A stretch of DNA of 64,000 nucleotides from Clavelina lepadiformis (lineage: Eukaryota; Chordata; Ascidiacea; Aplousobranchia; Clavelinidae), in the NCBI RefSeq assembly GCF_947623445.1, contig NC_135243.1, positions 23,630,479 to 23,694,478 of the forward strand. Direction: 5' to 3'. Below are positions 1 to 64,000 of this stretch, piece by piece. The position numbers and the translations under genes were made by a program. The first letter of the stretch is position 1, and every line of letters starts with the position of its first letter. The notes below the pieces were generated by a model, which was given only the letters and a program-made list of their open reading frames with translations, made no database searches and was not told the DNA's origin.

Positions 1-10
1 GAATTTTTTC

Positions 11-3000
11 GCGATATGTTGAAAGATTTTGATGTAATTCAGAGATTGAGCAGTGGTTGCCATGGTGATGTGATTTTATGTGTCTCCTATTCGCTCTGAT
101 GCGTCACTTAGTGGTCAGTATGTTTAATTCCTGCTCATCTCGTCACAATAGCTTACTTTGACGTCACATTGTCGTTTTATTTTTGATAAAATTGAAGCTG
201 TCAATTCAAAATTAACAATAAACGCTTCGACGAAACAAAGATGATCATAAAATACAAAAATAAAAGTTAAATAAATTTCTGTGATTGTTACGTCACAAAC
301 AACCTTCATGAGATATGCGTCAGATATACAAAATTCCTTGCTGACGTTACGCATAATAAGGGGGTGGGGGCCTCCGGGACTGGTAAGGGCTTGCACCTGG
401 AATTCCCCTTTCTTGAAACTGGTATCTTGGCATCATTCCTGGTCGTGGCAACGTCATAGAACGATTCGGAGTGTCGTTGCCTACGTCATAATTAAGAATT
501 GATTAAAGAAATGATGTTCGAAAATAATGTAGTTGCTTCTGCATTAAATATCTTCGTCATCTCACCTCTGTTCATAGGTTCCCAGTCAGGGGAATTATCG
601 TACCCCCCGTCCCAGTAGCCTCCGCGACGTGGCTGATTCGGCTGAAAGGGGAGGGATCCTGTAAAAGCATTTAAACAACATTTTTAATAGACATCTTATA
701 GAGCGGAGATATCATGAACGTACCACGGGTCCGCGGTCCCATGTAGGGCAGCCTCATAGGTGCTGGCTGGTACATTCTTGGACCCATAGGTCCTCTAGGA
801 CCCATAGGTGGCCTCATCCGGAGAGGGTAAGCCCCGTATATGGGAACACCTGGACGAGGAGTTGCAGTGACGTAGTTATGTGGCATATGGACCCCGGGCG
901 GGGGCATTCGAACTATCTGGGGAGGGGAGGGGCCAAGAGGTCGATTGAAGCGAGCTGGGTACATTCTTTGGGGGTTAGGTCGGGAATTGCCCCTGTCAAA
1001 GCTCATCGATCGCTGCATTCCATTTGGTTGTGCTTAAAAAAATTTTTAGAGTAATAAATTATTTGGTGAAAGAATAGGTAATTAAAATGCTGTCTGTGAG
1101 GTCACAAAGCACCTTTGCGTGAAGCAAACGAATTTCTTAATTTCGTCGGAGAAACACTGGGCGCTCTCATGCTGGATGACCTGGTAGTTGACCTTCCTCG
1201 TCTTACGTCATCATCTAATGACGTTGACCGCTTCTTTATCTAGCAGAAGGAAAAGAAACTTCGTTTACAACCAAGGAATACTTTAGAGCTCATCATTGTG
1301 ACGTAACTAACGTCAACTCTCTTGAGTTGTGCGGAGGTGATGGTGGATGCGGATATCACAGTAGATGTGTCGTCATCGAACACGCTATCCGTAGGTGGAG
1401 GATTCCTTCGTTTCTTTAACGCGCTCTTCAACGGAGGTTCACTGGACACGACACTCGCTGTATCGCTTGTGACGTCGGTGAAGATCGCGCTCTCGGGCCC
1501 GGTCGACTCCCCCAGAGATTTCACGGACCTTGTTCCCTGGATGCTTGATGGCGCTGCAGAAGAACCACTCCGAGCATCGTCTTTAGGAGGAGGTGTCACG
1601 GTCACTACCGGAGTTACAGAACGAGTCGAAGGAATGCTCGATGGGGTGTCTACAAGAGATAACGTCACAAAGATGATCAATCAGAAAATTATGTCGCAAA
1701 AGAAGTAATATTTATCACCTTTGCTTCGGTTTCTTTCTTCCTGGCTCTTGCTTTCTGCGCTGTCACGTGACGTTGTCTTCCCTTTGTTTTTTTCTCTTTC
1801 GCTTCTCCCTCCTTGTCGCGCTCGTTTCCTTTGGTCGTGACGTCTGCGTCTTGCCTGTTACGTCACAAATCTTGCATTATTTTCAAAGCAGTTGCAAACA
1901 AAGGCGTCATAAATAAGATCAATTTACTTCTTGTTCTCTCCTCTTTCTCTCTTGCTCTTTCTTGTAGCGGTTGTTCCTCTTTCGCTTCCTGATGAAGACA
2001 ACAATGATGACAACAGCTACCAGCACCAGCAATCCTCCAACCACTCCGACCGCTATTAAGATGACCCCCGATGACCCCGACGACATGTCTTTCGTCACTT
2101 TACCTATATTATTACGTCATTGGTAAGCGATGATTTAGCGCGTCCTCACACAGGAAGAAAATGTATAACTCACAATAACTTTTATCGGATGCTCCTGGGA
2201 TGTGGGTGCCGAGACTTCCCGGACATCTCTGGCAGAACTGCTGACCTGTGGTGTTCTGGTAGGTGTCCATCGGACAAAAGTCGCATTTCTCCCCAACCAG
2301 GTATGTGCCCTTCGGGCACGGAACTGTGTAAACAAAGAACAAACGCGTTTGTGAGGTTTAATAAAGAAGAATAAATAAGCAGCGAAAATAAAATGGCAGC
2401 GACTCTTCTTAATAATAAGAAAAATGTAAAGTAAAGTGCTGTATTTTGATCAATTGAAGATTAAGAGCCTACCGCATCCTTCCTCGGTGGCTATGAATCC
2501 TCTTTTTCCATCCGACCTCTCGCTGCAGACCACCTGAGCCTCTGACACCGAGTTTGTCGTATAGTTTGACTTCACCTTTCTGTTATCTAAACCATACGTC
2601 ACAATATCACCAAAGTTGGCGCTGTCCAGCAGCTTGGTTGCTGATCGCGTCACAATCTGTCGGACGTCTTTGGTTGACGTCAAACCGCGAAGAGAGTAAA
2701 GATCGACCTGAAATCGGGATTTCGATTAATAATCGATTCTTCTTACGAAACAATCACGATTCACGTGACGTCTCACCGTGACCGTGAACTTGAGAATCTT
2801 TTCGTCGATGCAATCGGCGATGACCTTGCCCTTGTCTCGACACAGCCCGAGTTGATGAGGCCTGGTAGGGCAATCGGCTTGGGTCTTGAGTGACGATTCT
2901 AAATCGATTAATCGCGCCTCGTAGAAAGTGGGGGAAGGACGACAGGGGCAGATGTAATGGAGGACGATGTCTTGCTTCACGTGACTCACTGAAGGTTCTG

Positions 3001-3694
3001 GAGCAACAAACTCTAATTTGATGGCTGGTTTGGACGTTTTGTTACGTCAAAACACTACATTATTGCACATTATCTAATAAATATCTTTAACTTGATTACG
3101 GGCTTGTGCTTTAGATGTTAAAAGATTATTATTAATGTGATTAAAACGAAGATCAGCTATCTCGATTCTCTTTTACAAATTCCTTGATTCAACAACGGAA
3201 TCCACTTCTTCCCGTCTTCGCCGTCGTCTACACACTTGATGTAGGGATCGGCCAATGAAAGGTGATGTTCAGGGTCACATGATATCCTGCACTTCTGCAA
3301 TTTGTCGATCGGATCCGTCGTGCAGGTCACGTGGCCGTTGGTAGGTGAGGCCGGAGCCAGGCATGGGGAATCTTTAAGAAAAGTTCCAAGTTTGCTAAAG
3401 TTTCAAACTTTACCCGCAAATGTCAATATAAGTTTGAAACACCCACCGTAAGTGATAACACCGAGTTGGAAGATACAGGTCCCCACGTTACCGGATCGGT
3501 CCCTTGCCTGATAACTGACGTTGTAAAACCCCACCGAAAAGGACCCAGGGTCGTAATTGTTGACGACAACAGGGGAAACACCCGAGTTATCAGCAAAGTT
3601 TGGAGATTCCCAGATGACGTACGCCTCCTCGTTGTCCGAGTAAGTTTCTACCTTCATGTCGGAGGGGCAAGGACTTACTAGGAGGGGCGGAGTG
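11..3694. repeat. Segmental duplication, copy 1 (partial)
   Basis: This block matches 15,872-19,553 in the same orientation, exons and introns alike, with only scattered substitutions and small indels. The match runs off toward the left edge of the window. On the right it stops sharply at about 3,694, where copy 2 continues into more receptor gene but copy 1 enters a TATG microsatellite and unrelated sequence. The near identity of the introns suggests a fairly recent event. The breakpoint falls inside a coding exon. Confidence 0.93.
347..3694 (-). pseudogene. 5'-truncated duplicate of the LRP-like/HYR/Sushi receptor gene
   Basis: This is the 3' third of the receptor gene described at 16,208-25,934. 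Read on the minus strand it holds the second HYR module (3,446-3,690), a Sushi module (about 3,170-3,372), two Cys-containing exons of unknown family (2,726-2,990 and 2,470-2,707), a GCC2/GCC3 Cys module (2,165-2,330), a membrane span (about 1,990-2,075), a basic stop-transfer stretch, a Ser/Thr-rich exon (1,300-1,650), a Pro/Arg/Met-rich exon (707-1,012) and a last exon ending in PPPPYYA with TAA at 347-349. All these exons are open and keep their splice phases. The signal peptide, propellers, EGFs, linker and first HYR are missing, because the homology ends three or four codons into the HYR exon and takes the acceptor with it. No replacement start or signal peptide is visible. I call it a truncated copy; it could still be transcribed from a new promoter, and the intact tail frames leave that open. 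Confidence 0.7.
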
Positions 3695-4694
3695 TATGTA
3701 TGTATGTATGTAACTTCTCAACCCCAAGTCCACGTAAGGTTTTTGTGAGTCCGCAAGCCCATTAATTTACCGTATATAATTAGGCATAGGTCATAATTTT
3801 CGCGATGGCTTTTTCCCTCAAAAAGTAGGTTAAATTTGGTAATTACAATATCCATTTGCTGGTAATTTAAAATAGTCTGATAAAGAACCTTGCTTATTTC
3901 TCTTGTTACGCTGGTGGCATTTTCTTGCATTTTCATGGTAAATATTAGCCTACAAAGCTTTTTAACAGTGTACGCTCTTATCGAAAATGATTATTCGAAA
4001 TCAACTAACGATGGCAGCATTTCAGGAACGTGTTGAGATGACTCAAAATTTGCAGCATACTTTTGGCAGTAATTCTTCAATCGCGGCAAAGAGTTTCAAA
4101 CTTTCTTCATTGACAAACTTAGCGTGCGCGCAACATCTGTGGTGAAAAAAAAACGGCGTGTTTTTGTTTTTTTCGCCCCCAGGCTCCCACGTATAAGGAA
4201 GAACTTGCATTAATTGATCGATGAACGCTTCCACTATTCTTTTTTTTTGTCTTAACATTATAATGTTATACAATAAAAATATTGATCGATTGGCTTTCCT
4301 GTATATTTTTTCTTAACAGTAATGATTGTCTCCTTAAGTCTAAAACGTAACTCACGTCGTCCTGTCTGAAACAAACTCATGATGCTAAAAGTACAAGTGT
4401 TTAATCATTACATGTCAATTACACACATCGCAACGATGTAGTTATTAATTATTCTACATGAAATCTATAGGAGCTGATATGTGCAAGTAACGCTATAAAT
4501 GTACAGTTACGTCATAAAGATGCTTTAGGTTAAATCCGTCACTTGAACAGCATCCCAAAGAATTAAAAATATCAGTCGTGAACATCATTTCAAATTCGAT
4601 TAAACTCTGACGCTCCTGGCGTCCAACTCGCATCCGATGACATCACTCTATCATCATCGCCGAATTTAACCTAGATCGTCAAATGACGTCACCG
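3695..4694. other. Spacer with TATG microsatellite
   Basis: The stretch begins with a short TATG/TGTA microsatellite at 3,693-3,711, exactly at the duplication breakpoint. The rest is AT-rich sequence without any coding block I recognise. The short open frames on the minus strand (3,718-3,936 and 4,043-4,273) show no family motif. Confidence 0.6.
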
Positions 4695-7539
4695 CTAAAG
4701 GCAGTTGTCATAAGACCTGGAGAAAATGTTCCAGAATATTGCAAAGATCATGAAGGCGCTGTAGACGGCGACGGTGATCCAGAAGACGACTTTATCACGG
4801 ACTGACTTCTTGACGTTGTGGAGGACCATCAAGCCCATGGTGAGACCAGCTATCGCTCCCGCCACGTGGCATGCGACGCTCACTCTAGTGCCCGCTGTTG
4901 TCGTCTTGAATCCCGGGTAGATGGAGTATCCGACGTATCCGAAGTATCCGAATTTCCATAAAGTATCACATGAGCAAAGCTTTCGCGCTGGTGAAATTAC
5001 GTTACAACGAAAGTTAAGGCTAATTAAGAACAAAAGAAGAAGTTGACAAACTCACGATCAAAAACGACGAAGATTTTTCTAATCAAGCTCGACAGCTTGT
5101 GCATGAGGTCACCATTCTGAAAAGCACAATTCAGTTGTTTTATTTATGATCTTTCCTACGTCATAAAAGTTTACACGTGACTTACCAGTAGGCCTGCATC
5201 TTTAGCGAGTTGGGCGATGAACAAGGAATAACCGCCTCCGCTGGCGCCTACTAGCCGAGCGCATGGATCAAACACGGAGGTGGCAAGCGAGCCTACAACA
5301 CAGAAACAAAATTAAGGTCTAATACAACAGGTTAATTGCATAAAAATGCCGTGACTTGAAGATTTGTGGAACACTATGAAAATTGGAGTTGTTATAAATT
5401 ATTCCTTTACTTTGGCGAGAAAGAATTTCAATGGTTGCGGTTGGTGCTTTTAAATAAACACATAGAACTAGCAGTAGCAGTAATAATGGAGTCATAATGC
5501 AACTTGTTACGTCGTTCATATCATGACACAACCAAGAAAGTGTTACTGGCCGAATAAAAAGGCAAAGTTACAGAAAACGTGGTTCACATTGAAAAACAGA
5601 CCACCAATTATTGAAGCATATACACCGTTGACTTAATAACCTCCCCTGGGGTCAGGTAACATGCCAACTGTTTCATAATAATAAAAATTGTTACGTCACA
5701 AATCCCAGATGAGCACCATACATTGCATGAGAAAGATACGAAATAAAACTAACCGCCTAGCACTCCCGCCATGAAAATGGCTCCAACTCGCAGTCCCCCA
5801 TGTACCATCTCCAGTCGAATCCCCAGAAGCAGTTGAATGATTAGATTGAGGATAAAGTGCTCGAGTCTGAAAACAAACAAAGCGTTTGTGACGTCAACAG
5901 AAGTGCTTGCCGACATGCTCTCGTAACGTTACTGAAGCGGAAACATCACGAAACTCATTCAGAGTGTATGTTGCGTCACTAAAGTGTTTTTATTCCAACG
6001 CCTACTCTTTGTTTGCACGTGAGCTTGGCGAAGGATTGTAGACGACAATGGACGAGACACTAATTTTTAAGAAATTAAACAGCTCTGTTTGCTCACAAAA
6101 CCTTGACGAACGCGCCTTCATTTCTTTGTCCAAGTTACCAACAGTACAGCTCTCTACACTTTCTATATTAATCATTGACAAATCGATTCCACATTTATAG
6201 CTATTTGCTCACAAAAGTCTTTTGTTACCAAACTGTAGGTGAACGCGAGCGTTTTACCTTCATCCCACAGCATTTACTTCAGTTTTAGTCGCCGCTTTTA
6301 ACAACCAGCTATACAGCAGCAATAGTATGTCGTCATAAACGAACAGTCAATAAATTATAATGGTTAGAGCACAAGTGCACACAACTACGCCATCATACTC
6401 ACCATACTCACCCGGCGTGCAGGAGCATGTACGAGACGAAGCGCCACGCTTCCTGGCGCTTCTGGGGGTCAAATGTCAGGGGGCTGTTCCACAGTTCCGG
6501 GGCATAGGTCAGCCACTCCCCATACGTGGCCCCATAGTATATATAGACGACAAGCTGTCACAAAAAAACCATCGTTACACTTTGCGATTACGTAGGCCTA
6601 ACCGAAGACACTGAACCTGGAAATGTGACGTCACTGTACCTCAGCGAGGATGACGAGGATAATGAAGAGTGGGGGAGGGAGGCAGGAGTAATGCTCGTAG
6701 TAGAGCTTCTGATCGTTCTCGTTAGGGAGGACGAATCCTCCGACCGCGCGGACTCCTTTCTTGAACGTCGAGAGCTCCTTTACATCGATCCCTGTCCTCC
6801 TCGCGATCGTCTCATTATCTTCAGCTTCCTGCCATTGATACGTCATAATAATAAATCCATTTATGTTATCAATACGTCACTAACAGGCATTCCATCAAAT
6901 GCATTGTGATATCATAGTAAAACTCTCACAAATCTCTCAAGTTCCTCCTTAGTGATGTAACCATCCTTGTTTGTGTCGGCATACTGGAGGAGCTTCCGGA
7001 TGGTGCTCTCTGATAACGAGGAGCAATACTGCTCGACGATATCTTCGAATTTTCGCGTCGGTATCTTTTCATCCGGTCCAGCGTACTGTGAATAAGACAA
7101 CACGAGGTTTGTATTTGTCATGTGGTCTTGTGATGTCAACGTCGATGCTTCTCGTGTTTATTGATCGAACCCTTTCCAACAATCACTTCCCATTTCATCA
7201 ATGTGTTACTTTAAAATCACAATTAACAACACGACTTCATGATTAATTCAGCGCCTCTTTCCCTCGACTGCTTTTTAAGCAAACAAAAGGCTTCATTATG
7301 ACGTCATAATACTCTACAGCTGCTCACCTGGTCAAAAATCCATTCCAAGTTCTGGAATAAACAGAAACATTGGACGTGAAATATGTTACGCCACACACAT
7401 GAAATTATGACGTAATAATGGGTGACTTTTGAACTGTAGTGACTGAGCAAAGAGCTTTCAAAAGTCACGTAGAGAAAGTAACGAAAACATTTACCTGAGA
7501 ATTTCCGCGCGTCGCCATTTCTACGTCTCCACTTGCCAT
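4695..7539 (-). CDS. EF-hand rhomboid intramembrane serine protease (RHBDL1/3-like)
   Basis: Nine exons add up to 376 codons: 7,495-7,539, 7,328-7,351, 6,930-7,085, 6,640-6,828, 6,412-6,554, 5,754-5,866, 5,186-5,292, 5,056-5,116 and 4,695-4,987; all splice phases agree. Rhomboids cut membrane proteins within the bilayer. The N-terminal cytosolic part has a clear EF-hand loop (DTNKDGYITKEE, about residues 61-72), as in RHBDL1 and RHBDL3. The first membrane segment follows a CLPPP motif. The family's loop-1 motif (QEAWRF) and H-A-G are present. The catalytic serine lies in GASGG and the catalytic histidine in ACHVAGAIAG, with the dyad intact. Length fits human RHBDL3 (about 400). Exon 2 is a 24-base microexon coding NLEWIFDQ. 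The start is the ATG at 7,539; a non-coding exon may lie upstream. It sits between the truncated receptor copy and the IAP gene and has no sign of sharing their duplication. Confidence 0.9.
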
Positions 7540-7627
7540 TTTCACGTCACAATGCTCAACCTATTTTTATTAAAAACAGACCTGTAAAAGAAAAGACGCG
7601 CTTCAATCTTCGAGAATGTAGACACAT

Positions 7628-8092
7628 TAGTAATATAGAGCTGCCATCCTAAGATTCCCATTTCCTTAAGGCTCCTGTAAGGTACCGCGTGATGTCACAG
7701 TTTTAGTAGCCAGCAAGAAATACCAAATATGGTAAAAAACCAAGCATAGTGCTGTTGCTTTTGACAAGAAAGCGAATTGCTACTACGAAATATAGCGAAT
7801 TTCTTTACAGGTATTTGTGTGCGATAAATCCAATTACTTCACGCACGCGAATCCAAAGCAAGTCTAAACCTGTCGGAGAATAGGTGGTGCTACGTCATAA
7901 AAGCACGTGTTTTAGACAGGTCAATACAGGAGATTTTGGTATGACTATTACAGCAAATTAAGCATTGCCTTGAAAGAAATGACGTCTTCTCAAAAGCTTT
8001 GAATTTGTAGTGACGAAATAGTACATGACGAGTAGCCTCAGGCCTCAAGCCTTACAAAAAATTTGATGGCATTGTGAAAGCGAGTTATTAAT
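7628..8092. repeat. Outer inverted-repeat arm, left
   Basis: This is the reverse complement of 14,461-14,906 with several per cent mismatch and small gaps. The outermost matching block is TATAGAGCTGCCATC on the left. A 17-base insertion follows it in this arm, then the match resumes at TTAAGGCTCC and runs to about 8,092. With the inner arms it frames the IAP gene. Confidence 0.88.
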
Positions 8093-8112
8093 CGATGCTT
8101 AATTAACCGGTC

Positions 8113-8470
8113 AATCTATCTAAGAATGGGAAGTCGAAGATGACCCGAAGCTACTCCGATGGCATAGATCCAATTGTGACATCACTAACGGATCGGATAC
8201 AAGAAACAAACCAATCGGTTAGTTATGACAAAGATTTAAACAAAGTTAGTAAGGAAAAAGAGAAGTATTGAATCAATCTAAAATATATTACTGTATCTGT
8301 AATATATAACAAAACGTAAAGATGGATGGATGCTTAATTAACCGAACTAATTCTTGATTCATTTTGTAGTATCATTAAGCGCCACGTTAATTTGCTTTAC
8401 TACACTACCGTTTATGCTGTCGTAATAGAACGAGTTACGTGGGTGATTAGCGATTACCTGTTCATATGAC
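8113..8470. repeat. Inner inverted-repeat arm, left
   Basis: This is the reverse complement of 10,380-10,740 at high identity. The right-hand counterpart contains an apparent IAP exon, so this arm carries an inverted, orphan copy of that exon (open frame on the plus strand ending at a TGA near 8,269-8,271). It follows the outer left arm after only about 20 bases, whereas the matching right-hand arms are 3.7 kb apart. Confidence 0.88.
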
Positions 8471-10379
8471 TAATAAATTCATCATGTAATCTTATATAAT
8501 AATTAATAAATGCAAAATTAAAATTAAGATCTTCTAAAATCGTTCACATTGAAATGTAATTAAAAAAGCATGAAAATAACTTTCGAAAGTGCTACTTTTG
8601 CTTTAAACAATAAAAGATCGGACTTTTTCTCGAACTCGCAAACGACAAATGGGACAAGTCGATGCGTTTTCAGCGCAACCAACACAACAAGCAATATGTC
8701 CGCATGGAATAAGCACAACACTCGCTTGTTCATTGCCAAAAACTTTACACGTTTTTTCTTCCTGTAAACGACGAATATCTTCAAGTTCGGATTTTGTTGA
8801 AGGAGTTGTTTTCTTTCTTACGGATGCTGATCCTTCTTCTTCTAGATCTATTGGAAGCAGATTCTTCCTCCATCGCTAGAATAGACTCAACGAGAGTTTC
8901 AAGCCTTGGAAATCCATTACCAGTGACTTCGTATTTCGTATAGAAAAATCGGTTTTCAAATTTATAAAAAAATGGGGCAACTTTCTTGGCAGAAACATAA
9001 CTCAGTTACAAAGTTTCACCTTTTGAAAGTAGTTTTTATGATTCTTTCGTCGAATCCCATCAGTTTTGCTTGCTCCACCAGTCCAGACGAAGACATCTCT
9101 CTGTCAACTTTCCCCTCTAGAGATCTTACCTCTTCCCTGGGATTGATGATTTCGGGGTCACCATTTCGAAGTCCGTTTTGTAAACTGAACAAATAAATAG
9201 ATAACAACAAGTAACAAACCAAGATGACAATAAAGAACACGACTTAACGAGGCTTACATTGGTCCTGATTGAATATTCATGAGTTGATTTGGATTTGCTG
9301 GATTCCGAATTGTCGGTCTTCTTAAATTGGGGAATCGAAAGACGATCCCATGAACATAATCTGGACCTTTTTGTTGAAGAATGAACTCGCACCCGGACAG
9401 AAGATAGAAGTTTGTTAAACATAGAAATCGTAAAAAAGCCAAATCTGGTAAAATTTCTTTCATTGAGACAGAAAATTCAACTTACATAGGAAACCATTTG
9501 GCGTGCTCTTCCCACGGATCGTCATCTCTCTCCCAATTTTGTAATCCTCCGTTGCAATACCAACATTTTACTCGATCTCTTACACCTGCAGAATATTTGA
9601 CTTTGTAATGATAGAACTTACCAAATTTTATTTTTTATGGTATGAGCCTCACCCAAGTAATACATTCCTGCGTTTGCAATTTTTCTGGGAGCTGCGCGAA
9701 TCTTATGAGCAGGCCACGATGATGAGTGATCAAGGAAAGTTTGAAGACGAGATTTCTCGCTCTTCATGTGGGGATTTACCGGATTCGAACATGGAAACAA
9801 GTCCCTGTTCCGCAAATTAGTTTCAAGATTGTTGGGATTCAAGTTGATGACCTCCCCGTGTTGAATCCTGGAAACTGACGTCTGTCAGGCTAATATCAAC
9901 AACCCGAGAAAAGCAAACAAGCAATCATTCGACTGCCGTGTCCTGTACCCGCCCATAGGCCAAGACGACCTAAAGACCCCTGACGAGGAAGGGAAGAGAT
10001 GGCTGCAATTGGTAACTGAATATGCTTGAGCCGACCTCATACGAAAGAAGAAGTTGCAAGATTTCTATATGAGTTCGCCATGGTTGATGCAACCACACTA
10101 GGTGGGGGGGTGGAGTACGAAGTATTTTTAAATGTAGCGGTTTGAAACACTGTTACCGCCGTGGCATTTGGTGAATTTGATGTTATACCAATGCCATTTG
10201 TAATGACTTTTCCTGCTGTGATTGGTCTTCTTTGATCTTCTGAAGCCTGTGGATTTCCGAATGCTGGAGGTCGTGTTGCTAAACTTGTCGCGTTTCGAGG
10301 GTCATGGGGTGGCGTTAGCTCGAATTGACGAATAATGGAATCTAGAATTTACCAATATTTACAATGCAGTTGAAGTAGC

Positions 10380-10740
10380 GTCATATGAACAGGTAATCGC
10401 TAATCACCCACGTAACTCGTTCTATTACGACAGCATAAACGGTTGTGTAGTAAAGCAAATTAACGTGGCGCTTAATGATACTACAAAATGAATCAAGAAT
10501 TAGTTCGGTTAATTAAGCATCCATCCATTTTTACGTTTTGTTATATATTACAGATACAGTAATATATTTTAGATTGATTCAATACTTCTCTTTTTCCTTA
10601 CTAACTTTGTTTAAATCTTTGTCATAACTAACCGATTGGTTTGTTTCTTGTATCCGATCCGTTAGTGATGTCACAATTGGATCTATGCCATCGGAGTAGC
10701 TTCGGGTCCTCTTCGACTTCCCATTCTTGGATAGATTGAC
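10380..10740. repeat. Inner inverted-repeat arm, right
   Basis: Partner of 8,113-8,470. It overlaps a minus-strand open segment (about 10,610-10,770) with an acceptor-like end and a GTAAGG donor, which I read as a linker exon of the IAP gene. The arm therefore includes host coding sequence and is not a simple transposon terminus. Confidence 0.88.
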
Positions 10741-11137
10741 CGCAACTGGAATTAATTTGAGATTTAATTTGTTCTGGAACGTAAAATTATCCACGCAACT
10801 TGTTTAAACGTATTGGTTTGATTAGAAATTAAGTCCCGTATTTTATGTATCTGAGGACGTCGTTTCGTCGAGATCATCAAAACGTGGTCATCAAATTGCG
10901 GAGGTTGTATTCACCAAAATGTAGAAGCATTCGACGTCGATGTCATGAAAATGTAGACGTTATTACAGCAGGTTCAGAGATTATCTGTCTTAACCTATGC
11001 TATATTAACTTATTGTACTTGTTGAATCAATTATCTGACTCTATCGTTGCGTGCGGTTAGAAACCTCTAACCTCTTGTCAGCCGTAAGCTTTTACTTTTC
11101 CAACAAACGCGAGTTAACCAAAAAGGTATTTTATTAA

Positions 11138-11691
11138 CCCTATCCTAACCAGGCTCGCGAGTTTACTAAAAAACTAGATATGGCCGACCCCGCACACACA
11201 TTTTCAATCGTTAATTACTAGAAAACTATACGTCGTAAACTGATCGGATTTTTACAGGTTAGTAGAAAAATCATCTGGCTTCCTGTATACATCATAAATG
11301 TAAAACTAACGAAAGTGAATTTAGTGTAAATTAAGTATTTCTAAAAGTGACACATTTCTAGAAATTCTTCTTGTTACGCCGCGCCCCCGCTGTGCGGAAA
11401 ACCAGCTGACCGCGAGAAGAGAACGACAGAGAATAGTTAGTCGAGCTATTGGTGCGTAAATGAGTAATACGCTTCAATGCGGAGAGCAGAGCAAAGCAGA
11501 GGAAAATTATGAAAATATCGCCATATCTTAAAAATTACAAAATCCAACTTTATCAAAAAAACATGGACAGATAGCTGAACATTTTTCAGGAAAAGTCACG
11601 AAATTTCAAGTTTCTACAGCAAACAATGCAACTGTACGCCACGTTTTGCTATGACAGTGTGCGGGAGAAGCCAAGCCTAGTTAGAATAGGG
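11138..11691. mobile_element. TTAA-flanked MITE (piggyBac-like), 554 bases
   Basis: Terminal inverted repeats begin CCCTATCCTAACCAGGCT on the left and end AGCCTAGTTAGAATAGGG on the right (16 of 18 positions match as inverted repeats). Both ends are flanked by TTAA (11,134-11,137 and 11,692-11,695), the target preference of piggyBac-type transposases. No transposase frame is present, so it is non-autonomous. It lies in a large intron of the IAP gene. Confidence 0.85.
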
Positions 11692-12752
11692 TTAAATGTG
11701 CTGTACACTCTACAAATATTACACATAATCACAAAAGCGTAGCAAACATTATAACTAGCGTAATATGCTCGTGCGACTCTGTATTTCTCCGTCTGGCGTG
11801 CAGTGCATGTCTCGAGCAGTGCAAGTCTGGCGGTCTCGCGTAGGAGTTCGAGCTTATAAAACGTGACGTTGTGAATGGAAATATACGACAAAAAACCGCA
11901 CAAAGTGGAAACTAGAAAACAATGTGTTGGAAATAAGGAGTTTTCACTCGATGTTATTCAGAGCTTGTTTCCAAGTATCAAACGACAATGTAAATGTTAT
12001 CAAAAAACAACTTCAATTAGTAACTGGAAAACACTTTTCCCAGAATGATGTAATGATATTAAAAATGTCACCCAGGTCGCTACATATCCAAGTCTCTAGT
12101 TTAAATAATTTTTTACAGGATTATTTTAAAAGAATAAGAAGTTACCTGAAGCACTTGGTCCTATGGCGAAGGCTAAGGCTGTTACGTTGTTAGGTTAATC
12201 CGTTGCTGACTCCTGACTCAGAAGGCTGCTGTTTCAGTTGTAAGCTAGCTTCGCTCATATATTAAAGGTTAAAACACGACCATCTTAGTTCAAGCCTTTT
12301 TTCGAAAACTGTCCTGTGCGCGCAAGCATTGGAAAAACGGAACTGAAATGGTGAAACGAACGTTCAGTGCAGAAATCAACACATGCTGGGAACGTCCCGA
12401 GGGCGCCAACCAGCGACAAACAAAACAAACACCCAACGGCCGCTACAGTCCTGTCTTTGAAACCGGTGAAATAAAAACCAGCAGAAGCCAACTTACGAAC
12501 ATCGACCTGAACTTTTCTGGGAAATAGTTTGAAAGTTGAAAGGCGGTAGGTCTTGCGTGCTGGGTCACCTGCAGTAACAGAAATAGGATTATGAAGTTTC
12601 TCTGGAACTTGGTTCTCAAACATGATTTTCCAACCTACCGGGTGGTAGCCTATGTAATGACTTCGTTGTCCTGGTGGGTCTCTAACTTGTCTCAACAACC
12701 TCCCGTCACTTTCTACATCTGGAAAATCCGCGGTAAGGTGATCCGTTAGCAT

Positions 12753-13405
12753 TTAATAAAGAGATAACTTAAGTTACTATCTCGATAAACAATGAAACTT
12801 AATCGCAATGGAATAGAAATAGTTCGTTGCTTCTTGTTTATTCGCACTACCCTTTCTCCACATATAATATACAAACAAATCAATGCATATAAATGGATAC
12901 AGGTTCTTTTGGAATTTCAAACAGCAGGGATTATACTGTACATTTACTTTGTGGGAGTAAGTAAGATGAAAAAGTTTAAGAACCCCTGCTTTATGTGTAA
13001 AAAATATTTGCATATGAAAAAAATGACCAGGTTAATTAAGCCATACATTGTTTACATACTGTTTCGTCATGCTTTCACCAACTTAAGTATCTGCCAATTT
13101 TACCAAACTAAAGTGTACCTAAGACAACAGGATTATGGTTATTAATCTATAATTAACATCTGTTACCACTATCTCATAGTCAATTCTTAATTGCATTTGT
13201 TCAAACTGCATTGACACAAATACAACAGATACTATTCGCTTATGCTTTTATTATATTCCTATGAGTTTACTGATACGATGGTTTCTTGACGATAAGTGTT
13301 TAGTGTTTCTGTTATCAGGGGTGACTTTCATCGGTGGAGACTTGGTTTTAGTTCTTTTCTGTTTTTCAGCAGTAGACATATTCACGCTTACACAATGGTT
13401 CTTAA
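12753..13405. other. AT-rich 5' flank of the IAP gene
   Basis: No supported gene. A plus-strand open frame at 12,792-13,145 has biased, AT-driven composition and no motif. Confidence 0.5.
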
Positions 13406-13854
13406 GGGCCTGTAGGCCTATCCGAAGCCCTATCTAAAACAATGCAAAGTACCATATTTTAATTTGAATTTGCTTCTAAACAAGCCCGGTCACCTGGCTG
13501 AGTTTTTGTATCCGCCGAGATGTAGGACAAAAGGTCTTAACGCAGTATTTTGAGCAAATTCTCGTATCTGGAATTCTCACACCAAATGCTTCAACTTTTT
13601 AACAACTTTTTTCCTTGTATTTTTCCAAAAAATCCGCCAAAAAGCCTTAACTTTGAACCAACACAAAACGTCAACTTAAGCCTGAATCTACACTCCGTAC
13701 CCGCCATGACAACAGCAAACATTCACAATTTGAGGTCGCGTGCGCACTGGACCGGAACCATTGATACTTTTTCTATAGTGACGTCTTGCATGCGACCTTC
13801 GTCACAATCGCCGGGTTGCCGTTTTAAAACTACTGAAAATCGTACTACAGGCCC
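13406..13854. mobile_element. TTAA-flanked MITE (piggyBac-like), 449 bases
   Basis: The ends are GGGCCTGTAG on the left and CTACAGGCCC on the right, a perfect 10-base inverted repeat. TTAA flanks both sides (13,402-13,405 and 13,855-13,858). It has no transposase. The right half shares about 150 bases with the fragment at 14,191-14,335 in inverted orientation. Confidence 0.88.
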
Positions 13855-14190
13855 TTAACAACAATTTCGTCTATACAATTAGACTAGCCTTTGTGAAGGG
13901 AAAGGAGCAATAGCTATTGCCAAAACGCTTTGAAAGGATTATTGCGGTTCAAGTCAGTGCTGAAACACAGCATGAAAAAAGAAATTGTTTGCTAATGCCA
14001 AACCAGTGCAAAAAGAATAATATACAAGGGATTCCTTTCCATAGCGAAGTGTGTCGATCGCAAAAAATTCAAATATTAGGAAGTTATAGTGAAGTTAGAT
14101 GACTCTTGTGGTACTTTACCTTAGTTAGAATCGTGATAAGATGAATGCTTAGACGATTCTTGTTTTAAACATTAATAGGTCTTCTGTTAA

Positions 14191-14335
14191 GGGCCTGTAG
14201 TACGATTTTCAGTAGTTTTAAAACGGCAACCCGGCGATTGTGACGAAGGTCGCATGCAAGACGTCACTATAGAAAAAGTATCAATGGTTCCGGTCCAGTG
14301 CGCACGCGCCCTTAAATTGTGAATGTTTGCTGTTG
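14191..14335. mobile_element. Partial copy of the same TTAA MITE, inverted
   Basis: It begins directly after a TTAA (14,187-14,190) with GGGCCTGTAG and matches the reverse complement of 13,706-13,854 closely, then diverges. The other terminus is not found. Together the two copies form an inverted pair that could fold into a hairpin with a loop of about 330 bases. Confidence 0.8.
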
Positions 14336-14460
14336 GAATTTCAATATCGTAAACAATCACTCGAACTGTTTTGGAAAATCCAAAATTTCCACATTGGTAA
14401 TTTCTAGCACAACCTCTAATTTTCTCCACATACGAGTTTAAACTTGCCATGAAATTTGTC

Positions 14461-14906
14461 TTAATAACACGCTTTGGCAATGCCATCGAATTTGTTGTAA
14501 TGGCCTGAGGCTACTCGTCATGTACTATTTCGTCACTACAAATTCAAAGCTTTTGAGAAGACGTCATTTCTTTCAAGGCAATGCTTAATTTGCTGTAATA
14601 GTCATACCAAAATCTCCTGTATTGACCTGTTCAAAACACGTGCTTTTATGACGTAGCACCACCTATTCTCTGACAGGTTTAGACTTGCTTTGGATTCGCG
14701 TGTGTGAAGTAATTGGAATTATCGCACACAAATACCTGTAAAGAAATTCGCTATATTTGGTAGTAGCAGTTGGCTTTCTTGTCAAAAGCAACAGCACTAT
14801 ATTTGGTTTTTTACAATATTTGGTATTTCTTGCTGGCTACTAAAACTGTGACATCACGCGGTACCTTACAGGAGCCTTAAGTCGATGGCAGCTCTATACT
14901 ACTAGC
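14461..14906. repeat. Outer inverted-repeat arm, right
   Basis: Partner of 7,628-8,092. It lies about 1.7 kb upstream of the putative IAP start, so the left arm is an inverted copy of the IAP 5' flank. Confidence 0.88.
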
Positions 14907-15456
14907 GATTTATAGCATTATACGGCGGGATTTTCTCTGCCCTTACTTTTAACCAGTGTGGCTCTACGTTGAATTCTCAAAACAAGCAGTGTAATAGCGG
15001 GACCCCGGATGATACCAGGCTTTAAGGGATGAACGCGCGTGTTGAATTAGATGTTTTCGTTTGGTTTAAAGTGGTCAGGTCTAAGCCTATTCATTGCGCT
15101 TTACTAAACAGATATGTGAGCTGTTGTCTATTATGCCATTTTCATAAACTTGTATAATATCTTTTCCTGATGGGTAATGTCGTCATTTGATAGCCCATTG
15201 TTGTTGCATTGTTATCTCATAAATTAACAATTAAGAACATATCGGGTTTCATCTTTAGCAAATTTGTTATAACAAAAGTTTAAATATTGAGTTTTCCCCC
15301 ACAATAAAAGGAAATGACGTCAAAACCAGCCTAAACTTCCGCTGTGCCGCGCCCATTAACGTCAAGGCGATTTACACACTTCACTGCACATTCAAAGTGA
15401 AGTACACTGACGTCATCGCAGAAAAGAACACTTGAACACGACATTAATATGTGGTA
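14907..15456. other. Spacer without a supported gene
   Basis: AT-rich sequence with a few TGACGTCA palindromes (near 15,313 and 15,410). I see no coding block or repeat of note. Confidence 0.5.
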
Positions 15457-15813
15457 ATGGAGCGGTCAAATGTCGAAGTACTTCCGCTTTCTTGCGTCGA
15501 TAAATTAAAACATTTCTATGTTTTTGAAACAGAATGGCTGATGGCGTGGAAGTACAGAGATTTCAATTACAGAGTTACAGCTGCTATGATGGATGAAAAG
15601 CTTTTTTTATCTGGTTATTTACTTCTAGGTCAGGCACATGCAACTCCTTCAGAGATACAGTACAGAGATTTCAATTACAGAGTTACAGCTGCTATGACGG
15701 GTGAAGGAAGAGCTTTTTTATCCGGTTGTTTACTTCTGGATCAGGTATGTGCAACTCCTTCAGTACCCTTCGGCCCAAAACTAAAGCGGCCACGAACATC
15801 ATCTACGAGCTAA
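15457..15813 (+). CDS. Hypothetical small ORF with a 36-codon tandem repeat
   Basis: An ATG at 15,457 opens 118 codons to TAA at 15,811-15,813. The middle holds two in-frame copies of a 36-codon unit (YRDFNYRVTAAM near the start and FLSG near the middle of each). I recognise no family. It ends about 60 bases before the start of the duplicated block and converges on the 3' end of the receptor gene. Frame is preserved because the repeat period (108) is divisible by three, so it may be a chance frame over a tandem duplication. The repeat also contains TTTCAATTACAG, which resembles a splice acceptor, so an exon duplication is another reading. Confidence 0.25.
   Translation: MERSNVEVLPLSCVDKLKHFYVFETEWLMAWKYRDFNYRVTAAMMDEKLFLSGYLLLGQAHATPSEIQYRDFNYRVTAAMTGEGRAFLSGCLLLDQVCATPSVPFGPKLKRPRTSSTS
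15553..15770. repeat. Two-copy 108-base tandem repeat
   Basis: TACAGAGATTTCAATTACAG recurs at 15,553 and 15,661, and the following bases match with scattered changes, a small indel and decreasing similarity to about 15,770. Confidence 0.88.
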
Positions 15814-15871
15814 TGGTGAACATGTTGGAGCATTTGTGAAGCACATCAAGTCACGTGATCAAGACGTCATG

Positions 15872-18800
15872 GCGATAAGTTGAAAGGTTTTGATGTAATT
15901 CAGAGATTGAGCAGTGGTTGCCATGGTGATGCGATTTTATGTGTCTCCTATTCGCTCTGATGCGTCATTTTGTGGTCAGTATGCTTAACTCCTGCTCACG
16001 TCGTCACAATAGCTTACTTTGACGTCACATTGTCGTTATATTTTTGATAAAATTGAAGCTGTCAATTCAAAATTAACAATAAACGCTTCGACGAAACAAA
16101 GATGACCATAAAATACAAAAATAAAAGTTAAATAAATTTCTGTGATTGTTACGTCACAAACAACCTTCATGAGATATGCGTCAGATATACAAAATTTATT
16201 GCTGATGTCACGCATAATAAGGGGGTGGGGGCCTCCGGGACTGGTAAGGGCTTGCACCTGGAATTCCCCTTTCTTGAAACTGGTATCTTGGCATCATTCC
16301 TGGTCGTGGCAACGTCATAGAACGATTCGGAGTGTCGTTGCCTACGTCATAATTAGGAATTGATTAAAGAAATGATGTTCGAAAATAATGTATAGTTGTT
16401 TCTGCATTAAATATCTTCGTCATCTCACCTCTGTTCATAGATTCCCAGTCAGGGATATTATCGTACCCCCCGTTCCAGTTGCCTCCGCGATGTGGCTGAT
16501 TCGGCTGAAAAGGGAGGGATCCTGTAAAAGCATTTAAACAACATTTTTAATAGACATCTTATAAAGCGGGGATATCATGAACGTACCACGGGTCCGCGGT
16601 CCCATGTAGGGCAGCCTCATCGGTGCTGGTTGGTACATTCTTGGACCCATAGGTCCTCTAGGACCCATAGGGGGTCTCATCCGGAAAGGGTAAGCCCCGT
16701 ATATGGGAACACCTGGACGAGGAGTTGCAGTGACATAGTTATGTGGCATATGGACCCCGGGTGGAGGCATTCGAACCATCTGGGGAGGGGAAGGGCCAAG
16801 AGGTCGATTGAAGCGAGGTGGGAACATTCTTTGGGGGTTAGGTCGGGAATTGCCCCTGTCAAAGCTCATCGATCGCTGCATTCCATTTGGTTGTGCTTAA
16901 AAAAAAGTTTAGAGTAATAAATTATTTGGTGAAAGAATAGGTAATTAAAATGCTGTCTGTGAGGTCACAAAGCACCTTTGCATGAAGCAAACGAATTTCT
17001 TAATTTCGTCGGAGAAACACTGGGCGCTCTCATGCTGGATGACCTGGTAGTTGACCTTCCTCGTCTTACGTCATCATCTAATGACGTTGACCGCTTCTTT
17101 ATCTAGCAGAAGGAAAAGAAACTTTGTTTACAACCAAGAAATACTTTAGAGCTCATCATTGTGACGTAACTAACGTCAACTCTCTTGAGTTGTGCGGAGG
17201 TGATGGTGGATGCGGATATCACAGTAGATGTGTCGTCATCGAACACGCTTTCCGGAGGTGGAGGATTCCTTCGCTTCTTTAGCGCGCTCTTCAGCGGAGG
17301 TTCACTGGACACGACACTCACTGTATCGCTCGCCCCGTCGGTAAAGATCGCGCTCTCGGGCCCGGTCGACTCCCCCAGAGATTTCACGGACCTTGTTCCC
17401 TGGGAGCTTGATGGCGCTACAGAAGAACCACTCCGAGCATCGTCTTCAGGAGGAGGTGTCACCGTCACTACCGGAGTTACAGAACGAGTCGAAGGAATGC
17501 TCGATGGGGTGTCTAGAAAAGATGACGTCACAAAGATGATAAATCAGCAAATGACGTCACAAAAGAAGTAATATTTATCACCTTTGCTTCGGTTTCCTTG
17601 TTGGCTCTTGCTTTCTGCGCTGTCACGTGACGTTGTCCTCCCTTTATTTTTTTCTCTTTCGCTTCTCCCTCCTTGTCGCGCTCGTTTCCTTTGGTTGTGA
17701 CGTCTGCGTCTTGCCTGTTACGTCAAAATATCTTGCATTATTTTCAAAGCAGTTGCAAACAAAGGCGTCATAAATAAGATCAATTTACTTCTTGTTCTCT
17801 CCTCTTTCTCTCTTGCTCTTTCTTGTAGCGATTGTTCCTCTTTCGCTTCCTGATGAAGACAACAACGATGACAACAGCTACCAGCACCAGCACTCCTCCA
17901 ACCACTCCGACCGCTATTAAGATGACCCCCGATGACCCCGACGACATATCTTTCGTCACTTTACCTACATTATTACGTCATTGGTAAGCGATGATTTAGC
18001 GCGTTGTCATAGAGGAAGAAAATGTATAACTCACAATAACTTTTATCAGATGCTCCTGGGATGTGGGTGCCGAGACTTCCCGGACATCTCTGGCAGAACT
18101 GCTGACCTGTGGTATTCTGGTAGGTGTCCATCGGGCAAAAGTCGCATTTCTCCCCAACCAGGTATGTGCCCTTCGGGCACGGAACTATAGAAACAAAGAA
18201 CAAACGCGTTTGTGAGGTTTAACAAAGAAGAATAAATAAGCAACGATAAGAAAATGGCAGCACCTCTTCTTCATAATAAGAAAAATGGAAAGTAAAATGC
18301 TGTATTTTGATCAATTGAAGCTTAAGAGCCTACCGCATCCTTCCTTGGTGGCTATGAATCCTCTTTTTCCATCGGACCTCTCGCTACAGACCACCTGAGC
18401 CTCTGACACCGAGTTTGTCGTATAGTTTGACTTCACCTTTCTGTTATCTAAACCATACGTCACAATATCACCAAAGTTGGCGCTGTCCAGCAGCTTGGTT
18501 GCGGATCGCGTCACAATCTGTCGGACGTCTTTGGTTGACGTCAAACCGCGAAGAGAGTAAAGATCGACCTGAAATCGGGATTTCGATTAATAATCGATTC
18601 TTCTTACGAAACAATCACGGTTCACGTGACGTCTCACCGTGACCGTGAACTTGAGAATCTTTTCGTCGATGCAATCGGCGATGACCTTGCCCTTGTCTCG
18701 ACACAGCCCGAGTTGATGAGGCCTGGTGGGGCAATCGGCTTGGGTCTTGAGCGACGATTCTAAATCGATTAATCGCGCCTCGTAGAAAGCGGGGGAAGGA

Positions 18801-19553
18801 CGACAGGGGCAGATGTATTGGAGGACGATGTCTTGCTTCACGTGACTCACTGAAGGTTCTGGAGCAACAAACTCTAATTTGTTGGCTGGTTTAGACGTTT
18901 TGTTACGTCAAAACACTACATTATTGCACATTATCTAATAAATATCTTTAACTTGATTACGGACTGGTGCTTTAGATGTTAAAAGATCATTATTAATGAT
19001 TAAAACGAAGATCAGCTATCTCGACTCACTTTTGCAAATTCCTCGATTCAACAAAGGAATCCACTTCTTCCCGTCTTCGCCGTCGTCTACACACTTGATG
19101 TAGGGATCAGCCAATGAGAGGTGATGTTCAGGGTCACATGATATCCTGCACTTCTGCAATTTGTCGATCGGATCTGTCGTGCAGGTCACGTGGCCGTTGG
19201 TAGGTGAGGCTGGAGCCAGGCATGGGGAATCTGTAAGAAAAGTTCCAAGTTTGCTAAAGTTTCAGAGTTTACCCGAAAATGTCAATATAAGTTTGAAACA
19301 CCCACCGTAAGTGATAACACCGAGTTGGAAGATACAGGTCCCCACGTTACCGGATCGGTCCCTTGCCTGATAACTGACGTTGTAAAACCCCACCGAAAAG
19401 GACCCAGGGTCGTAATTGTTGACGACAACAGGGGAAACACCCGAGTTATCAGCAAAGTTTGGAGATTCCCAGATGACGTACGCCTCCTCGTTGTCCGAGT
19501 AAGTTTCTACCTTCATGTCGGAGGGGCAAGGACTTACAAGGAAGGGCGGAGTG
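15872..19553. repeat. Segmental duplication, copy 2
   Basis: Direct-orientation partner of 11-3,694. It covers the stop codon, cytoplasmic tail, membrane span, GCC2/GCC3, Sushi and most of the second HYR exon of the complete receptor gene, plus about 330 bases of 3' flank. The block starts about 60 bases after the hypothetical ORF ends. Confidence 0.93.
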
Positions 19554-22500
19554 GCGTCTAAAAACAAAATATAACATGAATTGACTGCAAACTGAAATTA
19601 ACTTAAAAAATCGAGTCACAGTGTGAGATCACCCTCATGAACTTGCCTATTACGTCAAATATGATAGAACACGTGACTCTCCGACCATAGTCGTCATCGG
19701 CGTAGAAGGTTACGATGTGAAGGTCAGGGTCAAGTTCAAGTTCACTGACAGTGAGGTTATGCGAGTTCATCATCTTCATTTCAATCTTCTCTTTTCTTCC
19801 GTCGAAAACAGTCAGCGAGGGGAATGACTCAACAAAAGATACGTTCATCGTCAGATATGCTGAGTCATCCGGTATCTTCACCTCATATTGAGACTTTTCA
19901 TTGCACCCCACAAAATAGGGAGCTTTGGGCATGGCTACGAAAAACAATAAGTAATTTTGTGACGTATCAATTGTTAACGTAGACATAACTATAAATTGAT
20001 GACGTAACAATACATCAAAAGACCGCAATACTACACTCACAGGTGGTCGTCGGTTGGGTGCTGATTGTGGTTGATGGCGGTTCGCTTGCGATTGTTTGTG
20101 GCTCTTCACCAGGTTCTGTGACGTTAAAATCGAGAACAAGAAGACTGTCCGTAGTTACAGTCATCGTGGTCGTGTCGATTGTCGTCTGTAAAATATTGTG
20201 AAGTAATTAATATACTTCTGATGGTGTCATATATTTAAAATCCAATTAGGGTCTCACAGTATTTGTCGCTTGTGTCGTCACAATTAAATCTGCCCACTTC
20301 GCGGTGCTGGTGGTCGAATATGGGGGCGTGCTCGTGATAGGAGTTGCAATTGTTGACGTCAGCAGCTTTGCTTGTTCCTCTGTTGACGTCATAATAACAT
20401 TTATTGGAATAATTCAGGTTATTAAGTTTTAACAGATTTAATATAATATTTAATCGATTTAATTTAATATCAAACAACAAACAGGAAGCTTAAAAGTCGT
20501 TGACGCTTATAATTATGGCACCAACCGACCTGTGACGCAACTTCTTTTATCCGGTGCGAGGGTGAGGTCATCGGGGCAAAGGCATACGTAGGTTCCGGTT
20601 CCGGGGAGGCAGATATGAGAGCAACGGTGGATCTCCTGGTAGCATTGGTCTTTAAAATCTGAAAGAAGGAGCCATATTTTAAGCTTAAACAATATGAGCA
20701 TTTCCTACTAAAAGTCTCGATCTAAAACCGAACCGCTGGAAAAATCTTGTATTCACACCAAATAAGCGTTTGTTAATCTGACAACCCGCCTGGAGGTGAG
20801 TTTACTATGTTTAACGAAGTTCCGAGTGGGGAAATCCCAATAGCAAAACCATGGAGGGTGTAAGCAAGAAAGCGTCGTACCTCTCGCTTGATATTCCTCC
20901 TGGACGTAGATCTGCGAAGGTCGAATGAGGTCACTCATTATGACGTCAGATCTCGAATATCCGGTCTTGACAACATCTCTGTTGACCCAGTCACTATAGA
21001 TGAGCGATGATTGGTACTTCCAGACCCCGTACATGTGCCCAGCTGTGCCGTTCCTATCGAAGCTGTCCAGCACTATGCCACCTGTTGCGAACATAAAAGT
21101 TCGATTTTCACGTCATAAAACATTTATTTTTCGTCTCAAGTAACTATTTTTCTGTGACTGATAACAAAGCTCCTTACTTGACAAAGTGACAGATCTTATG
21201 TTGAGTTGTCCTCCGTCGGAAATGAATAATTTTTTCGAGTTTTCATCAAAGAATAAACCGTTTGGCCATTTGAAGTCGCTGTTGCCCACCATGCGCGGAT
21301 CCTGTCCGTTCATCTTCGCCAGGTTTAGCATGGGGTAATCCCCCCATTCAGTCCAGTACATTAACCTGGGTGAAATAGCTTGCATAACTTCCCGTCCAAT
21401 CGACTCTCACAATAGGGACATACCCGAGCTGTGGATAGAGTACAATGGCACGAGGGTTGGTAAGCTGCTTGAGAACTGTGGCATGTTCCATTCGATTCAA
21501 ATCTAGAAGTTCGATTGTTCCCTTCTCGCGGTCGGTCCAGTACAGCAATCTATGGTCCGAGTCCAGCGTCATGCCGTCTACAGTCCCTATGACGAAATTT
21601 TTACGTCATAATGACTTGACCTCGCAAACCTATTAGACTACTTTAGCAACCAGTTTACCTATGTTACTGTAAATGATTTCTATGTTTCTTGCGCGGGAGT
21701 TCCCCGATGCAAGACTTTGGCGAGAAATTCTCTGACGTCCATTGTCAGCCCAATACACGTATCTGGTCACCGGGTCAAAGGTCAGGGCGACGATATTGCT
21801 GAGAGTGTCGTAGGTGTTGACCACAACGTACTGCTGGGGGTCGCTAGGTACAAAGCTTTTCATAACGATTCGGTTGACGTCGGCGACAAGAATGAATTCA
21901 TCTGGTTCTGTCCAAGTGAAACAATCACCATTTATTAGATCACAATCGCCATTGTCAGCATAGAATGTAGACGATTGTCAAAATTTTATGAATGTTATAG
22001 ATTTTTAGTTATTCTTTGGTCTATTTCGCAATTTTCGTGGTCACCTCACCGACACAATTCTTGTCCGCTGACAAGACGCTAGTCGAACTATCCGGGCACA
22101 CACAGGAGAAAGCGATGTCACTAATTGGTACGCATACGTCGCTACAGTGACGTATGTTCTTGCAGATGTTCTCTGTAAAGTAAACTTTGTTAAATTCGAC
22201 CAGAACGACGTCATAATGAGGTGAATGATCACATACTTGGCATCGGTGGTTTAGTGGTCGCGTGAATTATCCCTGTGGGTTTAGAGATGCCAATGAGAAA
22301 TTCCCTTCCCACCCACCGGGTGTTCTGGGTCCCTCCAACCCCATCTGGGTCAACTTCGTAAATTCCCCCAAAGCCCCAGTCTGTGAAGTAGAGTCGGTTC
22401 TTTTTCAAGTCAAACGTCAACCCAAATGGAACCTGCAACGTCATAATAGAGTATTTCATGACGATGACAACGAAGGTAAAAAGCTTGCAAGAATTTTAAT

Positions 22501-25500
22501 GGTTTAATTTCAATATAAGCTCATTGCAGAAACGCTGCTTCTACTTAAAGGCAAACCTCCATAGATATCCCAGTCATTTCGAAATCTTTATATCTCGACG
22601 TAAAATACTGTATCATTTTAGGGGGTTCCCCGTATATGACGGTCCCATTCTCGCCGATGATTGCGCTCTTGGCGTGGGAATCGGTGACGTAGAGTATGTT
22701 GCCGTCCAATGCGAGACCGTTCGGATTTTCGACGTCGATGTCAAGCACTTGGGGGTGCTTGCCGTCCAGGTCGTAGCGCACTATCTTTGGGTGATTCCCC
22801 CAATCCGACACGTACAAGAACCTGGACCAAACAAGAGAGTCAGATTTGAGTTGGGAGGACTCCTAGAAGTCTACTGAGTTCGTTTCGAGCTCACGTGACG
22901 TGTCGTGGCGCTTTTAAATCATTTTACTTCTTGTTGACCAGCATCGAACTGTACCAAGCTTGTTGTACAATCTTAACATATGACCTACACAAAGTCATAT
23001 TTAAGGAAAGGAAACTTACCTCTCTTCAAAGTCGATCACCAGGTCGCGCGGTTTCTCCAAGAGGTCAGAGGTCAGAATTTTTCTATTCCCGCCACTTTTC
23101 AAATTGACCATCTCAATCTGGTGAAATGGCGCCCCCAAGTCGCCCATGTTGGTGAAGTAAAGATACCCATTCACGTAATCGACGCACAGGCCTGGGTTTG
23201 ATGAAGGAAAGTTAATTAAGTGTATAGAGAAGGCTTCCTTGGATGTATTCGACCTCTGGTGCAATAATTATTGCAAAAGAAATAAGTTGTTTGATTGTAA
23301 TTTACCGTCCACCGTTCCTATGCCATCCTGAAGAAAAATAGCGGTAGGAGAGTCGTTCAAAGGTTTCCGGTAGATGGCGTTCATTGCAACATCGCTCCAG
23401 TAAACAACCTGCAAGCACAACAGCCAACTCGTTATCATTCTGCTCAGTGACGACATTATTTGCTTTTGTCAACGTAACAATCTTGACCTTCTCCGCTGGG
23501 TCAAAGGCGACTGCAGAGGGCTGGTGAGATTGGGCGAGCATCGACGGACTTTTGGACGCGCCAAGGTCGGTTGAAAGAATCATAACTGTCCCTTCGTCTA
23601 TTGACGTGTAGGCCAGAAAATTTTCGGGAACTGAAAATTGTTGCACATTAGGTCATATTTTATCGATGACTACATCAAGAAATAATCAATAAGTCATTTC
23701 TTTACGCGGTGAACATGACTCACCAACGCAGTTACGTCGATCCGAGGATAGTACCAGACCGGTGTTTGAGGGACAAGCACACCTATGGTCGTTGTAGGAC
23801 TTGGGCAAGCAAATGTGGGAACACGGAGCAGATCCTGGATCTTCTTGGTACCAGCATGGGTTGGTTTCTACAAACACAACCTTTTAAACAATCATCCACA
23901 TTATGACGTCATAACAACATACAAGAATGACGTACTTCTTTGATGTTGTTGCTGTCTTTCGTTGACAGTGGTTATCCCCATCGGTCTAGATCCCAGATTA
24001 CCAACGACACGTTTAAAATGCTGACCAATCTTAGTGATAGAATAAAGCGAGCTATCATTCCATACTCTGCCAACAAAATAGATTATGATGTCATATTTTA
24101 ATAAACGATAATTGAAGCATAATAGTCGGCAAATATTCAGGCAAATTCAAAACTAAAAATTCTGCAATTCACGAACCCAAAGTAGAGATGGTTGGCAAAG
24201 AGCGATAGACCAAAGGCTGGATTTTTAAAAGTGTAGGAGAAGTCGTAGATGAGTTTGTAGTTTTGACCATCAAAATCACAACTTTCGATCCGCCTCGTGC
24301 TGCCATCAACCCAAAACACAGTCCTGAAAATGCATTGTGAGGTCATGTCGATGTCACTAAGGATCAGGAGTGTTTTCCCCTTGAAATTAAGAACCAAAGA
24401 AGAAGTTTCAAACTCCTAACGGTTTATGTTCCCCAAGTCACCTTTCCAGGTAGTTAATGGCTATTTCGTTGGGCCAGACCAGACCAGTTATAACCACCCG
24501 CCGACCAGATCCATCCATTTTGGCCATTTCAATGGTTCCTGTGCTCTGGTCGCTCCAGAACATGAGTCTTTGAAGAAATGACGATTAATTATCAAAACAC
24601 TCGTAAAGTTGACTGTGCTGAGCCACCACAGTAGCATAAAGATTATGACAATGTTAATTTGAGGAGAGGATGATTTATTAGTTACGAACCCTTCTCTTGG
24701 AAGGAGGGCCAGGCTCCTAGGTTCCGATAATCCACCAATCAGGCGCACGCGTTTGCTCCCATCATGCCTTGCGACAAAAATGGCGCCGAGTTGGGCATCC
24801 GTCCAGTAGATGTTGCGCGAGAGCCAATCAACGGCCAATCCGTTCGGTTCAAACACATCTGTAGCGCATGTGCATGTTTTAGTTATATTTTACATTGGCA
24901 ACAAACTGCTATTGTTAGTTCACAAACGTCACCTTCTGATACAATCCTCGTCGCGACCCTGCCATCTGAGTATCGAGCTCGGTAAATTCCCCTTTGCTTC
25001 CTGCTTACGTCACTCCAATAAATATAATCGTTGGCAACGTCGACATCCACCGCGACCGGGGTTCCCCTTAATTCCTGCATAATGGCATCATTAAAAATAA
25101 GTGTATTGAGCAGAAATATCAGGAGGGGCTAAATGACGTCGGCGTACCCGGATATAGTCGGTTTTGAACCCAAACCCGCCTCCCAGTAGAACCTTCGATA
25201 TCCTGTTAACGTCGGCGATTATCACGTGACCATCTTCACCTTAAAAACATTTGTCTGTTAAGTTGTCTGTAACGTCACAAAGCCTTTTATTATCGCACAA
25301 CTTACTGGAGTGACTGCAGTTCCTCTGCGCTCTGCCCTCGAAGGATAACCGGCAGGTGCATCTGTAGAAGATGTTGCCATCCAGGAGCTCCACCGTGGTC
25401 TCCCCAATCCTGTATGACCTCTGGTTGACGTAACAGAACCCTGTAATAATGGTGGTCTGTGACATCATTTTTGTAGCTTGATTGTTTTCGAAATTTGCAT

Positions 25501-25934
25501 GCAATGAAGAATAACCAAGAAAAAAGACATTTTTGAAGTGAAAAAAACAATTATAAGGTCAAAAACTTTCAAGGTCAATTTGTCAAGGTCAAACGGTTAA
25601 AGAAACTTTCTTTCTTGATTAGTGTAATAGGAAGGCGAGATTCAAAAATGTGTGACGTCATAATCGTTTAAAACCGCCCAACGTACAAGAATCTAACCAT
25701 GACTGACTGGCCATCTGTGCCTGCTGAAGTGTTCAAGACCAGCTGTATAGGTCTAAGTGTTAATTAAATCTGCCCAACTCATTGACTCGAGTAGGCTACT
25801 TTTGCATTAGATGGCTGAGTGGGATTTAAAATTGAAAGCTCTGAGTTTGATTAAATGTACTTACTTGAAAATGAATGCCCTTCGCCAATAAATAAACTTG
25901 ATATGACTAAAATCCACAAAACGCTTTTCTTCAT
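16208..25934 (-). CDS. Mosaic membrane receptor: FN1-like, three YWTD propeller-EGF units, HYR x2, Sushi, GCC2/GCC3, TM, PY tail
   Basis: About 2,000 residues by rough addition. The start is the ATG at 25,934: its exon (25,865-25,934) encodes a signal peptide (MKKSVLWILVISSLF) and splices in phase to a fibronectin-type-I-like exon (25,306-25,440, CTC motif). LDLR class B repeats follow in three groups: 23,930-25,240 (YWSD, YWTD, FWSD), 22,228-23,632 (YWSD, YFTN, YFTD) and 20,880-21,915 (YWAD, YWTD, YWTE). Each is closed by an EGF-like module: 23,728-23,868, 22,052-22,172 and 20,530-20,660. A Thr/Ser/Pro-rich linker covers 20,050-20,390. Two HYR modules (19,650-19,935 and 19,305-19,560), a Sushi (19,030-19,232), two exons of unknown family, a GCC2/GCC3 module (18,030-18,190) and a membrane span (about 17,850-17,935) come next. 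The tail is basic, then Ser/Thr-rich, then Pro/Arg/Met-rich, ending PPPPYYA with TGA at 16,208-16,210. PPPY would bind WW domains. LDLR-A repeats, typical of LRP5/6, were not seen. Ligand and partners are unknown. Exon edges are approximate. Confidence 0.85.
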
Positions 25935-27139
25935 GACGCCGATCTTGAGGCCAGGACCTCTGATTCGACACAATTTTAAAATAAAACAAATCTAAAACAA
26001 GATGAAAGTTATTTGATCACATAAACTTTTCCTTAACAGTCGTCTCAACTGTTTACAAAAACATAATTACAAAATAAAACTTGATATCCAGACTTAACAA
26101 CATCTTCGTTGGACTCAGATACACCGAGAAACTCTAGTCACAAATTTTCCGTTTTTAGCACATTGCATTAACCTGCAGCAAACACATTTGCGGCTGACAT
26201 CATTGTTTGTGCTGAAAAAACTAATGAGATAACAAACGAACGGAAAAAATCAGGTAACGGCTAAGGAATATGACCAGTTTAACGATACACCTGCTATCAT
26301 GTGTTGTCTGCCTTCCGGCGGTTCTTCATAACACATTCTGTAATTTACCAACTAGTTTTACCAACTTACTTACACGTGACTTACGAATAATACTCATACT
26401 TGAGCAACAAATAAATAAACTAATTTCACTCATACTGACACCGTTCAACTAAATTTGCAAAGAATGGAAAAGTGTTACGTCACACACAAATAGCAAAAGG
26501 GTTTTATTAATTGAAGAAGATAATAGTTGAAGTATTACGTGTCTTCATCTCCTTTGTCATGTAATAAAGCCCGCAGGCTCTCAACTGGTCCAACCACTTT
26601 TTGTGATGAAATTTAGCCGAGGTTTTGATTTTTGTGGCGCAGCTATTTTCTGGCGACTGGAACTCTAAACCAATTACACGTTTGCTTTTCAAATAAACGT
26701 TTGAATGATTTGGTAAAACAAAATTTTTGGGATATTTTTAATTTGTAAGAAATAGTCGAGTGCATCATTACTTGGTCTAATTTAATAATGCAACGTTGGG
26801 CAAACAGCAGCTCGTCGACATTTTATTTGTGGCTCCTCAATATTTCAATAGTGAACAATAGTTAATAACAATAGCTAGTAATAGTTAATAGTGTTCAATA
26901 GTGAACAGTTGAAATTTGAACATCGTATTATTTTATAACATTTTTAAAACTACAGTATATTATATTAACGTAGTATACTTAACTACAGTACGAAACGAAC
27001 AAGATATCATCAACAAATAACAGAACATGAAAACCTGAAGGTGAAAACCGAGGTTTTAATCACCAGCACAAAAACATACAATAAGCAGGTATAAGGCGTT
27101 ACAAAATTGTTTTAGCGACCTTTTCAAATGGTTCATCAT
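25935..27139. other. 5' flank and spacer upstream of the receptor gene
   Basis: No gene recognised. The stretch is AT-rich, with an AATAGT-rich low-complexity patch near 26,840-26,910. The receptor promoter should lie at its left end, but no convincing core element stands out. Confidence 0.5.
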
Positions 27140-27558
27140 TAGGACGATTATTTTTTGACCTAAAAACTGAAAACTTTGACATTAAAATACTTGTTTTTGA
27201 CAAATTTTGACGTATGAAAAACTCAAGTTGGTAAATTACGCATTATTGTACAAAAAGTTAAAATTTATTGTGGTGAAGAAGGGCAAAAATATGAACACAG
27301 ACCTAGCCTATTCTGAAAGGGAAATGAGCTAATTACAAATCATTGCCAAAAAAACTGCAACAAAAACTGTTGTACAATGTAAAATGACAAGTTCACCTAC
27401 AGTGCAACCTGTATGACACCACGACAATGCAGTTTGTAAACAATTTTGACGTGGTAAAATTTTTTGACTTTGTAAACAATTTTGACAATTTCTGACCTAA
27501 CGCTGTAAATTTGACAAATTTTTGACTTTTTTTGACAAGTCAAAAAATAATCGCCCTA
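27140..27558. mobile_element. hAT-type MITE, 419 bases, perfect 8-base TSD
   Basis: Inverted termini TAGGACGATTATTTTTTGAC and GTCAAAAAATAATCGCCCTA match at 19 of 20 positions. The flanking 8-mers are both TTCATCAT (27,132-27,139 and 27,559-27,566). The interior is rich in TTTTGAC words and has no transposase frame. Confidence 0.9.
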
Positions 27559-27910
27559 TTCATCATAAATAGATAATTTTTTTACGTATAAATTTGAGAC
27601 TTACGTTTTACTTCGAGGCGTTCTAAAGATGTTTTTGAGGCATAAAAACCCAAAGTTTTGCACTTTGTGTATTTTTAGCGAGGTGTAAGGTAAGCAAATG
27701 CTGGAATTATAGATACAGCGTTTAAAAAAGTTTGGAAGCCGCTTGGCTTACACGCAATCCTAAATACGCTATTGACGTACAATTTTTTTGAAAGCTAAAT
27801 GGGGCGTGGGACAAAAAGGTTGGGTAACACTGCTTTAGAATAAGTGGTTTATATTAAGACTATAAATGGCTCTCTACTATCTGTAGTTGTCGGAATCTGG
27901 CGCTTGCGTT

Positions 27911-28177
27911 CAGTGTTGTAACGACTCGGGTCACGTTTTTAAATTACTTGACATGACTCGAGTTTCGAAAGTAAATTGACGCAAGTCATTAAATCTTAGA
28001 TTTTAATTTATTGACCAACTGAATTACAATTATTAGATTTCGTTGCGATCGGTTGAAGGTACAGTCAATGACTTTACTTGACTTGATCCAATTAGTAATT
28101 TGACTCGACTTGACTTTAGTTAACTTTCGAAATGACTTGACACGAGTCTTTTGAAAAATGACTGGGTTACAGCACTG
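27911..28177. mobile_element. hAT-type MITE, 267 bases (CAGTG/CACTG ends)
   Basis: Ends are CAGTGTTGTAAC and GTTACAGCACTG. The flanking 8-mers CTTGCGTT and CTTGCATT differ at one base. The interior has many ACTTGAC/GTCAAGT-like words that would fold back. It belongs to the same family as the 84-base element at 37,002-37,085. Confidence 0.8.
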
Positions 28178-28885
28178 CTTGCATTGCAAAAGTTTGCTTA
28201 CCCCTGTATAATGTTTTATTCCTTACAGACGGCTTGTAATTATCCCCTACCAAGGTTTATATATTTTTGTCGTACAGCGTCGCTTACTGGTCAAAGGGTT
28301 GTCTAGCAACAAAACTTCAAACAAAAGAACAGGTTTGAAGTGCTCCAGTATACCGGTAAGTCTATAAGCTTGCACAGACTTTTTCAGGATACGTTTCTTT
28401 GCTTTTTCTCACCTCTGTTGAAGTATCATATTGGTATATGGTCGTGGGGCAGCCATAGTATCAAGTTGTTGTCAAAAGTTGTCATTATTGTTATTGTAGT
28501 TACTTTTACGCTGACACAATTTGGCAAAAAGAAATTGATATTAGTTAGGCTATTGTAGTTGACGTTGCGGGGTAGAGATTTGGCGTAGATGTTTTTGCAT
28601 TAGAAAGATCACTGTTTACAGAAACAACTAGAGTATTACTCAAAGTCGATAAGCAGGTTTTGGTTCCAAATTCACGTTAAGCTGATAAATCATGCCGGTA
28701 AGCTACAGTCTGAAGTCTAGGGAAGGTACCGCTTATTTAGGCTAAGCTAGCTTTTAATCCACTGTACGATTATATTCTACTATTTCAAGGTTATTTTAAC
28801 TGAAACTTAGGAGAAAGAGTTAAGAAACTGTGTAAGATAACTGAAATATTTCTGATTGAAATATAAGCTTATCCACCTTTGCAGG
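28178..28885. promoter_or_regulatory. Upstream region of CCDC40, no defined promoter element
   Basis: This 700-base stretch precedes the first CCDC40 codon. The ATG follows a possible acceptor (TTTGCAG at 28,878-28,884), so a non-coding first exon may lie here. I see no TATA box or other site I can defend. Confidence 0.35.
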
Positions 28886-31800
28886 ATGGCGGAAAACCCA
28901 AGGTGTGTTTGGGTCTGTTGCAGAAGTGCACAATCACAGGATACATTTGTATACCAGCTAGCTAGACCTCAGCTACTCAAATTCTGAAGTCATCTGATTG
29001 TGGGCTTCTGCACTAGGCTGGTGTGTTTTATGTTATACCAAAAACAAAACTCTTATATAAGACACAAAACAGACAGTTTTTAATGAGAAATCGTCCGTGC
29101 AAAGACGCAAATTTTGGCGTAATGGAGCGCAATAAAGCTTCAATTCTATTTATATTTGTTGTAATTTATCATTCAAACAACCAGTTTTAATTTTTTTATT
29201 TTTTATAAATCTGCGTGAAGATAAAAAAGTTCTGCATGCATGTTCATGAATGTCGTGATTGGCATAAACGTGGCCACATAACTTACTCAAAAAAAATTAA
29301 CTTAAACAAAATTTCAAATAATAGCAAGTTTTACACAAGACTGTGTTCAGGCCCTTACTCATATTCATGCTAATGAATATAATTTTTGTTAAGTGGCAAC
29401 TTATAACAACTAAACAAAACATTGATACTTTAGTATACGTCAACACCTCTGAAATTGTGTTTATGCACGCACATATGTTTTGGCAAATCAACTGGAAAGT
29501 ATTGCAGTTTTCGACAAGAAACTTTGACTCATACCCGATGTCTTATTTACTATGAATAGCCGTAAATGTTTGAAAGTGTGACATGCACAATGATGAGTTT
29601 TGTGAGATGCACTTTCCATTATAGCTCGTAAAATATTTTCAAACTGGCTCGATACATTTTATTTGTTTAGTTTTCTTTAATTAGGAAATCAAAGTGGGTT
29701 ACAAAGTTACACTAGAGACCATTTACATCATTAGCCATTACAGTAGAACCTGCCTAATAGGAGCACCAAGTTTATATGATCATTTTGGTATGATCCCAAT
29801 TTTTCCATATAAAGTTATTACTAGGACCAGTCTTCAGATATAATGACACTTTTGTCAACGATCTTGGTGTGGTTATATGGTATATAACACAGCAGCTTCG
29901 GTTCTTGTGACAATTCGAATATTATGACCAAAATGATCTGGTCCCAAGGTGGTCATAATAAGCTGAGTTTACTTTCTCAATCTCCAAGGCAAAGACTAAA
30001 ATAAGACATTTTGTAATTTTGTGTAAGACAACCAGGTAGACACAGGTTGAAACAGATCTATCATGGCATCTGGCATCGTTTTATATATTTGTCCGTCTTG
30101 AACAAAATTTCCTGTCGGAATAAGCTAAACGTGCATATTCAATCAGATCTTTCGTTCTAATCAACATTCAAGTTAGACACAATAAAGTCAAACAAAGAAG
30201 CCTCCTTAAACACAACGATACAACAACCACCAAACATTCTTGTTAAATTAAACATCATTTCAAGTATTTGCCTAAGCAATGCTTTCTATCTGAGAAAGTT
30301 CAACATATCGGTCCTATTCAACTTTCGACAAACTTTTTTGAAGATGGCTTTGTGTTTGAACAAGGGCTACCTCTGGTATTGCCCCAGCCTTTATAAGCAG
30401 GTGGAACCAAACAGTCTCGTTAAAGTTTATATTTTACAGGGATGACGACCAACCTAGTCTGGCAAAAGCTGTTTCCAAAGTGACTGTAAAAGCCCTTCAA
30501 GAGGTGAGCTTGAATTTAACTTGCATTTAAACGTTTGCAGCCCATTGGTTGAACTTGTTCTTGTTGCAATAAATCAACATCGAATCATGTTAACATGAAG
30601 CAAGACAGGAAAATATATTTAATGAAATGCACGAGGCAGAAAAAATTGTGCTAATGTCCTAATAACTAGTACCAATCACTTACCTACTTTCCACTGTGCA
30701 TAAACACAACTGGTTCCAATATTGCCTACATCTCAGTGACCTCACAAGTTGAGTTATTTGATTGACAGCTTAGCTTGGAAGACATGGCGTCAGAGGAAGG
30801 GGCAATGAACATGGCTCTTGCCACAGAAAGTGACGATGACTTCCGAAGAAGCCGGCCGAGTAGTGCCACGCAAGGTTTGTGTCACACTTCACAAGTCTCT
30901 GAGATTTAGATTGAAAAGAGATATTTATAGTTTGTTGTGGCAGGTGACACGAGTACGTTGTTGCGCAATCTTGGACAAGGTGTCGGGATGCTTGACACTG
31001 ATTCGGATGACGGAGAAGAAATGGATGATTTTGAGAGGGTTCGTTCTCGTCAGTCGTAAATACTCCATAATAAATTATACTTAAATCAAATCTCAATCTA
31101 GCTTCTACAAATTATAACATCACCATTACATCATACACTGCAGGCTGGCGAATCAGACGAGGAGGAAGAGGTTCAGTCGGATCTGGTAGTGCTCGATCCA
31201 GATCATCCCTTGATGAAGAGATTCCAGAATCGACTCAAACAACATCTTCTCAAGCAACTGGAGAAAGCGAGACTCGAGAGAAAAGAGCTGGTCAGTGGTG
31301 ATGATCAGAGATGATGTCATTGGTGATGACATCACTTAACCTGTGTTTGATCTCTAAGACGGATGATCTGAAGAGGAAGAAAACAAACCGAGAAGATCTC
31401 GGAGTGCGCTTGTACGGCTCGCAGCAGGAGTTGGCACGGCAACAAGCCAACCTGGAGCAACTCCGAGACAAGTTTGCCGTCTCCTCCGACAAGAGACGGA
31501 AAGAAGAGGAGGACTTGAACAAGCTGCGGGAGAAATATAAACAATTCCAATCTCAATCCAGCAAGGAGAGGAAGAAGAGTGAGTGATGAAGATTGTTGAA
31601 GTTTTACTTCGTTTGTTTCCAATATCTTGAGACATATATGAATAGCACAGTAGTGTCCATAAGAGGTTGTTGAAAACATCTTATTTATTCTTCGAAGATG
31701 CGGAGTTGCAGACAGAGGTGGAGAATCTGGCGACTCGGCTATTTTATATGCATAACGCAAAGGAGGACATCCGCTCGGACATTGCGGTGATGAAGCGGGC

Positions 31801-34800
31801 TGCCGAGAAGGCCGAGGCAGAAGTCACTCATGCGGAAATGACGAAACAACGACAGGTTTGTGGCTTAAACTCCACCAACAACAAGCAAGGTGTGTAGTAA
31901 TGTGATGTCTATAAAAGGATCTTCATGTTAACCGCATGACGGAAAGAGTGGAGCAACTGCGGGAATCGATCGCGATGTACGAGGCGCAACAAGCAGCACA
32001 GGCGGAGGAGACACTCGCCGCCAAACAAGCTCTGAGTGAAGCTAAAGAAGAAATTGAGGTCGGTTAAGCTTCGTTTTATTCCATATTAATGGATCGACAT
32101 GTGATGTCGATGGCTTTTCCCAGGCAATCAACCTCGAGAAGAAGCAGTTGTACCAACAGTGGAACTCCAGCTTGATCGGGATGAAAAGAAGAGATGAGGC
32201 TCATGCTGCTATGCAGGAAGCGCTGGGGTAAGTGAGTGATTATGATGTCATAATCCAGATCAGTGTTTCTTAATCGAGTGAATGGTTCACCCCAGGGTGA
32301 ATAAAATTTTTGCAGGGGTGAACCAACCAAAAGGGGTGAATAAGGGTGAACCGTCAGGTGATCAAACAGAAGTGATGCAATAGTGCAAAACCATAGTGCT
32401 CAGTGTGTCACGAACGGTTTAAACAACGAATTACTTAACAGAGGCCGGGAAGACGCTGAATGGGCATTGTAGAGCTGGAGGGATATTGTCTACTTGAATA
32501 AACAAATATCAAAACAACCTTAGTCATTTTGTGCTGTTATATATAGACGGGATAGTTTTATCATATCATGGGACAAGGGGGAATGAAATCTGGAGATGGA
32601 TGCTAGGGGTGAACAAAACCAAAAAAGTTTAAGAAGCACTGATCCAGATAACTGATTATAATAATAAAGTAGGATCCGTTCCAAGCGAGTGAAACTTTCA
32701 AGTCGAATTAAAAAAATTGCTCCAATATATTGCTGAAGTAACATAACGTTGCATACATGTATTAAATGAAATGTGATCTATTGATGACAGTAATGTTGTT
32801 AAATCAATGACGAATATGAATAGTGTGTGTGTCGTTCTTGTTTTGCCACAGAAATCAAACAAATTCTCTCATCTCACTTTCAATTATAATCTTGTTGAAA
32901 TTATACAGCTTGGCTCAGCAACAGGTAAAGTCCTTGGAGACAGAGATCACCGGATACAAGAGATCGATCCAGAAGGAGGAGGAGAGAAACGAAACGCTCA
33001 CGATGGTCCTCAACAAGGCGGAAACGAACAAATCTCAAACAAAAAAGCTCATCAAGCAAAACCTGGTCAAGCAGGACGCTCTGAAGCAGCAGTACGGCAC
33101 CTATAGCAGGACCTTGCACGAGACTGAGCAGGCTTACAACAAAGCGACCACTGTAAGTGACTCAAATTTGGATGTAATTTGGTCATAACCAGTGTGGCCT
33201 TGTTTAATTATCACATGTTTTGAGGCTGAATTGGTTGTTGTTTTGCAGGAACGTTCCATCAAACTCAGTGAAATAAGCGCACTTCGAAAGCAAATTGAGC
33301 GTGAATATTTGGAGAAAGTTGCGCTTGAAGACCAGGTCATGAAAGATTTACAACAACAACTCACTGCCAATAAAGCGCAAAGTTACACCGTCAAAGTCAC
33401 CGAGAAAATGAGAGAAACAAAGAAGAAACTGGTTTGTGCCTTCCTGACTCTTTTTACTGCTTATTATGTGAATCGTAGCTGCCTTTATGATGTCATCAAT
33501 GATGTTTGTGACGTAATACAGGAAGCGGAGTACTCACAAGTGGAAAACGAGATGGCTCGATGCTCGTTGCAACACTCGGAGTGCGGTGCTCGCATCCGGA
33601 ACCTGAACAAGCAGCAAGAGGAGTTGGAGCAAGAGATCCAGTCTAAGAACGAGCTGATCAGCCGAGCGGAACACGAGGCATCGAAGCGTAACGCCGTGAT
33701 CGAACGCAAGCAGACCAGCATCGACCAGTACAACAAGAAGCTCGAACAACTCATATCTAGCGGAGGGGTGAGCGGCTACTTTGTAAAGAAGCGATGCCAT
33801 TACGTCATCAGGCACTGAATGATGTCACGGTACGCATCACTGCTTGCAACTATAATTTGTTTTAACAGGGCGAGGAACTGGGACCACTTGAAATCCAGAT
33901 CAATTCGCTGAACAAACAAATAGAAGGCGCCTCGCAGGGAATCAACGACCTCCAACAATTCTGGCTGCGGCAACAACATGAGCTCGTCCAACTGACCAAG
34001 GAGAGAGACCAACAGTACGATGACGTCAACACATTGAAGAAACAACACACGATCCTGACACAGAAGAAACTGAGGATCGAAGGTGCGTTGTAATGCTGTT
34101 GGCATGGGTGCTGAAATGATTACTTAACTTAGTGAACTATGAAGTCCGCAGCCATATAATTGTGCCACCACTTTTACACTCTGATAATAATAATTAATCC
34201 ACGTTTAAAAGATTATCCTCCGCTGTTCTTCATTTAAAGTGGCATTGACCACAAAAGCGGTTCTGTTGTCGTTGGACATAACCGTGTGTGAAAGATAAAG
34301 ATCTTCTTCATCTTGTTGATGCGGGTCCGTTGATCTTTCAGGAGAGATCGACCAGCAAGAGCGGGAACAGGCTGAGATAAAGCGATCGATCCGCAACATG
34401 CAGAATGCCATGATCAAGCTCAACCTCCTCCTCTCCAAGGAGAAGGGAATCCAGGAGGACTTGGAGCAGGGCAACACCCTCACCGAGAACGAGTTCGTGC
34501 AGGAGCTGAAGGTAAGCTAGGTGCTACGGTCATGCAAGGTCAAGCATCCGACGTTTGGTTCGTGTTGCAGGAAGCGGAATTGGAGTCGATAAAGATGCAG
34601 TACAATCTGGACGGCTTGCGTGAGGAGAAGGAGCGTCTGCTGAACAGCCTCATCGAGGCAGAGTGAGTGTCGATGAGACTCTTTTCATCGCGATCAGGAC
34701 TTAACTGATGCTTGTGCGCAGACGACAGATTATGCTCTGGGAGAAGAAGACGCAGCTCGCGAAGGAGACTCGATCCGCCGTCGACTCCGAGGTCGGGCAA

Positions 34801-35700
34801 GGAGAGATGCGAGCCATGAAAGCCGAGATTCACCGCATGCAGGTGATGACATCGTGTCACGTCGTCATATGACGTCATTTCCTGTGTGATGACGGCGCGG
34901 TTATTGCAGGTGCGTCACACGCAGCTGATGAAGCAGCAGAGCCAGATGATTAGGGACATGGAGCAGGTCGTGTCGCGTCGTGAAACGATTGTAACGAGGG
35001 GAGAGGCGCAGTCCAAGATCGACAGGAAGACTCCGACCAAAGGAGCTTTCCAGAAGAAACTCAACGAGACTCGAAAGAAAATCAAACAGACACAGAAGGT
35101 TTGTCGCAACATTACATGATATCCATTAACTGATGACATTGCGTTGTTATAATGACGTCATAATGATGTCAGGATGCGGTGACGTGTGATGAAGATATTC
35201 GACAACTTCGCGAGAATCAGGCGGACCTAGGGAGGAATTTAGAAGAGAAACAACTTGTTGTCCAGCAACTGCAGGGCTCTGTTGACGCACTTGAGGGCGA
35301 CGTAGAACGACTCAACGAAGTGAAACGCTGGGTAAGAGATGAAAGTTGTGGGTTCAAATCCAGTCGACGGCACTTTTCCTTTTTTTCCAGAATTTGAATG
35401 AACTTGTATCGAGGCAAACCAAAGTAAAGCATCTCCAATCGCTCAAGGCCGGCAAATACACGCCGATATGTAAGACGGAAGGCGCGCTTGACAACGAGGT
35501 ACCCGAGTTGATATTAATTAATTCATCTTCCAAACCTGAGTGAGCTGAACCATTTTCATCCTCTCTTACAGATCCACAAACAGGAGGAGCGCTTCCATCA
35601 TTCTCTCAACATCTTGGACAGACTAAGCCAGGAATTCCCCCACGCCCAGCAAGCTCTAAGACACGTCATTGTGACGTACAGTGCGCAGGAAATAGAATAG
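28886..35700 (+). CDS. CCDC40: Coiled-coil domain-containing protein 40 (axonemal 96-nm ruler subunit)
   Basis: Twenty exons sum to 968 codons with every phase consistent: 28,886-28,902, 30,440-30,503, 30,769-30,874, 30,944-31,038, 31,144-31,290, 31,359-31,578, 31,698-31,855, 31,918-32,058, 32,124-32,227, 32,909-33,152, 33,249-33,431, 33,522-33,767, 33,869-34,082, 34,342-34,511, 34,571-34,662, 34,722-34,842, 34,910-35,098, 35,173-35,331, 35,391-35,498 and 35,572-35,700. The acidic N-terminus leads to the family hallmark [15 protein letters not shown] (about residues 105-120), and nearly all the rest is heptad coiled coil. Blocks such as [19 protein letters not shown] and EIHRMQVR align with vertebrate CCDC40. 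With CCDC39 it sets the spacing of inner dynein arms and the nexin-dynein complex in motile cilia and sperm tails. It is shorter than the human protein (about 1,140), mainly in the N-terminal acidic part. The start is the only ATG compatible with the short first exon. Confidence 0.95.
29060..29230. repeat. Old interspersed repeat shared with 46,905-47,060
   Basis: Words such as GAGAAATCGT, TTCAATTCT, TTCAAACAACCA (TTTAAACAACCA in the partner) and TGAAGATAAA occur in the same order near 46,910-47,045. The similarity is patchy, so the family and edges are unknown. It lies in CCDC40 intron 1. Confidence 0.35.
29741..29973. mobile_element. Possible degenerate pogo/Tigger-like MITE
   Basis: The left end CAGTAGAACCTGCCTAATAG resembles pogo-type termini. 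The right end, read in reverse, matches it at roughly two thirds of 27 positions. A TA precedes the left end, but the right-hand TA is not clear. It lies in CCDC40 intron 1. Confidence 0.4.
32261..32641. mobile_element. hAT-type MITE, 381 bases, perfect 8-base TSD
   Basis: Termini CAGTGTTTCTTAA and TTTAAGAAGCACTG are near-perfect inverted repeats, flanked on both sides by ATCCAGAT (32,253-32,260 and 32,642-32,649). The interior repeats GGGGTGAA words near both ends. It lies in CCDC40 intron 9, 33 bases after the donor, and does not touch splice sites. Confidence 0.93.
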
Positions 35701-35769
35701 TTTCATCATGATGACGTCAAAACTACTACTGCGTGCGCAATGTTTTTGCTTTTCATTGTTACTGTATTT

Positions 35770-35775
35770 AATAAA
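35770..35775 (+). terminator. Poly(A) signal for CCDC40
   Basis: AATAAA 70 bases after the CCDC40 stop; a second AATAAA is at about 35,894. Confidence 0.6.
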
Positions 35776-35927
35776 ATGGCCGAATAACAATGCTTTGCTT
35801 GATGACGTCAGGAAAACAATTACGTCCCCGCTTGACTGGATTGCACTGGAAATGTGTTAAAAATGGAACCGCATTCTGACCCACCTTGACAGAAATAAAG
35901 TGCCAGGCTAAACAGACACTGGAACCT

Positions 35928-35933
35928 TTTATT
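35928..35933 (-). terminator. Poly(A) signal for SEC14L1
   Basis: AATAAA on the minus strand about 270 bases after the SEC14L1 stop. The two 3' UTRs therefore come very close or overlap. Confidence 0.5.
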
Positions 35934-36202
35934 AAATATCTTTGATGTTAAAAGACAAATAAAACAAAATGAATGAGAACTGTTATGACGTAACAAACAA
36001 AAAGCGCGAAACTTGATTAAAGCGAGCAAATAATGATTCTTTTATGTTATTTTGGGCATTGTGATGTCACAATTGTGCACGTAACAACGAAAGTGCATTC
36101 ATTTGTCACAATGATTATATTGTGACGTTGAATAACGTGGAACTAAGTAAACTAAAATTGAGCAATAAAGGTTAGGCAGGGCTTGATGACGTCATACTCA
36201 AA

Positions 36203-45900
<9,698 letters not shown>

Positions 45901-48900
45901 TGTGAAAATAAGGTCACCAGCATGAAATTAACAAATAATTAAAATAAAATCTAAAAGTAAATAAATTTAACATTGAGTTTTAGATAGCCTAGGCCAATTA
46001 TCTTTTCTTAGGTCCAGTAAAAAAATTGAATGACTTGTGCCTCAGTTAACAAATTGTATTGCATTCAATCCCAACTTTTAATAATAGAAATCGAGACCAT
46101 GGCGTTACTGCCTGGTATGAGATCATTGTGTTAGTGGTTACTTTGAGCTTTTGTAAACAACACAAGCAATCGCACATGAAGAAACTGCAAAGACAAAAGC
46201 TAGGCCTTAAATTGTTTTAAGAAATACAGTAAGATCCGAACGACAAAAAAGGTATCCACGTTATCTGACATAAAACTGCTAGGAATATATTTCACCCCTA
46301 TATTTCCATATTATACAAATATTTCCCATGCAAATATTATTTCCCATGCAAATACAAATATTTCCCATGCATTTCACCCCTTCAATCCAAAAAACTTCAC
46401 TGTCCAACTCCAACACAGCAATTCAAAAACAGATATGCCAAATCAATAGCAAAAAACTAAGATTACGACAAATATTACACATCTATATATACTTCATTTT
46501 TTATATTTGCACACATAAATGTTCGTTTTAATTCAATGTCCAGAAAGCTTGCAATTTAAAAGAGAATGAAAATGGGTCAACAATTTCTATTGGTAAGTGA
46601 AGGCGATAGAAAAAATCTTGCCACCCAGTATCTCAGAAAGAGTCTATAGATTGTATCACAAGTTGACACAAAGTTGCATTTTCAGAACTGAGAATTATGT
46701 AACACTCGAAAGAATCTGTTACGAGAAGATAAATTTTGACTATTGTGCGGCCATGAATAGGGTTCCAGTATTACGGTTTAAATAGAAAGTCAAGTGTGTT
46801 AAAAGTTTACAGGATGTTTCTCTCGGGTGCGCAGCGGCCACGAAATACAAACCGGGTAACCGGCAGTCAGTGAAATACACTGCCCTGAACTGAAAACTAC
46901 AGTAGTTTTTGACGAGAAATCGTAAAGGTTAAGATGGCGTGCACTGAAGGTTCAATTCTTTGTTTATGTTTTAGACCAGGGTTATAAATAGTCGTTTAAA
47001 CAACCATATTTTCTTTGTTTATTTATTACAAACTGAAGATAAAGTCCAGCGATAAGTTGATAAACCTCATGCGTGCAGGTGTACACTTCCGCTAGCCTAT
47101 ACGCTGCCTAAAAACTCATCCATTTTATTATTCATAAAATAGCAACTTTTAGGAAAATTCATATATTGGCTTCCCGACTCTAACTTAGGAACTTGCGGGA
47201 CAATTAACAAAAGAATACCGGTCTACTTGACCAAGCTGAACGCGGGCTGAACTTTTTCACGTTCAAGCCGATTTAAAAAAGAGGCAAATTTAGCTGTTTA
47301 AACGCCGGGGCCTAGTTACATAACACAAGCAAATACTTGAAAATTCAGTAAACGAGGTTATGCCAGTAATTCGCGGTTCACCGAACACTGCCATACTTTC
47401 CACTCGAGTAAGGCTTCACACAGCCGTGCCCACAAGTTTTTCTCTTGATTATCTTATCTGGTGGTTTTCAAGAACAAACAAGTGGTTCCGCTTGATTGAG
47501 TTTGGCAAACAGCTGTTAAAAAAATTACATTTCTATGAAACTCATGAATGCAGATTGATATAATTTGCTTATCCTTATCTTATATTTTTTGCCATTGACT
47601 GTGGGAGAAAATTTGTGATAACCTTGTAGTAACAAAATATACGATGAAATACAAACAATTAACGAAGTAGGAAAAGGAGCAAAACATGAAAGCTTGGAAG
47701 CATGGAAGAAGTAACAGTGCAAGGTGTTAAGTACATGTATAAACAATGGTGCTCTAAAGATGTAAGCTATGCACGGCCAACAATAATTACTGCATTAAAG
47801 TTGCTGCATTAAAGTGATTGAAACATAAGAAGACATGACAGATCGACAACTCCAACGCTTACTAGCAAAACGTAACAAAGATGTTTTAGAATGTTTTATA
47901 CGAGCAGTAGGCCTACATGAAACTTTAAAGCTCATTATTAGCAAATTTACTGTCAAAATTTCTACAAATAATTAATTGGATCAAAACAAAATTGCGAAAC
48001 TTGATAAACCGTGGGGCAAACCGTTTGGTGGCGGCAGAGGTTTTTATTCTCCATTCTTGGGAAATGACAATCGTTCTGAACTCATTTTAGGGAATTTCTT
48101 TAACAACAGTTCAAGTGAGTCGCAGTTTGTTTAGTTTCAACAGCGTAGTTCGCAGCCAGTATGACGTTTTCCTTGCGCTACATTTCTATAGAATGTATAT
48201 ATAATGAATATACATGTCAGATGCCATTATACAGCTTTCGAGGTTCTTGGTCCTAACGAGCCCTAGTTTGGAGGATAATTCTAAATTCGGGCAATAGTGT
48301 ATAAAAAATCAGAAAAATAAAATAAAATAAAATATGTGTGACAATCGGAGCTCACACAGAGACTAGCTCGGTAACCGGGGTTCAAAGGATGAGAAATCAT
48401 CGCCGGGTTTAAGTTGTGAAAAGACGCTCTAAAGCTATTATCATTTCACAATAAACGCCAAGATCTCGTTTTGCTTCTCCACTGCAAGATAAAGAATATA
48501 TTTTGCTTTTCTTGAAAACGGATTCGATTCTCGGAAAAAATCATCCTGCATTTGCAACAGGTTTTAATTTTAAGGAGATTATTAAATATAAGTTAGTATT
48601 ACCAGTATACCGGTTGTGTTTAATGGTGCATAGGCTTATAATATTCTTCTATCCAGGCCAATTTTCGTCTATATCTGTAGCTTATATGGACAGTTGTGCG
48701 CAGCCATCTATATTTGGCCGTGAGAGCATACAAGTAGCTCTGCGTGTGCTGTAGTTTGGTAAATTTAGAATTAGGCTAAAGTAGAAAATAAAGGCAATCA
48801 AATTGACCAACGAAGTTCGCAACAACTACACACAAATAAGCAAACCTTTAGTTAAAACTTATGTACCGGTAAACTTATGATTTACATTTAAATTTTTGCC

Positions 48901-51502
48901 AGTGTTTATCCAGTTTTATTTAAGTTATGAATATGCAAAGAAATTTAAGTATGTATATAGGCTAGATGTATAAATATCATGATGTGATAAATGTCGCATA
49001 CTAATTAAATTATACATGTAGGTGATTGGAAGTTTTCTTAAGACTTTGCATGTTCCAGACGATTTCCTGACCCGCGTTTTACAGCAAGCGTTCCCATGTT
49101 TTTTTTATTATGACGTTTTTCCTGTTCTAATTCCTAGAAGTGCTCAGTTTAACCAACCAGTTGCGGCAATACAATAATTACTTCAGAGTAGGTAGCTCAT
49201 GGAACGGTGTACCGATTTACTTCAGTTCAACACGATGTACCCGTATGCTAGTATATGAAGGTTCTATATAATCAGCATGATATGGTAGCTTCAGTTGCTG
49301 TTGCTTGATCATATTAGACAGCAATAAGTAATAATTGTCCAAGAGTCATTTTTGAAACAGAGATGTAAATGGTTGGTAAGAACAGGTAAGAGTGGTCGCC
49401 AGTCAGCAACGTGTTGAGATAAGGTACGACCTGGAAAGATCTTCAGGTTATTCAAGTTGCGATGATGAGACACAGTAAAAGTTTACTATTTGCTTTACAC
49501 CGGATTGTGTCATGGATTACCTCAATGGATATAACATGTCAGTCAAAGAATGTTTGTGATCAATAACATGGGAAATATGGTGTCTACAATCAATTTCCAA
49601 CTCATTGCAAAGTCAGTGTTATTATATTATTGTGTAGGGAACAGTAATAAAAGATACTTATATCCTTGCTTTAACGAATTTCAAAACAGCAAACAGGATA
49701 AATCGGACCGAATACTCGCTGCCAGTGACATCATATTTTAACAATATGACGTCATTGTGTTATCATGCCAGTAGTGTAATAAAGTATTTAAAGAAAATTT
49801 GTAACTATATCTGAGTGCAATATTTATTAGGAGATATTATTAAATATGCTTCGGCGGCAATGTATGATCAAATTCACAATTCTCTATATACGGTAGTTAC
49901 GTTGCTCAAGGGAAAGTACGTTTGATGGCAAAGTTTTGTTATATGGTATTGTGATGTTACACAGCAATAAAACTCATTCACGTATATTTTAATGCTTCAA
50001 AATGTACTTTATTTTATAGTTTTTTTATGCTTCATTTCGACAAAAATCTTTTCTCGAAAGCTTCAATGCGCATGATTTATTCAATGATGCTGGACTTTAT
50101 ACTTTTTGTTTTTTCAATCTCAAAATCTTCAATTAAAGAGCCGGTAAGTTGGTTTCGCTAATTCAAAATCATTTGTAAAACAATTAGACACAAAACTCGA
50201 ACAAAAATTCGCATATTGCATATTTTTACAACTGTACAAACTGTGGCTGCTACGGTCAGCAGTAATCGGGATCACACAACGGTGCTATCTACGGGCACGC
50301 AGTGTTTCAAAGTACGCTTAAACAATATTTTGAGAGTGTTTGGCTATAATTTAAAAATATTTATCTTTTCAGTAAACTAGACGTTTATATGACGTGTTGG
50401 AAAGCTTTAGTTTCCATGGAAACAAGTCTTAATTACGCAATCCTTTACTTAGTGGCGTTATTTCTTTACAGATTGCTACAAAGTTCATAATAGTTATTGA
50501 TATGGTATTTACCATACCAATTTTTCCATATGTTCATGTTATTGTCGACTTTGCAGTTAGCTGCTTGATTGACATACAATGCTCCACGTGGACCATAATC
50601 ATGCTTTGCTTTAACACAATCAACGTTTGTGTGTTCATGTGAGCCTTTGTTAAATCGGAAGTAATTCGCTCCGATGCTTCTTCTTGTCAGCTGATTGTTC
50701 GAAGCGTATGGCGGGATTATATCCCTTAAACAGGTTGGAAACTGAGCGCTGGATTTAGATTGTAAAAACGTTCGCCATGGATCAATATCTATTGTTTAAC
50801 GCGCTTTATTTCAACGAGACCACGGCGTCATAATTGCTGAGTGGTTTTAAGTTTTTCACAAAAAACATTTATCTAGACGTTTCAGGCTACGCTTTTTGTA
50901 TAAATGTAGATAAAAGTGTACAACAAAAGCATCAGCTAATTTTTCCATTGTTTTGCAACTTAAAATTGATCAAATTGATCAAAGATCAATTTTTTACTTG
51001 CCAGGTCCATCTACAAATTCCTATCGATTGGGAGAGAATTTATGAGCTGGCTGGCTCACAACCAACAGCATATTAAATGATCATTGCAAGTATTCCACTG
51101 TCAGTAATCTTGTTGCCGTCTTTAAACATTAATATTTAATTAACTGTCAACATAAAAGTGACTTAAACAACGCCATCAAACGGAATAAGTTTATCAAATG
51201 ATCTCATATTTTGGTGCATTGTTGTAAGTTGTCATTCATAAATTTTCTAAGCGTTTTAGATGTGTAATATCTTATTAAACTTCTATTCTAACAAAATACT
51301 ATGATACTAAACGCTTTATTTGCGAACAGTTACGCCCGGTAGAGGGAGGTAAGGAGGAGATCAGCAATAAACTCACCCTGATTTCAGCTTCATGATTTGG
51401 TTTCTGGTAAGATTTTGTTCAACTTTGAAAATTTAGTGATTGGACGTGAAATTAAATTTTTCAACAATACGCGAAAGACGATGGAGTTTTGATGATATAT
51501 AT
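45901..51502. other. Gene-poor spacer 5' of SEC14L1
   Basis: I find no supported coding block in this 5.6 kb. It holds a short ATTTCCCATGCAAATA-type tandem repeat (about 46,310-46,375), the second copy of the patchy repeat from 29,060 (46,905-47,060), and AAATA low-complexity sequence near 48,310. Scattered open frames (46,328-46,531, 47,360-47,563, 48,503-48,754 and 49,550-49,741) have no motif. TGACGTCA is almost absent here. Confidence 0.5.
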
Positions 51503-51940
51503 CAGGGGTGTCCGTGTCCAACCTTTTTGGCCAAAGGGCCACATGCGATTTACGAATGATTGCGCGGGCCACTTGAGTGTTTAATGCTAATTTCTAATTA
51601 AAACACTCACACCAAAATTCTAATTTCAGAAATAAATTGTGATGCAATAAAATTAACTTGAATAGTTGTGCACCCCTGCACTAAAGACTATAGTATATTA
51701 TCTATCTATTGCTCTATTATCTATATTATCTATTATCTCTACTATCTATTGCTCTATAGTATAGAGTCATAGACAAAGAAAGCAAACAATAAATGCCAAT
51801 TTCTCGGAATGTAAGTTCGCCATAAATCACATAGGCGATTCAGTTGATAATATAAGTCATTTCGAAAAATACCGCGCGGGCCACTCAGAACATTCCCGCA
51901 GGCCAAATGTGGCCCGCGGGCCACGGGTTGGACACCCCTG
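51503..51940. mobile_element. hAT-type MITE, 438 bases, perfect 8-base TSD
   Basis: Left end CAGGGGTGTCC, with CCAACC further in, pairs with right end GGTTGGACACCCCTG. Sub-terminal GGGCCAC words occur at both ends. Flanks are ATATATAT on both sides (51,495-51,502 and 51,941-51,948), although the site is itself a TA run. The interior carries a CTATTATCTAT microsatellite at about 51,690-51,760. Confidence 0.9.
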
Positions 51941-51948
51941 ATATATAT

Positions 51949-53563
51949 GGTGTTGTTATACATCTGTGTATTACGATTTAATATTTATATTATGTGCTGT
52001 AGATGATGATGATATGTCGTAATGTATTTAACAACAGCAGCTCATTAAAAAGTTGATGAAGTGCGAATTTTCTTAAAACACATTCATCTGTCCGCGGTGT
52101 ATTGAGGACGAAGTCACGTGATCGACTTTATCTAAAGGTTGGTGTTTGTATTTCGGCTTCAATAAAAATTAAACACATTTCGTAGATAATTAATATTCAC
52201 TTTGACGCTTGAAGCTTCGTTAATGATTTTGGAATTCAATGTTTAACGGCACCTTAGTTTATGTGAAAGACATTTTCACCCCATGTCACCTTGATGAGAC
52301 GGTTAGGTGTGTGGTCAGGCAGGTGGCGCTGTTACTCTTCATAGAGCCGCTCTATAACCTTTGCCCGCTTCCAACCCGTGAGTGATGTCGCAATGTGCGT
52401 CTGTGCTAAGTTGCAACAAGCACTAACTCACTAAATTAAAACTGTCATAATCTTAGTCTTGCGTTTTGGGACCGGGTCTTTGTGACATTTCCCGCACACA
52501 ATTGGACACCACCGACAACTCCTATGTATTTCCAGAAGACAATTTATTGTCTTGACAAATGGTGGCCCAAACCATATGTGATTTTGTGCTATAGTTTTTG
52601 CATTTGCAATTATTACAATTACAGTCTGATTATTAACTTGCTTATACCGAGCATGCGTTAATTGATGTTAAGTAACTTATTAAGTTCCAATTTCGTGCTA
52701 CATTTGCAGACAACCGTAAAGTTCGTCTCAGTTATTCTTTCTGCTGCTACAATGTTCCTATTAGCGAAAACGACAATTGTTTTGCAATAAAGGTCAAATA
52801 TTTAATGCTTTTTCCGCCAGTAATTCGCCATGAAAGCATTTACCAAGTTGCCGGTAAAATTTTCTCACAGGTTCCAGATGTGCTTGTAAGTTTTTTTCAT
52901 AAAACTGTCACTGTAACGCTTTATTTTAACCCAACCGTCATTTTATATTTATCTAAACCTTTGCCTAAAGCGGTTTCACGTGACGGTCGCCAAAGAATGG
53001 TTTCGGCTGAAATGTGTGACGTAATTTCACTACGTTGGCACCAAATGTTTTTTAGCGATTTATAACATAGAAGAAAAATATCTAAAAACCTTTTCACTTA
53101 ATCTAATAAAATCACCATTTTTTGAAAAAGCAAAACTCCCCACAGTTAATTAACTGTTTAAACTCTTATATAGAAGATAGAAAATCACGGTAGTGCGTTC
53201 GCAGCCGAGTAAAGTGTTAAATTATTTTTGAAACAATCTTTTAAATGTGTTGTTTCATATTTTACAGATACCAAGTTTGACCCAACTTATTCCCGAAAGC
53301 AGGTTTCCAAGCATTAACAACCTTTCATGCGATTGTCAAATTTGCTGATAGGTAAAGGAGAAAGATTTCGAACATCACCGAGGTAAGGTGATCAATTTTA
53401 TTCTAACTTTCGAATTGTGATGAACAATAAGAGGCAAATATATATAGGAATATATCGTTTAACGTGCGTTAAATGTTTTAGGCTTTGGTGGAAATTTTAA
53501 TTTTTAAATTTTACAAATCTGCGACCACAGCGCGTTGCATTAAGATGCCACTGAATAAATCAC
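51949..53563. other. Spacer without a supported gene
   Basis: An ATG-initiated frame at 52,805-53,065 (86 codons) shows no family feature. A segment near 52,997-53,050 (TGAAATGTGTGACG) resembles 54,546-54,610, so this area seems to share in the local repeat build-up. Confidence 0.45.
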
Positions 53564-53705
53564 TGCGGAATATTCGCCTCGTAGCAAGTACCGCGTGCGA
53601 ACACATTTCGTCCCTAGATCTGCAGCACAATCGTCATTCCTTTTTCTAAATCTTTTACCAAATCGGAAATAAATCAGTGCATTGTTAATCACGTGCCGAT
53701 GCAAT
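53564..53705. repeat. Local repeat R1
   Basis: Starts GCGGAATATTCGCCTC and contains TTTTTCTAAATCTTTTACC and GGAAATAAATCAGTGCATTG. It is the shortest and most diverged of three copies. Confidence 0.85.
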
Positions 53706-54725
53706 GGATTTTGATTGGTTGATACGCATCACGTGGTTTAAGATTGAAAAGAGCTATGGGCGGGTGTGTTGGCTGTGCTAGTTGTTACCAAATATTTCCT
53801 TTATTACTTTTAAGCTTATTTAAACCTTGTTCATCTTGTCACGTTTCCTCATGCATTAACGCATGCTATTAACAGCTGGCTTCATTTTTTGTCACCACAG
53901 TAATTTGAACAAAAGTAAAATAACTGATGACGCGAAATTACTTCTTTACAATCCGCTATAAATCCGCCATCTTGTTTAGTCTCGAACAGTCCTGGGCGTT
54001 GTATTGTGTTATATCGCATAGATACGAGGCCAAAGCTTGATACGTGCTAAAAGATCGTTGACTTCACTTTCGTTTGCTCGAGTAGTAAAATGTGAAGTAA
54101 ATTGATGATGACCTGACAACGTTGGACTTATAACTCTTGCAAAATGTTCTTTCAACTTCCCGCCGTCAATTAACCGGTCACACACGTTTGTCAGCAATTT
54201 GCATTGAACGCTCTTGTTGGCGATTAACTTCGCCCAACCTGGATAATTCTCGTTCGGAAAACTCAATCAGCCAATGGTCCTCTTAAACTTCGAATAGTTG
54301 CAAAGTTCCATGCGAATAGCATAGAAGTCATTGTGGTTAAAACATTCAATCTACATCCCATGATGACCGAGATCAAAACGAAGCAGAAATTAACAAACTG
54401 GTACAATTTAACATAACTTACAACAATTAAAATTTTTATGAAATCATCACAAGTATTTTGGTTTCACCCCATCGTAGCTGCCTGGTCGACCCAAGTCCTT
54501 CATTAAATCGGTTAATCACGTGACTAACAACAAGGAAAGATATCGGTTGAAATGTGTGACGCGGTTTTAGTTGGTTATCGGCTTCGACATGAAATGTTTT
54601 TAACAAGAATAAAATGTCGCATAACTTATATTTTATTTTGTTGGACGGAGCTTCATAGCTGCCCTATAACAACCAGGTAAGCGCAACAAGAGCCCATTAC
54701 ATTGATATACAATTATGAGATAACA

Positions 54726-54930
54726 GCGGAATATTCGCCTCTTAGTACGACATGCAAACATATTTCGTCTCTAGATCTAAGCTGCAGCAAAATCGTCATT
54801 TCCTTTTTCTAAATCTTTACCAAATCGGAAATAAATCACTGCATTGTTAATCACGTGACGATAGGATAGGAAGCGAACAATTAGAATTGTGATTCAGGTT
54901 ATTCGTGATTTGCCACGTATCAGCCCGAGC
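54726..54930. repeat. Local repeat R2
   Basis: Same order of words as R1, extended by about 85 bases (GGATAGGAAGCGAACAATTA to CACGTATCAGCCCGAGC) that are shared with R3. A second partial start (GGGGAATATTCGCCTCTTAG) follows at about 54,950. Confidence 0.9.
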
Positions 54931-55302
54931 GATTATCATTAGATTACAGGGGAATATTCGCCTCTTAGTTCTGTAAGGAAGATTTTCTCGTTCATGTAGC
55001 CAGGCTTTATTTCACGTTTACGATAAACCACAACACCCTTAACTGCGAGTAACTATAGACTGTGTAGTGTTATCACACGTAAATTAAACAAACCGATGAT
55101 CTTTAAAAAGCCACATTTAATTGGTCACAGCCAGACACCACTAAGAACCCCTTTTGCCCCCTACAAAAAGCGCACGACCTTTATATTTGACAAGGGTGTC
55201 GATTTCGTTAAGAATAAACACGCCAAGATGCTAATTAGTAAAAACACTTCAAACGAACACCCAATGATAAGCAACCGTGCATTACGTGGGGAACACAGTT
55301 CG

Positions 55303-55494
55303 TAACAATACGACATGAAAACACATTTCGTTTCTAGATCTAAGCTGTAGCGAAATCGTCATTTCCTTTTTCTAAATCTTTTACCAAATCGGAAATAAAT
55401 CACTGCATTGCTAATCACGTGAGGGTAGGATAGGAAGCGAACAATTAGAATTGTGATTCAGGTTATTCGGGATTTGCCACGTATCAGCCCGAGC
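55303..55494. repeat. Local repeat R3
   Basis: About 190 bases nearly identical to 54,739-54,930. The GCGGAATATT start is missing. Confidence 0.9.
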
Positions 55495-57110
55495 TTTAAA
55501 ATGTAATACGTCACAATCGTCGCCATTTTGTTTTATTTGTAACAGTTCTATGACTTGATTTATGTATTAAATGATACTGCTTCTGAAATTAGTAAAGAAT
55601 GAAATACAAAAGATCAAAAAACATTCATTCCACCTGGAGCATGACAAATGCTTCATCATAACATTGATAGATTTTTATAAAGCAAATACGTTGTCAAATT
55701 ACGTGCTTGAAGATCACGATTTGGTGTCTTCATTCTAAACTAGTTTGCCAACTGTTTTTGATATGTTATCTTTGGTTCAAATTTATCGTCGAAAAAACTT
55801 TCATTGGTGTTAGCAACTGTCCAATTCAGCAAATAGGAATGATGTTGTTTTACCTGCACATAAATGAAGGAATTTTGATGTGTTTTTTGACAAGGTTTTG
55901 TGGTTTAGGTTGCGGCATCGCTTTCTAAGAACGCTGTATTTCGTTTTGTATTTTTACAATGATGCCACGGCTCTGGTTGCTATCATTCTACATTTCTTAG
56001 CAAGAATAGCGGCAAAACTTACTTTTCCTTGCCTGTAGCGGAGAGAGACATGTTTCATTCTTTAACGGCGATTTTGTCGCCTAATACAGAGATACTTGCG
56101 GTAAGCTACATTGTAAGCCACGTTTCTGAGCTCTATCCGCGCAATCTAAACGTTATCACAGAAAGAAACCACCTTTTTAAAAATGTACGACGGAGTACAG
56201 TTTGCCGTATGGGTTGCTTGCACGTCAAACGGTCGCGTTTCGTTTCGTTAGCAAGTTCGCGCACTATCTTAAAATTGGAGTGTAGAAAAACTAATTTGAT
56301 TGATGGAGACCAGCCTGGTGGTCTTGCGAGAGAGAGAATTCGAACTTCACTGAGAAAATGTCTTAAATTTTACACTTAATTACAAGTTGACAATTGCAAG
56401 AGTTGAAAACACACGCATAACTTCCTTATATGGTTAAAAACGCGTTTGACGTTCATGCCAATGATGATGGAGTTACGTGAAGGTAGAAGCCTATGAGTTG
56501 GTTTGGCCCGATGCTTACTTTATTTTACCTTCCCCAACGCACACATTTTTATTGAAATCTTCAACCTATTCTACGTATTTTGAATCGTTTTCAAATTGGA
56601 AATATTTTACTGTAACTTTAATCACGTGATGATGCCATAGGAATGTGATTGGTTGACGATTATATCGTGACGCAAAATTACCTTCTTCATAAGCCGCTAT
56701 ATTTCAGCATCAGCCATCTTGTTTTGGGTGCAACAAACCCGGCCGTTATTTCTTATATTTTATGGAAACGTCAAAGCGTGAAGTTAAAACTCTTTAGTTG
56801 CGTTCACTCGTTATTGAGAAATCAAAGTAATCTGTCAAGTTTCAGCAAATCACAGCAATTAAATCACGGTTTTAATTTTTTCACAAATTGCTCAGGCCGT
56901 CTCGTATCTTACGATGTTAACAAAGGTCTTAACATTATTTCCTTCATCATATCCACTGCATTGTTTTATCACAACCGTTTCCTTAAATTATAACGCTTTG
57001 TTTGTATCTTATATGACGCATCGTGCCATACGCGCCTAATTATTCACCCAATCGAAGAATGTCTTCGATCATTTCAGTTGTATCAGGCGAGAGAACCAGA
57101 CGCGAGTAAA
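55495..57110. other. 5' flank of the ZP gene
   Basis: No supported gene. A segment at about 56,635-56,725 (TGTGATTGGTTGA, TGACGCAAAATTACCTTCTT, CCGCTATA, GCCATCTTGTTTT) resembles 53,712-53,980 with the same words in the same order. This part of the ZP upstream region therefore seems to have a decayed duplicate. The open frames at 56,029-56,379 and 56,649-56,993 lack motifs. Confidence 0.5.
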
Positions 57111-60100
57111 ATGTTTGTCGGTTTCATATTTTTTGTTCTTATTGGATTGCTGGGATCTGAAGTGGCTGCGCAGTCGTGTCCTCCTGAAGATGTTGAAATC
57201 ACCGCCGCAGGCGATGAGCCGGTGTTTGTTTTCAATTGCGATTCTTTCACCTTCAGTATAGAGAAAAAACTACCAGATACTTACGAATCCACGATTTCCT
57301 ACTCCACACCCCCTCCTGATGACGCGATGTGCAGGGTATAAAAATTTATGAAACAATTTTAGTTATTCTTGAAACGTTAAAAGCCAGTTAGTTTTGTATT
57401 TTTTGTTCAGTGAATATAAACAGTTTATAATAACTCCAGAAATGTCGTGGAGAAATGTAAAAAGCTGGGTTACGTACAAGCCCGCACCTTGATGTCATAA
57501 TAAAACAAACAAACAAATCTATTTGTTTACGTAGAAAGGTCTTTACTGATATATTTTTAACTACATTCAAAGTCTATATTCTCAATATTTCTTCTTCCTG
57601 ATTGTTGTAATAACAGAGGATATTTCAAAAAGAAATTTTTCAATGCCATAAACAACTTAGCATACATAAATTATATGACTGACGTATAATGCACTGATGT
57701 TTGTTTGCTTGAATCTGAACAATTTTTTTAACTTTTTGGACTAAGTGACCATTTCCTTATTGTTTGAAATGATTTTAGGTGTTCAATGGAAATTCGACGT
57801 CTGATCCACTTCTGGCAGTTATAACGAACAATATAATGTCTTCTGATTTGTTTCAAAATTCTAATTTCGCTTTCATCAGTTGCGATACTACAGCAATGTC
57901 AACTGTACTCTCAATCACAACGGGTGTGTATAAGTCTCAGTTTCAAATTAAGTACGGAAACAGTTAGATATTTTGAACCCAATTATAAAAAGCGTGGTAT
58001 TGTGTGAATGCGATCTTACTGTTAAAGAGACGGTTTGTTATTTTGAAAACGTCGCTTAACAACAATTGCGTCCAGTTTGCCGGGAAGAAAATATCAAAGT
58101 AAGTAAACGGTAAGCTTACGTTTTGTGTCTATGGACAGATTAACGAGAGCACTTCCCAGTGTTATTGCTGGCGTGTTAGCTGGATTTTACAAACTTCCCG
58201 TTTCGTGCTTTTTAAGTTTTACTCGATTTCACTCTTTAAGTTTTCACTTTTTTTCCTTTCTGGTTCTAATTGTCAGTTGACAACTGCCGTGAACTGGATG
58301 ATGTCTATGTACTGGTTGTTCGATCCAAAAACTTTATTTTTGAAGAGCTTCACTTTCGAAACTGCACATTTTACAAACTACAATCGTCTTATAGAGCTAC
58401 AATGATCTTACAGCATGTTTTTTGCAATTTACTGTTTAGTGCTGTCACCGACAGAGCAACCGACGGAGCAACCGACGGAGCAACCGACGGAGCAACCGAC
58501 AGAGCCGACGATACTGCCAGAAGTCATTTGCAGCGACAATGGGGAAGTCAGTATCAGGTAATTAGCACTAGCTTTGCAAATTGCTTGAAAACCCATTATA
58601 TTTGATAAACCAACATAAAAGCGCTGATTATGACGTAATAATCGTGCTACACAAGCTCTTTCTTTAGTTTATCAGAAGCCAGTGTGAACAGCGTTTGTGC
58701 AAATGATGACGGTTACCTCATAATCGGCTCGGAAGTCGATGTGGACTCAGCTGACCCCGAGTGCGTGGCAAATGCGAGTGAACCAAATTTCAATCTTGAT
58801 ATTTCCACCTGCTCCATATTAGAAGTATTTACCGATTCATTAAAGTCTTTGCAAACTGCATTTTTCACCAATCGCTAACACCAATACTGAATTACCTGTC
58901 GTGACGTAATACTTAGGCCACAGACGACGTCATCAAAGCACATTTCACTCTGCGATGTCTTCCTAAATTGAACGAGTCTGCACCGATCCAGCGCTACACT
59001 AGTAATTGCTACAACCTGACGTGCGAGTACAACAGGACAGAATTGCTTGAAGCTGGAGCGATTGTTCCCGAGATCAAGTGAGTATTCGACGTCTGTTGCA
59101 ACATGTTGACGCTCGTTGCATTGATCAACCTTAACAGGAAAGTGGCGCTGGATTCTGTTGAACAAGAAGGAAGATTCGGAGTTGAAATTTACTTCTCTAA
59201 TCAATCTTATTCTGATAAACTGGATGCGGGTGCTGTGGTCGAGGTTCCGGATCTCGTCTACACAAAGGTGGAACTGACTACACCTGATGAAGCTCTGCAT
59301 GTTCAGGTTTGAAACGATGTGCGCCAAAATTACTGGCACTTATTTTCCGTGAGATGCTGCCATCGATGATGACGTCATTTTATGACAACAATTTTGATTC
59401 AGTTAAAAGAATGTTGGGCGACACCAAGTGAAGACCCTGATGACGAGGAAACAAGATATGACATCATTAAGGACAGGTGACCTGGTTATCACGCAATAAT
59501 GATGCTTGTTACATGTTAACCATTTTTTTTATTTAAAAGTTGTCCAGCTGATAACCCATTTGAATCTGATGACGCAATCGAAATTGACCGGAACTACCTG
59601 GACCAATATGCGGGTTTCAATTTCAAGTCCTTTGTGTGGTCAGAGAACGAAGAGGGAGCGATCTATGTTTACTGCCGCGTCACCATATGTCACGAGGATG
59701 CTGACTCTACATGTCCCATGGCGGTGAGTAGTGGTCATTCCTGATGATGGATCTTTGAAATGTGTTTTACTTTTATTTGTAAGTTCCTAAACCAAATTGT
59801 GTTCATTTATGAAGTTTTTAATTTTCATGTCACAATCAGCCAAGCTGTGCCAAGAAGAGGAAACGTGACGTGTCATCATCTGATTCGCTCCTTGTTGCAT
59901 CCGGACCCATCTTCATCAGCAAGAGCAAGAAGAAGAGTTGTGAAGAGGTAACATCTCACGTGACGTATTTGACTTGTGCGACATATTTCAGGAAGATTTT
60001 CAACTTATCTTTGTTACTTTTTGCAGTCAAACGGTGGCTGTAGTGACGTGTGTGAAATGCGAAACGATGACGTCATATGCATGTGTTATGACGACAGATT

Positions 60101-60332
60101 TCTTGTGGAAGATGGAAAGACGTGTCAAGGTAAAATGAAAACGATTTTACGTTTCTTTGTCATCATACTGACGTCATTTATCATGTCAGGTGTGGAGAAG
60201 TACGAAGTTGTAGCCGTGGGTGACGATCGGACATTCTTGGTTTACGTCATCGCTGCTGTCGTCATCGTGATTGGATGCTTGTTTGTGTGGAGCAAGAAAG
60301 ATGGGAAGAACAAGATGGCTTCCAACGCCTAA
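57111..60332 (+). CDS. ZP-domain type I membrane protein with a C-terminal EGF module
   Basis: About 565 residues in twelve exons: 57,111-57,335, 57,779-57,923, 58,277-about 58,410, about 58,455-58,557, 58,668-58,824, 58,917-59,077, 59,138-59,306, 59,403-59,476, 59,540-59,723, 59,840-59,947, 60,027-60,129 and 60,190-60,332. The ATG at 57,111 opens a hydrophobic signal peptide (MFVGFIFFVLIGLL). A Cys-containing N-terminal region of unknown family follows, then a PTEQ repeat. The ZP domain begins at VICSDNGEVSI and shows ECWATPSEDPDDE, SCPADNPF and YVYCRVTICHED, which are typical of ZP-C. A furin-like KKRKRDV ends it. Next come an EGF-like module (GGCSDVCEMR), a membrane span (FLVYVIAAVVIVIG) and a short basic tail. 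ZP domains polymerise into extracellular matrices; in ascidians such proteins occur in the egg vitelline coat, but I cannot assign tissue. The exon 3/4 junction is unresolved: no standard donor fits the needed phase. Confidence 0.88.
58452..58508 (+). repeat. 12-base tandem repeat coding PTEQ
   Basis: Four full units of ACGGAGCAACCG or near copies and a partial fifth encode a Pro-Thr-Glu-Gln linker between the N-terminal region and the ZP domain. Another frame is also open through it (TDGA), but only the PTEQ frame splices on without a stop. Confidence 0.88.
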
Positions 60333-63129
60333 TTTGAAAAAGATGAAACAAACTAGGACCTTGTTGTATTGTTGTGTGTCTTAGAAAGAAAAATTGTTTT
60401 ACTCAGTGAAGTTTCCAACTGTTTTTAGTTTTTCTCAATCGAAGCACTTCCTGACTTATTTTGGTGTATAGAAAATATTCATGTTTATTGCGTCATACAA
60501 AACAATGTCTGTTACGTAATAATTTGAATCGTAATAGTAACTAGTAAGCGACATCTAGCATTTATTAAACTTTTACGTTTTAACACAACTTAAGCATTGT
60601 TACGTGACAACCTTTGAACCCGACTTCCTGTCCGTATAAATTCCTGTGCTTAGTTTTGAATCCTGCTTTTGTCGTTAACTCTTAACTAACGTAAGAAATT
60701 TTCAGACTCGTGGTCGTAGCTCAATAAACGTCACTAAATGCTCATTGACTCTGTGCCTTGTACTGCATGTATTTGTCATTGATTACGTCATTATTATATT
60801 GATTATTGATTTATAATTGTCATTGAATAGATGTGAAGGTGTTTGGTTGGATAAAGAACATTGCTTGTATTTATTAATCGTACAATGTCACATTATAATA
60901 CAATATGTAAATATGAAAACTACTTAACATCTGGACTTTCCCTGGAAACTAGGTTTGTGGAAAACACAATGGGTTTTGTTGGAGCAAAATGTGAATATCT
61001 TTAAAATTATATCTTTATACTCCACTCAATTACCCCACGCATAAGTATACTGCACGACACTACTCTATGACAATATCGACATTATGACGTAAACATTATA
61101 AACGTTGGTACATAGCTTCGGTTTACTATCGTCAATGAGTTTAGTTCGAGTAAGTTTCAAAGTATGATGACAGTTACGGCGTAATTCAAATTATGATGAC
61201 AGCAATAATTACGTTTTAAATCGAACAAACACAGACTTTACCTCTCTCATCCTTGCACAAAGTCACTTGTTGGTCTTCCCAATCAGACCTTCCCATTCCT
61301 ACTACGCTTGAAGCTCACAATTTGGCTGATTGGTCCAGTAGTTGCGCTGCAAGAAACTCTTTGTTGGTTTTAGTCGCGCATGTGTTGGCGGGTGCTGGCG
61401 AGAGTCAAGAGATCATCCGACGGCTGTCTTCTTGAAGCGGAGCCAGCAAAGAAACGGAACCAGCAAAGAAGCGGAACCAGCAAAGAAGCGGAGCCAGCAA
61501 AGAAGCGGAAGCAGCCGATATTGGTTGATCTGAGGTATCCCGTAGCCAAACGGTGACTATCATTAAGCACAGGATCAAATATTTTATTGTGTGTGTTGAT
61601 ATTTCCAAACCGCATGGGCGTTCTTTGCAGTTAAACATAGGAGAGAACAAGTGCATCAGTTCGGGGTACTCAGAAGGATGAGAGTCGGTAGAAGCTTTGT
61701 TAGAATTCGTGGCCAAAAGCAGGCTTTGACAGTGGCACCACGTGAACTTTCGTAACACGCCACCACATTACCTACACTTCACTATATTAACTCGGTCACG
61801 CTGAACATTTAATTGTAAGTTGAAAGACCTTAGTTATCCATCGATTTTGTGACCAAAATCTGTCGTCTGCCCGAAGCCCAGTAGGTGCGTTTTCACGTTT
61901 TGTCGCCGCGTTTCGATCTCCAAGTCGGGCACCTTCGTTTCCACCTTTGCGCTGCGGTCACTTATTTTGCTGCAAGTGGTTGGGTTTGAATGTAAGCCTT
62001 TGAGTTCAGGTCAGGTGGGTATAGACGCAAATCAGTGACAATAACCCAGTTTATAGTTTATCTCTGATATGACTTAATATTAAATTGTTTTTGCAAATTT
62101 GATGAATCAAATCACCTGAAAAATGCGCGGTAAATTAAAGCAGAAAGTGTTATTTGAGACGCCTATCCTGCAGATTTATTTACCATCGGTGTTCCTTTAA
62201 AATATCTCAGATTTTCACAAAAAATTACTTGACCAAGAGAATGCTATTGATCTCCGCCCGTGGTCGTTTACGAGTAGTTTTACCTCAAATTTAAAAAGAC
62301 TTTGAATGGTCAAAACTGAACAACAAGAACGACGCGACATAGTCTACTGGTGCTTATGTCATTCATGACGCTGGGTAGAATCCAAAGAAAAATGGTGGAT
62401 CCGTGGACAGTGCTTGTGTGATGCTTTGAAACTGGTTGTTGGTTTAACTGTTATTGTCCCAAAATCGTAGCCGCTAAGCCTTATGGTGTGATATATTAAT
62501 TTTTATCCTTGGACTGAGAAAACTCGGAAACACGCAAGTTTTTATTTTGTGTTTTAATGTTTTAAATCGTGTATTGCTCGAATTTAGAGCCGTTCAATAC
62601 AACATACACACTGGAAAGGATTTCTTTAACGATAGGTGTGTAAATACATTTTCATAGAGCTTTAATATCTAAGGCAGCTATAAGCTGTGATGTTCTCAAC
62701 AATGGAACGATGTTTGTTAAAGAAAGTACCAACAATATTGTCGTTTTAAAGCCCGGTTAATACACATCGCTATAGTGTGCCCGTAATATTTTCAATTCGC
62801 GTCATAATAGAACACGATCTCGATTTCGATCTGAATAAATCGCGATAGCGTCAAAAACGCGATTTCTCATTGCGGGATTTCTTTTGTTGAAGAACTCACA
62901 TGGACAAAAGAATTTATGAGCTATGGTGAGTTAAAGCGAAGAAGTTTTTATTTGATTACTCAGTGAGTCGTTGGCCCAAGCACATAGCACCGGACGCTCA
63001 GCAGCAGTTGGTGCATATTTGAGTGAAAATAGTTTACAAAAGTTAGGCCAAAAAGCACAAAAGTTAGGCCTGCTTATATAAAGAGTGATATTGTTGTGAA
63101 AGTGGATATTTCCTAATTATGACGCGACA
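60333..63129. other. 3' flank of the ZP gene and gene-poor spacer
   Basis: A 17-base tandem repeat (GCGGAACCAGCAAAGAA type, about 4.5 units) lies at 61,437-61,513. Its period is not a multiple of three, so a coding role is unlikely. No other gene or element is supported. Confidence 0.55.
60723..60728 (+). terminator. Candidate poly(A) signal for the ZP gene
   Basis: AATAAA 390 bases after the stop; it is the first canonical hexamer I find downstream. Confidence 0.4.
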
Positions 63130-63481
63130 ATGAAAACGACAAGAAGCTTGTCTGACGCAATCAAACCATCTTTTCATCACAATGAAGCATTACCGCCATT
63201 GATGTGAGTTTTTATTGCTTGTAATCTTCTGAGTGTGACGTAACAAATTTAAAGCAACTTGTTCAAACAGCAGTAAAGTGCTTCCAAGTAATAAGTCCTA
63301 ATAAGGATCGGAAATACGTCACAATAAAAAATACCCCTCCAATCCAGCAAAAGTGACCTGATAAGAAAAAGATTCTCTGGACCCGCTGCTGCAAGTTACG
63401 TCGGTGATGACGTCAGAACAGACTTTGGGATGTATGACGTCAGTAAGAGATCGAGATCTGTTCAGCTGGTGTCGCAAAGAG
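63130..63481 (+). CDS. Possible 5' exons of an unrecognised gene running off the window
   Basis: An ATG at 63,130 begins a 74-base exon ending at 63,203 before GTGAGT. It joins in phase to an exon at 63,372-63,481 (acceptor GAAAAAG, donor GTTAGT). The predicted start MKTTRSLSDAIKPSF and the later FSGPAAASYVGDDVRTDFG have ordinary protein composition but match no family I know. The two-exon frame agreement is the only support; later exons would lie beyond the window. Confidence 0.35.
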
Positions 63482-64000
63482 GTTAGTGATTATAAGATAT
63501 CTATGAAGTGTCGCACAGCGATACATCATCGTTGGAAAGTTAGGAGGTGTTCTGACGTAAATCTAACTTCCCGTTTTCATGTGTGAGTTTGTCTGGTTCA
63601 TGGACGGTCGGAGATGTAATAACCAATCGTTCGCTCTCGTCCATATCTACACTTGTCATTTTTATACAAAGTAAACCAATGCGAGTGTTTATATGCACGT
63701 TAATATAACTTACAGTGCTGAGATCTTCTAACCTCTAATAATTGGCCGTGTTGTCGGCTGTAGCTATATAAAGTGATTAATTGATTATGTTGCACATATG
63801 CTGTATAAAGAGAACCAAAGGTTTATGGTTTTAGTCTCTAGGTTCGCAACTGTTCATACTTACAGCTAAACACTACGGCGTCACAATAACTCATATTATG
63901 ACGATGTTTGGCCGTCACAGATTACTACCAACTACGTAAGCAGAGGTCAATGAGTTCAGTGCTGAATTCATGTTTGCTTGAAACACCACTTGAGCGCTTG
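63482..64000. other. Right edge, no supported feature
   Basis: AT-rich sequence with some TCACAATAA and TTATGACG words; it may be the intron of the preceding candidate gene. Confidence 0.4.

Follow-up and report, generated by a model that had tools for sequence, protein, structure and literature searches.

LRP5/6 carry four propeller-EGF units, three LDLR-A repeats and PPPSPxS motifs in the tail, while nidogen is secreted and has one propeller. Short Polydom-like proteins, including cnidarian ones, share a Sushi-HYR-TKE core to which other domains have been added; in the accessible part of that account the additions named are TSR or Ig-like domains, not YWTD (PMC12549020). The vertebrate parent of this core is described, in the part of the source available, as binding Tie1 and integrin alpha9beta1 (PMC10281526). 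Within the literature searched, part of it available as excerpts, no description was found of YWTD and HYR combined in one protein, nor of the YWTD-HYR-Sushi genes on C3 and C5 reported below.

The window (the whole 64-kb stretch of DNA analysed) carries on its minus strand a gene that combines both kinds of module. The reading we favour, and consider somewhat probable, is that of one gene, its modules brought together by exon shuffling, for a type I membrane receptor with an LRP-type head, a Thr-rich linker, a stalk of Polydom/SVEP1 type, a transmembrane (TM) helix and a Pro-rich PPxY tail, belonging to a group with four other genes. Its features are as follows.

25865..25934, minus strand: exon 1, start codon and signal peptide (MKKSVLWILVISSLFIGEGHS), from its hydrophobic core
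25306..25440, minus strand: exon 2, cysteine-bearing N-terminal module, fibronectin-I-like (fn1 below cut-off)
23936..25239, minus strand: exons 3-8, YWTD propeller 1 (Pfam and PDB matches)
23724..23867, minus strand: exon 9, EGF 1, phase 1-1 (cysteine pattern by eye)
22237..23630, minus strand: exons 10-14, YWTD propeller 2 (gene model, Pfam)
22050..22172, minus strand: exon 15, EGF 2, phase 1-1 (cysteine pattern by eye)
20881..21907, minus strand: exons 16-19, YWTD propeller 3 (gene model, Pfam)
20530..20658, minus strand: exon 20, EGF 3, phase 1-1 (best FXa_inhibition stretch, residues 994-1027)
20041..20379, minus strand: exons 21-22, Thr-rich linker from EGF 3 to the stalk (28 Thr in 89 residues)
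19647..19934, minus strand: exon 23, doubtful HYR-like module 1 (marginal similarity, low-confidence beta-sandwich)
19306..19557, minus strand: exon 24, HYR module 2, phase 1-1 (Pfam HYR)
19030..19230, minus strand: exon 25, Sushi, phase 1-1 (Pfam)
18334..18885, minus strand: exons 26-27, module X, 161 residues, no family (no Pfam match)
18035..18184, minus strand: exon 28, GCC2/GCC3 (Ephrin_rec_like), phase 1-1 (Pfam)
17789..17964, minus strand: exon 29, TM helix and basic juxtamembrane stretch (hydrophobicity windows)
16208..17714, minus strand: exons 30-35, remaining cytoplasmic tail, Pro-rich (13.9%), with the PPxY-bearing end RRPPPPYYA and TGA; also open in the duplicate
16195..16200, minus strand: AATAAA polyadenylation signal, starting at 16200 (motif search)
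11..3694, minus strand: direct duplicate, truncated, covering exons 24-35 with the 3' flank (96.3% identity)

The hand-built, splice-checked model comprises 35 exons and 2,010 codons from the ATG at 25934 to the TGA at 16208, with zero internal stops. Introns have a median length of 83.5 bases and are GT-AG in 33 of 34 cases, the remaining one (intron 23) being GC-AG. Several of the donor sites are weak, and exon 31 can end in frame at three points, the first of which was used. The single frame-consistent gene of the original prediction is thus recovered, as a predicted model of one full-length receptor; that it yields a single transcript we infer. After the signal peptide the model predicts a weak fibronectin-I-like module and three YWTD propeller-EGF units. 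A Thr-rich linker then leads to the stalk, which runs from a doubtful HYR-like module through HYR, Sushi and the 161-residue module X to GCC2/GCC3, and beyond the TM helix comes a tail of some 396 residues that finishes with PPPPYYA. EGF 1 to 3, the HYR-like module, HYR, Sushi and GCC each occupy one symmetrical phase 1-1 exon, a hallmark of shuffled modules, which points to an origin by exon shuffling.

The hydrophobic core of exon 1 (2.63 on the Kyte-Doolittle scale over 10 residues) is reached by 19 of the 481 ATG windows in the 64 kb. Exon 2 resembles fn1 below the Pfam cut-off (E 0.01, 16.4 bits against 27). The three predicted propeller-EGF units were found as expected: the half-protein scan gave Ldl_recept_b in 7 stretches (E 2.2e-49) and FXa_inhibition, an EGF family, in 2 (E 2.5e-13), and propeller 1 matches PDB chains of LRP4 (3v64, 156.6 bits), LRP6 (3sob, 150.2), LDLR (1ijq, 129.4) and nidogen (1npe, 94.6). 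The protein also matches an LRP6 PDB chain in two stretches (E 7e-87), and SGL (66.7), NHL (31.9) and DUF5050 (28.4) exceed their cut-offs on the propellers. The reported lack of an LDLR-A repeat also stands: Ldl_recept_a does not occur among the Pfam families listed at E<=1 (all 6 for the first half of the protein, 25 of 26 for the second), and PF00057 has no match in the window among the 150 of 915 candidates scored. The linker that follows EGF 3 is unusual in composition, its Thr-richness being equalled in 2 of 1822 (exon 21) and 0 of 1348 (exon 22) stop-free stretches sampled from the window outside the gene; it is probably O-glycosylated.

In the stalk, Pfam recognizes HYR in exon 24 (one stretch, 53.9 bits, cut-off 21.7) and Ephrin_rec_like, which equals GCC2/GCC3, in exon 28 (41.5 bits, cut-off 23.1), as had been proposed. 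This GCC module also matches thyroglobulin chains weakly (best E 0.001). The Sushi assignment depends on how exon 25 is scanned, since it exceeds the cut-off of 20.7 when taken alone (23.0 bits) and falls below it in the half-protein scan (15.9). Of the two HYR modules claimed, the one in exon 24 is recognized by Pfam and the one in exon 23 is doubtful. Scanned by itself, exon 23 has no Pfam HYR match; it is marginally similar to HYR2 of the Polydom-like gene (z 3.9, 2 of 1000 shuffles as good) and scores z 0.4-2.1 with two other Polydom HYRs. Its single-sequence structure model is a beta-sandwich of low confidence (pLDDT 62.4, the other four models 38-45), and of the 641 matches from a PDB fold search with this low-confidence model, none reached E<=0.001. 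The top rows of that search, bacterial NEAT domains among others, are uninformative at such a pLDDT. Module X has no Pfam match at E<=0.1, and a proven homology with the Polydom region was rejected for the second half, the part compared (z -0.5 with BLOSUM62, 0.5 with BLOSUM45).

Three stalk modules resemble a Polydom/SVEP1-like gene of the same genome at matching positions, with z 15.1 for HYR2 against its HYR2, 10.0 for GCC against GCC1 and 6.0 for Sushi against Sushi4, the latter named by its place and cysteine pattern in a piece where no Pfam Sushi is listed at E<=0.01. In the HYR tree the window HYR2 pairs with Polydom HYR2 (support 0.897). A pentraxin match lies downstream of the GCC repeats of the Polydom-like gene (C5:7809622). 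The SVEP1-type grouping anticipated for these modules is therefore upheld, and by similarity the stalk corresponds to the core of Polydom/SVEP1, made of HYR, Sushi and GCC2/GCC3.

Hydrophobicity above 1.6 in 21-residue windows is confined to 16 overlapping windows, all within residues 1583-1618. A Protocadherin match (27.2, cut-off 26.3) covers the TM and basic stretch and was taken as composition. The tail has the predicted Pro-richness and its PPxY falls in residues 2005-2009. It contains no PPPSPxS, and no NPxY was found in residues 1609-2010, so that canonical LDLR endocytosis or LRP6 signalling appears unlikely and the label "Wnt/lipoprotein-type" of the original prediction is not supported for this region.

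The duplicate at 11-3694 has lost the acceptor of exon 24 at a CATA repeat and has GA in place of GT at the donor after exon 25; it is probably a gene fragment. Relative to the gene, synonymous divergence is 6.5% and dN/dS is 0.27 overall and 0.11 in the ectodomain part, indicating constraint on exons 24-35. Like the Thr-rich linker, the cysteine-bearing N-terminal module and module X, the duplicate is an addition to the original prediction.

The architecture had been presented as standing alone. It does not: four more genes with two YWTD-EGF units, HYR and Sushi are found in the same genome, one at C3:5.976-5.984 Mb and three at C5:3.260-3.306 Mb. The window gene and the C3 gene are full models; the C5 genes a to c were derived from exon matches with splice sites not resolved. 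Both models have the order signal peptide, YWTD-EGF units, HYR, Sushi, TM, to which the C5 genes conform as far as exon matches go, and a Thr-rich stretch follows Sushi in the C3/C5 genes. The C3 gene has an evident TM, and two members of the C5 trio, a and b, show one on visual inspection. These genes differ from the window gene in having two propellers instead of three and a HYR that lies across the HYR tree from the window HYR2; the C3 tail measures about 90 residues against about 396. PF07699 (GCC2/GCC3) has no match at the C3/C5 loci in the genome profile search. A single unique fusion is therefore rejected in favour of a small receptor group, and any claim of uniqueness needs a search for paralogues. 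With one animal genome covered, the lineage-specific origin put forward in the original prediction is a conjecture.

A close relationship between the window and C3 Sushi modules was also rejected (z 0.9). The HYR tree and the Sushi scores lean towards different Polydom modules for the window and C3/C5 types, although pairwise HYR scores of these short domains partly conflict, the window HYR2 scoring 100 with the HYR of C5 gene a and 99 with Polydom HYR2. On these comparisons the window stalk is nearer to Polydom than are the stalks of the C3/C5 genes, and there is a hint, with conflicts, that the two stalk types arose separately. We tentatively propose, while considering it doubtful, that among the ancestors of this tunicate YWTD-EGF heads of LRP type became linked to HYR-Sushi modules of Polydom type on two or more occasions, once on a HYR2-Sushi4-GCC side (window gene) and once on a HYR1/SushiA-like side (C3, C5). 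They might then form a class of chordate membrane receptors not described before, whose propeller head and Polydom stalk act jointly, for example in membrane-tethered adhesion or recognition, and which underwent a small expansion in this lineage on chromosome 5.

The two halves could instead belong to neighbouring genes read in the same direction, one for a secreted protein of three propellers that ends within intron 20 and the other for a separate HYR-Sushi-GCC-TM receptor that starts just before exon 23. Reading onward from exon 20 reaches a stop with an AATAAA beyond it (20405), an in-frame ATG with a modest hydrophobic stretch lies upstream of exon 23 (19986), and the truncated copy holds the second half only. 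However, AATAAA or ATTAAA occurs 14 times on the minus strand in 15900-26200, including the gene's own at 16200, and the hydrophobic core at the ATG is equalled or exceeded in 108 of the 481 ATG windows. Moreover exons 21-22, with their rare Thr-richness, bridge the gap in matching phases, and HYR and Sushi follow propeller-EGF units at four unlinked loci; we give the two-gene arrangement a slim chance. There is a small but appreciable chance that one gene has alternative ends, producing the membrane receptor and either, through polyadenylation within intron 20, a soluble three-propeller ectodomain or else variants without exons 21-22. Those exons total 267 bases and exon 20 would join exon 23 phase 1 to phase 1, which keeps the frame; the AATAAA of intron 20 would serve the soluble form but may be a chance occurrence in an AT-rich intron.

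An orthologue of LRP5/6 or LRP4 in which LDLR-A was lost and a stalk gained, and which is still a Wnt or agrin receptor, would account for propeller 1 scoring best, among PDB chains with a single propeller, with those of LRP4 and LRP6. Against this, YWTD is followed by LDLR-A, the LRP5/6 order, on the plus strand at C6:17503957-17516586, and LDLR-A precedes YWTD on the minus strand at C2:16.786-16.810 Mb; from these loci, which are profile matches, with 150 of 915 candidates scored for the LDLR-A list, both LRP kinds appear to be present elsewhere in the genome. With a tail that lacks PPPSPxS and NPxY as well, such orthology is very unlikely. Ascidians are very heterozygous, and a nearby direct duplicate with 6.5% synonymous divergence could suggest that the fusion is an assembly or haplotype artefact. 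Yet the window and its 10-kb left flank contain zero N, the duplicate has no propellers, its break falls within exon 24 and not at the junction of propellers and stalk, and the same kind of joining recurs at four other loci; an artefact is hardly credible.

As the product of one gene, the protein would most likely be a ligand-binding or adhesion receptor. The propellers would bind an extracellular or matrix ligand, and the Polydom-type stalk would keep the head off the membrane and may contribute matrix contacts. The tail could signal or be turned over via WW-domain proteins, presumed to bind PPxY, and basophilic-kinase sites, a route other than NPxY endocytosis or PPPSPxS Wnt signalling. If real, such a protein links two usually separate extracellular systems, the propeller receptors of LRP type and the core of Polydom, and the group could reveal how that core works once it is anchored to a cell. 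Repeated joining to propellers, if true, would indicate a functional partnership, and the three similar genes clustered on chromosome 5 are candidates for a recognition role in a colonial chordate.

Compared with described systems, the window protein shares a YWTD propeller with nidogen, from which its three propellers and TM helix distinguish it. It resembles the LRP family (LRP4, LRP5/6, LRP1/2, LDLR) in its repeated propeller-then-EGF arrangement and type I membrane topology, but no LDLR-A is seen, a HYR/Sushi/GCC stalk is present and NPxY and PPPSPxS are absent; relative to LRP5/6 it also has three propeller-EGF units rather than four. As to Polydom/SVEP1, vWFA and pentraxin are not among the Pfam families listed at E<=1 for the window protein, and Sushi is found in one stretch against a long array. 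The combination of HYR, Sushi and GCC2/GCC3 (Ephrin_rec_like, TKE) typical of Polydom is nevertheless present, and whereas Polydom is a secreted matrix protein, here the core is predicted to be membrane-anchored and to stand beneath three YWTD propellers.

The minus-strand gene was read by hand and each exon boundary was script-checked. The model comprises 35 exons (25934 to 16208) encoding 2,010 residues with a single terminal stop, and a polyadenylation signal begins at 16200 (minus strand). There are 33 GT-AG introns and one GC-AG intron; several exons have weak donors, and exon 31 could end in frame at any of three places. Since exons were picked for open frames, frame consistency alone is no independent proof. 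Further support comes from the phase 1-1 symmetrical exons (the three EGFs, both HYR positions, Sushi and GCC) and from the Thr-rich bridge: among sampled equal-length stop-free stretches outside the gene, 2 of 1822 reached the Thr content of exon 21 and 0 of 1348 that of exon 22. The architecture is unusual and, as a gene model, well supported.

Pfam scans were split. The first 1,118 residues matched Ldl_recept_b (E 2.2e-49, 7 stretches), FXa_inhibition (E 2.5e-13, 2 stretches) and the propeller-like SGL, NHL and DUF5050, with Ldl_recept_a absent, in agreement with the original reading, which saw no LDLR-A repeat. Exon 2 resembles fn1 with a score under the cut-off. PDB matches of this head are LRP2, LRP4, LRP6, LRP8, VLDLR, LDLR and nidogen. 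The remaining 892 residues matched HYR (53.9 bits) and Ephrin_rec_like (41.5 bits); Sushi scored 15.9 bits here, under the cut-off, and 23.0 bits with exon 25 scanned by itself. Two HYR modules had been proposed; one is recovered by this match, while exon 23 has no Pfam HYR match. Exons 26-27 (module X) had zero Pfam matches at E<=0.1, and thyroglobulin chains matched across the GCC part in the PDB (best E 0.001). A Protocadherin match barely above the cut-off (27.2 bits), on the TM-basic stretch, is taken as a composition effect.

The computed protein has a signal-peptide-like start and one TM, with 11 N-glycosylation sequons upstream of it. The C-terminus reads PPPPYY, bearing out the PPxY noted at first; a motif count of the tail found no NPxY or PPPSPxS and seven R[RS]x[ST] sites, including one RSMTLP. 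The propellers would bind a ligand, the Thr-rich linker may be O-glycosylated, the stalk could provide reach and matrix contact, and the tail may bind WW proteins.

A tandem duplication breaks the receptor gene within exon 24 and copies parts of the region downstream of the gene with 90-96% identity. It involves the following parts:
window 11-3694, tandem duplication part
window 15872-19553, tandem duplication part
L035 4782-9805, tandem duplication part

Window 11-3694 repeats 15872-19553 at 96.3% identity. The left flank extends this repeat with blocks of 90.4% and 92.6% matching window 4041-7628 and 14904-15651, and has no match to 7629-14903, suggesting a tandem unit of ~15.5 kb that subsequently gained or lost a segment. 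The window and the 10 kb to its left contain 0 N bases. The duplicate begins within exon 24, at a CATA repeat, and its donor past exon 25 starts GA; beyond that, its exons 24-35 keep an open frame and carry one 3-base insertion. Its dN/dS against the gene is 0.27, from 35 synonymous and 32 nonsynonymous differences; the ectodomain part gives 0.11 (15 and 6) and the TM and tail 0.41 (20 and 26). A long-dead copy would show a higher value, and the one seen is consistent either with a haplotypic copy or with diverged alleles having recently been duplicated.

Other features lie elsewhere in the window. A RING finger exon (8603-8875, minus strand; zf-C3HC4_3, 43.7 bits) is IAP-like by eye, and near it a frame at 6912-7157 (minus) looks EF-hand-like. 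A CRAL/TRIO (Sec14-type) exon occupies 38184-38621 (minus; 60.2 bits). Coiled-coil-like frames at 31074-33815 (plus) resemble CCDC39-type axonemal proteins by eye only; the one scanned had no above-cut-off Pfam match. Perhaps one small gene lies at 56994-60329 (plus), with a signal-peptide-like start, a hydrophobic helix and an EGF-like module (FXa_inhibition 30.8 bits, under the 33.4 cut-off).

The whole assembly (209.06 Mb, 95 contigs), in which the window occupies C4:23630479-23694478, was searched for relatives. Five HYR matches at E<=0.001 were found (family search, 14 candidates scored): the window gene, its duplicate, one on contig C3 and two on contig C5. YWTD repeats adjoin the C3 match, and the C3 gene model (19 exons, 950 residues, one GC-AG intron) encodes a signal peptide, two YWTD-EGF units, HYR (41.6 bits), Sushi (24.5 bits alone, 18.3 in context), a Thr-rich stretch, a TM and a short tail. 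Both models, the window's and that on C3, have a GC-AG intron within the stalk (window 19646; C3:5976503). A search with the end part of the C3 gene turned up C5:3.260-3.306 Mb. Three genes there, two on the plus and one on the minus strand, share 78-95% DNA identity in blocks >250 bases, possibly a recent expansion (C5:3260000-3306000). They have a signal peptide, two YWTD-EGF units, a HYR, a Sushi and Thr-rich exons. The Pfam scores, 28.0 bits for HYR and 20.6 bits for Sushi (cut-off 20.7), come from pieces of one gene (a), b and c being assigned via matches to it; signal peptides and TM were called by eye, the TM exon of a being matched in frame in b only. All three are absent from the matches of the HYR family search, which makes the gene count a lower bound. 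The proposed fusion combines two known module sets in one gene model and is not alone, having four relatives in the same genome.

The Polydom/SVEP1-like locus of this genome (C5:7.790-7.814 Mb), whose modules are all assumed to form one gene, carries two HYR (90.6 bits in 2 stretches), three GCC, a pentraxin (35.7 bits) and a Sushi match. Three Sushi-like stretches and one further were read by eye; the piece holding that called Sushi4 gave no Pfam Sushi at E<=0.01. Between Sushi4 and the GCC repeats, reading by eye shows a long acidic stretch and a basic one rich in Arg. Elsewhere, C8:18.63-18.91 Mb has dense Sushi matches with many equal-score pairs ~79.4 kb apart (among the 150 of 1412 candidates scored), a pattern that may reflect segmental duplication of an array rich in Sushi modules.

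Modules were compared by local alignment (BLOSUM62, 1000 shuffles per pair). Window HYR2 reached z 15.1 against Polydom HYR2 and 8.2 against HYR1, window GCC 10.0 against GCC1, and window Sushi 6.0 against Sushi4 versus 0.6-4.1 against the other three. Exon 23 scored 3.9 (HYR2) and 2.1 (HYR1), and the second half of module X was not significant against the locus (z -0.5). The HYR2, Sushi and GCC matches indicate that the window stalk is the Polydom core with its module order kept; one module is unproven. In a FastTree tree of 8 HYR sequences (window HYR2, exon 23, Polydom HYR1 and HYR2, C3, C5 a-c), window HYR2 and Polydom HYR2 form a pair (support 0.897) that is joined by HYR1 (0.934), while C3 and C5 a-c fall outside; exon 23 has a very long branch and groups with C5, an uninformative placement. 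Pairwise scores partly contradict the tree: window HYR2 scores 100 with the C5a HYR and 99 with Polydom HYR2, and the best score of Polydom HYR1 is with C3 (112). Window Sushi gives z 0.7 to C3 and -0.5 to C5a, which lean to SushiA (z ~5). Exon-wise search with the window head gave contig C2 as top non-self match (45.6 bits) and C3 at 33.2 bits; by this search, other LRP-type genes are at least as close to the head as C3 is. Head and stalk may plausibly have been joined in two separate events, one for the window type and one for the C3/C5 type.

No description of the YWTD-HYR-Sushi-GCC combination was found in the literature searched for it. Nematostella Polydom-like proteins are reported in PMC12549020 to have a Sushi-HYR-TKE core with other attached domains, so that reuse of the Polydom core is already known.
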